Of a stretch of 64,000 nt of DNA, positions 1-64,000 are shown one piece after another. The DNA is from Lunularia cruciata. Taxonomy: Eukaryota > Streptophyta > Marchantiopsida > Lunulariales > Lunulariaceae. Below the pieces are notes generated by a model. The model was not told the DNA's origin and did not search any database. It worked only from the letters and a program-made list of their open reading frames with translations. The stretch spans positions 38,392,333 to 38,456,332 of the forward strand of contig OX419756.1 in the NCBI GenBank assembly GCA_948567375.1. Direction: 5' to 3'. Numbering within the stretch: the first letter of the stretch is position 1; every line of letters begins with the position of its first letter. The position numbers and the translations under genes are program-made.

Positions 1-623
1 TACGAGGGGTACTGACAATTGGCCAGCTACTCCGGCACTACATGAGGCACTGATGAAGTCATAGGTGTTTTTGTGGAGGTTTACTATGGCCGACTTTTTC
101 TTCCCTTAGCTGTTTAGCGTCTCAAGACTCCAATGTCGATAGTGCTGGTTGTGATATACTTTATATCCTATCCTCCTACACTTTGCTCTTGCTACCCTTT
201 AACACTTTGACCCGTTTCTGCAGCCACATCATCAGAGAACTCTTGTTTTGTTTCACTCCTCCATTCCCCAGCTAATTCCCTCCTTGGAATTTTTCCCTTT
301 GCTCTTTGACTGCTTCCTGCTTTGCACTCTGGTGTCTATAGTGTTCCTACTTAACACCAACCGGACGCCATTGGTTATTCTCAATTTGTTTCAATGATGC
401 TTTTGCAGCAGGTAACATTCAATGCATTTTACCTTAGGGATTTCACACTACTCTAGCATTGTGATTCATGTACATATTGCTTATCTATCATTTGCACTTC
501 ATGAGTTTTGGATAACTTGTTCCCGGAATGGCTTCTCTTCTTGTATACCAATATACCAGGTAAGTTTATATTGGCACTCATGAGTTTTTGAGCAGAAACT
601 CAATACTAGGAGTACTGACGCAT
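1..623. repeat. Flanking repeat block H1, related to 10320-11345
   Basis: No gene. Positions 27-180 align with 10320-10475 (for example GTGGAGGTTTA(C/T)TATGGCCG and GTGATATACT) at roughly 75%, and 440-560 resembles 11215-11345. It therefore shares a common origin with the sequence on the other side of the gypsy element, in the same orientation. Confidence 0.6.
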
Positions 624-730
624 TGTTGTGCGTATATACATTGCTACAAAACATACATCGCTGTCAACATCATACACTATAGAAGCACAACTCACACATA
701 AGTCATACATAGACTCTAAAGTGCCACAAT
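624..730 (-). repeat. 107-bp direct repeat A1, outside the 3' LTR block
   Basis: It matches 1181-1287 with only about four differences. It starts TGTTGTGCG and ends GCCACAAT on the plus strand. Together with its partner it brackets the left LTR block. Confidence 0.85.
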
Positions 731-1181
731 AATCAGATTGCTTACCACTCTCAACTCAACACAACTCAGATCAGTACTTGATCTGTCACTCTATAAACTG
801 CCAACAACTGGGCCTTGATTATAGTCAAGCCACACCCACTCAAGCATAGAGAATCTAGGTGACACTCGTCGGCCTCTGTCCACCATAGCCAGGAACTCGA
901 AGGCTCAACATCAAAGAAGTGAGCTCTCTGGAGCTCACTTTGAAACTATACCCCCTGGACTCGAGCTAGCTCTGAAACCCTAACGGTCCCACTGATGGCA
1001 CACTCGATGGTGCAAACGGTGCAAAGTGACGGTGGGCCCCACCATGAAGTCAATACCCCAAACACAAAATCTAACCGTCGGAAAGTAGTTGCTGAGAAAC
1101 TACTAAAATAACTCTAACTACTATCATTGGAACTCTAGTGTCTGAGCATCTAGATGCGGCACTACAAATGGCATGACAGCT
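730..1181 (-). repeat. 3' LTR segment of the gypsy element
   Basis: This block matches 9868-10319 at roughly 91% identity over 449 bp by hand count. It is flanked on both sides by a further 107-bp direct repeat (624-730 and 1181-1287), which makes the 3' end structurally unusual. Read on the minus strand it contains a TATA-like stretch and, at 908-922, the short sequence that is complementary to the putative primer-binding site. Confidence 0.8.
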
Positions 1182-1287
1182 GTCGTGCGTATATACATTG
1201 CTACACAACATACATCGTTGTCAACATCATACACTATAGAAGCACAACTCACACATAAGTCATACATAGACTCTAAAGTGCCACAAT
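1181..1287 (-). repeat. 107-bp direct repeat A2, inside the 3' LTR block next to the polypurine tract
   Basis: Second copy of the 107-bp repeat. On the minus strand it begins TGTGGCACTTT immediately after a polypurine run, which is where the U3 end of a 3' LTR should start. This suggests A2 belongs to the LTR, although the 5' LTR block lacks it. Confidence 0.8.
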
Positions 1288-1298
1288 TGCCCCCCTAG
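1287..1298 (-). other. Polypurine tract of the gypsy element
   Basis: On the minus strand the sequence reads CTAGGGGGGCAAT directly before the TG of repeat A2. A G-rich tract abutting the 3' LTR is the usual plus-strand DNA primer site of LTR retrotransposons. Confidence 0.6.
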
Positions 1299-1454
1299 CT
1301 GGCGGTTAGGCCCCTCTAACTCCAGATAGCCATCTACTCTAACTATATGGTATACCCTCTAATGGGCAAAGATCAGGAGGTCAGGTGCTATGGAGCCCCA
1401 TCGTTAGTTGCCTATCTGCAATCTATACCATATAAAGAATGAACTAGCTATAGG

Positions 1455-1595
1455 TCAAGTACATCTAGGACATAACCACTGTCCCTGAGGAACCACCGTG
1501 AGGAGAGGAGTCATACATGCCATATGTTATCCTCTCAAACAGCTATCACACACTAACATAGTAGCAACTCCACCAGAAGAGCCACATAACATACA
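1455..1595 (-). pseudogene. PHD-type zinc finger at the C-terminus of the retrotransposon integrase
   Basis: Reading down from 1595 in the integrase frame the ligands appear in C4HC3 order: CMLC, then CDSC twelve residues after the second Cys, then HMAC, then WLCPRC, followed by a TGA at 1455-1457. This spacing, with the aromatic residue two before the last Cys pair, is that of a PHD finger, a module that usually reads histone H3 tails. One UAA (1527-1529) sits where PHD fingers normally have a Trp before the His (LRG-stop-H). Many plant gypsy elements carry a chromodomain at this place; here the reader module appears to be a PHD finger instead. Function in integration targeting is inference. 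Confidence 0.75.
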
Positions 1596-2640
1596 CCTCA
1601 AGCCTGCACGTACAAGTGCCAAGCTTGGGTCCATAGTACCATCAATGTTTGGAAGGTGGCATGGCGCACAATTGCGCACATGATCCTTCCAAACAACACC
1701 ATCACATCCTTCTAACACAAGGACTCCAGATGGCAAAACCTCGTGCACTCTCAAGATAGTGTGGCTTGTAGAAACATCAAGTGTCGTCGGTGTTGTCTGC
1801 TGTAGATATACATAGTTGCATGGATGAAATCAACGGATCGAGGGTCTATAACCTCCTCCTCAAATGGTAGCATAGCATAAAGTATCTCTATATTGAGCAA
1901 TCGCTAAGTTCTCAAAGGCCATTGGCATCACTCTCCGAAAGATCTCTGCACGTTGAGAACATGCGCTCATCCATACATCGGGGTCATCTAAGTCCAAAAC
2001 TACAATAGCATCTTGACGAATGGCTGCAGGTAAATCTAGTTCTCGTCCATATAGTAGAAAGTATGGAGAGAAGGATGCTAAGGAGGCTTGCCGGCTGAAC
2101 CGGTAGCCCATGGCTAACCAAGGTAAGTGGGGATCCCAATCTCCCAAGTGGCCTCTCTGCAAACCATAATTTTGCAATCCTCTCTTCACCGTCTGAACCA
2201 CTCTCTCTGCTAAGCCATCTGCCTCAGGGTGATCTTGGGAGGTAGTACGGTGATCAATTAGAGCCTTGTCACATAAGACCTGAAACTCCCCCAAGAACTT
2301 TGTACCCTGATCAGTCAAAACCTCAGTTGGTGCACCAAAATGACTAAGAACTCGATCCAGGAACAAGTAAGTTGTCCCTTCACTAGACTTGTCAGGAAGT
2401 GCCACCAACTCAATCCACTTGGAGAAGTGCTCCACCATCACCAAAACATACCGATGATGTCTCATAGTCAGCGGTAAAGGTCCAGCAAAGTCCAAACTCC
2501 AACGGTAACCCAATCCCATGATAGGTAATGGGTGTAATTGTGGTGTAGGAGCATTGAATGATGCTCTAACTCGGTCACAAACCACACATCTGGCAACAAA
2601 CTGCTGTACCTTGGTCTGCATACCACGCCACAAATAATGA
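1596..2640 (-). pseudogene. Integrase (Ty3/gypsy) with C-terminal extension
   Basis: The open stretch 1860-2633 holds the CxxC half of the HHCC zinc-binding module (CVVC) and the catalytic core: Asp in SLDFAGPL, Asp in LTDQGTKF and Glu in GLAERVVQ, the DDE triad that inserts element cDNA. Beyond the UGA at 1860-1862 the same frame continues through YVYLQ and VLPSGVLVLEG, like the GPY/F-type tail of gypsy integrases, then through CAPCHLPNIDG into the PHD motif. A second UGA lies at 1830-1832. The core is intact for 257 codons, the best preserved part of pol. The His pair of the HHCC module would lie above 2633, where the frame is interrupted. Confidence 0.9.
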
Positions 2641-3166
2641 CTCTAGAGTAAGCTATATGTACGCTTTACTCCAAAATGTCCTAGCTCCTCATGAGCATGA
2701 CGGACCAATTGTGGTCTCTGAGATGGAAGTGGTAATACTCGCACTCTACCATCCTTCCATACACGCAAAAGGTGTCTACCCTCAAATCTGAACTGTCTGG
2801 CTCACTGAAGAACACGGTCTCCTAAACTGTGCCACCCACAACACCAGTGCAAAGATAGTCCATCACTAAGACATCATCATGAATATCTTGCTGAACTGTA
2901 CCAATATCTTCACTCTCTGGATCTATGACCTCAATAACTCCTCTTGTATGCGTTCAAAAAGATACCACCAAAGCCTCTGCAAATATGCACAGAAAGGCCG
3001 ATGCATGCCAACTTGGCACCATCTCCTCATCTGTCTCACCATGCCAACGTGCTCCGGTCTGATCTTGCTGGCTGGGACATGGGTTTCTACTCAACCTATC
3101 TAGATCACGGTTCACCACTCCAAGTCTATGAACAACCGTGAAATCATACTCTTGTAAAATTAGAGC

Positions 3167-3489
3167 CTATTGTGCAAGCTTCCCTGAAAGCTTGTCGGAC
3201 TCCATCAACCACTTCAGCGGCTGATGATCAATGATGAGAGTGAAGGGGTTACCAAATAGGTAACATTGGAAATGTGCTACTGCCCAAACTGCTGCCAAGC
3301 ACTTTCCCTCATATGAACTATACTTCGCTTCCATTGAATTGTTGGAGCGACTAGCATAGGCCACCACAACTCCTTCTCCTTATCATCATGTTGGGTGAGC
3401 ACCACTCCAAGCCCCAACATACTCCCATCAGTGTGAACCTGAAATGGTCGTCCCCTGATTGGTCTCCTCAAAATAGGAGCAAATGTCAA
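3167..3489 (-). pseudogene. Retrotransposon RNase H
   Basis: Two overlapping frames carry the domain. 3489-3277 shows FQVHTDGSMLGLGVVL with the first catalytic Asp, and 3367-3167 shows YSSYEGKCLAAVWAV with the Glu and IDHQPLKWLM with a later Asp. The shift between frames within 3277-3367 is an indel. RNase H degrades the RNA strand of the RNA-DNA hybrid during reverse transcription. It follows RT directly, as in gypsy pol. Confidence 0.85.
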
Positions 3490-4480
3490 CCTCTCCTTGA
3501 GCTCTACAAAAGCTCTCTCTTGCTCATCTCCCCAACACCACTCCTATGTAAGCTTGGTCAGCTTTGTCAAGGCCTTGGCAATGGCACTAAATCCTCTAAC
3601 ATAGTGGCAATAGAAGTTTGCCAACCCAAGGAATACTCACACTCTGCTCACATCCGTAGGCCAAGGAAGACGTGCAATAGCCTCCACCTTGGTCTGCTGA
3701 ACACCAAGTCCTCCGGGGTAGATAGTGTGACCCAAATACTCAACCTGCTTGTGGAAGAACCTACACTTCCCAAGATGTAATTTGAGTCCATGAGATCTCA
3801 ACCTCTCAAACACCTCCAACAACTATCTCTGATGCTCCTCCACAATAGTGCTATAAACCAAAATGTCATCAATATAGCACCAAGCAAAATCCAATCCAGC
3901 TAGGATCCTATCCATGACCCTCTGGAACTCAGCAAGAGCATTCTTTAACCCAAATGATAAGAACCTCCACTGATATAACACATCCTTGCCTTGAGGATCA
4001 ATAGCCCAAAATGTTGTCTTGGACTTATCCTCCTCCATGATCGGCAATTGATGATATCCCGCTCAAAGATCCAAAGTATTGAAGACCTTTGCATGCCCAA
4101 TTGCATCAAAAATCTCCTCCGGTGTAGGCATGGCATACTGATCAGCCTTGGTCTGTCGGTTGATAGGACGGTAATCTCCATACATCCGCCTATCTGTATA
4201 GTTTCCATGCATATCCTTCTTGGCTGGCATTAGTGTCGCTGATGCATACTCTCTATGTGAAATCTCCACCAAACCAGCCTCAAAAAGGTCACTACTCCGG
4301 CTTTGAATCAATGTCCTCTCCATATCACTATATCAATAAGGACGTCAAAAAATTGATGTTTCGCTAGTCAGCTCAATCCGTATACCAGGTCCCTTCACAT
4401 CACCCAAATTCTTCATATTGAAGGCAAAACAACTCATGTGACTCCTCAAGAACCTCCAAACCCTCCGTCTTTCCTCTCCA
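3490..4480 (-). pseudogene. Reverse transcriptase (Ty3/gypsy)
   Basis: Reading in the DNMT frame: an upstream linker with LTGEERRRVWRFL, then GLVEISHREYASATLMPAKK, YGDYRPIN, FNTLDL, a UGA at 4063-4065, then AGYHQLPI, RFLSFGLKNALAEFQ and the catalytic YIDD box (CYIDDILVYS). The thumb region follows with LEVFERLRSHGLKLHLGKC and VEYLGHTI. In-frame stops are at 4063-4065 (UGA), 3823-3825 (UAG), 3637-3639 (UGA) and 3544-3546 (UAG). The sequence is collinear with gypsy RT throughout and needs no indel here, so decay in RT is almost purely by nonsense substitution. Confidence 0.9.
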
Positions 4481-4878
4481 GTAAGCTTGGGTCCAAGATC
4501 TGGCTCCCAAGTATCCTCTGTAACTATAGTAGGAGTGGAAGACGTACTGACTGACTGCTACATTGGGCCCTTGGGAGCGATAGTGTCATTCTCCCGACCA
4601 CTAGAAGTCCCAACCTCCGTGCAAAAAAATCCCTCCACTCTGGTTGCAAGCTCCACACGTCCTCTAGCTGCATCCCATGTGGACCAAGGGTGTAATCCAA
4701 GTAGCCCACGCTCATCTGGATGAACTCCAAGTAGACCACTCTCCCTAGTAGGTACTGGATGTATCCCAAGAATACCATGTCCACTCAGTCCATCACCCCC
4801 AGCATGTGCCTGAATCATCTTGATAGGCACAGGGCTCACAAGTGTCCAAGTGGTAATACCTATCAAGCGCATCCTATG

Positions 4879-5892
4879 CTGCTCTGCCAAGCCAAGGCTC
4901 ACAATCCAGGTCAAACAATTTGGGTCCATAGCCTAACCTAACACTTGATGCCTGGATGCCTCTGACATTGCTAGAATAGCGGTAATACCGGTGCAAAAAC
5001 CCATTGCCCGCTCTCTCTCATCAACGTTGGGCTCCACCAACTGCTGTAATTGTGAGTCCCAAACAAGTCCAAGTCCTCCCTCTCAAAAAGCATGAGAGCT
5101 TGGGAAACTTATGAGTGTGAAAAATGCAGCTCTAGGCTGTCCAACTAGGTTCACCACTGCCATAGGTGACCTATCAGCCACTACCATTGTCTGAGACTGA
5201 CGCCCAACATCCAAGATATCATCAACAAGAATGTGGTCAAGTGGCTGAATCCCATCATAAGCGCGCTGTAGAACCTCTCTGGGTAAGAGGTTCGTCCACC
5301 AAAGACAAAGATGATGAGCCCGTGATCCCACTCTAGCTGCATCTAACAATACTGCAGGTCCTATCCAAGAATGGACCTGATGTGTACTCGCCACCACTCT
5401 AGTGCAAGAATCACCCATCAAAGGAATGTTCTCCAAAAGGTAAGCTGGAGAAACAGACTGATGAACCTAGAGATGTCGTAGTATCCATAACATCTCCCAA
5501 AACACACCAAAACAAGGATCTTGAAGACCTAATCCTCTACCAACACGTGTATATCCCTGACATGGCCATCCAGAAATCACCAAGTGAATAGGCCCATATC
5601 TCTCTAGGTCATGCGCCTCCAGTAAGGAAATGTCTCTTGGTAGGGCCTTCTGGTAACCTCTAATTGCTGACATTAGTAATAACTCCGGATACCAATAGGC
5701 CAAGTGTGCCACATGATGTAGAGAGACTCGCCTAGCAGTCTCATCTCTCTCTACATACAAGTACCTCTGTACTTGTATACCCGCCTGTAACACCGTAGCT
5801 AGTCCGGTGTTGATCCCACCAAACAACTCCAATAGGCATATCCCCTCTATTGGATATTGCGAAGCAATGAGTATGGTATCCAAAGGTGTCAA
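4879..5892 (-). pseudogene. Cytosine-5 DNA methyltransferase domain embedded in the retrotransposon polyprotein
   Basis: One frame of 338 codons carries the C5-methyltransferase motifs in canonical order. Motif I is LLELFGGINTGL (SAM binding). Motif II is YLYVERDE. Motif IV is SGWPCQGYTR with the catalytic Cys codon at 5560-5562. Motif VI is LLENIPLMGDS. Motif VIII is the region VGSRAHHLCLWWTN. Motif IX is the region EPNVDERERAMGF. A motif X-like part is RHQVLG...LTWIVS. In-frame stops interrupt it at 5467-5469 (UAG), 5083-5085 (UGA) and 4933-4935 (UAG). Motif order I to X excludes the permuted plant DRM layout and is closer to DNMT3-like or other unpermuted enzymes. It lies between protease and RT in the RT frame, so it looks like a true pol module. 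Methyltransferase capture by gypsy elements is known, from memory, in a charophyte alga and dinoflagellates. Confidence 0.88.
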
Positions 5893-6431
5893 AGCAATCG
5901 CCTCTAGAGGCTCATCCTCACACTCATCTCTTGATGATACGAAGGCTTCACTCCAAGCTTGCTACACCAACTGATCTACATGCTACTGCAATGACTCCCC
6001 GGAACTCCACAATGGAACATCCAAGGTGGATGGGACAATCCCACTTGTACTCCAAAGCCAAGTGATCTCCTCTGGTACTAGAGTATCCTCTACATGGGCG
6101 TTCCACTCCAACAAGTCACCAAGCCAAGTAACTACACCACTGAAAGCTAAAACTGATGCTGCCATGGTCCCGGACTGTGGTGAGCCAAGATTGCCATTAT
6201 TGAAGCATACTGGTAGGCAACATACCTATCCCTCACCAGACTGCCAACCAGGTCTATAAGAGGTTGTCTCCTCCCAATAGTCAATGCTGAAACCCATGGG
6301 GTATAACACTACTCCCCCAACTAGCACATCATATGACTCAGCTATCATCACATAGCCTGTGCTCTCACCATCGAGCTATCAGTCGGATGACCAGGCTGAA
6401 CCTAGACAACAAGCTTTCCACGTGTGATGTA
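5893..6431 (-). pseudogene. Protease-to-methyltransferase linker of the polyprotein
   Basis: The DNMT frame continues upstream, with two UAG codons at 5962-5964 and 5983-5985, into an open stretch at 5983-6165 (residues such as VVTWLGDLLEW and DVPLWSSGESLQ). Above that, reading in pieces, come YDVLVGGVVLYPMGF and DYWEET, which resemble the C-terminal half of a retroviral-type protease followed by a linker. I know no named domain here. Confidence 0.55.
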
Positions 6432-6719
6432 CTATGTCAAACCACCACCTAGAGATGTCTGGATCTGAAATGGACACCTCTCCACATCGGTCTTCCGTAA
6501 CTCCAGACCAACAACTGCAGCCTTCCCCAACATAAGGGGTTGCGCACCAAAGTCTAACAAGACTCTCTGTGGTGTATTGACCTTCCCTGAAGGTCCCACC
6601 AAACAGAAAATCCCCCTCTGGTTATACAATAGGACAACACCAGGTGTGAACCGTGCTCTCTCAAAAGCCGGTCTAGTTGGCAACTCCTCCAGTCTAGCAA
6701 CGCCGTTGCTGCCTGCCAT
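6432..6719 (-). pseudogene. Retroviral-type aspartic protease
   Basis: The motif VLLDFGAQPLMLG matches the active-site region (hydrophobic-hydrophobic-D-S/T-G-A) of retropepsins, with Phe where Ser or Thr is usual, so this copy would probably be inactive. It cleaves the polyprotein in functional elements. It lies in a different frame from Gag and DNMT, which points to flanking indels or an original frameshift site. The TGV...LLYN context upstream is uncharacterised. Confidence 0.65.
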
Positions 6720-7315
6720 AAACCATTGGTCGCTGAACGGATCCCATGCTCCTCAACCAAGTCAGATCCACTACCAACCACCTCTGCTCTAGTAGTAGGA
6801 ACTGCACCATCCCTACTCTCACACAACATGGCAGCCAACCGGAATACTAGGGCTGGGTCAACTCCCAATGTAAACATATCACTGGCCGAAAACAAAGGAT
6901 GCCGCATAATCAGCTGAGCCGCCCCCAACATCATGCTAGACTCAGTCTGTGTAGTAGCAGGTGGCTGACTAGCAGGTAGTCCATCATGTACTCCATCACC
7001 ACCTACCACACTTGCACTAGGACGTCTAGGAACCATGGATGTTGTCTGCAATGCCTCAGATAGCATGAAAGACTGGGGAAGTCTGACCTGCCTCCCAACC
7101 TCTCCTCTCTGTGGGTCCTCTAGGCTGATGTATGATGCTCCTCTAGACTCTAGAGCACGTACTACACTCCTAGTCACTACTGCAGATGCATCCACTTGTG
7201 CTGCTCTGCACATGAAGTCCAAAGCATCTCTATCACCAGCATATGAGGTGGAAGCCTCAGCACCCAAATCTGATCTCCTCTGAGCAATAGCCATACTAGC
7301 CAATCTCTGCTCCAA
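6554..7315 (-). pseudogene. Gag-protease linker region, open frame of 253 codons
   Basis: This is an open frame between the zinc knuckles and the protease with MEQRLASMAIAQRR, DALDFMCRAAQVD and LEDPQRGEVGRQVR. I do not recognise a domain. Codons near the C-terminus overlap the protease frame, and the first 130 bp overlap the Gag frame, so the useful part is about 6720-7200. It is probably polyprotein spacer. Confidence 0.5.
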
Positions 7316-7653
7316 CTGCTCAATCCAAGTAGCCGTGTAGAAGTATCCATAGCTATGTCAGAAGTAAAGGCAGGTATTGCAACCCTACTAGGTGTAGATC
7401 CTCTACCACCACCTCTACCACCTTGTCCTCCATGAACTGGAGCTCCTCTACTACCTGCCATAGCAGCCCTACCACTCCGTAACTCCGGGTGTAGGTCAAA
7501 ACACCGGTCACTAGTGTGACCAAATCTGTGGCAGTGCTCACACCGCCTCTGTGCTGGCTGTGATGCACAAGAGGTATCAGGTCCGCTGCCTTGAGTACAC
7601 TCTCTTCTATGGTGAGGTCCACCACAAGTCCAACAAGCAACACCACCACTCAC
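7177..7653 (-). pseudogene. Gag nucleocapsid with two CCHC zinc knuckles
   Basis: The first 50 codons contain CWTCGGPHHRREC, a slightly compressed knuckle, and CEHCHRFGHTSDRC, a perfect CX2CX4HX4C knuckle, followed by Arg/Gly-rich sequence (GGQGGRGGGRG). Zinc knuckles bind genomic RNA for packaging. The frame agrees with the upstream Gag pieces. Confidence 0.85.
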
Positions 7654-7773
7654 TGGCTGCTACTGACCCGGAAATGAGGGTAAGGGTCTAACTCTACTAG
7701 GCCCTCCACTCGCTCCATAGGATTTGGGGTGTCCATCCTGTCCTCAAAAACCAACTGGGCGTGGTACACTCTG

Positions 7774-8460
7774 CTACACTCTAAAAGAAGTCACAGCCGT
7801 AGATGAGGTCTCCTTACCAAATCCAGATGTCACCACTCTCTCCTCCACCATATTGAGCTCAATACGCTCAGCCAAACCAAAGACTACTGCCAAAGTGGGC
7901 GAAGTAGCCTGCAACAACATAGCATCATGAACTCTACGTCGTAACTCCTTGTCCAATATCCCATACCAAAATTGGACTGCTTGGGCCTCAGTAACTCCCT
8001 GAGTGAAACTGATCAGTCGCCTCATGCGAGTGTATGCCTTGCGTAGGCTCTCTCCAGCCTTCCGCTGGAACTCCTACAAGCTCCTCAGCTTATCAGTCCA
8101 CACTCCTTGGTAGTTCTACCTCAAACACAAGAAGAACTCTACCATGGGGTTAAACCCCAATACCACACCACCTCCTGCAGCGGTACCTCCACTTGTAGTA
8201 GCACTATCTCCAACTAGTGCACCTCCACTAGCTCCACCAACACTACTTGAGCTAGAAATTGTAGGTATAGCCGATCTACTCCTGGCCACCGAACCTGAAG
8301 TGATAGAAACATAATTTGGAAACCAATACTGTCTCCATAACTCGATCTCCTCCAAATGAGCTCTCTTGAACTCATGGTAGTCATTGATTGGCGGACCCTC
8401 TAGATGCTGAAACAACCCCTTCCATGCCATGAAGAGTGTGAACAAAGTCGGGTTCCGCAT
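7774..8460 (-). pseudogene. Gag capsid-like core
   Basis: Two open pieces share one frame: 8116-8460 (LFTLFMAWKGLFQHLEG, then a Ser/Gly-rich stretch) and 7774-8025 (RRLISFTQGVTEAQAVQFWYGIL, AERIEL). The second has the look of the retrotransposon gag helical core, in which a QFW/FWYG motif is common. UAG codons at 8116-8118 and 8461-8463 interrupt the frame. Confidence 0.75.
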
Positions 8461-8577
8461 CTACTGCAGATCACACCAACTATCAAACTCTTGAATGAAG
8501 TCATCCAACTCAATGGTACCTACTGTACTAGAGTAATGCCTAGGGCCTTTGGAGGCCCCATAAATCTCATCCATGTC

Positions 8578-8852
8578 TCACAACAACGGTGCGGACACAC
8601 CAAGTGCACTCTCAATTGAATCAGCTCTTGTGTCAAACTCCAACTCAAAGTCAATCTCCTCCCTCACTAGGACCTGAGATACAGGTTGATACCGAGCACC
8701 ACTCCAAGTAAACCCATAGCGTATTGCAAGGCTAACTCCTCTAGAATCTCCAAAGAACTCTGCTGTGACAAAGTAACCACAACAGCAAACCTGAACCACC
8801 AACTGCAACCGCAAGTCGCAACCGCAAGTGCCCCACCAAGTGCCAACACCAC
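8578..8852 (-). pseudogene. Probable N-terminal Gag segment
   Basis: The open stretch 8578-8814 is in the same frame as the capsid core (residues such as YQPVSQVLVREEIDFELEFD) and ends with a UGA at 8578-8580. I recognise no domain. The element's 5' leader lies between here and the LTR at 9866. Confidence 0.5.
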
Positions 8853-9311
8853 CTAAGCACCACCCACTAATGTAACTCTAACCAAGATAACTACACTAGG
8901 GGAAAGGGCAACCTGTAACCTACCATCATAACATGCACTCTCACGGTCTGCAGGTCATCACTTCTTGCCTCATCGGAGAGAAACAAAGGTAGTTTGACTG
9001 GTCATCACTCCAGCCTCACGACCGAGAGCACACCAGAGCACCAACGCTCAAAATTTAGGGCACCTCACACAAACGTGGTGCACAAACAGGAAGTAGAGAA
9101 TGGAGGGGATCCAATCACAAGAAATCTAAACAAAAACCCTTCATCTCATAACACAACACGAGACTGACTCTGCCATCATTTGGCATTTGACATAAGAGAA
9201 GTTTGTATCTAAGTCCTAAGCTACTAGGATCACCAAGAATGGGATCAAAATGCCTCTCCTAGCCAAAGCTACATGTGTATAGATAACAGTGGCATAGTCA
9301 CTAGGACAACA

Positions 9312-9384
9312 AGTGAGGGTGGACCAGTTGGCTAGGGCACTAGTCTAGGAACAAGAGATCTAGGGATCAAACCCTGTTGCGCAC
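9312..9384 (+). other. tRNA-like sequence in the gypsy leader
   Basis: The stretch contains an A-box-like CCAGTTGGCTAGGGCACT and, about 45 nt on, a B-box-like GGGATCAAACCC flanked by an AGGG/CCCT stem like a T arm. The acceptor stem does not close properly, so it is not a functional tRNA. It may be a tRNA pseudogene or the head of a tRNA-derived SINE. Confidence 0.35.
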
Positions 9385-9853
9385 AATCTAGCAAGAAAGG
9401 CAAATTTTGTCAACCAATGACCAAGATCTACTCTAAACTAGCTAGTCTCACGCTGGCTTGCTGGCCCTTCTGGCCTTTGTAGCCTCTCATAGCCCACAGC
9501 CTCAAAACGCCAAATGAGGCCTTTCTTGTTGCCACTTCAAACCTCCTCCAAAATTGGCAAAACTTCTCCAAATCTGCAAAAGTCCTCCAAACTAGCAAAA
9601 CTCCTCCAAATCTGGCCAAAATCTGACGTAAATCCTAACCAAAATCTGACATAAATCCTAACCAAAATTTGACGTAAACCCTAAAGTTGGTTGTCCGCCA
9701 AATCCCCCGCTAACTTTCCACTCGAGCCAAATTCAATCGATTGAGCTTCTGCATACTAGGGAAACATTGAACTTGAATCGAGCTACCAATGATCCATCGA
9801 GCTTGGAGATACCACCAACACTCAAAGTTCTTGCACCCAATTCCCCCTTGACT

Positions 9854-9868
9854 TCACTTCTTTGATGT
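9854..9868 (-). other. Putative self-priming primer-binding site
   Basis: The minus-strand sequence directly after the 5' LTR is TCAAAGAAGTGA. It shows no TGG-type tRNA match. With the last LTR bases it is perfectly complementary over 15 nt to an LTR-internal stretch at 10046-10060, conserved at 908-922 in the other LTR. That arrangement resembles the self-primed Tf1/sushi group, where the 5' end of the RNA folds back onto the PBS. The complementarity is seen; the mechanism is inferred. Confidence 0.45.
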
Positions 9869-10316
9869 AATCAGATTGCTTACCACTCTCAACTCAATAC
9901 AACTCAGATCAGTACTTGATTTGTCACTCTATAAACTACCAACAACTGGGCATTGATTACAATCAAGCCACACCCACTCAAGCATAGAGAATCCAGGTGA
10001 CGCTCACGGGCCTCTGTCCACCATAGCCAGGAACTCGAAGGCTCAACATCAAAGAAGTGAGATCTCTAGAGCTCACTTCAAAACTATATCCCCTAGACTC
10101 AAGCTAGCTCTAAAACCCTAACGGTCGCTCTGATGGCACACTTGATGGTGCAAACGGTGCAAAGTGACAGTGGGCCCCACCGTGAAGTCAGTACCCCGAA
10201 CACAAAATCTTACCGTCGGAAAGTAGTCGCTAAGAAACTGCTGAAATAACTCTAACTACTATCACTGGAACTCCAGTGTCCAAGCATCTAGATGTGGTGC
10301 TACAAATGGCGTGACA
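9866..10316 (-). repeat. 5' LTR segment of the gypsy element
   Basis: On the minus strand it starts TGTCACGCC and ends GATTACA, giving the usual TG...CA termini. It pairs with 730-1178. A minus-strand TATA-like box (ATATAG, near 10083-10090) lies about 27 bp upstream of 10060, the proposed transcript start. Sequence beyond 10320 resembles the first 180 bp of the window, so the real LTR may be longer than this block. Confidence 0.75.
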
Positions 10317-10694
10317 GCTTGCTCACTTATTTCAACACTGCGTGAGGCACTATGAAGTTGCATGTGTTTTAGTGGAGGTTTATTATGGCCGCCTTCTACT
10401 TCCCTCAATTTGTTTAGTGTCTCGGGACTCAAGCATCGGTAGCGCCTAATGTGATATACTCTATCTCCAGTCCTTTGATGTTTCGCTCCTTGTCAGCCTA
10501 GAGACCATCCACTCTCTTTCCCTTCACTCCAACTCACACTATTGCTTTGTTTCATAGTCCTATACATGTGTTCTGTCCAGTCTGCCAATTTCAGTTCTCT
10601 TGATTGGTTTAGTTTTGACTCGTGGGTCTTCAATTAGAGCTTGTCTATTTTGCTACATACTTTACTAAGCGCTGATCTATTACATGATGTATTA

Positions 10695-11103
10695 TGTAAA
10701 AGACCGAAACCGAGGAGAGAAATAGGAGAATGGAAACTCACATTGGGACATTTGAATGAGGGAAAACTCCAAATGCCTAGCATGAGCTTCGGCCTTGGTA
10801 TTTATAGGTAGCATACAAGACTCTTGAAGCTTCTCAAGAAGCTTCCTTGAGCCGCTTTCTTGGAGTGCAAGCCAAGTTAACTAGGAAGCTTCTCAAGAAA
10901 TTTCCTTCTAGAATCCGCCTACTTGGCATGCAAGCTAAGCTAGTTAGAAGCTTCTAGAAGCTACCTGCTTAGGGCGCAAGTTAACTAGTTGGGAAGCTTC
11001 CCAAGAAGCTTCTTAGATGCTTCTAGAATATTCTAGGCTATTTTGTCTTATTGTCTACTTTGTAAGCCCGACTAACTTCATCTCTAAACTCCATATTGTT
11101 ACA
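10695..11103 (-). mobile_element. Solo LTR with heat-shock elements, TSD TATTA
   Basis: The 409-bp block starts TGTAAAAG and ends TTGTTACA on the plus strand, with TGTAA/TTACA inverted ends, and is flanked by the exact 5-bp duplication TATTA (10690-10694 and 11104-11108). On the minus strand it has a TATAAATA box near 10800. Upstream of that box is a cluster of GAA/TTC modules, including two perfect three-unit heat-shock elements at 10947-10959 and 11021-11033. No internal retroelement sequence adjoins it, so it is a solo LTR left by LTR-LTR recombination. The superfamily is not determinable from this alone. Confidence 0.85.
10947..11033. promoter_or_regulatory. Heat-shock element cluster in the solo LTR
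   Basis: GAAgcTTCtaGAA at 10947-10959 and TTCtaGAAtaTTC at 11021-11033 each match the nGAAnnTTCnnGAAn consensus of heat-shock factor binding. Looser GAA/TTC arrays occur at about 10825-10850 and 10893-10915. All lie upstream of the minus-strand TATAAATA box, as in the heat-activated Arabidopsis element ONSEN. Confidence 0.65.
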
Positions 11104-11349
11104 TATTACATGATGTATATCTGCTCTCTACTAATGTTGATCAGGATATAGTGATATTTTGTTTGTGCTTAACCTTGTTTTTAATCTGTTAGATTCTTTA
11201 CCTTCTTTTGGTTTTCATTTCTCATCTCGATTTGCACATATTATGTTTACATTTCATATGCATACCATTTGCACAAAATGAATTCTGGATCTCCCAAACT
11301 TTGAATGGCTCTTGCTCTCATGTCTGAATATATTGGATAATTAGTGATT

Positions 11350-12590
11350 CTCCTAAGTACTAGTACTTGTTGGTTTATTTGCCAACAAGTGGTCCCACAC
11401 AGCACTCTACCCTTCTCCTTCATAGTATTTGAGGTCCCACAAAGTGCCCAAAGCACTCTTCTAGAAGACCTCCCTCCCTTTTCCGCCCCTTCCTGTTCCC
11501 CTTTCCTCTCTTTGGATTATTGTTTTTGTTCCACCTTTGGTTGTTGCTTGCTTTGCATTACTCTCTAAACTTTCAGTTCCTTGTTTTGGTGGCAAATGAC
11601 CTGCTCTTTCCTTGTATCTTTGGACTCGCTCCATGATGTTTCTTTGGGTGTCAACCAACTTGCTCCTTCTTGAGCCTTTTGACTCAGATCTTTACTGATT
11701 CTTTGATGATTTCACTTAGATAATTTACCACCTTCTTCATTTGTTTGCATCATCAAGTAGTTTTGCTAATTTTTACTTTCTTCCAATACTAATAGTTGTT
11801 TCTTTTCAGGTTTTAAACGTCTATGTCTTACCTTCTCCTGCTCATGATTTCATATTCTTCTTTAGGATGCTGATTATTATTAAACATATATGACTCCATA
11901 ACATTTTTCTAAGGTGTTATGAGGAGGTCCAATCATGAGGTATCTACTAAACTAGAATAAAAAAGAGTAAATGGTGGAAGATGTACACCATGGGAATGAT
12001 TCTTACATTATGGAAGAATGCATTATCAATATATCTTAAAGTGATAGACCTAAAGCAATAAATGCACTATAAGGCTTATGTGTGAAACCTCTCTAGATGG
12101 CTCGGTACCCATCTTCTCTATCAAGTGTGGCCATGAGTTGGGCTCCACTATGTAATCCTGTAGCAAGAAACCTCATCCCACATGGAGCAAAGAAGATACT
12201 CTATCTCTATTGGGTGTTATTCGCCCAAATCATAACCTCAAAGTGTGTCATGCAATACTCCATGAACTCTCTAACATAGACCAAGGAACATACCAAAACG
12301 TACTTGAGCTTATTTTAGGCCCTTAGGGCCAATAGGCCAAAGTCTCTATAATGTGACCATCCACATTGCTACACTACATCAACTATTAAATGTATAGCTT
12401 ATTACTATCCCACATAATATCCACTAGGTAGCCAACATCCAAAACTAATATCTTTGTTTGCCTCTCATGAGCATTAATAATATATGAAATTAATGCTCTA
12501 GACAAGGTCATCTTCTCTCAAAATCCTAAGTTTAGAAATCTCACAAAAGAGTATCATTGTCCTCTCCTCACCCCACTTGGTCTCCTTGTG
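11350..12590. other. Intergenic, no gene seen
   Basis: Pyrimidine-rich sequence near 11460-11640, then ordinary AT-rich DNA. Short open frames lack any recognisable protein feature. Confidence 0.5.
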
Positions 12591-12597
12591 CACATGT

Positions 12598-13281
12598 CTA
12601 AAGGAAGACGAGGAAGACACTCTTTGAATCTGGTGTGATCACACTAGGCCCTCCATGGAGATATGGCTTGGTTTGTGTCTCATGACTTTGTATTTGGTGC
12701 TCTATACCAATAGGAGTAGACTCACTCCCTAGACGTAAAGCTTCACTCTCTAGAATCTTAGACTCTAAACTCTTGTTTGAGTACAAAAATAGACACTCTT
12801 TGTATAGTTGGTGATTCCAACAAGAGCTACTTTATGTATATTTTGTCTATGTTTGCACACCTACCTGAATCTTCATACTTGTTGACTCGTCATAAGCTCT
12901 ATAGGATTCCTCTAACAATCCTTTGGTAATATACAACTCTCTCTTGTGAAACTTCTCATCAAGGCAAAATCCTTGGCCATACCATGTATATGGGCCATAA
13001 GCAATCTTACTCTACATGCTCACTTTGGGATGTCCTAAATTGTTCTTCCCTCTCAAATAGACTCTTCTCTCTCTCTCAAGAAGAAAGTGCTCACTCTATG
13101 CTAAGTCTCTTTCCTTTGTAAGGAGCATGCACTCCCTCTCCACTAAGTCGCCCTCCCTTGCAAGGGCCTCACTCTCCCAAAGTGCTAATTGTGCAAGACT
13201 CACAAGATCAAAAGATGGACTCATATCCTCACATCCTAACCTAATAGTGGGAAACATAAATATATCCTCACCTGCTCTCAC
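12598..13281 (-). pseudogene. Decayed coding remnant with charged, coiled-coil-like residues
   Basis: On the minus strand 13281-13096 encodes LWESEALAREGDLVERECM and TKERDLA, and beyond a stop the same style continues (SEHFLLEREKSLFER). Farther down, 12786-12598 has SLESKILESEALRLGSES. The Glu/Arg/Leu-rich heptad-like pattern across several stops suggests a former coiled-coil ORF, possibly transposon-derived. I do not recognise the family. Confidence 0.3.
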
Positions 13282-13299
13282 AACTCTTCCCTCGAAGTC

Positions 13300-16200
13300 A
13301 TAGCTCCTTTGAGCATCAACAAGAAGAGAATCTTGGCTAGAAACATGATGGGTAGGGTCCTTTGTAGGGGTGTAGAAGGGTCATGTAGAACAGGAGTGTC
13401 ATCTACAACATCATAAGTATGATAGATGCACAATGAAAGTTCAACATCCATGCTGAAGCATTCAACATATCAAATACTCAATGTAACTATGGGATTGGAA
13501 ATGCAACTATCAAATACTTCATGCAACTTTATTAAATGTCTGAAAAAAGAAAAAAAACTCAAAAATCATTCTAGAAACATAAGTTTTCTAAATGATTCTC
13601 TACAACTACTCTCTCACCCTCCTCTTTGGGCTCAGTCTCATGTGCTCCATGGACAAAGGTCTCTTGGTTTGGCTTGTGAGCTGGCTTGTCTCTCACTTAG
13701 GATGAACCTCCTATGGTTATTATGGGAACGCACCATGGACTAAGAAGACAAGGAACTTCAACTCCATCATACTCTTCCAAGGCTAACACTCCTTGACCCT
13801 TGTTCATTAGAGAATTCAATGAGAGAGATATAATTATAAATGAAAGGTGGGTACCTCCACCCCTAGTTTATATACCTGTGAAATAGTTATGCATCAAAGT
13901 TACTAATTATTCAAGTAACTCAAGTTACTAGGCTTAAAGTCAAATAAAGTCTAAAGTCTAAAAGAATATCCATATTCATAAGAATATTTTACTAAGTATG
14001 TGGTCTCATCTTCATCCAACCACTAAATCAAGGATTCCTTCATATGGGCTATCCTTGGATTATAGAAGAATCCAAAAAAAAGGTTTGTGTGTCCAAGAAT
14101 TCTCAACTCTTTATTCAAAACAAAATACTTAGGAATAATACCAAGTCAACACACTAGAATATAAAATAATGATGCTCATCTTTCCATTTCCTTTAAATTA
14201 AGTTCCTCTTTATCTTAGCTATGAATAACTTTAGCTAATCAGACTAATGTAACATCATCTTTTATCTCTATATAAATAATATCTCTCAAGTACTTGTAAC
14301 ACTAAACTAAACATTACAATAGCACATACATGCACAAATGGGTGTTATAGGCCTTGGAAGAGTTTTACAATATACCTCATCTTTATGCATCCACTCTCCA
14401 ACAAAAGATAGGTGAGGAGCTATTCAACAAATTATTGTTTGAAGCATCTACCATCCAAGTGTAGTATCTACTTATGCAATAATGCCAACTTGGCCTCAAT
14501 ATCAATAATCATCAGCTCTCCCCAATCATAGTACTCTCTTGTCTTATGAACCTTAGGCTTCACATTCAGCACCAAATGTCCATGCATTGCCTTTGGATGC
14601 CTAATAGGTGTGAGAACCAAACTAAAGATCTAGAAAAATAGTCTCCAAGTGGTATATACATATTTCTTTTTCAAGTTATCTTTTGGATGTGAGGTCTCTC
14701 ATTGGAAACAAATTATGTACCCATGAGTAAGGTAAAGCTCTCTTCTTTCCACCACTCCCAACCTGCAATGCAAAAGCATCCTTGATTGGCCCAATAGCAA
14801 GAATGAAAGTCTCTTGTGTATAGTTCTTATGTGAGTAGTGACATTTAAAGTTCTCAAAAACTCTATATAAATGGGAATTTGCACTAAGAAATAAACAAAA
14901 CATGAACAACTATACATTCAAATCAAAAAAAGGACACAAAGAATTTAGGGTCCAAGAGAGGTATTGGCTGCATAACAAGGATTGCTTGTGGAGTCATTGG
15001 TATGTGGGAGCATAGGACGGGGATCTCTCCCATCTAGATGTGTGCTTGCTTGTGGGACCATTGGTGGTAGGAGCTCAAGAGAGGAATTGTTGGTAGTGGT
15101 AGGAGCAAGTGCAAAATTGCACACAATGCGAGGGCCCAAGTGAGGGATTGCTTGTAGAGCAAGTGCAAGAAAGAGAGCTAAAAAGGGATTGGTCATGCGT
15201 GCCTTTTGGTAGGAGACTTGGATCAAGGATCTCTCATAGAAAGAGAGGAATTAAAAGGGAGATCACTTACCCTTCAATACCTTAAAATCAAAATCCCTAA
15301 TTTCTCAGAGTGAGAATCAAGAGCAAAAGTGAGCAAGTGTAGGATTTTGGTTCATTTTGAGGGTCAGGAGTGGACTAGGGAGTGCTTGTTTAGGGGGTTG
15401 GGACATGGGAGCAAAGCATACACAAAAATTAAAACCAAAAAATCAAATAATCACTCATATTTTTGTAGGGAAATTTGATAATAGAAATAAAAGTAACGCA
15501 CATCTAGGCAAGGAAAATCAAAGGTGATGCATGCTTTTAGGTCTATGGCATCTAGATCTCTTTCATGAATGTTCTTTATTGATTTTTGAATTTTCTCCTT
15601 GTCTAACCATTTGATATAAAATCATATGATTCATACTTTTTCCTCTTTGTACAAGTAAGATTCCATAATTATCAATTCCATTTCTGTAGTTTTGAACACT
15701 ATAAACATCAAGATTATTCGGTAATTGGATCCAAAGTTGAACATTTAAGTATGAAAATATGACAAAAGAAGTAGCATTATATATCTACCTTTTTGGAGGC
15801 CAAATATGTGAAAAGAGGAAACTAGAGATAGCTTTAGTAAAAATAAAAAGTACAATTAACCAGATTTGGGTATTAATTGTTAAAAATTTATTAATAGATG
15901 TTAAAAAATTGTTTCAAAAATTCATTTCGTAAATATTAACTAGTCTAATGATAAAAGATTCTTGATGGGAGTCAATTGGGAGTCCAAATTTGCAGAAAAG
16001 GATTTTATCAAATTAAAACTAGCCAATTAAAAAATAATTCTTGGTTGAATTTGAGTCCAAATTACTAAATAAAATATATAAGAAAAATTTCAATTTATAG
16101 TACTTATGAATTTGGACACCAAAAATGCTTACTATAGAGCTATATAAATAAACACATATAAGATAATATTATTTTCTATATTGAACCAAATATTTTATTA

Positions 16201-16650
16201 AATCATATTTGGCCAAAAGAAATTACTCATCCTTGGTTGGAGTGTATAATATTATGTATTGAATCATAAATAGTAGTCATTATGAATATGGATATCAAAA
16301 TTGCTTAGTAAATTTTTATATCTAATTATAAACTTATGTATTGAGTGGGTTTAAGCCTATTGTGAGTAATTCATAAATATTTCATGGATTTGATTATTTT
16401 AGATACCTCATATAGTGGATAACTGAATATACCATTCACTCATAGTAAGAAAGATATATTCCCATCATAAGGTAAAGTGTATCAAAAGAAACACATGGTA
16501 TTCAATTTGATTTGTCAATGCTTAAACAATCACAACCACAATATTTTAAATCTCAAAAGAAAGAGGAGTAGAAATAGAACAAAATGAAAGAAGAAGATGT
16601 TAATACAAGAAATAAGTACAACATAGATTATATGATGGTAATCTATCACA
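13300..16650. other. AT-rich intergenic DNA
   Basis: No supported gene. 14500-15230 has weak minus-strand open frames without known domains. 15400-16650 is strongly AT-rich with no open frame of note. Confidence 0.5.
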
Positions 16651-16654
16651 TACT

Positions 16655-17400
16655 ATCTATAATACCAATAGCTAGACATATGATCTAGAAGTGAAATTTA
16701 GTTTATTAATATCTCAAAGGATGTTATATATGATAGACTAAATAGATTAGGTAGAGGTTTCACCAAAATAGTACTTCTACTAATAGTGCTGAAATCAAAA
16801 CATACTTGAAAACCTTAGAACCAATAGCTACATATACGATCTAAAGGTGAAATTTGGTTTGGTAACATTTAGAAAGATTTTATACATGATGGATTTAATA
16901 GATCAGAGAGAAGTATCACCAAAAGTGTATTTATACTAATAGGGCAAAAACTAAAATATGCTTGAAATCTTTAGGTAATTTGAGAGCCTAAACGGATGAA
17001 TTAGGTCTCAAAAATGTGATGGGAAGGCTAGCCTTATGTCACTCCCTCCCCATTTTTCTCATCAAGATCTTTTGAATGGTACCTCGCCCATATGATTTGG
17101 AGATTCTTACAAGAAGATTCTCTAAAGATTCTCTCTGATCAACACTAGTTTGACCAACTAGATAGGACCAGATCCGACATGTCACCCATGCATGCATCTA
17201 ATCTGAGGGTGTAGATCAATGACAAGTCACAAATCCATGTATCTGATCCAAGGGTTATGCGTCAATTGAGTGTCTTTACTTTGTTATATAATAAAGCCAA
17301 GGTGCTCCTTTGGGGCATTGGAGTTTGAGTGTGAAACTTGTGTTTTCTCTTATGTGTTTCTCTACTATCCTCAAAACATTACACCATTTCCTTTGGAAGA
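16655..17400 (+). repeat. LTR-like dispersed repeat, copy 1
   Basis: This aligns in the same orientation with 43225-43800: shared blocks include CTCATCAAGATCTTT, TAAAGATTCTCT, a GTTTGACCAAC box, ATCCATGT, GATCCAAGGGT, a TTGTTATATAA TATA-like box and CCTTTGGGGCAT. A TATA box followed by a short transcribed-looking tail is typical of LTR U3-R. The first 320 bp holds a tandem duplication of a unit of about 155 bp (16660-16822 and 16823-16975). Neither copy has clear TG...CA ends that I could fix. Confidence 0.6.
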
Positions 17401-19310
17401 TGGAATATTGGTTACCAAATTAGAACAATAAGCCAAAGGAGAATCTTATGTTGAATACATTTATGCTTGATAAAAATATAGACTCCTCCAAGTTTAAAGA
17501 TGAGCTACAATTTCTAGCACTATTCTATATAAAATCTACTACACCTCCACAATAAGAATGATCATATTATACCTATACAAACAAACACAGATAAGGATAT
17601 TAGCAATTTGAGTCTCCAATTTGCCATCATACTTGGAAGTTCCACCTTTCTAGACTTATTCATAAATTACCAAAGATAATTTATGGGGAAAGAAGAACTC
17701 TCATTTATATATAGAGTATTTCTACCATCTAGGATAATTTGGACTTTTAGAGAAAAGGTAGGAGGAAGAAAACTCTCCACTTTAATGAGAATAGAGTGTC
17801 CTTATAGGAACATCTAGAACAAAAATGTTGGTATTGCTCAATAGAAGCTCCCATGGAGATAAAAAATTGAATAGTATGACAGTTCTTTCAATGGAATGGA
17901 AGGTAATAATGATGGTTTGATTGAAATGGCGTATATTTACCATGCTAGTGTGTGACAAATCATACATGACTGTCAACCGGAGTCTATTGAGAATGAATTG
18001 TCACTTATTTGGTTTCTTTCCAAGTAGACACTAATTAAGAAGTGATAAACAACGTTAATTTCCCAAGAGTTCCATTGCACCAATTCAAGAAGATCAAGTT
18101 ATGGTTTTGGCCTAACATCCATGGAAAAGGTATAAAAACACATCATTTAGAGAAAGTACAAGAAAAATATCATAGAAGACCCATTTTTAAAATTTATTAC
18201 ATATATAAATTTTTGTTATTCATTCTACATTCATTTACACTTATATAACATACCTCAAAATAATAATCAAGATTGAGGCAAGTGCTTAGTATTTTTACAC
18301 CAATTATTTAAAATAGATTCATCTTAATCATATTAGAATATTACTTGAACATGTGAGACAATTTTTTACCACAACATACAATATCTTTCTCCATGTCCTC
18401 CTTCTTACCTAGCCCCATTTTACCTCTTTTCCTTGTATTTCCCTTGTACGGCTTGATGTGTTCCTGTCCTCCTTCATGTATTCCAAGTGGTCTCCTTTCT
18501 ACCTTCTATACTATTAGATGTGTACTCTTCTTTTTTACCTACCAAGTTTAGCAAAATTTGAAGTTTCCTCCTTTCTTGATAAATTGAAAGAATCTTAAAT
18601 TTTATTTATAAATATTTAATGTAATTACAATTTAATAGTGTATTCATATTTCTGATGAGACTAAAGGGAGCGAAAAAAGAAAAGAAAGCAAGAACAAACC
18701 GGGAACTAAATATTGTGCAAATTAAGAAGGTGATGCCAAAGCATTTCACTAGCCAACGTAATCAAATTCTATCAACCGATGATTATACAAATACCTAAGG
18801 CGTCAACAATAGTTTGTACAATTTCCAAATAGTTTGCTTTTAGATTGGGAATGGTTTATAGATCTTTTGAATCTTAGTGATCCACTAATGGGAGAAATAT
18901 CACAATGCAAATCATGCATGCGTTTAGAGTTTCTTGAATAAAGAGATTATATATATATATATATATATTATTTATTCATTTTAGCCTTGATATGCATATT
19001 GTCTACCATACACATTGTTATAATGGTAGAGAGGAAGCTCTTGGATAATTTTGAATAATTATTGAGGATAACCTGGTCCCTCTATATATTGTTGCTTAAA
19101 CCAATGAGATGAAGATTAGTCAACCATATATTTTTCCATTTGTTTTTGTATACTCTACTCGTTGTTAGTTAGCTTTGAGTTCTTTCACTTCTTAATAAAT
19201 GGATTCTAGTTCAACCGTGCATTAGTGCATTTTGACTTGCACCAGCCACTTTCTTGATAGCAATGAAGTTCTGCCTTTGTGAATATGTTTTGGTCCACCC
19301 GTATGCATCT
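17400..19310. other. AT-rich intergenic DNA with a (TA)n microsatellite
   Basis: No supported gene. A TA dinucleotide run of about 20 bp lies near 18949-18969. Confidence 0.5.
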
Positions 19311-19443
19311 TCGTTACTCACTTGTGAGTGTGGTTTTATAGTAGATGCAATAGTGGTCCATATGACATGATGTCCTTACGGAGAACGGAGGATAGCTAGC
19401 CATGATGCCATTATGGATATAGTGTTTACTTTGGCACAAGAGA

Positions 19444-19992
19444 GTGTATACCTTGTTTGGAGTGGAGGACCGTTCACATTCTTTGCGGACAACACATGTC
19501 ATAACATACTTATACTTGGTTCAAAATGATCATGTGATAGTGGCAGATGTTGTGATTATAGACCCTACATGTGATGCAGTTTTAGAGGGAGTGATTACTC
19601 ATACTCTTGGATGGACGGCGAGTGGTGTTGCAACATACAAGGTCTCTAAGTATAGGGGTATGCAACGAGGTCACCTCTTTGTTCCTCTAGCATTGGAGTT
19701 ATATGGAGTGAAGGACATGGTGTTCAACACATTTGTCAAGGAGTGCACGAGAGCCTATCATATTAAATGCCAAGGGTTACCACTCTCACTCTCATATTTT
19801 GTAACATTTTTTAGACAACGTGTGTCCATTGCTCTACAGGGAGCATTGGCTGGTGCAATCCAGAGGAAAACAATCACTCTAGATGACTCTTCTTTTGATG
19901 CTCTAGTAGTTTGTAGACCTTATGACTTGCATAGCTCGAATATCTTAGGTGCGGTAAGGCAGATTTCTCATATCGATATTATTGGGGCCTAG
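19444..19992 (+). CDS. ORF of possible transposon origin, 182 codons
   Basis: The frame opens at an ATG and reads through ADVVIIDPTCDAVLEG, KYRGMQRGHLFVPLALELYG, then LSLSYFVTFFRQRVSIALQGALAGAIQ. The order (a D...DP patch, a hydrophobic FVPLALE strand, then a basic helix rich in R and Q before the C-terminus) reminds me of the tail that follows the reverse transcriptase in some plant non-LTR-type elements. I cannot name the family with confidence. Sequence upstream (from about 19330) seems to continue a related frame with stops. It may be a broken element end rather than a host gene. No RT motif is visible nearby. Confidence 0.35.
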   Translation: MYTLFGVEDRSHSLRTTHVITYLYLVQNDHVIVADVVIIDPTCDAVLEGVITHTLGWTASGVATYKVSKYRGMQRGHLFVPLALELYGVKDMVFNTFVKECTRAYHIKCQGLPLSLSYFVTFFRQRVSIALQGALAGAIQRKTITLDDSSFDALVVCRPYDLHSSNILGAVRQISHIDIIGA

Positions 19993-19999
19993 CCCCATT

Positions 20000-20770
20000 C
20001 TACCTCTTGTCTCTCCCTTATGGGGCTTGATGTGGTCTTCCCATCCTTATTGTGTTCTATGAGCTATGCTTTCTTTTCTCTATAAATGTGGATTCTCTCG
20101 CCTATGAAATTATGAACTATATATTAAACTTTTTTGGAATAGTCATTCTAAAAGGATATATATTTTTTTATTAATAATGATTAATTTATAATTATTTTTA
20201 TAATATTTCGTATCTTAATTAATATTTTTCCTTTACGTAAAATAATAGAAATTTGTCACTTACTTGATTATAATACGTCTAATGTAAATATAGTTTTTTG
20301 CTTTAAATGATAGGAAATGACTAAACCATTTAGATTATGTGAAGCAAATCAATTTGATTAAGAACCTATGGTCAATTGAAAGGATCTACAAAACTTCAAG
20401 CTTTATTGAATTCATAGTTTTCGTTAGTCTAGAATTTCAAAAGCTATGGAATTGATCTCCTCAAATGTTCCACATGTGGACATGCCAGTGAAATACAGTA
20501 GTCTGACTAGGGTAAGCGGCAGATGAGAACACACGATGTAGGGTAAGAATACACAAGCGGAAGTATAGTCCATTAATTCGCACACGATACAAGAACTCTC
20601 AGAACATTTCTTCCGTTACCTGCAAGGAACTACGGGAGTCCAGCACTGCAAACACCATATTCAAATAGTCGAAGGATTCCATTATTTGAATCCCTCTCTT
20701 AACGGTCATTTACTGACGTGGAATGGCACACGAACAGTATGACGTACTGTATATTCAAATTTCAAAAGTA
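20000..20770. other. Intergenic, upstream of TOP2
   Basis: AT-rich until about 20450, then more balanced composition toward the TOP2 promoter. No gene seen. Confidence 0.5.
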
Positions 20771-20978
20771 CGCGAGTGGAGGCTCAGATAGACCCATCCT
20801 CGTTCTCGTGTTCTCGACTTACAAGGTTGGATTGGCGGGGCGGGGCGTCTCTAGAGATAGTTGTTCGTCGCCTGATCGAGAGTGGCGTTCCGGTTGATTC
20901 GTGCGCAACATTTGTCTCCGGGGCGTTCTGTCTCATTGTGGCCTGTTTCTCAATCTGCTCAAGTTTCACTCCTTAGTT

Positions 20979-20986
20979 TTTCCCGC
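20979..20986 (+). promoter_or_regulatory. E2F-type site upstream of TOP2
   Basis: TTTCCCGC exactly matches the E2F/DP consensus TTTSSCGC. It lies about 320 bp before the TOP2 start codon. S-phase genes of plants commonly carry such sites, and topoisomerase II is a proliferation gene, so the match is plausible; binding is inference. Confidence 0.45.
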
Positions 20987-21303
20987 ATCGTTCTGTATGT
21001 GTTTTAGAGTCTAGACCGTCTGTTCACCTCGGTAAGTATATCTCTTCTCATCTCCCGTTTCTTCCTCTCCTCCTTCCTCCCGTTTCTCGCACGCTTTCTT
21101 TCCTCTGTCGAGTTCATCTCAAATTTTCCGCCTACGCCGTCCCCTTCTTTGCCATAATCTTGATCATTGTCGAGCTCTCATCCGCGAAGATCGTTCAAGG
21201 CTTTCCCTCGTTCACCACTTTACTACGCTTGCATCATCCGGGTGTCTTTAACTGGGTGGATTAGTGCAGCCTGGAGTTTTTACAGGCGTAATAGGATCGC
21301 AAG

Positions 21304-24300
21304 ATGGAGGAGATGATGATTGATCAGGAAAATGTCGGACCTATCAAGAAGGTAAGGATTATTCTTTTCTCATGCCGTCAATTTGTGCTTCCTGTGGTAG
21401 AAATCTTCTAAGTACCCACGATGCCTACACTTGCTTTTGGGAAATGCGAGACTAAACTTACGAATTCTGATGCAGAAGGGTGCTAAGGCGAAGGCACCTC
21501 CTAAGGGTTTGTCGAAGGCTGCCGCAAAGGTGCCACTGCAGTCAAGCTCAGCTGCCAATGTGGAGGCTGGTCGACAAGGGAAGACCATTGAAGAGACCTA
21601 CCAGAAGAAAACTCAATTGGAGCATATCCTTCTGAGACCCGATACATATGTTGGCTCAATTGAGAAGCACAAGCAGACCTTGTGGGTGTACGAGGATGAC
21701 AAAATGGTGAACCGAGATGTAAGTTATGTCCCTGGTCTTTACAAGATATTCGACGAGATCCTAGTGAATGCCGCTGACAACAAGCAGAGAGATCCCACCA
21801 TGGATTCCGTTAAGGTCGACATCAACGTTGCGGAGAACACTATCTCTGTGTATAACAACGGTGCCGGGGTTCCAGTTGAGGTCCATGCAGAGGAAGGAGT
21901 TTATGTTCCGGAGATGATATTTGGCCACTTGCTCACCAGCAGCAACTATGACGATTCTGAGAAGAAAACCACTGGTGGACGAAATGGCTATGGAGCGAAA
22001 CTTGCAAATATATTCTCCACCGAGTTCACAATCGAGACAGCCGATGGAAACCGTCTACGCCGCTACAAGCAGGTTAGTCCTCTTTTAGTGTGAGTCGGTC
22101 TTTTTCAAGCTTTTAAAGCTCATCTACAGGTCCTTTTACTTCGTCTCTATTAATTTTTCTATGTAGCATTATCTCTTCTGTAAGCCTACTTCTTCACGAC
22201 TTTGTGCTGAAAAGTCTGTGCTTGTTACGTTACCGGACAATTTGTTCAGAAAACTCGCCGTAACTTACTCAAGTGGTTGGCAGGTCTTTCAAAACAACAT
22301 GGGTATCAAGGGGGAGCCCACAATCACAAAGTGCAAGTCAAGTGAGAACTGGACGAGAGTGACATTCAAGCCTGATCTACCCAAGTTCAACATGTCTTAC
22401 TTGGAAGAGGACGTTGTCGCCCTGATGAAGAAACGAGTTCTGGACATTGCAGGATGTCTCGGTAAGACAGTTAAAGTTGATCTAAATGGTCAGCGTATAC
22501 CCATCAAATCCTTCACGGATTACGTCTCGATGTATCTTACAGCGGCGGCTGCTACTGCAGGCAGAGAGGAGCCTCTTCCCAAGTAAGTTGCAAATTCATG
22601 TGTAGGTGATGTGAGTGGACTTCGATTGAATTCTGTAATACAGTCGCCCGCGAATTTGAGTTGGATCCTTAAGAAGTATGGAGCATAATCACACATTGTG
22701 CAGGCTGTACGAGAAAGTAAATGACCGATGGGAGGTTGTGGTTACTCTCAGTGACGGTCAATTTTCCCAGGTAAATGAAGAACGAATCTGATCAACCATC
22801 CTTAAGTTTTATGAATATAATTGCCGAAGACTCTCAATTGTTTACCACCCAGTAGAAATTGTATTTTCACCTAGTGTCAAGCGCAGATTCAAAATTTATT
22901 TGGTCTGACACACTTAAAACATATTAACAGGTGAGTTTTGTAAACAGCATAGCTACAATCAAAGGTGGATCCCATGTAACGTACGTCTCGGATCAAGTTG
23001 TCAACCACTTATTGACAATAGTGAACAAGAAGAACAAGACAGCGTCAGTGAAACCTTTCCAGATCAAGAGTCACATCTGGATATTTGTTAACTCGCTCAT
23101 TGACAATCCGGCATTCGACTCTCAAACCAAAGAAACATTGACAACTCGTCAGAGCAGCTTTGGCTCCAAATGCGAACTTTCCCCTGAATTTCTGAAGAAA
23201 GGTAAGGGTTCTTTCCGTTTATTACTTGCTCAAAGTCGAATGCAACATCTTGTTTGTGGTGCAAAATCCTTCTGATGATGCTTATTGCGATTGCAGTGGC
23301 AAAATGCGGTGTGGTCGAGAGTGTCCTCTCTTGGGCTGACTTTAAACAAAGCAAAGATTTGAAGAAGACCGATGGTGTGAAACGTCAACGAATCACTGGA
23401 ATTACTAAACTAGATGACGCCAACGATGCCGGGGGAAAGAACTCGCAGGAATGTACCTTGATTCTTACAGAAGGAGATTCGGCTAAGGCTCTTGCTGTAA
23501 GTCATGTCATAACTAATTTCGCACGTTGCCTTGTCACAATCAATCAAAGCTAGTTCAAATTTGCCTTCGGTCGCAATTAATGCGCTTCCAACCCGGTTCC
23601 ATTTATGTTCACAAGGATCCGGTCATAATCTATGCATTATGTCGTTCACAGATGGCCGGGATCAGTGTGGTGGGGCGAAACAAATATGGCTGTTTCCCAC
23701 TGCGAGGAAAGTTGCTAAATGTACGAGAGGCTAGTCACCACCAAGTTATGGAGAACGCAGAAATTAATAACATCAAACAGATTCTTGGTCTCCAACATGG
23801 GAAAGATTACGACAGTACTAAGTCATTACGATATGGCCATCTCATGATTATGACTGATCAGGTTCAAATCTATCCTTTCCTTTGTTCTTCTGATCCCAAC
23901 AACGGTGCAATTACGGAAGAAACTGGATACCTTGTTAAATAGTGCCTTGGCTTTGACCAACTTACAGTTACATTCATCACTTCGTTTGAATTGCGCTCAA
24001 TTTGCAGGATCACGATGGCTCTCACATCAAGGGTCTACTTATCAACTTCATTCATTCGTTCTGGCCTTCCCTTCTCAAGCTCCCCTCCTTTCTTCTTGAG
24101 TTCATCACTCCAATTGTTAAGGTACGTCGAAATTGTGAGGTAGATGTCTTCAAAGGTATTCTCGTGCGTCACTACTCTTGTTCCGCTAGCTTTCGTGTTT
24201 GATTCTCCACGTAGGTGCTCAATGTTCCTGCACTGACTTCGCTCACCATGTCGGGTGCAGGCCACGCACAAGAATGGCAACGTACTGTCGTTTTACAGCA

Positions 24301-27300
24301 TGCCCGAATATGAATCATGGAAAGAGTCCGTTGCAGGTGAAGCCAAAAGGTGGACCATCAAGTACTATAAGGTTTGTTTTTGAAATCATGTCGCCGTTTA
24401 ACAGTCCACAATGTCCATGATGTGGTTCATGCATTGGCTGTGTTGAGCTGTGTTAACGACGCTATCTTCTGTTGACGAAACAGGGTCTGGGAACCTCAAC
24501 TTCCAAGGAAGGGAAGGAGTACTTCATGGATTTAAGAAGGCACAAAAAGGACTTTGAATGGCAAAGTGAGAAAGATGGAGATGCTATTGAGATGGCCTTC
24601 AGTAAGAAAAAGGTGGATGCTAGAAAGACATGGTTGCGCCATTACGAGGTAAAGCTTGAATTAAGGAATTTCTACAGACAGTGTCCCTGCCTGATGTTCC
24701 AATTACATCGTTGGCCCTTTGTTTCCAACTATCCACAAGCATTTGCATTCAATGAGTTCTGGATCTCCCTTTCATCGAACGGCTTCTGTCCTCATTCCTC
24801 TATATCCACAAGCATGGAATCCGTCTCTGACACTGTTGTCACCCTCTGCACGTCTAACAGCCCGGAACATTTCTCGACCAAAGGGCTGAAGTCATCAAGT
24901 ACGAGGACTTCGTCAACAAGGAGCTCATTCAATTTTCTATCGCCGATCTAGCAAGATCTATTCCATCCATGGTCGACGGTTTCAAACCCGGACAAAGGAA
25001 GATTCTCTTCTGCTCATTCAAGAAAAATTTCGTTAAACAACAGAAGGTATGGATGATGGGGACTTTTAACCCTCAAGAAGGTTTGCTATGATCACATTAA
25101 CGAGGGTACGTTAGACACAAATCAGATTCTCAAGAAGTGACATGACGTTTAATTGTGAAACTGCGTGCTGTTAGTCAATATTAAGCCTGATAATATGTTC
25201 CCCATCAGGTCGCGCAATTTTCTGGATACGTATCAGAAAATTCGGCTTATCATCATGGAGAGGGAAGTTTACAAAGTACCATTGTCGGCATGGCCCAAAC
25301 TTACGTGGGAAGTAACAACATTAATCTTTTTGCTCCCCTCGGACAGTTCGGTACAAGAAATCAGGTATGACATGCTGAAGGAACAAACTGAATGTACTCT
25401 TAAACTGAATGAAGTTTAACGTCGATTCGTATCTCTATCTTGTTGTAGTCTCGTCTACGTTCTTTAGCTACTGATCTGTAGAACTCAGCAACTCGTGGCT
25501 CAACATATATGCATAAACAGAATTGGTCATGGGACCAGTTACCCTTTAGCAAGTCACCCTTCGCACATTGCGTACTGATAAATCTGTACCTATCTTACAG
25601 GGTGGAAAAGATAGTGCAAGTTCTCGATACGTTTTCACTGTTCTCTCACCAATTACTCGCATACTGTTCCCACAACCCGACGACATGCTTCTGGACTACT
25701 TGAAAGAAGATGGCCAGTGTATTGAGCCAAAATGGTGAGCCTTGATTTAGATCTGTTTAATCTAAGTCGGAACTGTGCGGCAACTTTGCAGTGTATTTGC
25801 CACTTGAGCAGTGCTGTCTAAAAAGTGAGTACATTCTGTAGGTATGCCCCGATCCTGCCCATGGTGCTTGTGAATGGTAGTGAAGGCATTGGAACTGGCT
25901 GGAGTAGTTCAGTGCCGAACTACAATCCAAGGGACATCGTGGCAAATCTCAAGTGCTTACTAAGGGATGAACCGATGTCGCCCATGGATCCCTGGTACAA
26001 AGGCTTCAAGGTACGTGCGAAGCTGTTCCGACGGATGTATCTGAAGTGTCGGGTACTTTCAGTACGAGGGTGATTAAGAGTTAAGGCCAAAGATTGCAGC
26101 TTCGAAGTATAGCGTAGGATCTGATGCATGGCTTCAGAGTCCCTAATATTGTGATGCTTTAATAATTGTAGGGCACGATTGAACGTACAGCCGTGAAGGA
26201 GACTGGCGTGACCTACACTTGCACGGGAACGATTCACCAAATCGATGAAACGACCCTAAAGATCACGGAGCTCCCTGTGAAGAAGTGGACTCAAGACTAC
26301 AAGGAGTTCCTTGAATCTCTGATGGTTGGGTCAGCCAAGGTGAAGGAGCCATTTATCAAGGTATGTAAATGGTATTAACATTTTGGGTACAAAACGAATT
26401 TTGTACCCAAAATGAGGCCAGATGCCGTTCCTTGAGGATGTCTATCTATTAGAAACCTTACTCCCCTAATCATCAATCTGCCTATTCGGTGATGGGTTCC
26501 TTCACTTGTCAGTGGTGAAGTAAGGTGACGTAAAGTAAAATTCAGTCACCTGCTAACGTTGGGTAATGATTCTCGATTAATAATTCTGTACTTTTGACGC
26601 AGGACTACCGTGAGCATGGAACAGACACGACGGTGGACTTTGAAGTTCAGCTTTCAGAAGAGAATATGGCGATAGCTTTGCTTGAAGGCCTTACCAAAAA
26701 GTTCAAGTTAACAACAACCATAAGCACCAGCAACATGCACTTGTTTGACAAAGATGGTCTCATAAAAAAATATGATACTCCCGAGCAGAGTATGCATCCT
26801 ATCACCTTCCATTTGAAATTTCTATGACTGTTTTACTGCCTTTGTGGGTCCAGGTATGGATGTTCTCTAAAGGTGTTTGATCCTAAGTGACACCTATGAC
26901 TGCAGTTTTGGAGGAGTTTTATCATATTCGTTTGGAACTCTACACCCGGCGGAAGGTCCCGATCTCAACCATAACCCCTCCTTTACTCCTTATGCATGAT
27001 CAGAGATAACTCATTATCAGGAGTGGAGGATAGGGTAATTAGTCGTTTCAGTAGGAAACTTCCTCGGTTGTTCCTACCATTTTCACCACTAAAGCTACCA
27101 TTCTAACGATATCATCTCTCCATGGTCATTATCGTTTCGCTAAGTGTGTGCACACCCTCCTCATGTCTAGGCCGTTCAACTTGAAAACCTGGAAACAGAG
27201 CTCTCAAAGTTGGCGAACAAGGTACGCTTCATCTTGGGGGTCGTGAAAGGGGAAATTATCGTCAGCAACCGGAAGCGAGCAGATTTACTGGAGGAACTGA

Positions 27301-29206
27301 GAATCAAGAAGTTCAGACCCTTCCCCAAGAATGCAAACAAAGAAGAACCGCCCGTAGCTGGAGCAGAGGCTCTTGAAGGAGAAGAACCTTCTGAGCAAGA
27401 AGAGCCTGTAAAGGAAAGCGTACGCAGTGGAGACTATGAGTATCTCCTCTCAATGGCTATCGGACAGCTAACTTTTGAGAAAGTTGAGCAGCTCATGAGT
27501 CAGAAAGATGAATTCGAGAGCCAAGTTGAAGAGCTGCGCAGGGCTTCTCCAAAGGATCTATGGGTGAAAGACTTGGAGGCATTTTTGGCGCAGCTTGATG
27601 TACGTATAATTTCCTCGCCGAGCACATGGACTGTTCCACTCATCAAATTGGATCGGTATTAATAGCGCCTACCCTTCTGCAGGTAATCGAGGCAGAAGAG
27701 GCCAGAGATGCCGAATACGAGAAGAAATGCATGGCCAATGAAGGTTCTAGAATTACGAAGCGAGCGGCACCCAAGGTTGTGAAAAAGGCTCCTACTAAGA
27801 AGACTACTACTACCACCACTACCACTACCACTGCTACTGCTACTGTCACTGCCACTGTCGAGATGGAGGAAAGCTCTGATGTTGTGGCAAAGAGTAAGTG
27901 CTTTACAATTTTATCGAGTCACTGGACAACCTCTCATCTCACGAACCGCATGTATTTTGTACACTGAACACATGTTCTGACAAACTGTCCTGGCAGCGTG
28001 ATTACTTCTCAGCAGTTTCCGCCGGAAATTTGAGTACTGCATAGACTAATTGATTGGAGCATCTCATTTGTTGTTTGAATCTTATTGACAATAACTCATG
28101 ATAATACAGAAAAAGCAGTCGGAAAAGCCGCGGCTGCAAAGGGTGCTAAGAAGGCTCCTGCTGTCAAACCCGTGGTCGTAAGTCAATTTGCTGATAATTG
28201 TTTTATTTATTTATTTGGGTGTCGTTGCTGGCAATTGGTAATTGTCGTTGCTGATAATTGGTGTGCTTGCCATGTAACTGAGCTTTCAATATGCTTCCAA
28301 GCAAGAGTTCAACCCATCAAAGAGCTAATTCTGGTTTTTTGCCGCGACACGAGCAGCTTGATGATTGTGATAACGAGGAACTGGATCTCGGAGTCAGTTT
28401 GACTGACCGGATGGCAGCAATGAAGCTCCGCGCAAATAGTAGCTCCCCAGGTTTGTGGCTACTTCTTCATGAATTCTGCAGAATTCCTTTCTCAATCCAG
28501 GATAAGTTGGGCAGACTCGCGTTAGGACCAACACTTTTTTTACTTTAAGACGACTAACAAAAGCCTTTTTTCCTTTGCAGTGAGTGAACCCCCGACGGTT
28601 GCATCCAAGTCTTCTTTTATGGATTTGTCGGATGACGATGAAACTCCTGCTCACCCTGTAGTGGCTCCAAAAGCAGCTAGCAAGCGAGGTGCTGCTGCCA
28701 GACAGAAACGCATTGTTGATAGTGACAGTGAAGACGACGTTATTGCTCTCGAATCCGATTCTGACTTTGAGACACAGGAGATCTCACCCCCTGGTAAAGG
28801 GCGAAAGAAAGCTGCTCCGAAGAAAGCTGCAGCTCCTAAGAAACCTCCAGCTCCCAGAAAAGCAGCAGCTGCTACATCTGAGGTAGCAGCAGGACCCAAG
28901 AAGCGAGGACCCAAACCAAAAGTAAAAGCTGCCGATTTAGCAGCTGCATCTTCGCCTTATCAACAATCTCCACAGCTGAAAGTACAGAAACTCCGGATTT
29001 CTCCCTTCAACAAGAAGAGCGGCTCTCCGGATACTGCCGATGGTCTTCCACGAAATGCCCCGAGTTTCGAGGAGGACGAGGTACGAGCACCTGTTCGGCC
29101 CAAGAGGGCAACCCGCCCTGCCGCCAAATATGTCGATGCCTTTGCCAGCGAAAGTGAAGGTGGAGAGAGCTCCGAGTATGAGGAAGCAGACGAAGACTCC
29201 GAGTAG
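21304..29206 (+). CDS. TOP2: DNA topoisomerase II (type IIA), 22 exons, 1526 aa
   Basis: TOP2 passes one DNA duplex through another in an ATP-dependent manner, decatenating and relaxing chromosomes in the nucleus. My exon model: 21304-21351, 21476-22072, 22284-22582, 22704-22770, 22931-23201, 23297-23496, 23652-23861, 24008-24121, 24261-24371, 24484-24648, 24861-25046, 25209-25364, 25601-25734, 25842-26010, 26172-26360, 26603-26789, 26906-26955, 27171-27599, 27683-27893, 28110-28177, 28357-28450, 28581-29206. The exons sum to 4581 nt with phases matching at every GT-AG junction. The GHKL ATPase has DEILVNAADN and GGRNGYGAKLANIFS. TOPRIM has EGDSAK (about residue 486) and DQDHDG, split across exons 7 and 8. 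The catalytic Tyr is about residue 818 in SSRYVFTV. The C-tail is acidic and Lys/Ala-rich with a poly-Thr run, as in other eukaryotic enzymes. Least certain are the exon 17 donor (GTCCCG) and exon 21 acceptor. Confidence 0.95.
24740..24809 (+). repeat. 70-bp dispersed repeat in TOP2 intron 10
   Basis: The segment around ATGAGTTCTGGATCTCCC and GAACGGCTTCTGTC is matched on the opposite strand at 41532-41602 at close to 88% by eye. Looser relatives lie near 39425-39480, 11270-11340 and 500-560. It is intronic. Confidence 0.6.
27795..27860 (+). repeat. ACN-codon microsatellite coding poly-Thr in TOP2
   Basis: ACT/ACC triplets, then ACT/GCT alternation, encode a Thr run followed by Thr-Ala repeats within exon 19 in the unstructured C-terminal domain. 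It is multiple-of-three and stays in frame. Length polymorphism is likely. Confidence 0.8.
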
Positions 29207-29755
29207 AAAGAGACTAGCTCTAGACAGATCTCAATGAGCTACTTCTGCTGATAAATGTGTAGAACTCAACTTCTTGTACAATACAACGTTCCTGGATCCG
29301 CTTGCGTAGATTATATATTCTTCATTGAAGATGCCCAAGTCCCAATTATAATGTACACTTTCTCTTCCCTGCGTTGCCCAATCTGGTGCCAACAGAGGCT
29401 GCACCGGGGTAAATAAAAGCTAGTAGCTTGCTGTTCGTTCAGACCCGGATTGAAACTAGTGAACGGTACGAGCGTCATCTGAAGATGACAAATATCTCTC
29501 GCGTCATATAGCGAACCCTTTTCCTGTCGCGGAAGTGTGAATTTCTTGCAGGAGTTGGAAAGAGAACTTTCTGTTTCGTTCATGCTGGCAAGTAATCTGT
29601 GTCTGAATGTCATTGAATCCTAAGCTAAGGTTTGGAATTCTCTATATGTCTATCGCCTAGGAATTCCTCCTATTCATAAGGGCAGACCCAGATTGCAAAG
29701 CTTTAAATAGTAGGGCAGCCGGATTATCAGAGTTACCATTCGGTAAAGCATCTAA
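29207..29755. other. TOP2 3' region and intergenic DNA
   Basis: Probable 3' UTR of TOP2 in the first 100-200 bp. No canonical AATAAA was noted. Nothing else seen. Confidence 0.4.
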
Positions 29756-31193
29756 ATGGATCAGAAATCAATGTTCGATTCATCTGATGTCATTAGAGGT
29801 CCTCGAAGGACAATCATCAAGAACTGCGATAACTCTCCTATCAGGTTGAGAACCCCTGGCGGTTGCAGGAGAAACAGACTGCCACTAGTAGATAGGAGTG
29901 AGTGCGCAGCATATCACTCACATCAATCGCTCACGTCAAACGTGCGAGTGAGTGCGCAGCATATTGGTAGGCAAACTATATTTCAGGGGCAAGCGGAAAT
30001 TGCAGGTGAAGCTGGATTCAAAAACTTACTTAATAAGCGAGAGATGAGATCAAACTAACTGCGTCCTTTGTAGACTTTACCCTTCAAGAGCAGTGGTAAG
30101 TTATGGCTGGAAACGTTCCGACATTGGCACGGCAGGGAGCAGCAGGGCGGAGCTGGACAGGAGAAGATCCTACTCAGAGAAGGAGAAATCGCCGGTAAGA
30201 AAAGTCTCATGGGTTGAACGCAAATCCTTATGGGAGTCCATTGTGGAAGATGCGACTGCCAAAGAGAAAATGTTCATGACACTCGTGGATAATTTAGAAC
30301 ACAAAGTGAGCAAAAATGGATCCGGAATTCCATCCTCCTTATATAAATGCCTTCAGTGCGCCATGGGCTTGAAAACATCTGCAGAGAACCACAACCCACT
30401 TTTGAATCACTTGTATAGAAGTCTACTACCCGAGCTGGTCGGATTCGTATACATGCACGAACCTCCGGAACTCCAGAACACCGATGAAAATCCTGGTGTT
30501 TGTCCAAGATCTTTGCAATGAATCTGTAAAGATTTTGATCAACCCCACTGCCGAGAATCGGTTCACCAATGCAATTGCTCTCTTTCGGGTGGTTACAATG
30601 GGAGTAGATTTTTATTTTTATCTACTCTGTTTTTATCGACTTATTTCCACAGGACCCACAAACGTAGAGCTATTCCAAACACGGAGTTCAGTCCATATGG
30701 AGCACACCACTTCACTAGATGCATTGCCGGTGATGATGGGAAAAATTGTATCACTTGCGGTAAGTCTGAAGCCCGGACCAAGCATCGCTGGATTTCTCTC
30801 CTGCTGGAGAATTTTGGCCAGGCGAATTGGACTAATTTCGAGTTTCTGTCACAAATTCTTGAGAATCCCCGTAATTTGAGAACGTTGCCATTGGAGGCAA
30901 CGGAGGCCATTCTTTGTTTCGTGTCGAAGACTTTGGAGTTTCTTGATCTGGACCTGGCGAAGAATTTTCTGCCAGGAGCACTGGCGGTGATGGAGCTACT
31001 CGTCCGCAAAGATGAACGGGGGGGCACGCCGGAGTGACCGTTTTATATCTGTGACATTCATGACCGACAAGCATCTGGATATCATACTTGGAACGATTTT
31101 GAGACCGGAAGCTCAAGAATGGCTGATGAAGTACGCTCGAAGCTGTCGATACCGTGATCTCCTTGGATACAAACCACTAAAGCTATGGTGATT
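29756..31193 (+). pseudogene. Unrecognised gene or pseudogene with two frame breaks
   Basis: An ATG frame 29756-30055 (SPIRLRTPGGCRRNRLPLVD) is followed by 30093-30518 (WVERKSLWESIVEDATAKEKMF, LLNHLYRSLLPELVGFVYMHEPPE). Near 30484 the sensible reading jumps to another frame (VFVQDLCNESVKILINPTAENRF). After a possible short intron ending at the acceptor near 30651 comes TEFSPYGAHHFTRCIAGDDGKN, CITCGKSEARTKHRWISLLLE and WTNFEFLSQILENPRNLRTLPLE to about 31017. A run of seven G (31018-31024) then shifts the frame to SDRFISVTFMTDKHLD, PEAQEWLMKYARSC and GYKPLKLW, ending at TGA 31191-31193. The sequence looks like real helical, Leu/Glu-rich protein with a CxxC. I do not recognise the family. Sequencing error or unannotated introns could explain the breaks. 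Confidence 0.45.
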
Positions 31194-31199
31194 AAGCTT

Positions 31200-32008
31200 C
31201 CAAACATTAGTAGAAAACTTGGAGTTTCACTTAAGTCCGAATATCTCGTGATGGACATTTCCGAAGACCTTAACTAGCGGTACACTGCACGTTAAATTTC
31301 AGTGAATTACCAATTAACCTTTGAAGTAAATTGAGCTTTGTTTTTGAAATACACATATGCAACGGGAGGACACCTCTTATATCCTCGACCTTGAACTATC
31401 ACGTTTTGAGCCAAATCAAGCCTTCGTTTAGTTGTCATAACCAGTGCCGCTGGTACTATGATGGTATTTTCCACCCAGTTCGTGGAATTTCAGTGTACCA
31501 GTGTCTACCCAGTCTCTTCAATAGCATGTCGCCTTTGCTATGTGATTTCATCTCAGTCAGAGATTTACATTTTCTGTTTTGATGGTGGGGGCCGTGCGAT
31601 CGCGAGCCCCCTCTGGCACAAAGTATGACGTACATTTTCCCCGTAGGGAAGTGTTAGAACGCATCCGACCGTGGTGCAATGGAGGGTTATGTTCCAGGTC
31701 ATAGCCCCTCTGGATCAACGATAGGCCCCGCCCAGGTAAGTAATATCCAACGCGATCAAGCACTGATTAGATCGTTCTCTGAATAACCGCTTTTATTCTC
31801 TAAGGTATTCGTTTTCACAGACGCACCAAGAATATGATACAGTACTCTCCTTCTCGTGAGCTTCACTAAGGAGGGGAAAACAGTACTCACAGGAGCACAG
31901 TGCATGTAAACTGTAGTTCGTTCCTAAGCATCGTTGTCTAATGCTGTGCTCAAGTCCTTGCTCGTATGGTCTCGTCTAAGAATGCAGATTCTAAACACGG
32001 GTGGAGAT
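31200..32008. other. Intergenic, no gene seen
   Basis: Balanced base composition, no convincing open frame. It ends with the GAGAT target site of the copia insertion (32004-32008). Confidence 0.5.
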
Positions 32009-32409
32009 TGTTAGAAATACAGTCCCAAGGACCTCTCGCAATAGCACATCCTAAGGCCCATTAAACATCTTCAGAGGACTAACAAGAAATAACGTGGTGC
32101 ACTCCCTGTCTCGGAAGCTATCTCCACGGCTGAAACACGCTCACACCAGCCTTCGAACCTTTATTTCCATTGCACATATGTATATATATACAAACACACG
32201 GATAGTCCCTCTGTCATCCGTCCAAACTCCTGAATATAGACCTGCTTGACTTCATGAGTATTGACTACTCAAGATATCTAGTCACTTTAATACTCAACCT
32301 TAGAAGTGACTGAATATATATCCGCATGATACAGTAAGGAGTTTCCATCAGTCAAGTTTTGCTCTCGCTCTTGATCAGTCAAGTCACTTATAGCAAGCCA
32401 AACATAACA
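32009..32409 (-). repeat. 3' LTR of the copia element
   Basis: Complete LTR. On the minus strand it starts TGTTATGTTTGG after the polypurine tract and ends TTTCTAACA at the target site. The segment 32286-32409 is repeated at 34061-34184. A (TA)n stretch near 32180 may include the TATA region. Confidence 0.9.
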
Positions 32410-32469
32410 AACTCCACCTTTTGCTTGTATCCACCTTATCATCCCAAAGAGCAACATTGAACGTTGAGC

Positions 32470-34058
32470 AAGTTCATGCATAACTTGAACTTCTCAACAG
32501 GAACAGGTTTAGTCAACATATCAACTGTGTTCACCTCTGTGCCAATCTTTGCAAATTGATTTTACCATTTGTCACAGCTTCCCTGATAAAATGATGTCTC
32601 ACATCAATATGCTTTGTCCTTGAATGATATACTTGATTCTTTGCCAAGTGAATAGCACTTTGGCTATCACAAAAGAGTGTGGACTTCATATTAGGGAGTC
32701 CTATATCATTGGCTAATCTTTGTAGCCATGTTGCCTCTTTTGCAGCCATGTTGCCTCTTTTGCAGCCTCAGTTGTTGCCATATATTCCGCCTCTGTAGTA
32801 GAAAGAGCAACAGTAGATTGGAGAGTAGACTTCCAACTTACTGCACCACCAACAAGTGTAAAAACAAATCCGGTTGTAGACCTTCTCTTATCTAAGTCTC
32901 CAGCAAAATCAGAATCTACATACCCTGTAATTCCTCCTTCTTGTTCCTTCTCCACATCAAAGGTAATGCAAAGATTTATAGTCCCTTTCAAGTAACGAAG
33001 TATCCACTTCACAACTTCCCAATGTTGTTTCCCCGGATTTGCCATGTATCTACTCACCATGCTCACAGCATATGAGATGTCTGGTCTAGTGCAGACCATA
33101 GCATACATTAAGCTCCCAACAGCACTAGCATAAGGAATATTGGACATTACTTTTTTCTCCTCCTCATTTGATGGACATTGCTCCAATGATATCCTAAAAT
33201 GACTTGCCATTGGAGTGTTCACTGGTTTTGCTTTCTCCATGCCAAACCGAGCAAGTAATTTTTCCAAATATCTCCTTTGAGATATCCATAACTTTCCCTT
33301 GCTCCTGTCCCCATGGATTTCAATCCCAAGTACCCTCTTTGAAGAACCCAAGTCCTTCATATTAAACTCATTACCAAGTTGTGCTTTCAATTTCTCCACC
33401 TCAACCATATCCTTTGCAGCAATCAGCATATCATCCACATATAGTACCAAGATGATTAAATCAAATACTCTAGGTCCATGTAGCTTCTTGAGGTACACAC
33501 AACAATCTGATTCACTTTTGTTATATCCTTGCTTCAACATGAAAGTATCAAATTTCATGTACCAAAGTCTTGGACTTTGCTTTAGTCCATATAAAGACTT
33601 TTGTAACCTGCAAACCAAGTTCGGGTTCCTTGGTACCATAAAACCTTCAGGCTGATGCATGTAAATCTCCTCCTCCAATTCTCCACGTAAAAAAGCAGTT
33701 GTAACATCTAGTTGCTTCAACTCCAAGTTATGCAATGCGACTATTGCCAATAGTGCACGAATTGAAGAGATTTTACCATTGGTGAAAAGATCTCATTGAA
33801 GTCAATACCTTCTTTTTGGCTATAACCCTTTGCTACAACCCTTGCTTTGTATCTATCTCCACCTGATTTTGGAAGTCCTTCTTTCCTCCGGAATATCCAT
33901 CTGCAACCAATTGCCTTCTTTCCCATAGGCAATTTTTCAAGTTTCCAAGTTTTGTTCTTGGCCAAAGACTTCATCTCCTCTTCCATTGCACAATGCCACT
34001 TTTGACATTCTTGATCTTGCATTGCCTCTTCATATGAAGAAGGCTCACCATTCTCCGG
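32470..34058 (-). pseudogene. Copia reverse transcriptase and RNase H
   Basis: 34022-33741 encodes the N-terminal RT region (WHCAMEEEMKSL, GCRWIFRRK, YKARVVAKGYSQKEGIDF). A frame change near 33750 leads to a 345-codon open stretch to 32713. That has LKQLDVTTAFLRGELEEEIYM, YGLKQSPRLWY, the catalytic YVDD (LVLYVDDMLIAAK), RPDISYAVSMVSRYM, and RNase H with GYVDSDFAGD and STTEAEYMA. The last part (CDSQSAIHLAKN, HIDVRHHFI) is in another frame because of a 20-bp tandem duplication at 32725-32764. The domain order and motifs are classic Ty1/copia. Confidence 0.93.
32725..32764. repeat. 20-bp tandem duplication in copia RNase H
   Basis: The unit GCCATGTTGCCTCTTTTGCA occurs twice head to tail. As 20 is not divisible by three it breaks the frame exactly where the long RT-RNase H frame ends. 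Confidence 0.9.
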
Positions 34059-34060
34059 AA

Positions 34061-34184
34061 TTTAATACTCAACCTTAGAAGTGACTGAATATATATCCGC
34101 ATGATACAGTAAGGAGTTTCCCTCAGTCAAGTTTTGCTGTTGCTCTTGATCAGTCAAGTCACTTATAGCAAGCCAAACATAACA
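34061..34184 (-). repeat. Truncated 5' LTR of the copia element
   Basis: First 124 bp of the LTR (the U3 end). The deletion junction with pol lies at about 34060/34061, between GAGAATGG...TTCCGGAA and the LTR's TTTAATACTC on the plus strand. Confidence 0.85.
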
Positions 34185-34189
34185 GAGAT

Positions 34190-34937
34190 ATCTACGATTG
34201 TTCCGGAGTATCATTGGGTTGTCGCTTGCAGTTGAGACTGAGAAGTAAGGTAAGCTTCTTGCTACCTTACTTCTCCAACCAGTGGTTCATCGTAAAAGAC
34301 TTCCCTCCACCGCGCTTGTACAAAGCACTCCTTCTGTGTGTCAAGTGCTGGTGGTCGATTCTTACGATTCCATTATTTCACTAAAGAAGGACCTACGAGT
34401 GCTACTAAATCCTGTCCAGTCGTTTTACGTACGCTGCAGTCGATGAGGAATTGTTGGTGTCGTTGGAGGTTCTTGCTATTCTAGCAAGAACATTCAACCG
34501 TGAGATTTTTAAGCAGGAGTCTAAGTAAGGCGTATCCGCATCAAAAGTTCTGCTGGCTATTTTGAGGGGGCCTCTGCAACGAAGGGGGAGAATGCTTATC
34601 CTTATGGTTTTCCCACCCTTATAGTACGCTAGTCGTGGTGCTGCCTCTCCATTTCTAACTCTTGCTTGATTAAAGAGGTTCTGTTATACAAGGTGTCTGT
34701 ACGACACATGAATTCCTGGCTACATAGTATTTCAAGGAGCAAACACTTTAGGAATCTATAAAAGCCCTGCTCTGGCGAGGACCAATTGACTAATCTATTA
34801 TCCTCCAGTATTTGATTAGAGCCCAATGTAGGAAAGTACAGAGAAGACATCATGGCAGGGGAAGCAAACCATCTTCCCATTTCATGGTCTCCCCTTCTAG
34901 TCTGGTTTGATTTGCAATCAGGGATCACTACTAGGAT
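34190..34937. other. Intergenic between the copia element and the CAD-like gene
   Basis: No gene supported. It includes the probable 3' UTR of the dehydrogenase on the minus strand just below 34938. A short inverted repeat (AAGTAAGGTAAGCTTCTTGC...) near 34243-34275 could form a hairpin. Confidence 0.4.
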
Positions 34938-37221
34938 CTAATATTGGGGTCTGAACTCAGGCGGTGTGGAAGCCGCAACATCTATAACAAAGCGATACTT
35001 CACATCTGATTTTGCCAATCTGACCATAGCTTCATTCACATAATTAATTGGTATCTTCTCGATTTTGCAGAAAATGTGATGTTTTCCGCAGAAGTCAAGC
35101 ATGTCTTGAGTTTCTCTGATTCCTCCGATCAAGCTCCCACCCACACATCTACGAGCTGCAGGCACATCGCGACACACAGAGACCAGTGACTGACATAAGG
35201 TTCAAAAACGAGAAATGTTGAAACTCAGATTACGTGCATAGTAAGAAGATTTCATGCAATCAGATCTCTTTTGGACACCAAGAAGCAAGTGAGTCCAGGT
35301 GCTAGGTGCACCACTATTTATTCCAACAAGACAGCTCTTGAACTGAAATTTCTCAGCAAAGGACACACTGGCTTCAAGATCCACATGTCACAGATCTTCC
35401 ATGCATGAGGGCTTACCGGCATGCAGGTTGAACGCTGAAACTTCCAAGGGCTTCGCAGGTATACCTACTAGCACGATCTTCCCATTTGTTCTCAGAAGGG
35501 GAAGATACATGTCCATGGAGTGTTCAGCGGAGACTGTATCAATTAAGAAATCCAAAGACTTCTGTGCCGCCTGCCGACACGTAAATTGGTCACTCTCAGA
35601 ATTATGTCCGTCAATCATTCTAAGACTTCGCACGCAGTCCGCACTGAGGACGCAACCATGTCCATTGGGGACTTCACCGCATACTGCACGTTTCCTGACC
35701 TACTTTCATTTGCAATATGGAACTAGCACTCCAAGTCTGCTCTTTCGGTTCTGGTTCAATGCAGGCTGCAACTTGCAAGGGAAGTAACTTCTGCATCTGC
35801 ACTGTTATCTTCCTTGACTTGCATTGACACTCGGACCGTGTAGTCAGACGTACAGATGGAATTTGGTGAATGATGCTCGATCGATTTGGTCCGTTTTAAG
35901 TTTTTCTCGTTTAATTATCCAGATAGAGAAGAAAACATAACCCCAATGTGCCCAATGGCCGTGGACCTTACTTGTCTACACAACCATTCTCCCTTTTCTC
36001 GGGACAGGCCAGATCGGGAAGAGGCTGAGATTACAGAAATAACACCACATTGAATACATTTCTCTTGTACTTCAATCGGAAGTGCGTTCTTGCAATCTCG
36101 CAGTAGAGGATCTGAGATTCACATATGCAGAATTACGTACCTTCATCTGTTTCGGATCTGTGCTGACGACGAAATGATCAGCGTGTAAGGCGTGACGGGC
36201 CTCTTGCTCTTTGCTTGGTGAGGTACTTACAACCGTGATTCTCATACCAAAAGCTTTTGCAAACTTCGCAGCCATATATCCCAGCCCACCCAAGCCTATA
36301 ACTCCAAAGTTTTTACCCCCTTTCTCCATTTCATAGTGCTTCATGGGACTGTAGACTGTAACACCTGCACATAGTAGCGGCGCAGCAGCATCCAGAGGCA
36401 GAGATTCTGGGACTTTCAGAGCGTACCTATGCATGAAAGGCGCAAAGTGAACAAAGAGGAGTACTTCCATGATCAAACTCGCCCATCCTGCACAGCGATG
36501 AAATTACTAGAGTAGAAGCCATCGAATTTCACATTAATTTCTCGATGATCCTCAACAATTGACCAGACTTAACTGCAAGATTATTGCCGCGTGACATGAG
36601 CGCCATCAACCAGGGCCAGCAGAAGAATTATTGTGCACTATAGTACCTCTCGGGAATGACCATCATGGTGGAGTAGCCGCCGCATGTAATGTTTCCATCG
36701 ACATATATATCTCTGTCGTTGTACGTCCAAACGAATTTCCTCTCGCAGTACTGCTCAAGGTGTCTTGTGCAATGATCGCACTGTCTGCAACTGTTGACTA
36801 TGCATCCAACCCCAATCCTGTCCCCTTGTTTGAAGTTCTTCACTTCGCGTCCCGTCTCAATTACAATTCCTACCACCTCGTGACTGGTGACAGAATGCAT
36901 TTGAGCAATTAGGCTGGAAACCTTTGACCAAACTCACAAGGGATTATGGAATGCTTACTAATTTACCGAAGCTCGAATCGGAAACTGATTAAGGGACGAT
37001 CCACAGGTTGCCTGCTAACTATTCAAGTTTGGGAGAATATATATCAGAATGGTGGATTTCACAATTTGAGGGAAAAGTGTGCTTAGTTTATGGATTCTGA
37101 CCCTGGCACCATCGGGTAAGAGGCTGGTAGTTCCTTCCAGTCATCCTTAATCTGGTGCAAGTCGGTATGGCAGATTCCACAGAACTTCACAGCGAAGCAA
37201 ATATCGTCTGGACGACATGCT
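34938..37221 (-). CDS. CAD: Cinnamyl-alcohol-dehydrogenase-like zinc alcohol dehydrogenase; first exon not found
   Basis: CAD-family enzymes reduce hydroxycinnamaldehydes with NADPH in the cytosol, supplying monolignols or related alcohols. Exons on the minus strand: 37221-37102, 36883-36647, 36426-36141, 35570-35417, 35155-34938 (TAG at 34938-34940), all GT-AG and phase-compatible, giving about 338 residues. Catalytic zinc ligands are in CGICHTDLH, in GHEVVG (split across an intron) and in PLLCAGVTVY. The four structural Cys are in CRQCDHCTRHLEQYC. The Rossmann motif is VIGLGGLG, followed by STSPSKEQEA, the NADPH-type context. The C-terminus has GGIRETQDMLDFC. About 25-30 N-terminal residues are missing: the first recognised exon starts with a split codon, so at least one exon must lie above 37221. 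I found no convincing one up to 37700. It may be very short and divergent, or the gene may be 5'-truncated. Confidence 0.88.
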
Positions 37222-37229
37222 CTGGGATC

Positions 37230-38130
37230 AAACACAGACAATGCTTGAACAAAGTATGTCAGCTACGTATTAGCAGAGAGACGACTAGCTGTCCTGAACA
37301 ACCACTAAGAAATTGTCACTTTTGTCGATTGCAACTTTCTCCAACTTGACCCATCGACAGGCAGGCAGTTTCTCCGCGGTCCAGTTCAAGGTTCACCTAT
37401 TTGACTCTCCAGGGCTTTGAAGTTTAGGCTTCTCTTTCTCTTACGGTTCTTTACATCAATTGACGGTGCAAGTATTTATCCGATTTAACTGGAAAGCTAT
37501 TCAAACTGCCCCGCTGGATTTTTGGCTATGAGGCGAGTGTGAAGGATTTTGCATCGGGCGGAGGTCAAAACCCATGCAATTTTGGAAAATGGGGTTCAAT
37601 TTCACCTGCGAGTAAATCTGAAGGGTTTCATATGTCCAGAGTGATCGAAGGCAGCGTAGCCCCAACATTCTTTCACACCCGATCCACACGACGGCGATTT
37701 CGGTCGTGGTGATCGAGGCATTGTAGCCGATTCAGTTCAAATCAACCAAATTCTCGTCAAGTAAAATTCAAGACGTCCTTGCTGCCTAGTTTCCCGCTTC
37801 GCTTAATGCGAAAGCGGAAGGTATAGCTGATTCGCTGTCTCCTTCGACCAGTAGATATTGTAGGGAAGCCGACGGTTCAGAGCTCCAGCGCCTCGCCATC
37901 GAAAGTTTTCCTTCCTCACTCGCTAGAATTTCGTTTCTCTCAAATTGTCCACAGATGAGTGCAGACGACGCCCATTCCCACGAGAAATGCAAGATGGACA
38001 TGCCCCAGGTTCTCGTGTAGAATCAACTCACTACATCGAAATTGTTGCACCTTGCTTTTCGCTTTTCACCTTACTACTCAATTGAAAGACAACCAGATCA
38101 ACGAAACACCTCCCAGCTGCATGTTTCTCG
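37230..38130. other. Upstream region of the CAD-like gene
   Basis: Expected position of the missing first exon and promoter. The minus-strand open frame 37501-37689 has no CAD-like residues. No other feature seen. Confidence 0.4.
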
Positions 38131-38315
38131 AAGGGAGGAAAGTCATTCCTCTAGGACACGGGGAAGGGGTTTGAGCATCTTTCTCTAGATAACATTGAAT
38201 CAGGATTGCAAATCTCGAATGTAGGAAAGTCACTCCTCTAGGAAGAATACTAGGACATTGGGAACGGGTTTTAGCATCTTTCTCTAGATAAAACTGAATC
38301 AAGATTGTACATTCT
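38130..38315. repeat. Tandem duplication, about 90-bp unit, two copies
   Basis: GGAAAGTCATTCCTCTAGG...TTTGAGCATCTTTCTCTAGATAA (from about 38135) is repeated from about 38222 with GGAAAGTCACTCCTCTAGG...TTTTAGCATCTTTCTCTAGATAA. The second copy has a short insertion. Confidence 0.75.
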
Positions 38316-38319
38316 TTAT

Positions 38320-39440
38320 GATTTTTGAGTTGAATCTTATTGTAAGATTAAGACTAAAATACTTACCCTTACTATTCGTTATCCCATTTTGTGTGTGTTT
38401 ATATAGACTTGGAAAGGGAATGCATAACAGAAGACAACACTTAAAATAAAGAGGAAGTAGTGGAGGTGGTGTTGATCAAAACCTCATCTCATCTGGATCG
38501 TCATCTTAAAATTTCCAATCTTTGTGTTTATGATTTATGTATTCGAACTCTTTGATAGGAATATTCCATTCAGGTGTTTCCAATACCAATATAATGTTAT
38601 ACAAGTGTTGAAAATTTAGCATTATAGTTTCGAAATAATTGTAAAACTAACATCAAAGATTTTTCATAAATGTAAAAACGATTATTCTGGTCAAATCAAA
38701 GAAAATAAATTCTAACTTGTATCTCAAGCTCAAAACTTGGAACCTTCCCCCTTCTTGAACTGATCAGAAACTTGACCATGTCGTAAGCACTCATTTCAGC
38801 TCTAGTTCTCATGGATTTATGTGGAATACCCCACAAGGGCATTCCATGTAGATACTTGTCTATTTTACTAGGTAAGACTCGAATTCCCTATCCATGAACC
38901 CATACACCATCCACTCCTCTTCCACTTCGTACACTAATTTTCACCTATTGTTCTTTCTATGATATTGTGCTCCTACTCACCCAAGATGAGTACACTCACC
39001 TAATGTTCCTACTCACCCAAGACACCATCCACGCCTCTCCAATTTCCTTCCACCCCACCCAATCCTCACCCAAGGCTCTTACAATTGCTTGTCTTTTTCC
39101 ATGGTTTGCACGCGTCTCTCAACTTGAGTATTTTAACTAAACTTCCGATTTCGGATTCCTTTATCTTTCAGGTCTTATTTATCAATCATCTATTATACGT
39201 TGATCTTTGATTTCAAGTTGAGGTCTATTTCTCTTTATTCTTTGTATAGAACTTATCGTTTAAATGATGTATCATAGTTCGCTACTAGTATTGAGTAGGA
39301 AATATTTACATTAGGTACTTGCTTGCCATTACATTCGACCGGTTGGATTCACTTCATCCGCTTTCTGCATTTACTATTCATTGCGATTCCTGTATCCATT
39401 TTATCTGCTTTCCTTTTGCACGTAATGATTCCGGAAATCC
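38320..39440. other. Intergenic, no gene seen
   Basis: AT-rich DNA with some CACC/ACTCACCC-rich sequence near 38880-39070. No supported gene. Confidence 0.5.
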
Positions 39441-39448
39441 CGTTCCTC

Positions 39449-39562
39449 GAACGGCTTCTAACCTTCCTAAGATACAGGAACTTAGGATTGAGAATTGGAA
39501 ATCTCGAAGGGCTTCTAAACTTCCTAATATACATGAACTTAGAATTGATAATTGGAAATCTT
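39449..39562 (+). repeat. 57-bp tandem duplication inside a small ORF
   Basis: GGCTTCTAACCTTCCTAAGA...GAATTGGAAATCT is followed 57 bp later by a second copy with about seven changes. In the plus frame 39319-39657 it encodes ASNLPKIQELRIENWKSRR then ASKLPNIHELRIDNWKSFL. The changes keep the frame open, but I have no other evidence that the 112-codon ORF is a gene. Confidence 0.6.
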
Positions 39563-39659
39563 TCTTGGACTCCAAGTTTGACTCGTGCATCGAGCTTTCT
39601 TCTCTGAAGGGTGCTCTTGCTCATTTACTCGTGCAATCATCCAAATCAAATCCTTGAAG

Positions 39660-42600
39660 TTGAGAAATGGTGCAACTAGCAAAACCCAGAGTGGCAGGCA
39701 ATCCTAAACTCTCACTGTCGTTACTTTTAACGAAAAAGTAGCTCCTAATAACTAACTTAGAAAGAGCAGTACAGTTTGATGATCTGAAAATAAAGTGTTT
39801 ACTATCTTTCACAATAGAACACATAAGTCCCTCCCAATAGTCCAAAAGTGGAAGAAAACAAATGAAAGAAAAAAGAAGAAGACAGATATGGACTTAACAG
39901 TACCCCAAACTTGGCACCAAGATTTAATGGTACCCCAAGTTGGCAGAAAGACTTACCTGTACCCCTTTTCCCTCGACACTCGGTGTGTGAATCTTACTCG
40001 GCATCTTCTTTAACCCAACAGCTAGGCAATATCCTTGTAACTATGTTGGAATAGTTGCAGTGGATAGGTGTAATAATTATTATAAAAAAAAACTGAATGT
40101 TTTCTGATAAGATTCCAATTTCACAGTGAACATTGAAGTTTAGAGTTTGCACTGTCAAAAACATCGCAATCCATTCTTTGCACGACCTGGGGATTTCGGG
40201 CTTCCACAATCGAGAGTTGACAGCTGACAAGTATCACATAGATGAAATAGCTTTGGCATTCCTTGAGAGTCCAGGTCGGTCACCAGCTGAAACACAACGC
40301 ATGGGTTGTGTGGAACACTGAAAACTTGCTGGCGGCCATTGCAGAGGCTTATACCCAAAGGGCTACCCTCCTAAGAAAAGAAGATAAGACAAGAAGCTTC
40401 CACATTAGTCGGCGTGCAGATAAATTGACTGTCGGACGTGCCTCGAACGAGGAACACGTTTGAGATTTCGCGCATGTCTTTGAACGTGAAAGTTTCTGAA
40501 ACAGCGTTGTACTCCTCCCAAGTACTTTGGGGGCCCGGGCAGACTGAGAAAAGTTTTAGTTTCAGTGTTACTGTGACTGGGCCAGGTCGTTGGGCATTAA
40601 TCATGAGGAAGATCGTACACCTTGTTACTGGTCGAGTTTAGTAGTTTCTCGTGCTAACGTATAGATGAGTATATTTATCTCTATGAATGTTATTATTTCC
40701 AATTGTTTCGTTTTTCTTTATTCCATTGATCTCCTGTCAAATTCTGTTGATAGGGCTTACGCTAAACCACATTTTTTTAAATTTTTTTTCCCCCAGATAG
40801 TCCACCTATCTCATGGTGGCTGATTTTATACAGAATTCCTCACATAAATGTTCCAGCTTGAACTCCAGAAAATCATCAGTGCAACTGCTGAAACAGGTGA
40901 ATCTGCCAAGAGAATGTAATCTGATTCTCATGTGCCGTATCTAAGTTACTGAACGTTATTTACACGGCAAGCAAATGAAGGTACTGCAGATTGAAACGTG
41001 GACGAATGAGGAGCTTACTATCCAGTTTTACTAGAAAGTGTACTACCGACTTACATCCTTTGAGAAGGACAACTCTAGGACAAGTGTGCAGTACACTTAG
41101 CGACGGACCGGCGGTCCCAGCCCCGCGAAAACGTGTGAGTTGACTCAAGACATGACCTTTTGTCGGAAGCTTGTGGAAGGATTTCGGGAGGAATGTCGAT
41201 GTGGAGCTCTCCTCTCAGAATACGTTTATTCCGTAAGCTGGATTACGTTCCATTATCATAATTAAAACACGCACAACTACTCGTGAGAAGATAAGAATTG
41301 CTCCGACCTTGTTTGTGTTTTTTATGAAGACTCGAAGGTCGCAAGTTTTCCTTCAGACCTTCTAACAGCAGACAGTAAAATAACAATGAAAGTTTAATAA
41401 TTTCTTACCTTTTTCTAAATTTTGTAATGCTTCGGATGTTGACAAAGGGAAGTTCTACTTAGATTTCCTGAGAGAAAACTCCTCTTCTTTCTTCAAAGTT
41501 TAATTTCGAAATCTAGTGGATCATCTTCAAGTTGGATATAGAAAAATGACGACAGAAGCCGTTCGAGGAAGGGGGAGATCCATAACTCATTGAATACAAA
41601 TGAGATGCAAGATATGTAAACTTTACAAGATAGCAAACATTTGATCGAATGACAGCATAAATACACACAGCGTGGGAACATATCAAAATTAATAGCTGTA
41701 TACCAGTAACATGTAGGGGAAACAGAACAACAATGCATGTAGAGAATAAAATTTTCTGGACGAGAAAGATTCAGACAGACCGAAGTAGAAAATCAATGTA
41801 ACAACTAGGATACCCAAAGTCGTGGAAGATCCGTGAGTCAACAGGAAAGTATGAATGCTTTCAGAGAACGAGTGAAAAAGAGCGAAGAGTTCGAGGACTG
41901 GATATAGATTAAATCGCACCATATGAGTCCTAAAGCACCAAAAGCACATAGGAAAGCAGAAAGGCAATATGCCTCCCTGAAACACTTACGACTTCACCAT
42001 TCACCAGTACCCAACTTGCGCTTGGGTAGTAGAGTATAAACCTCACCTATGAACTCATGCAAATTGGCTCTAATCTTTGTCCTCTTAGAATCAATCTCGT
42101 GGAAAATTGATAATCAATCAGAAGATGAAATTGTAGTTCTGCACCTGCCTGCACGATACGAGTTGATTAACTAGACCATACTCCCAGTTTAAAGCAAGTT
42201 ACCCAATTCTATGTTATGGTTTTGTTGGTCATCATCTATTTTACTAACATACATCGTCTTTTCTCACTGCCGAATACATATTCTCGTTTTGAGAAAATGG
42301 CGAAAATGGCGAAAACCATATTACCTAAATCTACCTAAATGAAGATTAACTCCTCATTTCAGATGCATGAATTCATGCATAACTCCTCTTTTTAGTATTC
42401 TCTCCAATTAAAGTCATGGATGTATTTATGCATTTAGTACCATAGAACATCCAAGTGATGAATTTCATGGATCTCATCGGTTCATGAAGAGAATCGTATA
42501 GTAGACTCTGTATTCAACTACTCTCCATTTAAACAGCAAAAGACAGTCATTATCTTGGTTCAACTGCATATATTAGAGGATTACTGCAGGTAGATGAATA

Positions 42601-43220
42601 AATTCCATTCAAAATTATACTGGTGAACTTTACAAACACTGGTAGGCAATAATTGGTTGGCGCCTTTAAGCGATTTTATGACTGGAGATCTCTGTATTAG
42701 GTTCACGGGCAATGTATTAGGTTCACGGGCAAGATAAATCCTTATTTAAGCTCCTTCCATTCTTCGGGTGAAGAGGATACATGCGAAAAGCTCTAAAATA
42801 AAATAAAATGGAGATTGTTATTGAAATTCAAGACTTTGGAGCAGTTGAAGTGTCTTGGTCTTTGTATTCGTACCGGAAGGGGACATCTTGAGACATGGAA
42901 AGATAATTCCTAATACAATTAATAGAGACAATGGAATAGAATAGAGACATTGGAATAAAATTGGAATAGATATATAAAGTCTTAGAAGTAAGCAAGAGGA
43001 TGAAAAATACATGCACCCAACAATTATTTGAAAGATACGTAATAAAATATAGAAAAGTAGATGCACCCAAGAATTATCTGAAAGATACATAATAAAATAT
43101 AGATTTCTGAATCCATTGTGTCCTTATTGCAATACAATGAATGTGATTTTAGGATGTCTTGCTAACATTGTCCTCCTAAGTATAAAGCTTGACGACCACG
43201 TGATATATGTAATATCATTA
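39660..43220. other. Intergenic, no supported gene
   Basis: Several open frames of 60-98 codons on both strands (for example 40133-40463 plus and 41689-41985 minus) carry no recognisable motif. Two near-identical short direct repeats occur at about 42704-42732 (AGGTTCACGGGCAA twice) and at 43018-43102 against 43003-43045 (ATGCACCCAA(C/G)AATTAT). Confidence 0.4.
41532..41602 (-). repeat. 70-bp dispersed repeat, second copy
   Basis: Reverse-strand partner of 24740-24809. It sits within a weak minus-strand open frame (41493-41738) for which I have no protein evidence. Confidence 0.6.
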
Positions 43221-43224
43221 GCGA

Positions 43225-43860
43225 GACAGATTATCCATAGGTGGAAATTGGCTTGGTAATATCTTTAGAGATGTTATATACAATGATCTAAATAAATAAG
43301 ATAAGTAAATAAGATAGAGATGTCACCAAAAGAATATTTCCACTAATAGGGTAGAGGTCAAAAACACCTTGAAAACTTCAAAGTCCATTTTGGAGGTCTA
43401 AACAAATGAATTAGGCCTCAAAAAGGTTTTGTCTTCCCTTCCAAGGCCAAAGGTGTTGCTTTTCTCACTCTTTGTTTGTCTCATCAAGATCTTTCCATTG
43501 GTACCTTAACCATGTTGTTCTAAGTTTTCTATAGAAAGATTCCCTAAAGATTCTCTTTGGTCAAACTTGTTTGACCAACCAAATAGGACAAGGATCAACA
43601 TGTCACCAATCCATGTAGCTAATCTAGGGGTGGAGCTTGCTGACATGTCAACAATCCATGTGTTGGATCCAAGGGTGTAACTCCCTTTGTGTGGATACTC
43701 TTTGTTATATAAAAGACAAGGTGTTCCTTTGGGGCATCAAAATATTGAGGAATAAAATATTGTGTTTCTCTTGGGATTTCTCCTATCCTTGGGCCATTAT
43801 TAATATCATTGTACTTTTGGTAACACTTATCCTTAATAAGAATTAAAGTAAGTATAACGG
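43225..43860 (+). repeat. LTR-like dispersed repeat, copy 2
   Basis: Partner of 16800-17400, in the same orientation, retaining a good TATA box (TTATATAAAAG near 43705) before CCTTTGGGGCAT. It has only one copy of the 155-bp unit that is duplicated in the other copy. No adjoining gag or pol sequence is visible. Confidence 0.6.
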
Positions 43861-43869
43861 TTGGAGACA

Positions 43870-46800
43870 ATGTGATATGACTGTACCTTTGGGTTTCCTT
43901 GAATATATTAGTGTCAAAGGAAGAAACCTAAGGGTGAGATAGATTTGGGAGAGTTATCTCTATCTAAAACAACACAAAATGTCTAATCTCTTGTGCATAC
44001 ATGTTATGATATATAAGTTTCATCAGTAGAAGAGAGTCAATTACTTTATTCTCCTTGTGAGATGAAATAGAAGGGCAGAGTCAATTGCTTGATCCTCTTT
44101 GTGAGATAAATATGGGAGAGCTATCTCTATCCAAAACAACAACAAAAGATCTAATCTCATTGTGCATCCATACTATGACATATAACTATCATTAAAAGAG
44201 GAAAGTTGATTGCTTGATGCTCATTATGAATATATTTAAAAGTTTTATGTGGAGCTCAAGAGGGAAAAGTAATTTTCCCTCAGTGTCTCAACTTATGAAG
44301 AAAAAAGATGCAAAGAAGTACTCAAGGATAACCATCTTAACATATTTTTTGAGTTACATTGCTAACCATGCAAGAATAAATGAGTGAGTCATCGGAAGGT
44401 TGGGAATTTTGCCCATAAGTAGAATAAAGAAAATTATCTAGAAAAGATAGAGAAACTAAAAGTGAAGATTAAACAAAGAGATGATACATTTATTAGCCAC
44501 ATAAAAAATCAAGAATTGACTCAAGTCTCTTGGCAAGAAAACACCAAATTTTTTTTGGAAAGCATTGCATCCTTAAAAAAAGATAAAATCCATAAATTTT
44601 CAAATTAAGACAAGTTGACATAAAGGCTAATATTTTGAAACTTCACATATCTTCTTTTAAATTGAAATATATTTACTACAATCAGTCTATCCATAGATAA
44701 AAAAAAAAAGTTCCAACAAAGGTTGGAGGTATTATATGGATTGCTCTATACATATCTAAGCACATTCATTGGAACTTGAAACTCAAAAAAGATTCATGAA
44801 AAATATATTTTTCATTTATTTAGTCCTAAATTTTTTATATGATTGAAAATTATATACAACTCCTAGCGTAATCTAAATATTGTTCTTCTTGCCCATATCA
44901 TGAGCAAGCTCTTTCTCTTGTAATGGATTCTCTTCATCGCCAATTTCAAAGATAAGAGCTTCTTCTTCAAGACACACCATTAGCTTTACTACCTCTCCAA
45001 TCTCCATAAAAGGCCTGCTGACCATATTGGGAGTATCTTGATCAAAATATTTGGGAAGCTTTATGTCCTTGATGTATGTCCATCCTTTGTAGTCGCCTCT
45101 AAAGGTCAAAGAGAAGTCTTCAACAGACTCACATAAGAAGCCAAACATAGAAACATATGCACAACCAAATGTTCTTCTCAAATATGCAGCACTATGATGA
45201 TCACTTATAATGCATATACAATACCAGTATAGTCTTTCAACTAGAATAAAGATCCATCACCTAATCAATTGGCTTAGGCAATCAACAAATCAATCATTTC
45301 TTGCAACTTTTGGTGAATATTAGTCCACAAGAATGATTTTTAACGTAGGCTAGAGCGTTTATCACATTAGAGACCTTCCTTTCTAACTATGCTATGCAAG
45401 CAAAGAACTCTATCAACATCTTCTTCTATTTGTTCAAAAGTTCTCATTCCATATCTCATTTTGTTCATGACATATGCTCTACCAATGTTTTAAAAGTTGA
45501 TCTTACACCAAACTTGGGCTACGATCTTATTCACGCTAAAATTTTTAACATTTGCTTCCTGCCCATAAACACAAGCCATAAACACTATCCAGAAAACATG
45601 ATCTATATCACAAATACCTACACAAAAACAAGCTTAACCACTTGCAAATATCACCAAATACAAGCTATATATAGCAAACCAAAGCTACTAAAATTAAAGA
45701 TTCTAGTGCAGACTTCAAATTCAATGGACCATTCCAATTCCACAACAGAGTTTGAAAAATTAAATTATTTTCTATTTCTACTATATATTCAATGATCAAG
45801 TAATCCTCTTATATGCTTGTTGAATTCTAGACAACTCTAAATCACTCATAATTTATGATTTTTCTTTGTTTCTTTCATGATCCTCATCATTTTCTATCTC
45901 AAATTAAAATCAAAAATTGAATCTTCAAGTACTTTTGACCATGTACATCTCACCACAAGATAGAAATTTTTTAAATATGCTAGTATGAGTTATGCTTTAT
46001 TAAAATAATTTTTATTATATGATCCAATCTACTTAAACGCAAGGGCACAAATATCTCATCTTAATAAGTGGGGCTCCTTGATTAGGGATTTATGTGCTAT
46101 GAAATCTTATTCATCTTCCACCATTCATCTCAGGCTAAAGGGATGAAATTTAAACTTGTTATATCACAAAATAAATTTTTCATACATGTATGCATCAATC
46201 AATCAATACATCCAAATATCAAACAACAAAAATAATTAACAAAAAAATGTCAAAAAAATGATTTCAAGAAAAAGGTAGATAATTTCAATTTCCTCCACAT
46301 GGAAATTTCCTTATTTACAATTGTATATAACTTAACAACTAGGGCATATTATCCTTTCTTGCTAAAATAGGTTTTGCAATCCTTGATATGCCTTAGTGCT
46401 AAAAGAGAAAAGCATTTATTGCTTATAACTATTGCATCATTTTTCAATAAAATAATTATATATTCTAGCTATTTCATGTCATGCACCATTTTACTTTCCC
46501 TTCCTAGAATACTTAGATTCAGAATTATTAGTCTATGACTAAAGTTAAACATAGAACCAACATCCTATGACCAATAATTAATTAACATGGCCTTCTTAAA
46601 AGGTTTTCTTTCTTTGCTCCACAAGCCATATTTTTATTATGATCAAATATGTCAAAAACCACTGCTAATAAAATTCTAATTAGGACTTTTATTCTCCTTC
46701 CACTCATAAATATTGGATAATGTAAACGTTAACCATAACATGCAGTGGATTCATAACCATGCCTATAGAATAATAAGAAGAGATGTGAATGAGATTTCGA

Positions 46801-48230
46801 AAAAAATTTCCTTACAACTTTTCTACTACATGGCTCATGATAACCGGCATGCGAAAGTCTGCATTCGTTTACAAAGTTCCATCATTGTAACAAACTACGT
46901 CCCACATCATCTTCCTCCTTCTCGTTTGCTTTACTCATTGTCGTTATTAGTCCATACTCCGTAACAGCAAATACCTTCTTCTATATTGGCTCTCAAGTGA
47001 CAAGGACCTTGCTCTTGTAATATTTGTTTATAGTTCTTGACAAGCATAAAATCATGGTACTTAATAAATAAGAAGTCGTATTCGAATATATATACATGTT
47101 AATCTAAAGAATTTTTGGACCTCAGTTCCTCTGATGTGCTCTTTCCGAGTTTTTAGCAAAAATCACATTCTTCACTAAGTCGAATTGTAAGATTTCGCAC
47201 TTTTTTTTTTCTCCGACTATGACTATTCGGTTTCGCATGAAAAGCTAGGAGTCCTTCCCGTTAAACTTTCCAGAGGATCCCGCAATATCACCCGCATAAA
47301 TTTACAGAGTGTCCGTAATAACGTTTACCAAGTCGGTACATCTACCCGGAAAATAACCATCGAACCCCTTGGGCTAAACGTACCAGAGTATATTACTTAT
47401 CTGCAACAACTTGGAAATAATCTTCGTATGATGAAAGCATATTCTCTTAGGACCTTCAACCCATTTCGAATGTAGCTCGAAGGGACACGGCATCGTATCA
47501 GATATATATCGTGGGTGTTAAAACTTTCAACAAGCTCTTACGTACGTTAACAAGTCCATATCTGCCTGCACCATGTTTACTACGCGGTCGCCTTTCTCTC
47601 ATCATCCTCGATATCCATACTTATCGATCCGATCGTACGCATAAAGCACCGTTCTTCTTACGTTAGTTGATCTAAATCTGCATTATTATGACTATTTTAT
47701 TGTTCCAAGAAGACATAGAGCATATTTGAACACATGCTCTCCACAAAATTAACATCAACACAAAATCCCTACGTGGCCTGAGGTAATAGAAACCGCCCAA
47801 GTACATTCCCGCTACATAGAAAGAAAGTGCATATGAACAAACAGGTTGCAGAAGTCATTACTTGAAAGGTTTGCGAACCGATCTACGTCTTATCCGTTAC
47901 TCTTATGATTGTAAGAAAGCAGGCCCATTTATAGCCTCAGATATAGAATGGCGAGTGTGTAGATAACAAGAAGGATGAGAAACCCGTCAAGCCGGTAAAG
48001 CACAAGCACAAGCACAAGAGGTAAAATGAGGTTAAGCCCCAATAATGGGTATGAATAACGGGTATGAAAAAATCTATTCTACTGCACAAGATATATAAGC
48101 TATACAAATCGTACGTCTCAGATAACAATCTCTTAATCGACCGCAGACAAGGCGATACATAGAACAGAAGAAGGATGGGAAAACTAGACTAGACTACAAA
48201 TCAACCTAGTTTATCCCCAATCCGGCAAAA
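43870..48230. other. AT-rich intergenic DNA
   Basis: No supported gene. A minus-strand open frame 44873-45181 (YKGWTYIKDIKLPKYFDQD, then an acidic tail) looks protein-like but I cannot assign it. Direct near-repeats of about 85 bp at 43935-44000 and 44095-44170 share GGGAGAG(T/C)TATCTCTATC and AAAACAAC. Confidence 0.4.
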
Positions 48231-48234
48231 TTTT

Positions 48235-48490
48235 AAAGCGGTCTAAACAGAAAAAGTAGGTCGTACTTCAGTTCGGGGTGGTGGTACTCCGTACACGGAA
48301 GAGGAAATCTCTCTTGGGCTGCCCTGGTTCATAGTTCGATCACCCAATCCATGGTTAGATTACCGATAGTTTGTTAATCACAGTAGCACTAATCATTCCG
48401 GATTGAGAGCTGCCTAAACAGTAAACAGAGGTCGTACTTCAGAGTCTCCGGGGGTAGTACTAGACAGCAGAGAAAACGATTTTCGGGCTG
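48235..48490. repeat. Imperfect tandem duplication upstream of the copper ATPase, offset about 170 bp
   Basis: CTAAACAGAAAAAGTAGGTCGTACTTCAG (48243 on) and CTAAACAGTAAACAGAGGTCGTACTTCAG (48414 on) are followed in both cases by a GGGG(T/G)..GTA(C)TAC stretch and a GGGCTGCCC box. It may be promoter-distal sequence of the downstream gene. Confidence 0.55.
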
Positions 48491-48499
48491 CCCAAGGAA

Positions 48500-49380
48500 A
48501 TCGAGGGGCAGTGAATGATTGTGGAGATGGGGAAACATTCAAGTACCCGCAGAAGTGGTGGTCTGCCCAGGAAAAGTGCCGGACCGGTCTTTCGCAGGGG
48601 AAAGAAGGCACGCGGGGGGCTGCGGGACTCGTAGGACTGACTGCTCCATGACACTTGAAAACGTTTAGGCAATTCCAGAGCCCGTGTGTACGAACAGAAC
48701 GGAAAGAGCGAATCAACTTTGCTGAAGATTCAAGTCCGGGCCTTCGGCGTGACGCCAACCACGAGAGTTGAAGGATGCCAGCAGCAGCAGCAGCAGCTTC
48801 GAACGAATCCAACGGAGTTGACCGGTGGTTTTGGCGGACGCGTCGTTCGTTGGAGGAAATCCCGTCCACTGTTGCTGCTGCTGCACTGAGGTTACTGTTG
48901 CTCGTCTTCCTCGTTTTGGCCGGAGATCTGGATATGGAAATGCGGACGACATGTTATTGTTGTTGATGTTGTCGAATCTAGTCTGTCTCCGATCAGTTGA
49001 TGATGCGAGGGGATGTAAGATCATTCAGTCGGTCGGCACTGCTGCTTTGTGACTTCATGATCGTCTCGAGATTAAAGGGTTGACGCTGAGTTTGATCATT
49101 GAGAGGAGAGCCGGTGCTCTTTCTCCTGGGGCCTGAGAATTTCATCTCTTGATTATTAGCGTCTTGGAATTGAACCACGATCTTTGCTCGCAGGAAGCAG
49201 GATGCACTTCTTCAATCGGGCGACAAACCATAATCGTTTGACTCTACCCCTGCCTTTGGCTGATAACAGTTCCGGCTTCGAGTTCCCTCAAATTTATCTG
49301 GAGTAGTATAGGAGGCAAGGCCTCCGATTTTGTACATTATTTAATTTAATTTTGCGAAGGGAGGAAGCTGTGAGAGAGCT
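48500..49380 (+). promoter_or_regulatory. 5' region of the copper ATPase gene, with CAG/CTG repeats
   Basis: GC content rises here compared with the AT-rich flank. It holds a (CAG)6-type run at about 48778-48798 and CTG clusters near 48870-48885. Promoter and 5' UTR are expected here. An antisense frame (48414-48869) exists but shows only low-complexity residues, so I do not call it. Confidence 0.4.
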
Positions 49381-52300
49381 ATGGCACCTAACAGGGATGT
49401 ACAGCTCTCGGAGATGGGGCTTCGGCCCTTTGAGAACTTGCAACTTCGGGATCCGGAGACGAATTCTCAGGATGATGCTGATATGGAATCCGTCCCGCTT
49501 TTGTCTCAAGCTGAGGAATCCGGGAGTGGTATGATCGTGGTGGAGATCTCTCCGAGCGAAGAAAAGGTGGAGATGAAAGTTATAGGCATGACATGCTCTG
49601 CGTGCTCTGGATCAGTGGAAAAAGCCTTGATGAGATTGGTCGGCGTCCGCTGTGCTTCAGTGGCCTTGCTCCAAAATAAAGCTGAAGTTATCTATGATTC
49701 GTCTGTGATCAAGGTAAGAGCCTGTAATAAGCCACATAGCACAGGTTTGAAGGTGCTGGGTTGGAGTCGGACTTACTCCCTATTCTTTCGATTTTATTTT
49801 TTCTCCACAAAACGAAATCTAAGTTTTTCTGCCGAGATGTCATTTATCTGATTATAGACCCTAAGAATGATACTCTGTTGTTACAAATTATTACGTGTTT
49901 TCTAGACAGTACTCATTATGCCAGCGGATTTTCAGTTAGAAAGAGAGTAGGTGAATAGGATCTTATTTACGGTGACTATTGGAAATCCAGGTGGAAGACA
50001 TCAAGGAGGCAATCGAAGATGCGGGTTTTGATGCAGAAATTCTTTCGAAAGTTGTGACGAATTCTGGTGGAGATGAGCCAGCAAGAAACGCATTAGGTCA
50101 CTTTAAAATTCATGGCATGACATGTGCAGCATGTGTGAAGTCGGTCGAGGGGTTACTGACGAAAATCCCCGGTGTTGTTCGAGCAAGTGTTGCCCTGTCA
50201 ACGGAAATGGGGGAAGTCGAGTATGATCCGAATATTGCCACCAAACAGCACATTTTGGATGCGCTTGACGACGGTTGCTGGGAAGCGGAGCTGATAGATA
50301 GTATGCAGAGAGATAGATTGTTAATGTCGATTGAAGGAGCATTCACTTCTCTGGATGGAGAGTCTATCAAGAGGGTGCTAGGGGAACTAAAAGGTGTCAG
50401 GGAATTCTCTGTAGACTTCGAAGCCAGAAATGTGGAAGTATATTTTGATCCAGAAATTACGGGGATTAGAACAATTGTCGACGCAGCAGAGACTTCAGGT
50501 GAAGGAGATTACAGGGTTAAGTTGCCGAATCCATATACATCATACTCTCCTGACAGGACAGAGGAGGTTCGCGAGGTCTTTCACCTACTCAAGTATGCGC
50601 TGGCATTTAGTGTGAGTTCTCTGAGAGCCTGCACATCTTTATCCTTGACCTATAATACACGGGTTTAAGAATAGTTCTTTTCATGGAGACCTTGACTCCT
50701 TCTATGGTGCCGACCATGCGTCTTGAAGAATAAAAAGGTTAAAGGTTTCCTGGAGGTTTTGGTCATAAGTTTAGGGCTTATAATTTAGTGGAGGGTGAAG
50801 AAAACTGCTGCTTTTCTTATCCGGAAAGCATCCGGGAGGCATAGCTGCATTGCGTAATAGTTCTGTCGGATTTTCAAAGTAGACCAATGGAATTCTAGTT
50901 GATAATCACTGCTCTTGAAGACGCTCTGAAGCACCTTCAGCTTACGTTGATATTAACGTTCCCGCTCATGTCATTGTTGAGTATCTGATAAAGTAAGAGT
51001 CAAAGAAAGTTCAATGTTTTCACTCACAACTCGTTTGAGATATCTCTTGCAGATACCGGTTTTTCTGGTCGCTGTGGTATTTCCGCACATAATATCTATC
51101 CGCAAAGTCCTTATGGTGCAGTGTGGACTGTTCCGCTTGTCAGACTGGATCAAGTGGATACTTGTGACACCTGTTCAATTTTCACTCGGACAACGTTTCT
51201 ACATCGCAGCCTACAGGGCAGTACGCAATGGTTCTGCCAATATGGACGTACTGGTGGTTCTGGCAAGTACTGTTGCGTACTTATATTCAGTCAGTTCTAT
51301 CTTTTACGGGGCTTTGTTCGGTTTTTTCCCGGCATCATACTTTGAAACTAGTGCCATGATCATTACATTTGTGCTATTCGGCAAGTATCTGGAAGCGAAG
51401 GCTAAAGGGAAGACATCCGAAGCGATTGGAAAACTTTTGGAACTCGCACCTACTACAGCTCTGCTGTTGACTGTTGACGCAGGTTCGTTGTATTTAGCTG
51501 GATGGAACAGTAGTAATTTGAGCTAAGTCTATTGAGGGGTTCAGATGCAGAATAATGGTCTGAATTTGGTACAGTTAACACTAGGGCCAGTGATTATTAC
51601 TTGCTGGGAGACCCTTTTTTAGGACAGTTTTGTCTCCTCTTGCAGCTCAATCGATTCCCCTTTGTTGATGATCCAAGTTCCTGTTATTGTATTTTTACAG
51701 ATGGACAGCCTACTAGCGAGCGAGAAATTGATGTCCAGCTCATACACAAAGGAGATATTTTGAAAGTGCAGCCAGGTTCGAAGATACCAGCAGACGGAGA
51801 TGTTGTTTGGGGATCTAGTCACGTGGATGAAAGCATGATTACTGGTGAATCTGCTCAGGTTGCCAAAGTAGTTGGTGGTGTTGTTATCGGCGGGACTGTA
51901 AACATGAAAGGCGTGATGAACATCCGTGCCACTCGAGTGGGCCGTGACACTGCGCTTGCCAGAATTGTTAACTTAGTCGAAACAGCTCAAATGGCCAAAG
52001 CTCCCATACAAAAATACGCCGACTTTGTAAGTTTCGCCTGGACACTTTGAAAAGTTGGTTTAGTTTATTAGGCAATCTAATAGCGGGAACCAGACTCGTA
52101 TTCAAGTTTATATTATATTCTAGAAGTGATTACAGGAAGTAAATACTTATAGGTGAGTGCACATGTGCACGTTCTTCTCTTTGCTTTTGATTTCTTCGTC
52201 TTCAACATAGTCACAATTCATGTTGGAGTAGTGAGCTGGTTTATTCAGGAGTTTCTAATGTTTCCTGTTTTACTACTGGTGCAGGTTGCAAGCATATTCG

Positions 52301-54429
52301 TTCCAATTGTCGTGTGCTTGTCGCTGTTCACTTTGTTCGCATGGTGCGCCATTACCTCATCTTTATGGTTATTTCGTGCTTCAATCTTATTTCTCGGAGT
52401 AGGTTTAAGTTGAGACTGTATATAGATTGGGGGTTTTCTTTGTTCTTTTACATATCCAGTTGCAACGCACCACTTCAACGGTTGCCAGCCTAGTTTTGTC
52501 CACCCTAGATCAGCATGCATGGATCTGAAGTCATAGGAAACAGCACCAGAAAAGCTGAACTTGTCACAAATACGGACAAGACTTAAGGACGTAGGACGAA
52601 TGTGAAATTCACTATGCGCATTTTGGTTTTGCTGCCTTTGATAGGTATATGGCAGGAGCTCTTGGCACCTATCCTGATTCTTGGCTGCCGGAGGGTACTG
52701 GACACTTCGTTTTTGCCCTCATGTTCGCAATTTCCGTGCTAGTCATCGCCTGCCCATGTGCCTTAGGTCTTGCAACACCAACTGCCGTGATGGTAGCAAC
52801 TGGTGTAGGGGCCACCAATGGCATCCTTATCAAGGGAGGTGATGCTCTTGAACGGGCCCACAAAATACATTGTGTGGTGTTCGACAAAACGGGAACGCTC
52901 ACTAAGGGAAAACCATCAGTAGTTGGCACTAAGGTGTTTGCAAAAGTGGACACAGCCGATTTTCTTGCTCTTGTTGCTGCTGCAGAGGTACAGCTCTCTC
53001 AATCTGGTCCTTCTTCATCTGAATTGTGGTAACTTTGTCAGAGTTACTGAACGTAGTCAACTGAAAAGATCCATGCACGTATAACATTAAGAATTGACGC
53101 TTGCCTCATTCTGACAATCACTTCTCTTGGGAATAAACAGGCAAACAGTGAGCACCCATTGTCACAAGCTGTGATAGACTATACGCACCACTTTTTGGGA
53201 TATGATGCACCCCACATGACTGCGGATACTTCAAATAACGTTAAAACGAAAGACACAAGCTGGTTGAAGGTCGTCTCCGATTTTCAGGCAATCCCTGGAC
53301 ATGGAGTAAAATGCGTGGTGGAAAACAAGAAAGTCCTGGTGAGTCAAGAGACACTAATGTTTGTGTACACAGTTTGAGCCTGCCAAAAGTCGTTGAAGGC
53401 CATTTTGAATCCACAGCCGGAGTTAAGTTTTACCGTCTATAATTTTCTAAGGGATTGAGTTCTATTCACGTCTAAATGTCTCCTTTATTTTGGATGTTCA
53501 GGTGGGCAACAGAAAGCTGATGCATGACAATGGAGTAGACATCAGTGATAACATCGAGGACTACTTGCAAAGTGTGGAGAAACAGGCAAAGACAGCTGTA
53601 CTTGTTGCGATAAACGGCCTGCTGACAGGGACGTTGGCTATATCAGATCCTCTGAAACAAGAAGCAGCAATCGTCATCAAGGGACTACTGAGCATGGGAA
53701 TCCGCTGTATAATGGTCACTGGCGATAATCAGAGAACAGCCGATGCTGTTGCGAAAGAGGTGTGTTATTGGAGAGTATTTTGGTCGGCAATTACAAACTA
53801 ATAACAGCTTTGGGGACGGAAAAGGTTTTAATATTAGCTTGTTCCACGAACTGCATAATAATGATTTTCTGGGTACTGGACTTCGTAGATATCGGATTAT
53901 CTGGACGTCACCTTAAGTCATCAATTTCTGATTTTTGAGTCTCGAAATGCAGGCTGGTATTGGGGATGTTATGGCCGAGGTTTTACCTGGAGGCAAGGTG
54001 GACGTGATAAAGAAGTTGCAAGCCAAAGGAGAAGTGGTTGCCATGGTTGGAGATGGAATCAATGATTCACCGGCATTAGCTGCTGCAGACGTTGGAATGG
54101 CTATTGGAGCAGGCACTGACATCGCGATTGAGGCGGCTGACTACGTTTTAATGCGTAGTAATTTAGAGGATGTTATCACAGCAATTGACCTGTCGAGAAA
54201 AACCTTTACTCGCATACAAATGAACTATTTATTTGCGATGGGGTACAATCTAGTTGCGATCCCTATAGCAGCTGGTCTGATGTTTCCATTCTCCGGCCTT
54301 CAAATGCCACCTTGGGTTGCTGGAGGCTGCATGGCCCTGTCTTCAGTGAGTGTAGTATGCTCCTCATTATTGTTACGTAGATATCGATCTCCAAGATTAA
54401 CTGATCTACTTCAAATTAAAGTCCAATGA
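49381..54429 (+). CDS. HMA5: Cu+-transporting P1B-type ATPase (RAN1/HMA5-like), 9 exons, 1014 aa
   Basis: The enzyme pumps monovalent copper across a membrane with ATP; in plants RAN1 loads copper in the secretory system (ethylene receptors) and HMA5 exports it. Exons: 49381-49713, 49991-50611, 51053-51482, 51701-52026, 52285-52343, 52645-52987, 53141-53338, 53502-53759, 53953-54429, total 3045 nt, all GT-AG and in phase. Two metal-binding domains have GMTCSAC (69-75) and GMTCAAC (153-159); a third, about 210-270, has lost CxxC, as is known for plant copper ATPases. Then come TGES (509-512) in the actuator, the CPC membrane motif (626-628), DKTGT phosphorylation Asp670, SEHPL (the HP motif, 707-711), MVTGDN and GDGINDSP (889-896). 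The last helices have [10 protein letters not shown] and a SSVSV box. The length matches the family. RAN1 and HMA5 cannot be separated by eye, so the symbol is provisional. Confidence 0.95.
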
Positions 54430-54865
54430 CAACAGAGAAATTGTCTGCCACAGTTGATTCTTTTTGTTGTAAATTAAAGAGAATGTACAATATTCACTTA
54501 GGTATACCTACATTCGGCAGCTATTGCATCCGATCTCTTCCTTCTGGCTACCTTCGTTTCATTATCATATCTGTTAGGCTTAGTAACCCTTTGACATGAT
54601 TCATGTAGTCTGTTGTTTGTCGAGTCATCAGTCTGTTCGTTGGTCGGCGAGTAAGTTTGCCATGTGAATGCAAGCAACGAGGAAATTGCAATGTGATAAA
54701 GTCCCTCAACTTGCGTTGAGGAACTTTATCTTTGTATCACCATCGATTTTCTTTTCTCCATTTGAAGCCACTCTGGAACAGAAAATTAAAATTTACATGA
54801 TGTTACGTTTCGGATTCCGGACCATACTCCACCATTACTTGACGAAATGTGCCAGGTCGTAAAGC
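54430..54865. other. 3' region of the copper ATPase gene
   Basis: Probable 3' UTR and intergenic DNA; TAAATTAAAGAGAATGTAC near 54470 may be near the polyadenylation region. Nothing else seen. Confidence 0.4.
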
Positions 54866-55343
54866 AATAGAATAGAGAATGTAAGAGCAAATTATGGAGA
54901 GGGAGACTTCATCACCCTAAACCCACAGCTTGAGTAGCTGGTTATCTTACTTACCTTTAAAAGGTGATTGTCTCCTACTATAGTAAGCTAGGCTAGTGAC
55001 TTATTGTTATATTTCGATCCGTCACTTTCGAATTGCCTCTGTCCGTCCATATCGTTTCGTTGAACATGAACAGTTTAGTTGTTCAACGAATGATATGGAC
55101 GGACGGAGGTAATTCGGAGATGACAGTCGTTCAACTTGGACAGGTGTTCAACGAATGATACGGACGGACAGAGACGATTCGGACATGACGGACGGAAGAT
55201 AACGATAAGTCCCTAGCTTAGCTTACTATAGTAGGAGACATTCACCTTTTAAAGGTAAGTAAGATAACCAGCTACTCAAGCTGTGGGTTTAGTGTGATGA
55301 AGTCTCCCTCTCCATAATTTGCTCTGATATTCTCTATTCTATT
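54866..55343. mobile_element. MITE-like element with long terminal inverted repeats
   Basis: The outer ends AATAGAATAGAGAAT (54866-54880) and its complement (55329-55343) open an imperfect inverted repeat of about 130-150 bp per arm. It includes GAGCAAATTATGGAGAGGGA, AGCTTGAGTAGCTGGTTATC and TCCTACTATAGTAAGCTA blocks. The centre adds a second palindrome (CGTCCATATCGTTTCGTTGAAC against GTTCAACGAATGATATGGACG). At 478 bp with no coding capacity it fits a MITE or foldback element. I found no clear target-site duplication, so the superfamily (MULE-like is possible) is open. Confidence 0.75.
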
Positions 55344-55429
55344 CTGTCCATGTTTAAGTCTTCATGCGTCCTTCAGGGTATTGTAGAAGTGCTGATGACA
55401 AGCCGAGACCATTCAACTCATATCACCCT

Positions 55430-56690
55430 GAATTTCTATTCTAATGCCGCCCTTAATTTGTGTTCGGAGTCCGTTCCCATCCGGATTCCGTAATGAAACC
55501 ATATGGATTTCATAGTGAAACCCACGCCGAGACCATTCAACTCATGTCACCCAAGTTTCTGTTCAGAGTTTTCCCAAGTCCCCATCCGGATTTCATAGTG
55601 AAACCCCTGCCTTATTGGTTGAACAACTGACAAGGAGTTGATCCCACGTGTACATGTTCAGTATGTCAAATTAATTCAATATGTTTTTGCCCTGTTGATT
55701 CTCTGGATGTAGGTGAAAGAAGGGAAAGTGAAGTCATTGTCAGGCAAAGGAAATTGGATATGCTTTAGATTTGGTGGGATGCCTCTGTCTGGATAACAAC
55801 CTTCCTTGGAGCATAACAAGGTATGCTATACCTTGAGTGTTTTGTTTTGCTATTTTTAGGATTAACATATCATGCTACGTTTTTTGAAAAAACAGTAGCC
55901 TCGAACTTTCATAATTTTTATTCAGAGTTATCCCAAGTCCCCATCCAGATCCAAAGTGAAACCATCCAGATATGTTAGAGAAGCCTTGCCTAATTGAATT
56001 GACATGAAGTTGATGTTCCTAGGTGTACTTTATAATAGAATGTTCAGTACGTTGAATTATTTCAACAGGTTTTTGCCTTTGTTATTTCTCTAGATGTAGG
56101 TGAAAGAAAGGGAAGTGAAGTCACTATCAGCAAAGGAAGCTGGATATGCATTAGATTTGTGGGGGATACACCGTTTTGATAAACAACTTTCCTCGGAGTA
56201 CAACAAAGTGCCCTATACATACTCTAAGTGATTTCCTTTAATATTTTTATGTTTAGCATACCATGCTACATTTTTTGAAAGAATTGTAGCCCTAAACTTT
56301 CATAAATTTTTCTATTCACAATTATCCTGAGTTCCCGTCTGGATTTCAAATAAAACCATGCTTAAGTGAATTGATACGGAATTGATGTTTTGATGTGTAC
56401 TTTAAAATAGGATATTTAGTATGTCAAATTATTTCAGTTGGTTTTTCCTATAGTTTTGCTGATGTTTTATGAAAGAAGGGAAAATGAAGTCATTGTATGT
56501 AAAGGAAGCTGGATATACATTAGATTTTTTGGAATACACCCATTTGGATAAATGACCTTCCTTGGAGCAAAACAAGGTGCTCTATACCATGACTAATTTT
56601 GTATGCTATTTTTATGTTTAACACATCATGCTACATTTTATAAAAGAAATGGAGGCCTGAACTTCTGTGTATTTGATATGTATGGTGGAT
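55430..56690 (+). repeat. Tandem array, three copies of a unit of about 375 bp
   Basis: Units start near 55608, 55984 and 56358. Each runs from a GCCTTATTGG/GCCTAATTGA box through AAGTTGATG...GTGTAC, GAAAGAAGGGAA(A)(A/G)TGAAGTCA, AAGGAA(A/G)(T/C)TGGATAT, ACAAGGT and CATGCTAC(G/A)TTTT. A partial older unit precedes them (about 55430-55600, CCCATCCGGATT...GTGAAACC repeated). Divergence between copies is about 20-25% by eye, so amplification is old. No open frame spans a unit. Confidence 0.75.
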
Positions 56691-56699
56691 CAATTATTA

Positions 56700-58185
56700 G
56701 AACCGAGTGAAAAATCCATAGGAATGAAAAACATCTTAATAGTCCGGAAACTTACTAATTGTTATACTATTGGTATGTGATAAGAGCAATCCTTTCCATG
56801 AATCACTATTCAAGTAAAAAATATTATATTTTGTTTTTTCTAAAAGCTCCACTTTCAAATTTAGTGTTAATAATTTCCCTCTTATGACTTAGTATTTGAT
56901 TTTTCCACAGCCTTATGTCAAGAATTCTCTTTGGGTATTGATCTTTGATGTTAATAAGAGTTTGAATACTTGGTTATATTTTTTTATCTCTTGGGTAAGA
57001 CTTGGAGAAGTATAAAATTTTTGGTTGGCTTCAAAAGAATTAGAGAATTAGAGAACTATCAAATAGAACATGTGAATTTTACTAATGTGGTATATGTTGA
57101 TAAATATTTTTTGAGAAAGTGTGATTAGCTCATTAGTTGTTTTTGAGGGAAAATGCTACTATGAAAGAACATGACAAAAAATAACAGATTTGGAAGATTA
57201 GGTAATCACAAGCTAGAGATAGCCTACTTCTGCTTTGTGGTCACACTAAAGAACCTTGTTTCATGAAAGACTATTGAATTCTCTTCTTAAGTTCTTATTG
57301 AAGTCTCTTCTTAAGTTCTCAATGTATTTTTGCGCTCATAAGTAATATCTCACAGTAGAATCACTCCCCTTTTTGGTCCCAAGTTCAGATATTTGTATTG
57401 ATTTCAATCATCTCCAAGAGTAAGGAGCAAGTCTTTAACCCCTAAAGCATAAGAGTTTTTACAATGCATATTGGTATATTAGCTTCTTATGATGTTTGGG
57501 TTTTTGAGTTTTCTTGGTATGCATCTTATGTTATGTTTCCAATTTTTCATTTGTATGTTTAATTTTTGGGATATGATATTATCCCCCAATACTTAGAAGC
57601 TGACTTGACCTGCTAAAATGACCTGACCTGACCTGCTCAATGTAGGCTCAAAAAAAACTCCTAAGTTAAAACCTTACTCATCAACCTTCAACCCTTCCTT
57701 TGTAAAAGCCATTAAACCCCTTTTAAACACCATTAATGGTAGTCCAAAATGTTCTAAAAGTAAACCTTTGAAAACCTAGCCCACAAACAACCAAGTTACA
57801 ACAAACTTACAAAACTTTACAAAGCCAATCCAAGTACTTGATGCCAAATTCGAACCAAAACTTATTCCATCATCTCAAATTGGTCATGAGCTTTTTCACA
57901 GCATCAAGTGCAGTGCCATTTCCCCAAAAATGAATGTATACAGCCTTTCAAATTTGATACACCAAATACACTGTGAGATAGATGTTTTTTTATATTCCAT
58001 TCCATCCTCCCACACATTTTTATTTATGCTTGCTCCAATTTTTTTCATATGTTCAATTTGTATATATTGCTCTTAATTTATAGAAGCATTGGCGGGTTTT
58101 TCTTCCATTTTCAAAGCCCACATCATGCTTTGCTAGACATCCAATTGAACTCGGCAATGACAAGTCCAACATCTATCTTGACATA
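56700..58185. other. AT-rich intergenic DNA
   Basis: No supported gene. A short GACCTGACCTGACCTGCT repeat lies near 57605-57640. Confidence 0.45.
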
Positions 58186-58189
58186 CATG

Positions 58190-59000
58190 TTTGAAAATAG
58201 TAGATGTTGGAATTGCCATGTTGATGTTTTCAGACAATTACAAGATGAATATAATGTGCAAACATTGCAAAGCAAATATGTGGAAGTTAGATTGCACCTT
58301 GAGATCCTCTCTATGCAATCCTTGGTCCTTGCTATGTTGTGAGAGTGGAAAAATTGCATTACTATTACCTTCTTGTAGTCCCTCAAGAATTGGAATATCT
58401 TCCTTTTACCACTAATCCACTTGCGGTTATATTCCATGACCAAATCTGCATGTACAACTCTACCTTTGCCTTCACATCCTTGGGTGCTAACATTGATGAG
58501 ATAGTTACATGTAGTTGTGGCTCATACTCTTTTTTCATTCATGGTGCAATGGATCATTAGATAGGTTTACTTCTACCAATTGAAGGACATCATCCACAAC
58601 TTGCAAAACTATATATTCATGACAATGAACATGAACATCAACACTAATATGCAATAATGCCTTCTTGCATTTTCTGACCTTGGAGCAACTACAAACCATG
58701 TTAGATAGTGTTAACCCATATGTGCATGCATTTCAAACAATGCAAAGCAGATCTTGCCAAATGGTATTGGTGTGCCTCACTACCACAATTGGCTTTGCAT
58801 TTAACATATGCAAGAAGTTTTGATGCCCAGTGATACAATACACCCACTACCAATGAAGTTGTTGCACTAATGGTTGGAGATGGCCTTGAACATGTTGACC
58901 ATCATAATATTGTTGTGCAATATTGTGACGCTCATGAATCACCAATGCATGTTTACAATGGAACACCACCAAAAATGCAAAAGCAGAAAAAATTGCTAAA
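58190..59000 (+). pseudogene. Helitron protein fragment (N-terminal Helitron-like region), plus strand
   Basis: In broken frames the sequence reads CKHCKANMWKLD and LLCCESGKIALLLPS, then VPQELEYLPFTTNPLA, QICMYNSTFAFTSLGANIDE and FFIHGAMDH. Farther on come GHHPQ.AQLYIHDNEHEHQH and TTNEVVALMVGDG. This order is that of the region preceding the Helitron-like nuclease domain in plant RepHel proteins. Stops and frame changes are many, so it is a relic. It ends before any Rep or helicase motif on this strand. Confidence 0.75.
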
Positions 59001-60615
59001 ATTGTTCAAATAATCTGCACCCTAGCAGAGTGTATTCAAATTATAGATGGTTGCTCTGGATAGTTGCCTCAAAAGTTGAAGCAAGGTAGGTAGCTACATA
59101 CTCAGAGCATGTAACCTATATGAAGCCTATATGAAACTTGTATGAAGATTAGGTACAGGACAAATAGAATGGAGAAGACCAAAATGACCAGCAATGATAC
59201 CATAACTCTATCAAGGTCCAATCCAACCACATGGGAACATTACAAAGTGGATGAACAAAATGCAGAAGATGAACCAAGACATGTGTCATGTTGTTATATG
59301 GGAAGTTGAACACATTTGTTTTGGTTAGTTAACAATGATATAATGATATAATCTAGATTATTATCCATATTAGAAAGATATTACTTCAGTGCTGATGCAA
59401 TGAAGAAGGTGAATGTAGGTATGTGGTAAATATCCTTGAAGAAGTTTAGTTTCTCTGGCCAAAGCAAATATGCAATGGGTCTTCCTACCATCTTTGAGTG
59501 GAAAAAGGAGGATGAGGCACCAAATATTGCAATAATTATTACCAAAAGGAGACCTCTCAATATCCCAAACAAAGATCCAGCTAGCAATGACATGAAAATG
59601 GTCCCAAGGATCATGAATGTTTGCATAAATATGTAAGTGAGAAAATAACCAAGAACCACCTAGAATGTGTCATCTTTAGCATATCTAGAGGAATATTCCT
59701 TGTACAAACAATAAAAATTATGTAAGAATGGATGTTTTTAACTACTAATATGGAACTTTCTTATCTTGCTAACTTCAAACTAATCACATTCAAAACATAT
59801 TTAATATGTTGTGGTGGTCCTACCCAAAGCCAAAACCTAGATTCTTTTTATCTTGATCTTTTGCAACCTATGAGGTTTTCTTTTCATAGTCTATTTTAAA
59901 AGCTTTATAACACAAAAAATATTATATTTTGTAAACTTCAAATTCTCTCAAACAAGTTTCATGAGATAAATGTTGATCATTTTAAATTTTACAATTGAGG
60001 TAGATAATTGATTCATTAAAAAGCAAATTTGGGAAGATGGTATTGAAATATTAGTACTATACAACAATCAGAAGCATCCAATGATTCAAGACCAAAAAAG
60101 GCACATGAGAAGATGGAGAGGTAAGAGCTAGACTGGAAAATTTTGGACAATAAAAAGGAGGTGATTTGACTAAACTTACTAAATTGAGATAATCTCAATG
60201 ATTTATTTAAGAACCCAAAAAGCTTTAATGTTGTGGCATTCAAATCTTCCACCTATAACCTAGTGAACTCAACCAAATAATATATTAGAAAATATTATAT
60301 CTTATCAAAACATTCACATGTGTGTCCATAGCCTCATGGAATTGGATGCAAATCTTGACAATGGAAAGAAATAACTTGTAACAAAGCATGTTACATATAA
60401 ATGCTAAAAAATCTTAAATTTCTTTGCATAAACCAAGGAAAGATAATATGTAATTGCATAATATGATACCAACAATTGAATGATCAACTTGTAGAGCTAG
60501 CACAACCTATAAAAGGTCAAAATAGAGCCCAAAGGAGTAAATCATAGTCTTAAACTCTCCTTATACACCACATTCCATATATGTTCACTTGGTCATTGTA
60601 CACTAAGGATCTTGA
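59000..60615. other. Repeat-derived DNA between two Helitron fragments
   Basis: No supported gene. A minus-strand frame 59381-59659 is hydrophobic and could be anything; I do not call it. The 3' CTRR terminus with hairpin expected for the minus-strand Helitron could lie here, but I could not place it. Confidence 0.35.
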
Positions 60616-60618
60616 TCT

Positions 60619-63600
60619 TTAGTGGCTTGTCACCCAAGAAATTGCAAGATACAATTGACCATGCAAGAAGACTAGACTTGATAAATAAACACCAATATTA
60701 TCCATTGCTTGTCCTTGATATTTGTTGATTGTCATAGCATATGCCAACCAAATAAGGAACTTGTGATGATGCAAGATAAAGTGCCAATCAAGCCCAATAG
60801 GTAATGTAATGATACAAGGAATAAAGGCCTTTGTGCCTATATTACTCCTAGTGATTACTTCTGCTTCTAATACACATTCTCCAAGTCTTGTAACAATCAA
60901 CATGGTGTCATTTCACAAACCAATTGATTGGTTAAGATTGCACAAGAGAATGATTGGAATGGCAGCCTTCAACTAGAGCTCATGGTTTGCCATACAACTG
61001 AGTTGCAAAGTGTCAAGGAAATCAACAAGATACAACAATTCTTGTGGTATCTCCTTCGTGTGCACAATTGCTTCTTTTTCAATAGGTGCAATAGAATCAA
61101 CCACGATAAGTTTGCAATTCTCCAAAATTAGATTCAAGGATGACTTTGTTCATAATATCAATAGCCGTATTCTTGGGTGCAAGTATGCTATGGTTCATAA
61201 GGTTCTTGGTGCTTCCCACATGATGCAAAAATCAAGATACACTACATTTATAAAGTGCCTCAAATTACACTCCTCACTTTGCAGTTGTAGTGCTAGTGGA
61301 ATAGCAATCCAATCTCAATCTATACTTCCTTGAGCTTCAATTGTAGGCAAATTACCATCACCAACTTCAAAAATCCATTTGGCAAATTCTTTCTCTTGAA
61401 TAGATGTAGATATGGATAGTCTTATGTTTAGCTACAAATGAAGAATAATGATGTGTTGCTACAGATTAGAGCATGATAATGATGCTGCTACAATGTCAAC
61501 TTGTCCTTGTTTCAAAACCAATGGCAAAATCTGCCAAAAGTCTCCACCAAGCACAATTATCTTGCCCTCAAATGGTTTTGTTTGTGCTTCATGATCAACA
61601 ATTTTCACGAGATCTTGCAAAGTATGATCAATAGCATCAAATGGATAGCAAAGTATCATTATGACTTTATCCTAGATGATGTGGCCTACCTCACATAATA
61701 GCTTATCTAGTGCCATTCCTTGAGTGATATTACATGTGGTCTCATCATTCAAGAGGATAGGAATTTTGAATCCCAAATGTGCTATGCATCCTCTCCAAAG
61801 CAAAAGTGTCACTATTCCAAATGATGCTACAACAAGGACAATCTTGCCTTGCCCATGTAGCAAGGACATCAAATTTTTCCACACAAAAGTCTTTCATGTA
61901 CCTCCACTACCAAAGACAAAGAATGATTTCCCCTCTTTGTTGATGACGGTATCAAAAATGGTGTCATATACCACACGCTAATCTTCATTCAACATGTCTT
62001 CATTTCTGATTGCTTCAATTGCAAGGAGCATTTACTCATAAACCAACTCTTCTTGGATGAGTTTGTTATCCATCCAAACAAAGGTGTGTATGTTGAAAGT
62101 GGCATTGGTGGAAACTTTGAAAGATCTCATCCATTCTAGTTCAAGACACACTCAACTTCATAAGTTCTATTTTCTTTTGCATATCCTTCAAGAATACAAA
62201 TGATGGATCTCCATATTCCCCATGGCTCATAGCTTGGATGTCATCATTGAAACTCTCCCAATTGCTATTCCACAATTACTCAAGGTTTGTCACTTTGCAA
62301 AAGATCAACATAGAGGCAAACATAACTTGGATTTTTTTCCTAAAGTCCTAAAGACTTGCTTCCTACAAAGCTTGATGCCACTCATTGTCATCTTTGAACA
62401 ACCAAAGCACTACACAAGCATCCTTAAATACGATGTGCTCAATGTTGTAAATAATGTGGAGGTCAGCAAAGGAGGTTGTATCTTTGACATAGTTCAATAA
62501 CATACATAGATAGTAACATTTTCCAAAGGCTGGATGAGCAAAGTATACACAACCAATAACAAAACCTTATTTGTGCAAGTCTCATCTCTTTTCCTTTTTT
62601 TTCCACACCCATTGTTGTGGGAACCCATTGTACATGAATTCACATGCTATAGCATATTTACAATTAGCTTCAAACTATTGTGTATAAAGTTGTCTTAGTT
62701 GCATTTGAGTTTTCAATAATTTACTCAAAGATTTGCATCTTCAACAAATACCATAGTTTGTTGATATTTCCAGTCACATCTCAAACTTGAAGATATGCCA
62801 TAATGCCTCAGATGTTGACACATAGTAACAATGAAGATAGTAATCTATTTGATCAAATATTTGTGGGATATTATTATTTGTGGTATTGTGTGTAATAGCT
62901 ATAATAGCTCTATAATGTCCCTTGTAGACAAACTTTAAAAGGTACTTCATAGCTTGAATATTGTTACACCTCTCTACATTGATATATGAATTGTACTTGG
63001 TGGACAAATAGAGATTGTGTGGTATCACCCATTGGTTGTCCAAAGCTACATCCTTCACCAAGATAGATGGAGTAACCATTGACATTGGTGGATATCTTTG
63101 CCTAAAACTTCCAAGGTCACCATTTCATCTACAATACTTGGTGCATTGGGGAAAAAAATGATGCCACAAGGACTATGCATCATGTACTTTCTCATAAATT
63201 AATAAGCAAGAATATTCTTATCTTTATTCAAAATCTTTGCACTAATGAGCTTGTCCACAGTCCATGGTTTACAATCCTTGGCAAATAAGATAAGCATGTG
63301 GGTATGTGGAAGCCTCCACTCCTAGAATTCAATGACATGAATGCATGGTATTGTCCATCTTAGAATATATCTCCTATGAATTTCACATGAAGTTCTTTCA
63401 ACTTCATGTGAAACACACATGATACCAAATAAAGACTATCTTGAGGTTGTTGATTGGGTAGCAATGCCTACATGATTTCTGGCCATTGTAGGTTGCAAGA
63501 GAAAGTCACGAAACCACCAAGACATCCAACCCATTGGCAAATGGCCATGGCATCTTGGTAGGTTTGGACCATGTGGCATATGCCCCCTATAAAGGAGCAG

Positions 63601-63633
63601 GGTAGAGGATGTGATGTCCAACAATAGCTGCAT
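60619..63633 (-). pseudogene. Helitron RepHel fragment with PIF1-type helicase, minus strand
   Basis: Reading down from about 63500 the frame carries the CNPQWPEI-like box, LSTKYNSYINVERC, AMKYLLKFVYKGHYRA and YYVSTSEALWHIF from the region between Rep and helicase. The PIF1 helicase follows: FFVFGSGGT then a stop at the Walker A Gly, KTFVWKNLM; FKIPILLNDETTC; KIIVLGGDFWQILPL (motif III-like); and the C-terminal AYAMTINKYQGQAMDNIGVYL and HGQLYLAIS boxes at 60619-60903. Helitrons move by rolling-circle replication. Many stops make this copy inactive. The Rep nuclease domain should lie beyond 63633, possibly outside the window. Confidence 0.85.
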
Positions 63634-64000
63634 TTATATCACCAAGAGCAATGGTGTCTTGCAAACTTAGATAAATATTTGCTTGTAACTTCTTTGATTA
63701 AATCTGAGGCATTTCAGGTGAGTTTGTTCTATAATCGCATATGCATCAACAATGTTCTATTGTCTCAAACATCCTACACATAGTAAGGCAATCCTATCTC
63801 CATCTTCATGGTGAAGATGATATTGATATTATTTGGCCTTCATGATATGCTTGTGCTAACTCCTTGTTGAATTCACAACCTCATTATCAACCTTGACTTT
63901 GCCATCCATCCCTTCATGAACATTGTTTTGAATCCTACCCAAAGGAATGTTGAGATGCAATCCATCTTCACCATGTGGATATTGGAATTCCATATACACT
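63634..64000 (-). other. Probable continuation of the Helitron relic
   Basis: No clear motif is readable, but the fragment's N-terminal parts should extend into this stretch and past the window edge. Confidence 0.35.

Follow-up and report, generated by a model that had tools for sequence, protein, structure and literature searches.

The land plant Lunularia cruciata contains an abundant family of Ty3/gypsy-type retrotransposons in which a domain that by sequence is a DNMT3-class C5-cytosine methyltransferase (DNMT) closes the Gag-side reading frame, upstream of a conserved stop codon of the leaky type. We judge it reasonably probable that this DNMT is a selected enzyme of long standing in the family that, made on the Gag side, would methylate the element's cDNA de novo. 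A decayed copy lies on the minus strand of the window, the whole 64,000-nucleotide stretch analyzed here, and has the following features.

624–730, minus strand: terminal repeat B2, the element's 3′ end, ending in CA; 97% identical to B1
731–1178, minus strand: terminal repeat A2, starting with TGTC; 91% identical to A1
1179–1180, minus strand: 2-nt GC joint between B1 and A2, in a GACA-GC-TGTC palindrome; the B1-GC-A2 junction pattern occurs 2,374 times in the genome (control, 0)
1181–1287, minus strand: repeat B1, directly 3′ of a G-rich tract (about 1296–1289), from sequence comparison of the ends
1456–1598, minus strand: C-terminal PHD finger of the integrase ORF, with one stop here; by reading, and Pfam PHD at 5.2e-11 in copy L061
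1860–2642, minus strand: integrase, H2C2 zinc finger and DDE core (rve); in the window itself rve 2.9e-12 and H2C2 2.2e-4, the latter below the curated cut-off
3100–4557, minus strand: reverse transcriptase (RT) and RNase H, broken here; by reading, and in L061 RVT_1 8.7e-20 and RT_RNaseH 1.6e-36
4552–4560, minus strand: leaky-type stop TAG CAG TCA (fits UAG-CAR-YYA), with the TAG at 4560–4558; ORF1/ORF2 boundary
4879–5892, minus strand: DNMT3-type C5-cytosine methyltransferase domain with three in-frame stops; by motif reading and homologue and PDB searches
6432–6752, minus strand: protease region, DFG here and DSG in other copies; read by eye
7177–8841, minus strand: Gag region with two CCHC zinc knuckles (about 7659–7480, by eye); in L061 Retrotrans_gag weak at 0.015, below cut-off
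9868–10316, minus strand: terminal repeat A1, the 5′ end, starting with TGTC, with no adjoining B; from comparison of the ends
10317–10320, minus strand: target-site duplication, 5′ side, AAGC (ATGC at 620–623, one mismatch); from comparison of the flanks

The Ty3/gypsy assignment was based on domain order and Pfam: copy L061 has the Ty3/gypsy-type order RT-RNase H-integrase with a DDE core. Pfam scans of the ORFs gave no match to a tyrosine recombinase, the integrase being of the DDE (rve) type instead. The protease had no Pfam or PDB match, even in L061, and was recognized by eye only. The PHD finger of L061 has PDB sequence neighbors that include the PHDs of CHD4, KMT2D, KDM5 and ATXR5; it holds the position that a chromodomain takes at the integrase C-terminus of chromoviruses. 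Elsewhere in the window, reading by eye identified intron-split host genes resembling DNA topoisomerase II (21401–29206, plus strand) and a heavy-metal P-type (copper) ATPase (49345–54429, plus strand), and a long open copia-type RT fragment (32713–33792, minus strand; CpG observed/expected 0.22 over 32701–33800).

The minus strand from 5961 to 4879 reads LELFGG (I), GWPCQG (IV), LLENIP (VI) and GSRAHHL (VIII), followed by IX and X. The sequence-only reading had claimed C5-methyltransferase motifs in canonical order on the strand and in the frame of RT, and both points hold: the order from I to X is unpermuted, unlike that of DRM, and the minus-strand frame that contains RT also reads the DNMT motifs. 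The three in-frame stops within the domain are accompanied by frameshifts in other parts of the same copy, and its DNMT scored 15.9 bits in Pfam, below the cut-off of 22; the domain of the less decayed L061 lies above the Pfam threshold (1.4e-7). A phmmer search with the DNMT domain matched DNMT3A in the PDB at 5e-9, and the DNMT3 class is nearest in sequence and fold among solved structures (1e-22 for DNMT3 as against 3e-6 at best for tRNA-type DNMT2). All 54 aligned copies have the catalytic PCQ and EN motifs unchanged.

Four copies obtained almost whole (L061–L064) revealed the coding layout. In each, a single frame of 1,428–1,431 codons comprises Gag with two CCHC knuckles, the DSG protease region and the DNMT; TAG closes this frame, and RT, RNase H, integrase and PHD finger continue in the same frame, with a stop or frameshift in every ORF2. 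The gag-AP-DNMT-RT order that had been proposed as a check is thus present in less decayed copies, with the TAG between DNMT and RT. The earlier placement of the DNMT between protease and RT within one polyprotein needs qualification. The domain is real and lies downstream of the DSG-type region and upstream of RT, but in the window the protease stretch is in another frame because of frameshifts, and the conserved TAG separates the DNMT from RT, the DNMT closing the Gag-side ORF1.

Among the 54 aligned copies, 53 have TAG in the stop column and 50 have CAR-YYA after it; L051, the one copy without TAG, has lost its match to the family at that point. A separate motif search returned TAG at all 51 distinct places (54 rows), with six element loci falling outside it. 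When the stop bases were left free and CAR-YYA held fixed, the pattern occurred at 2,507 places; the 100 listed comprised 96 TAG, two TAA, one TTG and one GAG. In the part of the source available, the CAR-YYA hexamer after UAG is described as essential for TMV readthrough in plants (PMC2754532). We infer from this context that the family's stop is read through, and with RT behind a conserved UAG-CAR-YYA the DNMT would be expected to outnumber RT.

The family was surveyed across 565.8 Mb in 74 contigs, of which eight contigs of 60–85 Mb make up about 558 Mb. Query P0001 gave at least 111 scored matches (13,362 first-look candidates) at 72–74% identity across almost the full domain; 66 of the 111 contained no stop, and open frames reached 1,448 aa. 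A degenerate 26-nt motif-IV pattern, allowing up to two mismatches, occurred at 3,653 places (reversed control, 0), and a 27-nt RT pattern at 4,954 (control, 1). Among 100 listed RT sites, at least 38 of 99 had a zero-mismatch DNMT site beside them, a figure that is not a presence rate. The DNA upstream of six other RT sites contained DNMT sequence in all six, mostly decayed and in one case the C-terminal part only; no DNMT-less sister element was found in this small sample. With thousands of motif matches and the same element position wherever checked, a one-off DNMT insertion, which sister copies lacking the domain would have indicated, was rejected.

The first homologue search returned 76 proteins and a profile search at least 242, the best 120 of which were listed, after scoring the 7,998 candidates with the most shared words. 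Named homologues come from Calypogeia fissa, Marchantia polymorpha, M. paleacea, Riccia sorocarpa and Sphagnum species. Viral contigs gave 30 loci at 24–33% identity, and a plasmid search gave no match. In a 40-row tree, built without animal DNMT3, Symbiodinium or Klebsormidium sequences, all 28 retro-type rows formed one clade with 100/100 support (a neighboring retroelement domain is visible in some of these rows, not all), and outside it were the host's DNMT3, that of Sphagnum, and 10 further rows, DNMT3-like or bacterial. By eye, the host DNMT3-like genes L001 and L004 appear intron-split, and L001 lies outside the retro-type clade; the DRM-like genes L002 and L015, in the same genome as the retro DNMTs, read as permuted. 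Tree and gene structure therefore led us to reject a fragment of a host DNMT3 or DRM. Bacterial contamination was likewise not supported: the one Obscuribacterales-labeled hit inside the retro-type clade (P0089), filed as a metagenome-assembled genome, is probably a mis-binned eukaryotic contig. The DNMT thus belongs with the other retro-type DNMTs and is separate from host DNMT3 and from the DNMT3-like proteins sampled.

Domain orders among the homologues vary: protease-DNMT in P0015, P0012 and P0042 (by eye), DNMT-RT-RNase H in Marchantia P0069, RNase H-DNMT in P0116, and DNMT-integrase in P0068, P0132 and P0149. These differences suggest either that the DNMT changed its position in the polyprotein or that it was acquired more than once, by exchange or capture, from a common retro source. 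A second retro-type clade (P0116, P0132, P0149, P0068 and P0110), perhaps green-algal, has the DNMT between RNase H and integrase in partial proteins; P0110, labeled Chrzof1, we take to be from the chlorophyte Chromochloris zofingiensis. Motif IV in this clade is ECQ in P0068 and P0110 and DCC in P0116.

Selection was assessed in an alignment of 54 copies that leaves the window row uncounted, excludes L020 and the non-element L015, and has L061 stand for L036, which is the same place. For variants present in at least five copies, pN/pS was 0.24 in the DNMT, 0.24 in protease plus linker, 0.29 in RT and 0.47 in the DNMT C-tail (seven variants only). The corresponding values were 0.69, 0.85, 0.62 and 0.71 for variants in two to four copies, and 0.81, 0.93, 0.97 and 0.96 for singletons. 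All rarer variants differed from common ones in the DNMT (Fisher p = 0.0015), protease (4e-5) and RT (0.02); the copies were drawn from DNMT searches, a selection bias that does not directly apply to RT. These ratios suggest that the DNMT has apparently been kept working by selection.

Both ends were examined in ten more copies, which had been picked for their long open frames. B2 was present in all ten and B1-A2-B2 in nine, B1 of the remaining copy (c5) lying beyond the stretch examined. The 5′ end was readable in nine copies and had A alone every time; c10 had no A within the stretch examined. The complete layout A-body-B-A-B was found in eight of these copies and in the window copy. Two full direct LTRs, one per end, as in a standard LTR element, are therefore replaced by split repeats, whereas the termini, TGTC...GACA, have the standard TG...CA ends, and a target-site duplication (TSD) of 4 bp, within the usual 4–6 bp, was found: the bases before A1 equaled those after B2 in nine of nine copies, with one mismatch in the window copy. 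Of 22 joints listed on contig C1 below 25.2 Mb, 20 lie about 3 kb 3′ of an RT site, two are unmatched and none is on the 5′ side, and the alternative isomer A-B-A-body-B was rejected on this count. Classical RT priming at the G-rich tract ahead of B1 would be expected to give B-A-body-B-A; the inserted form, which runs from A to B, points to a circular or rearranged intermediate in replication. Split repeats are also a feature of PAT and Ngaro elements.

For the predicted DNMT, methylation of cDNA is the likeliest role, an enzyme of the particle acting on cDNA being what would fit the Gag-side output of a selected, catalytically complete DNMT. Ribosomes would mostly end at UAG-CAR-YYA, yielding Gag-protease-DNMT, and a minority would read through and add RT-RNase H-integrase-PHD, such that particles would hold DNMT in excess over RT. 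Once reverse transcription was done, the DNMT would methylate the cDNA de novo; the DDE integrase would insert the cDNA, in its final form A-body-B-GC-A-B, and create a 4-bp duplication, and the PHD finger may guide insertion.

An active enzyme could instead benefit the element by self-restraint or camouflage: new insertions would arrive pre-marked, host maintenance enzymes would silence them, and harm to the host would be lowered. The window copy is the most diverged (A1/A2 identity 91.4% over 452 bases, as against 95.6–99.2% over the 157–410 bases available in nine copies), and its transitions relative to near-invariant columns, at 22/124 CG, 42/316 CHG, 30/1161 CHH and 16/1769 A/T sites (29 more are at sites of unassigned context), suggest that this old copy was probably densely methylated, as such marking would produce. 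In the piece compared, it has 14 in-frame stops that L061 does not share, and 11 of these are of the form that the matching transition would give. Ordinary host silencing, however, explains the heavy CG and CHG damage by host enzymes alone, and the great abundance of the family does not suggest strong self-restraint. Singleton transitions per site across the other copies (CG 0.234, CHG 0.199, CHH 0.228, A/T 0.193) showed no CG or CHG excess; this flat spectrum, possibly alignment noise, does not support the methylation-decay reading drawn from the window copy. Four copies had a CpG observed/expected ratio of 0.49–0.50 and the window copy one of 0.361. These values are lower than those of the remaining window sequence (0.574) and of a gene region (0.733) but exceed that of the one copia fragment compared (0.222), and so give no specific sign of self-methylation. 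We regard self-restraint as an unlikely explanation.

Less probable still is that the domain acts on RNA, or is a nucleic-acid-binding or structural part of Gag. Its location on the Gag side of the stop codon would suit such a role, as would the failure to find activity of KnitGypsy-Dnmt3 in yeast (PMC5890265, in the part available), but the invariance of PCQ and EN and the much closer match to DNMT3 than to tRNA-type DNMT2 argue for a DNA methylase. That one copy had trapped a bacterial contaminant, a piece of a host gene or a chance fragment might be suspected from the broken window copy and its weak Pfam score; the thousands of motif matches at a constant element position, the signs of selection, the separate clade and the homologues in Marchantia, Riccia, Calypogeia and Sphagnum already refute it. 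Methylation of cDNA by a selected, Gag-side DNMT is thus the explanation we prefer.

DNMT-bearing gypsy elements, a rare kind, have been known since 2018, and the closest known system is KnitGypsy-Dnmt3 of Klebsormidium nitens, described in the available part of the source as having Gypsy domains, a non-permuted Dnmt3-type DNMT in the polyprotein that is under purifying selection, and a DIRS-like repeat layout (de Mendoza et al. 2018, PMC5890265). Compared by description, gypsy domains, Dnmt3 and DIRS-like repeats are common to both; the Lunularia family is set apart by its land-plant host, thousands of motif matches, demonstrated 4-bp TSDs, a DNMT upstream of a leaky-type stop and a C-terminal PHD finger. 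No leaky stop is mentioned in the available text, and searching the main text for PHD gave no hit. The same source calls the gypsy DNMT acquisition independent and reports CG methylation in yeast by two SymbioDIRS-Dnmt3 domains; the yeast result for KnitGypsy-Dnmt3 was inconclusive.

SymbioDIRS-Dnmt3 and SymbioLINE-Dnmt of Symbiodinium are likewise described there as DNMT-bearing retroelements, SymbioDIRS also sharing split repeats and Dnmt3, but they use a tyrosine recombinase or LINE machinery rather than a DDE integrase. DIRS-type elements with Dam-like methylases, from that source as well, combine split direct repeats with a DNA methyltransferase, but theirs is an adenine methylase with a tyrosine recombinase, in contrast to a C5-DNMT and DDE integrase with TSDs. 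Plant DNMT3 and DRM genes belong to the same methyltransferase class, and differ from the retroelement DNMT in the intron-split or permuted structures noted above. Retrotransposon-embedded DNMT3s have been reported in streptophytes and dinoflagellates (PMC12344493, in the part available), and titles and abstract openings in the open-access literature searched yielded no land-plant DNMT retrotransposon. As far as these searches show, what is new is the presence in a land plant at thousands of motif matches, the Gag-side DNMT via a leaky-type stop, DDE-type integration, accompanied by TSDs, in an element with split repeats, and the PHD finger.

A broader reading, tentative and as a whole improbable, is that methyltransferases recur in A-body-B-A-B retroelements (DIRS with Dam-like enzymes, SymbioDIRS and KnitGypsy with Dnmt3, and the Lunularia family) because methylation serves that replication route. 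The route would need circular or terminally redundant cDNA, the A|B joint would look like end-to-end ligation of reverse-transcribed ends, and the integrase would cut the internal GACA-GC-TGTC palindrome. If so, a DDE-integrase element would insert via a circle-junction-like intermediate, and DNMT in Gag-like amounts would mark or protect that intermediate. A single retro-specific DNMT clade would have spread across green plants, in the protease/RT position in one branch and the RNase H/integrase position in another. The named homologues indicate that DNMT-carrying elements occur in land plants (bryophytes). With close relatives in the model liverwort Marchantia, the family offers a system for asking why a retroelement carries an enzyme of the silencing class; its leaky-type stop directly predicts more DNMT than RT, and the union of split repeats with a DDE integrase raises the question of how such an element replicates.
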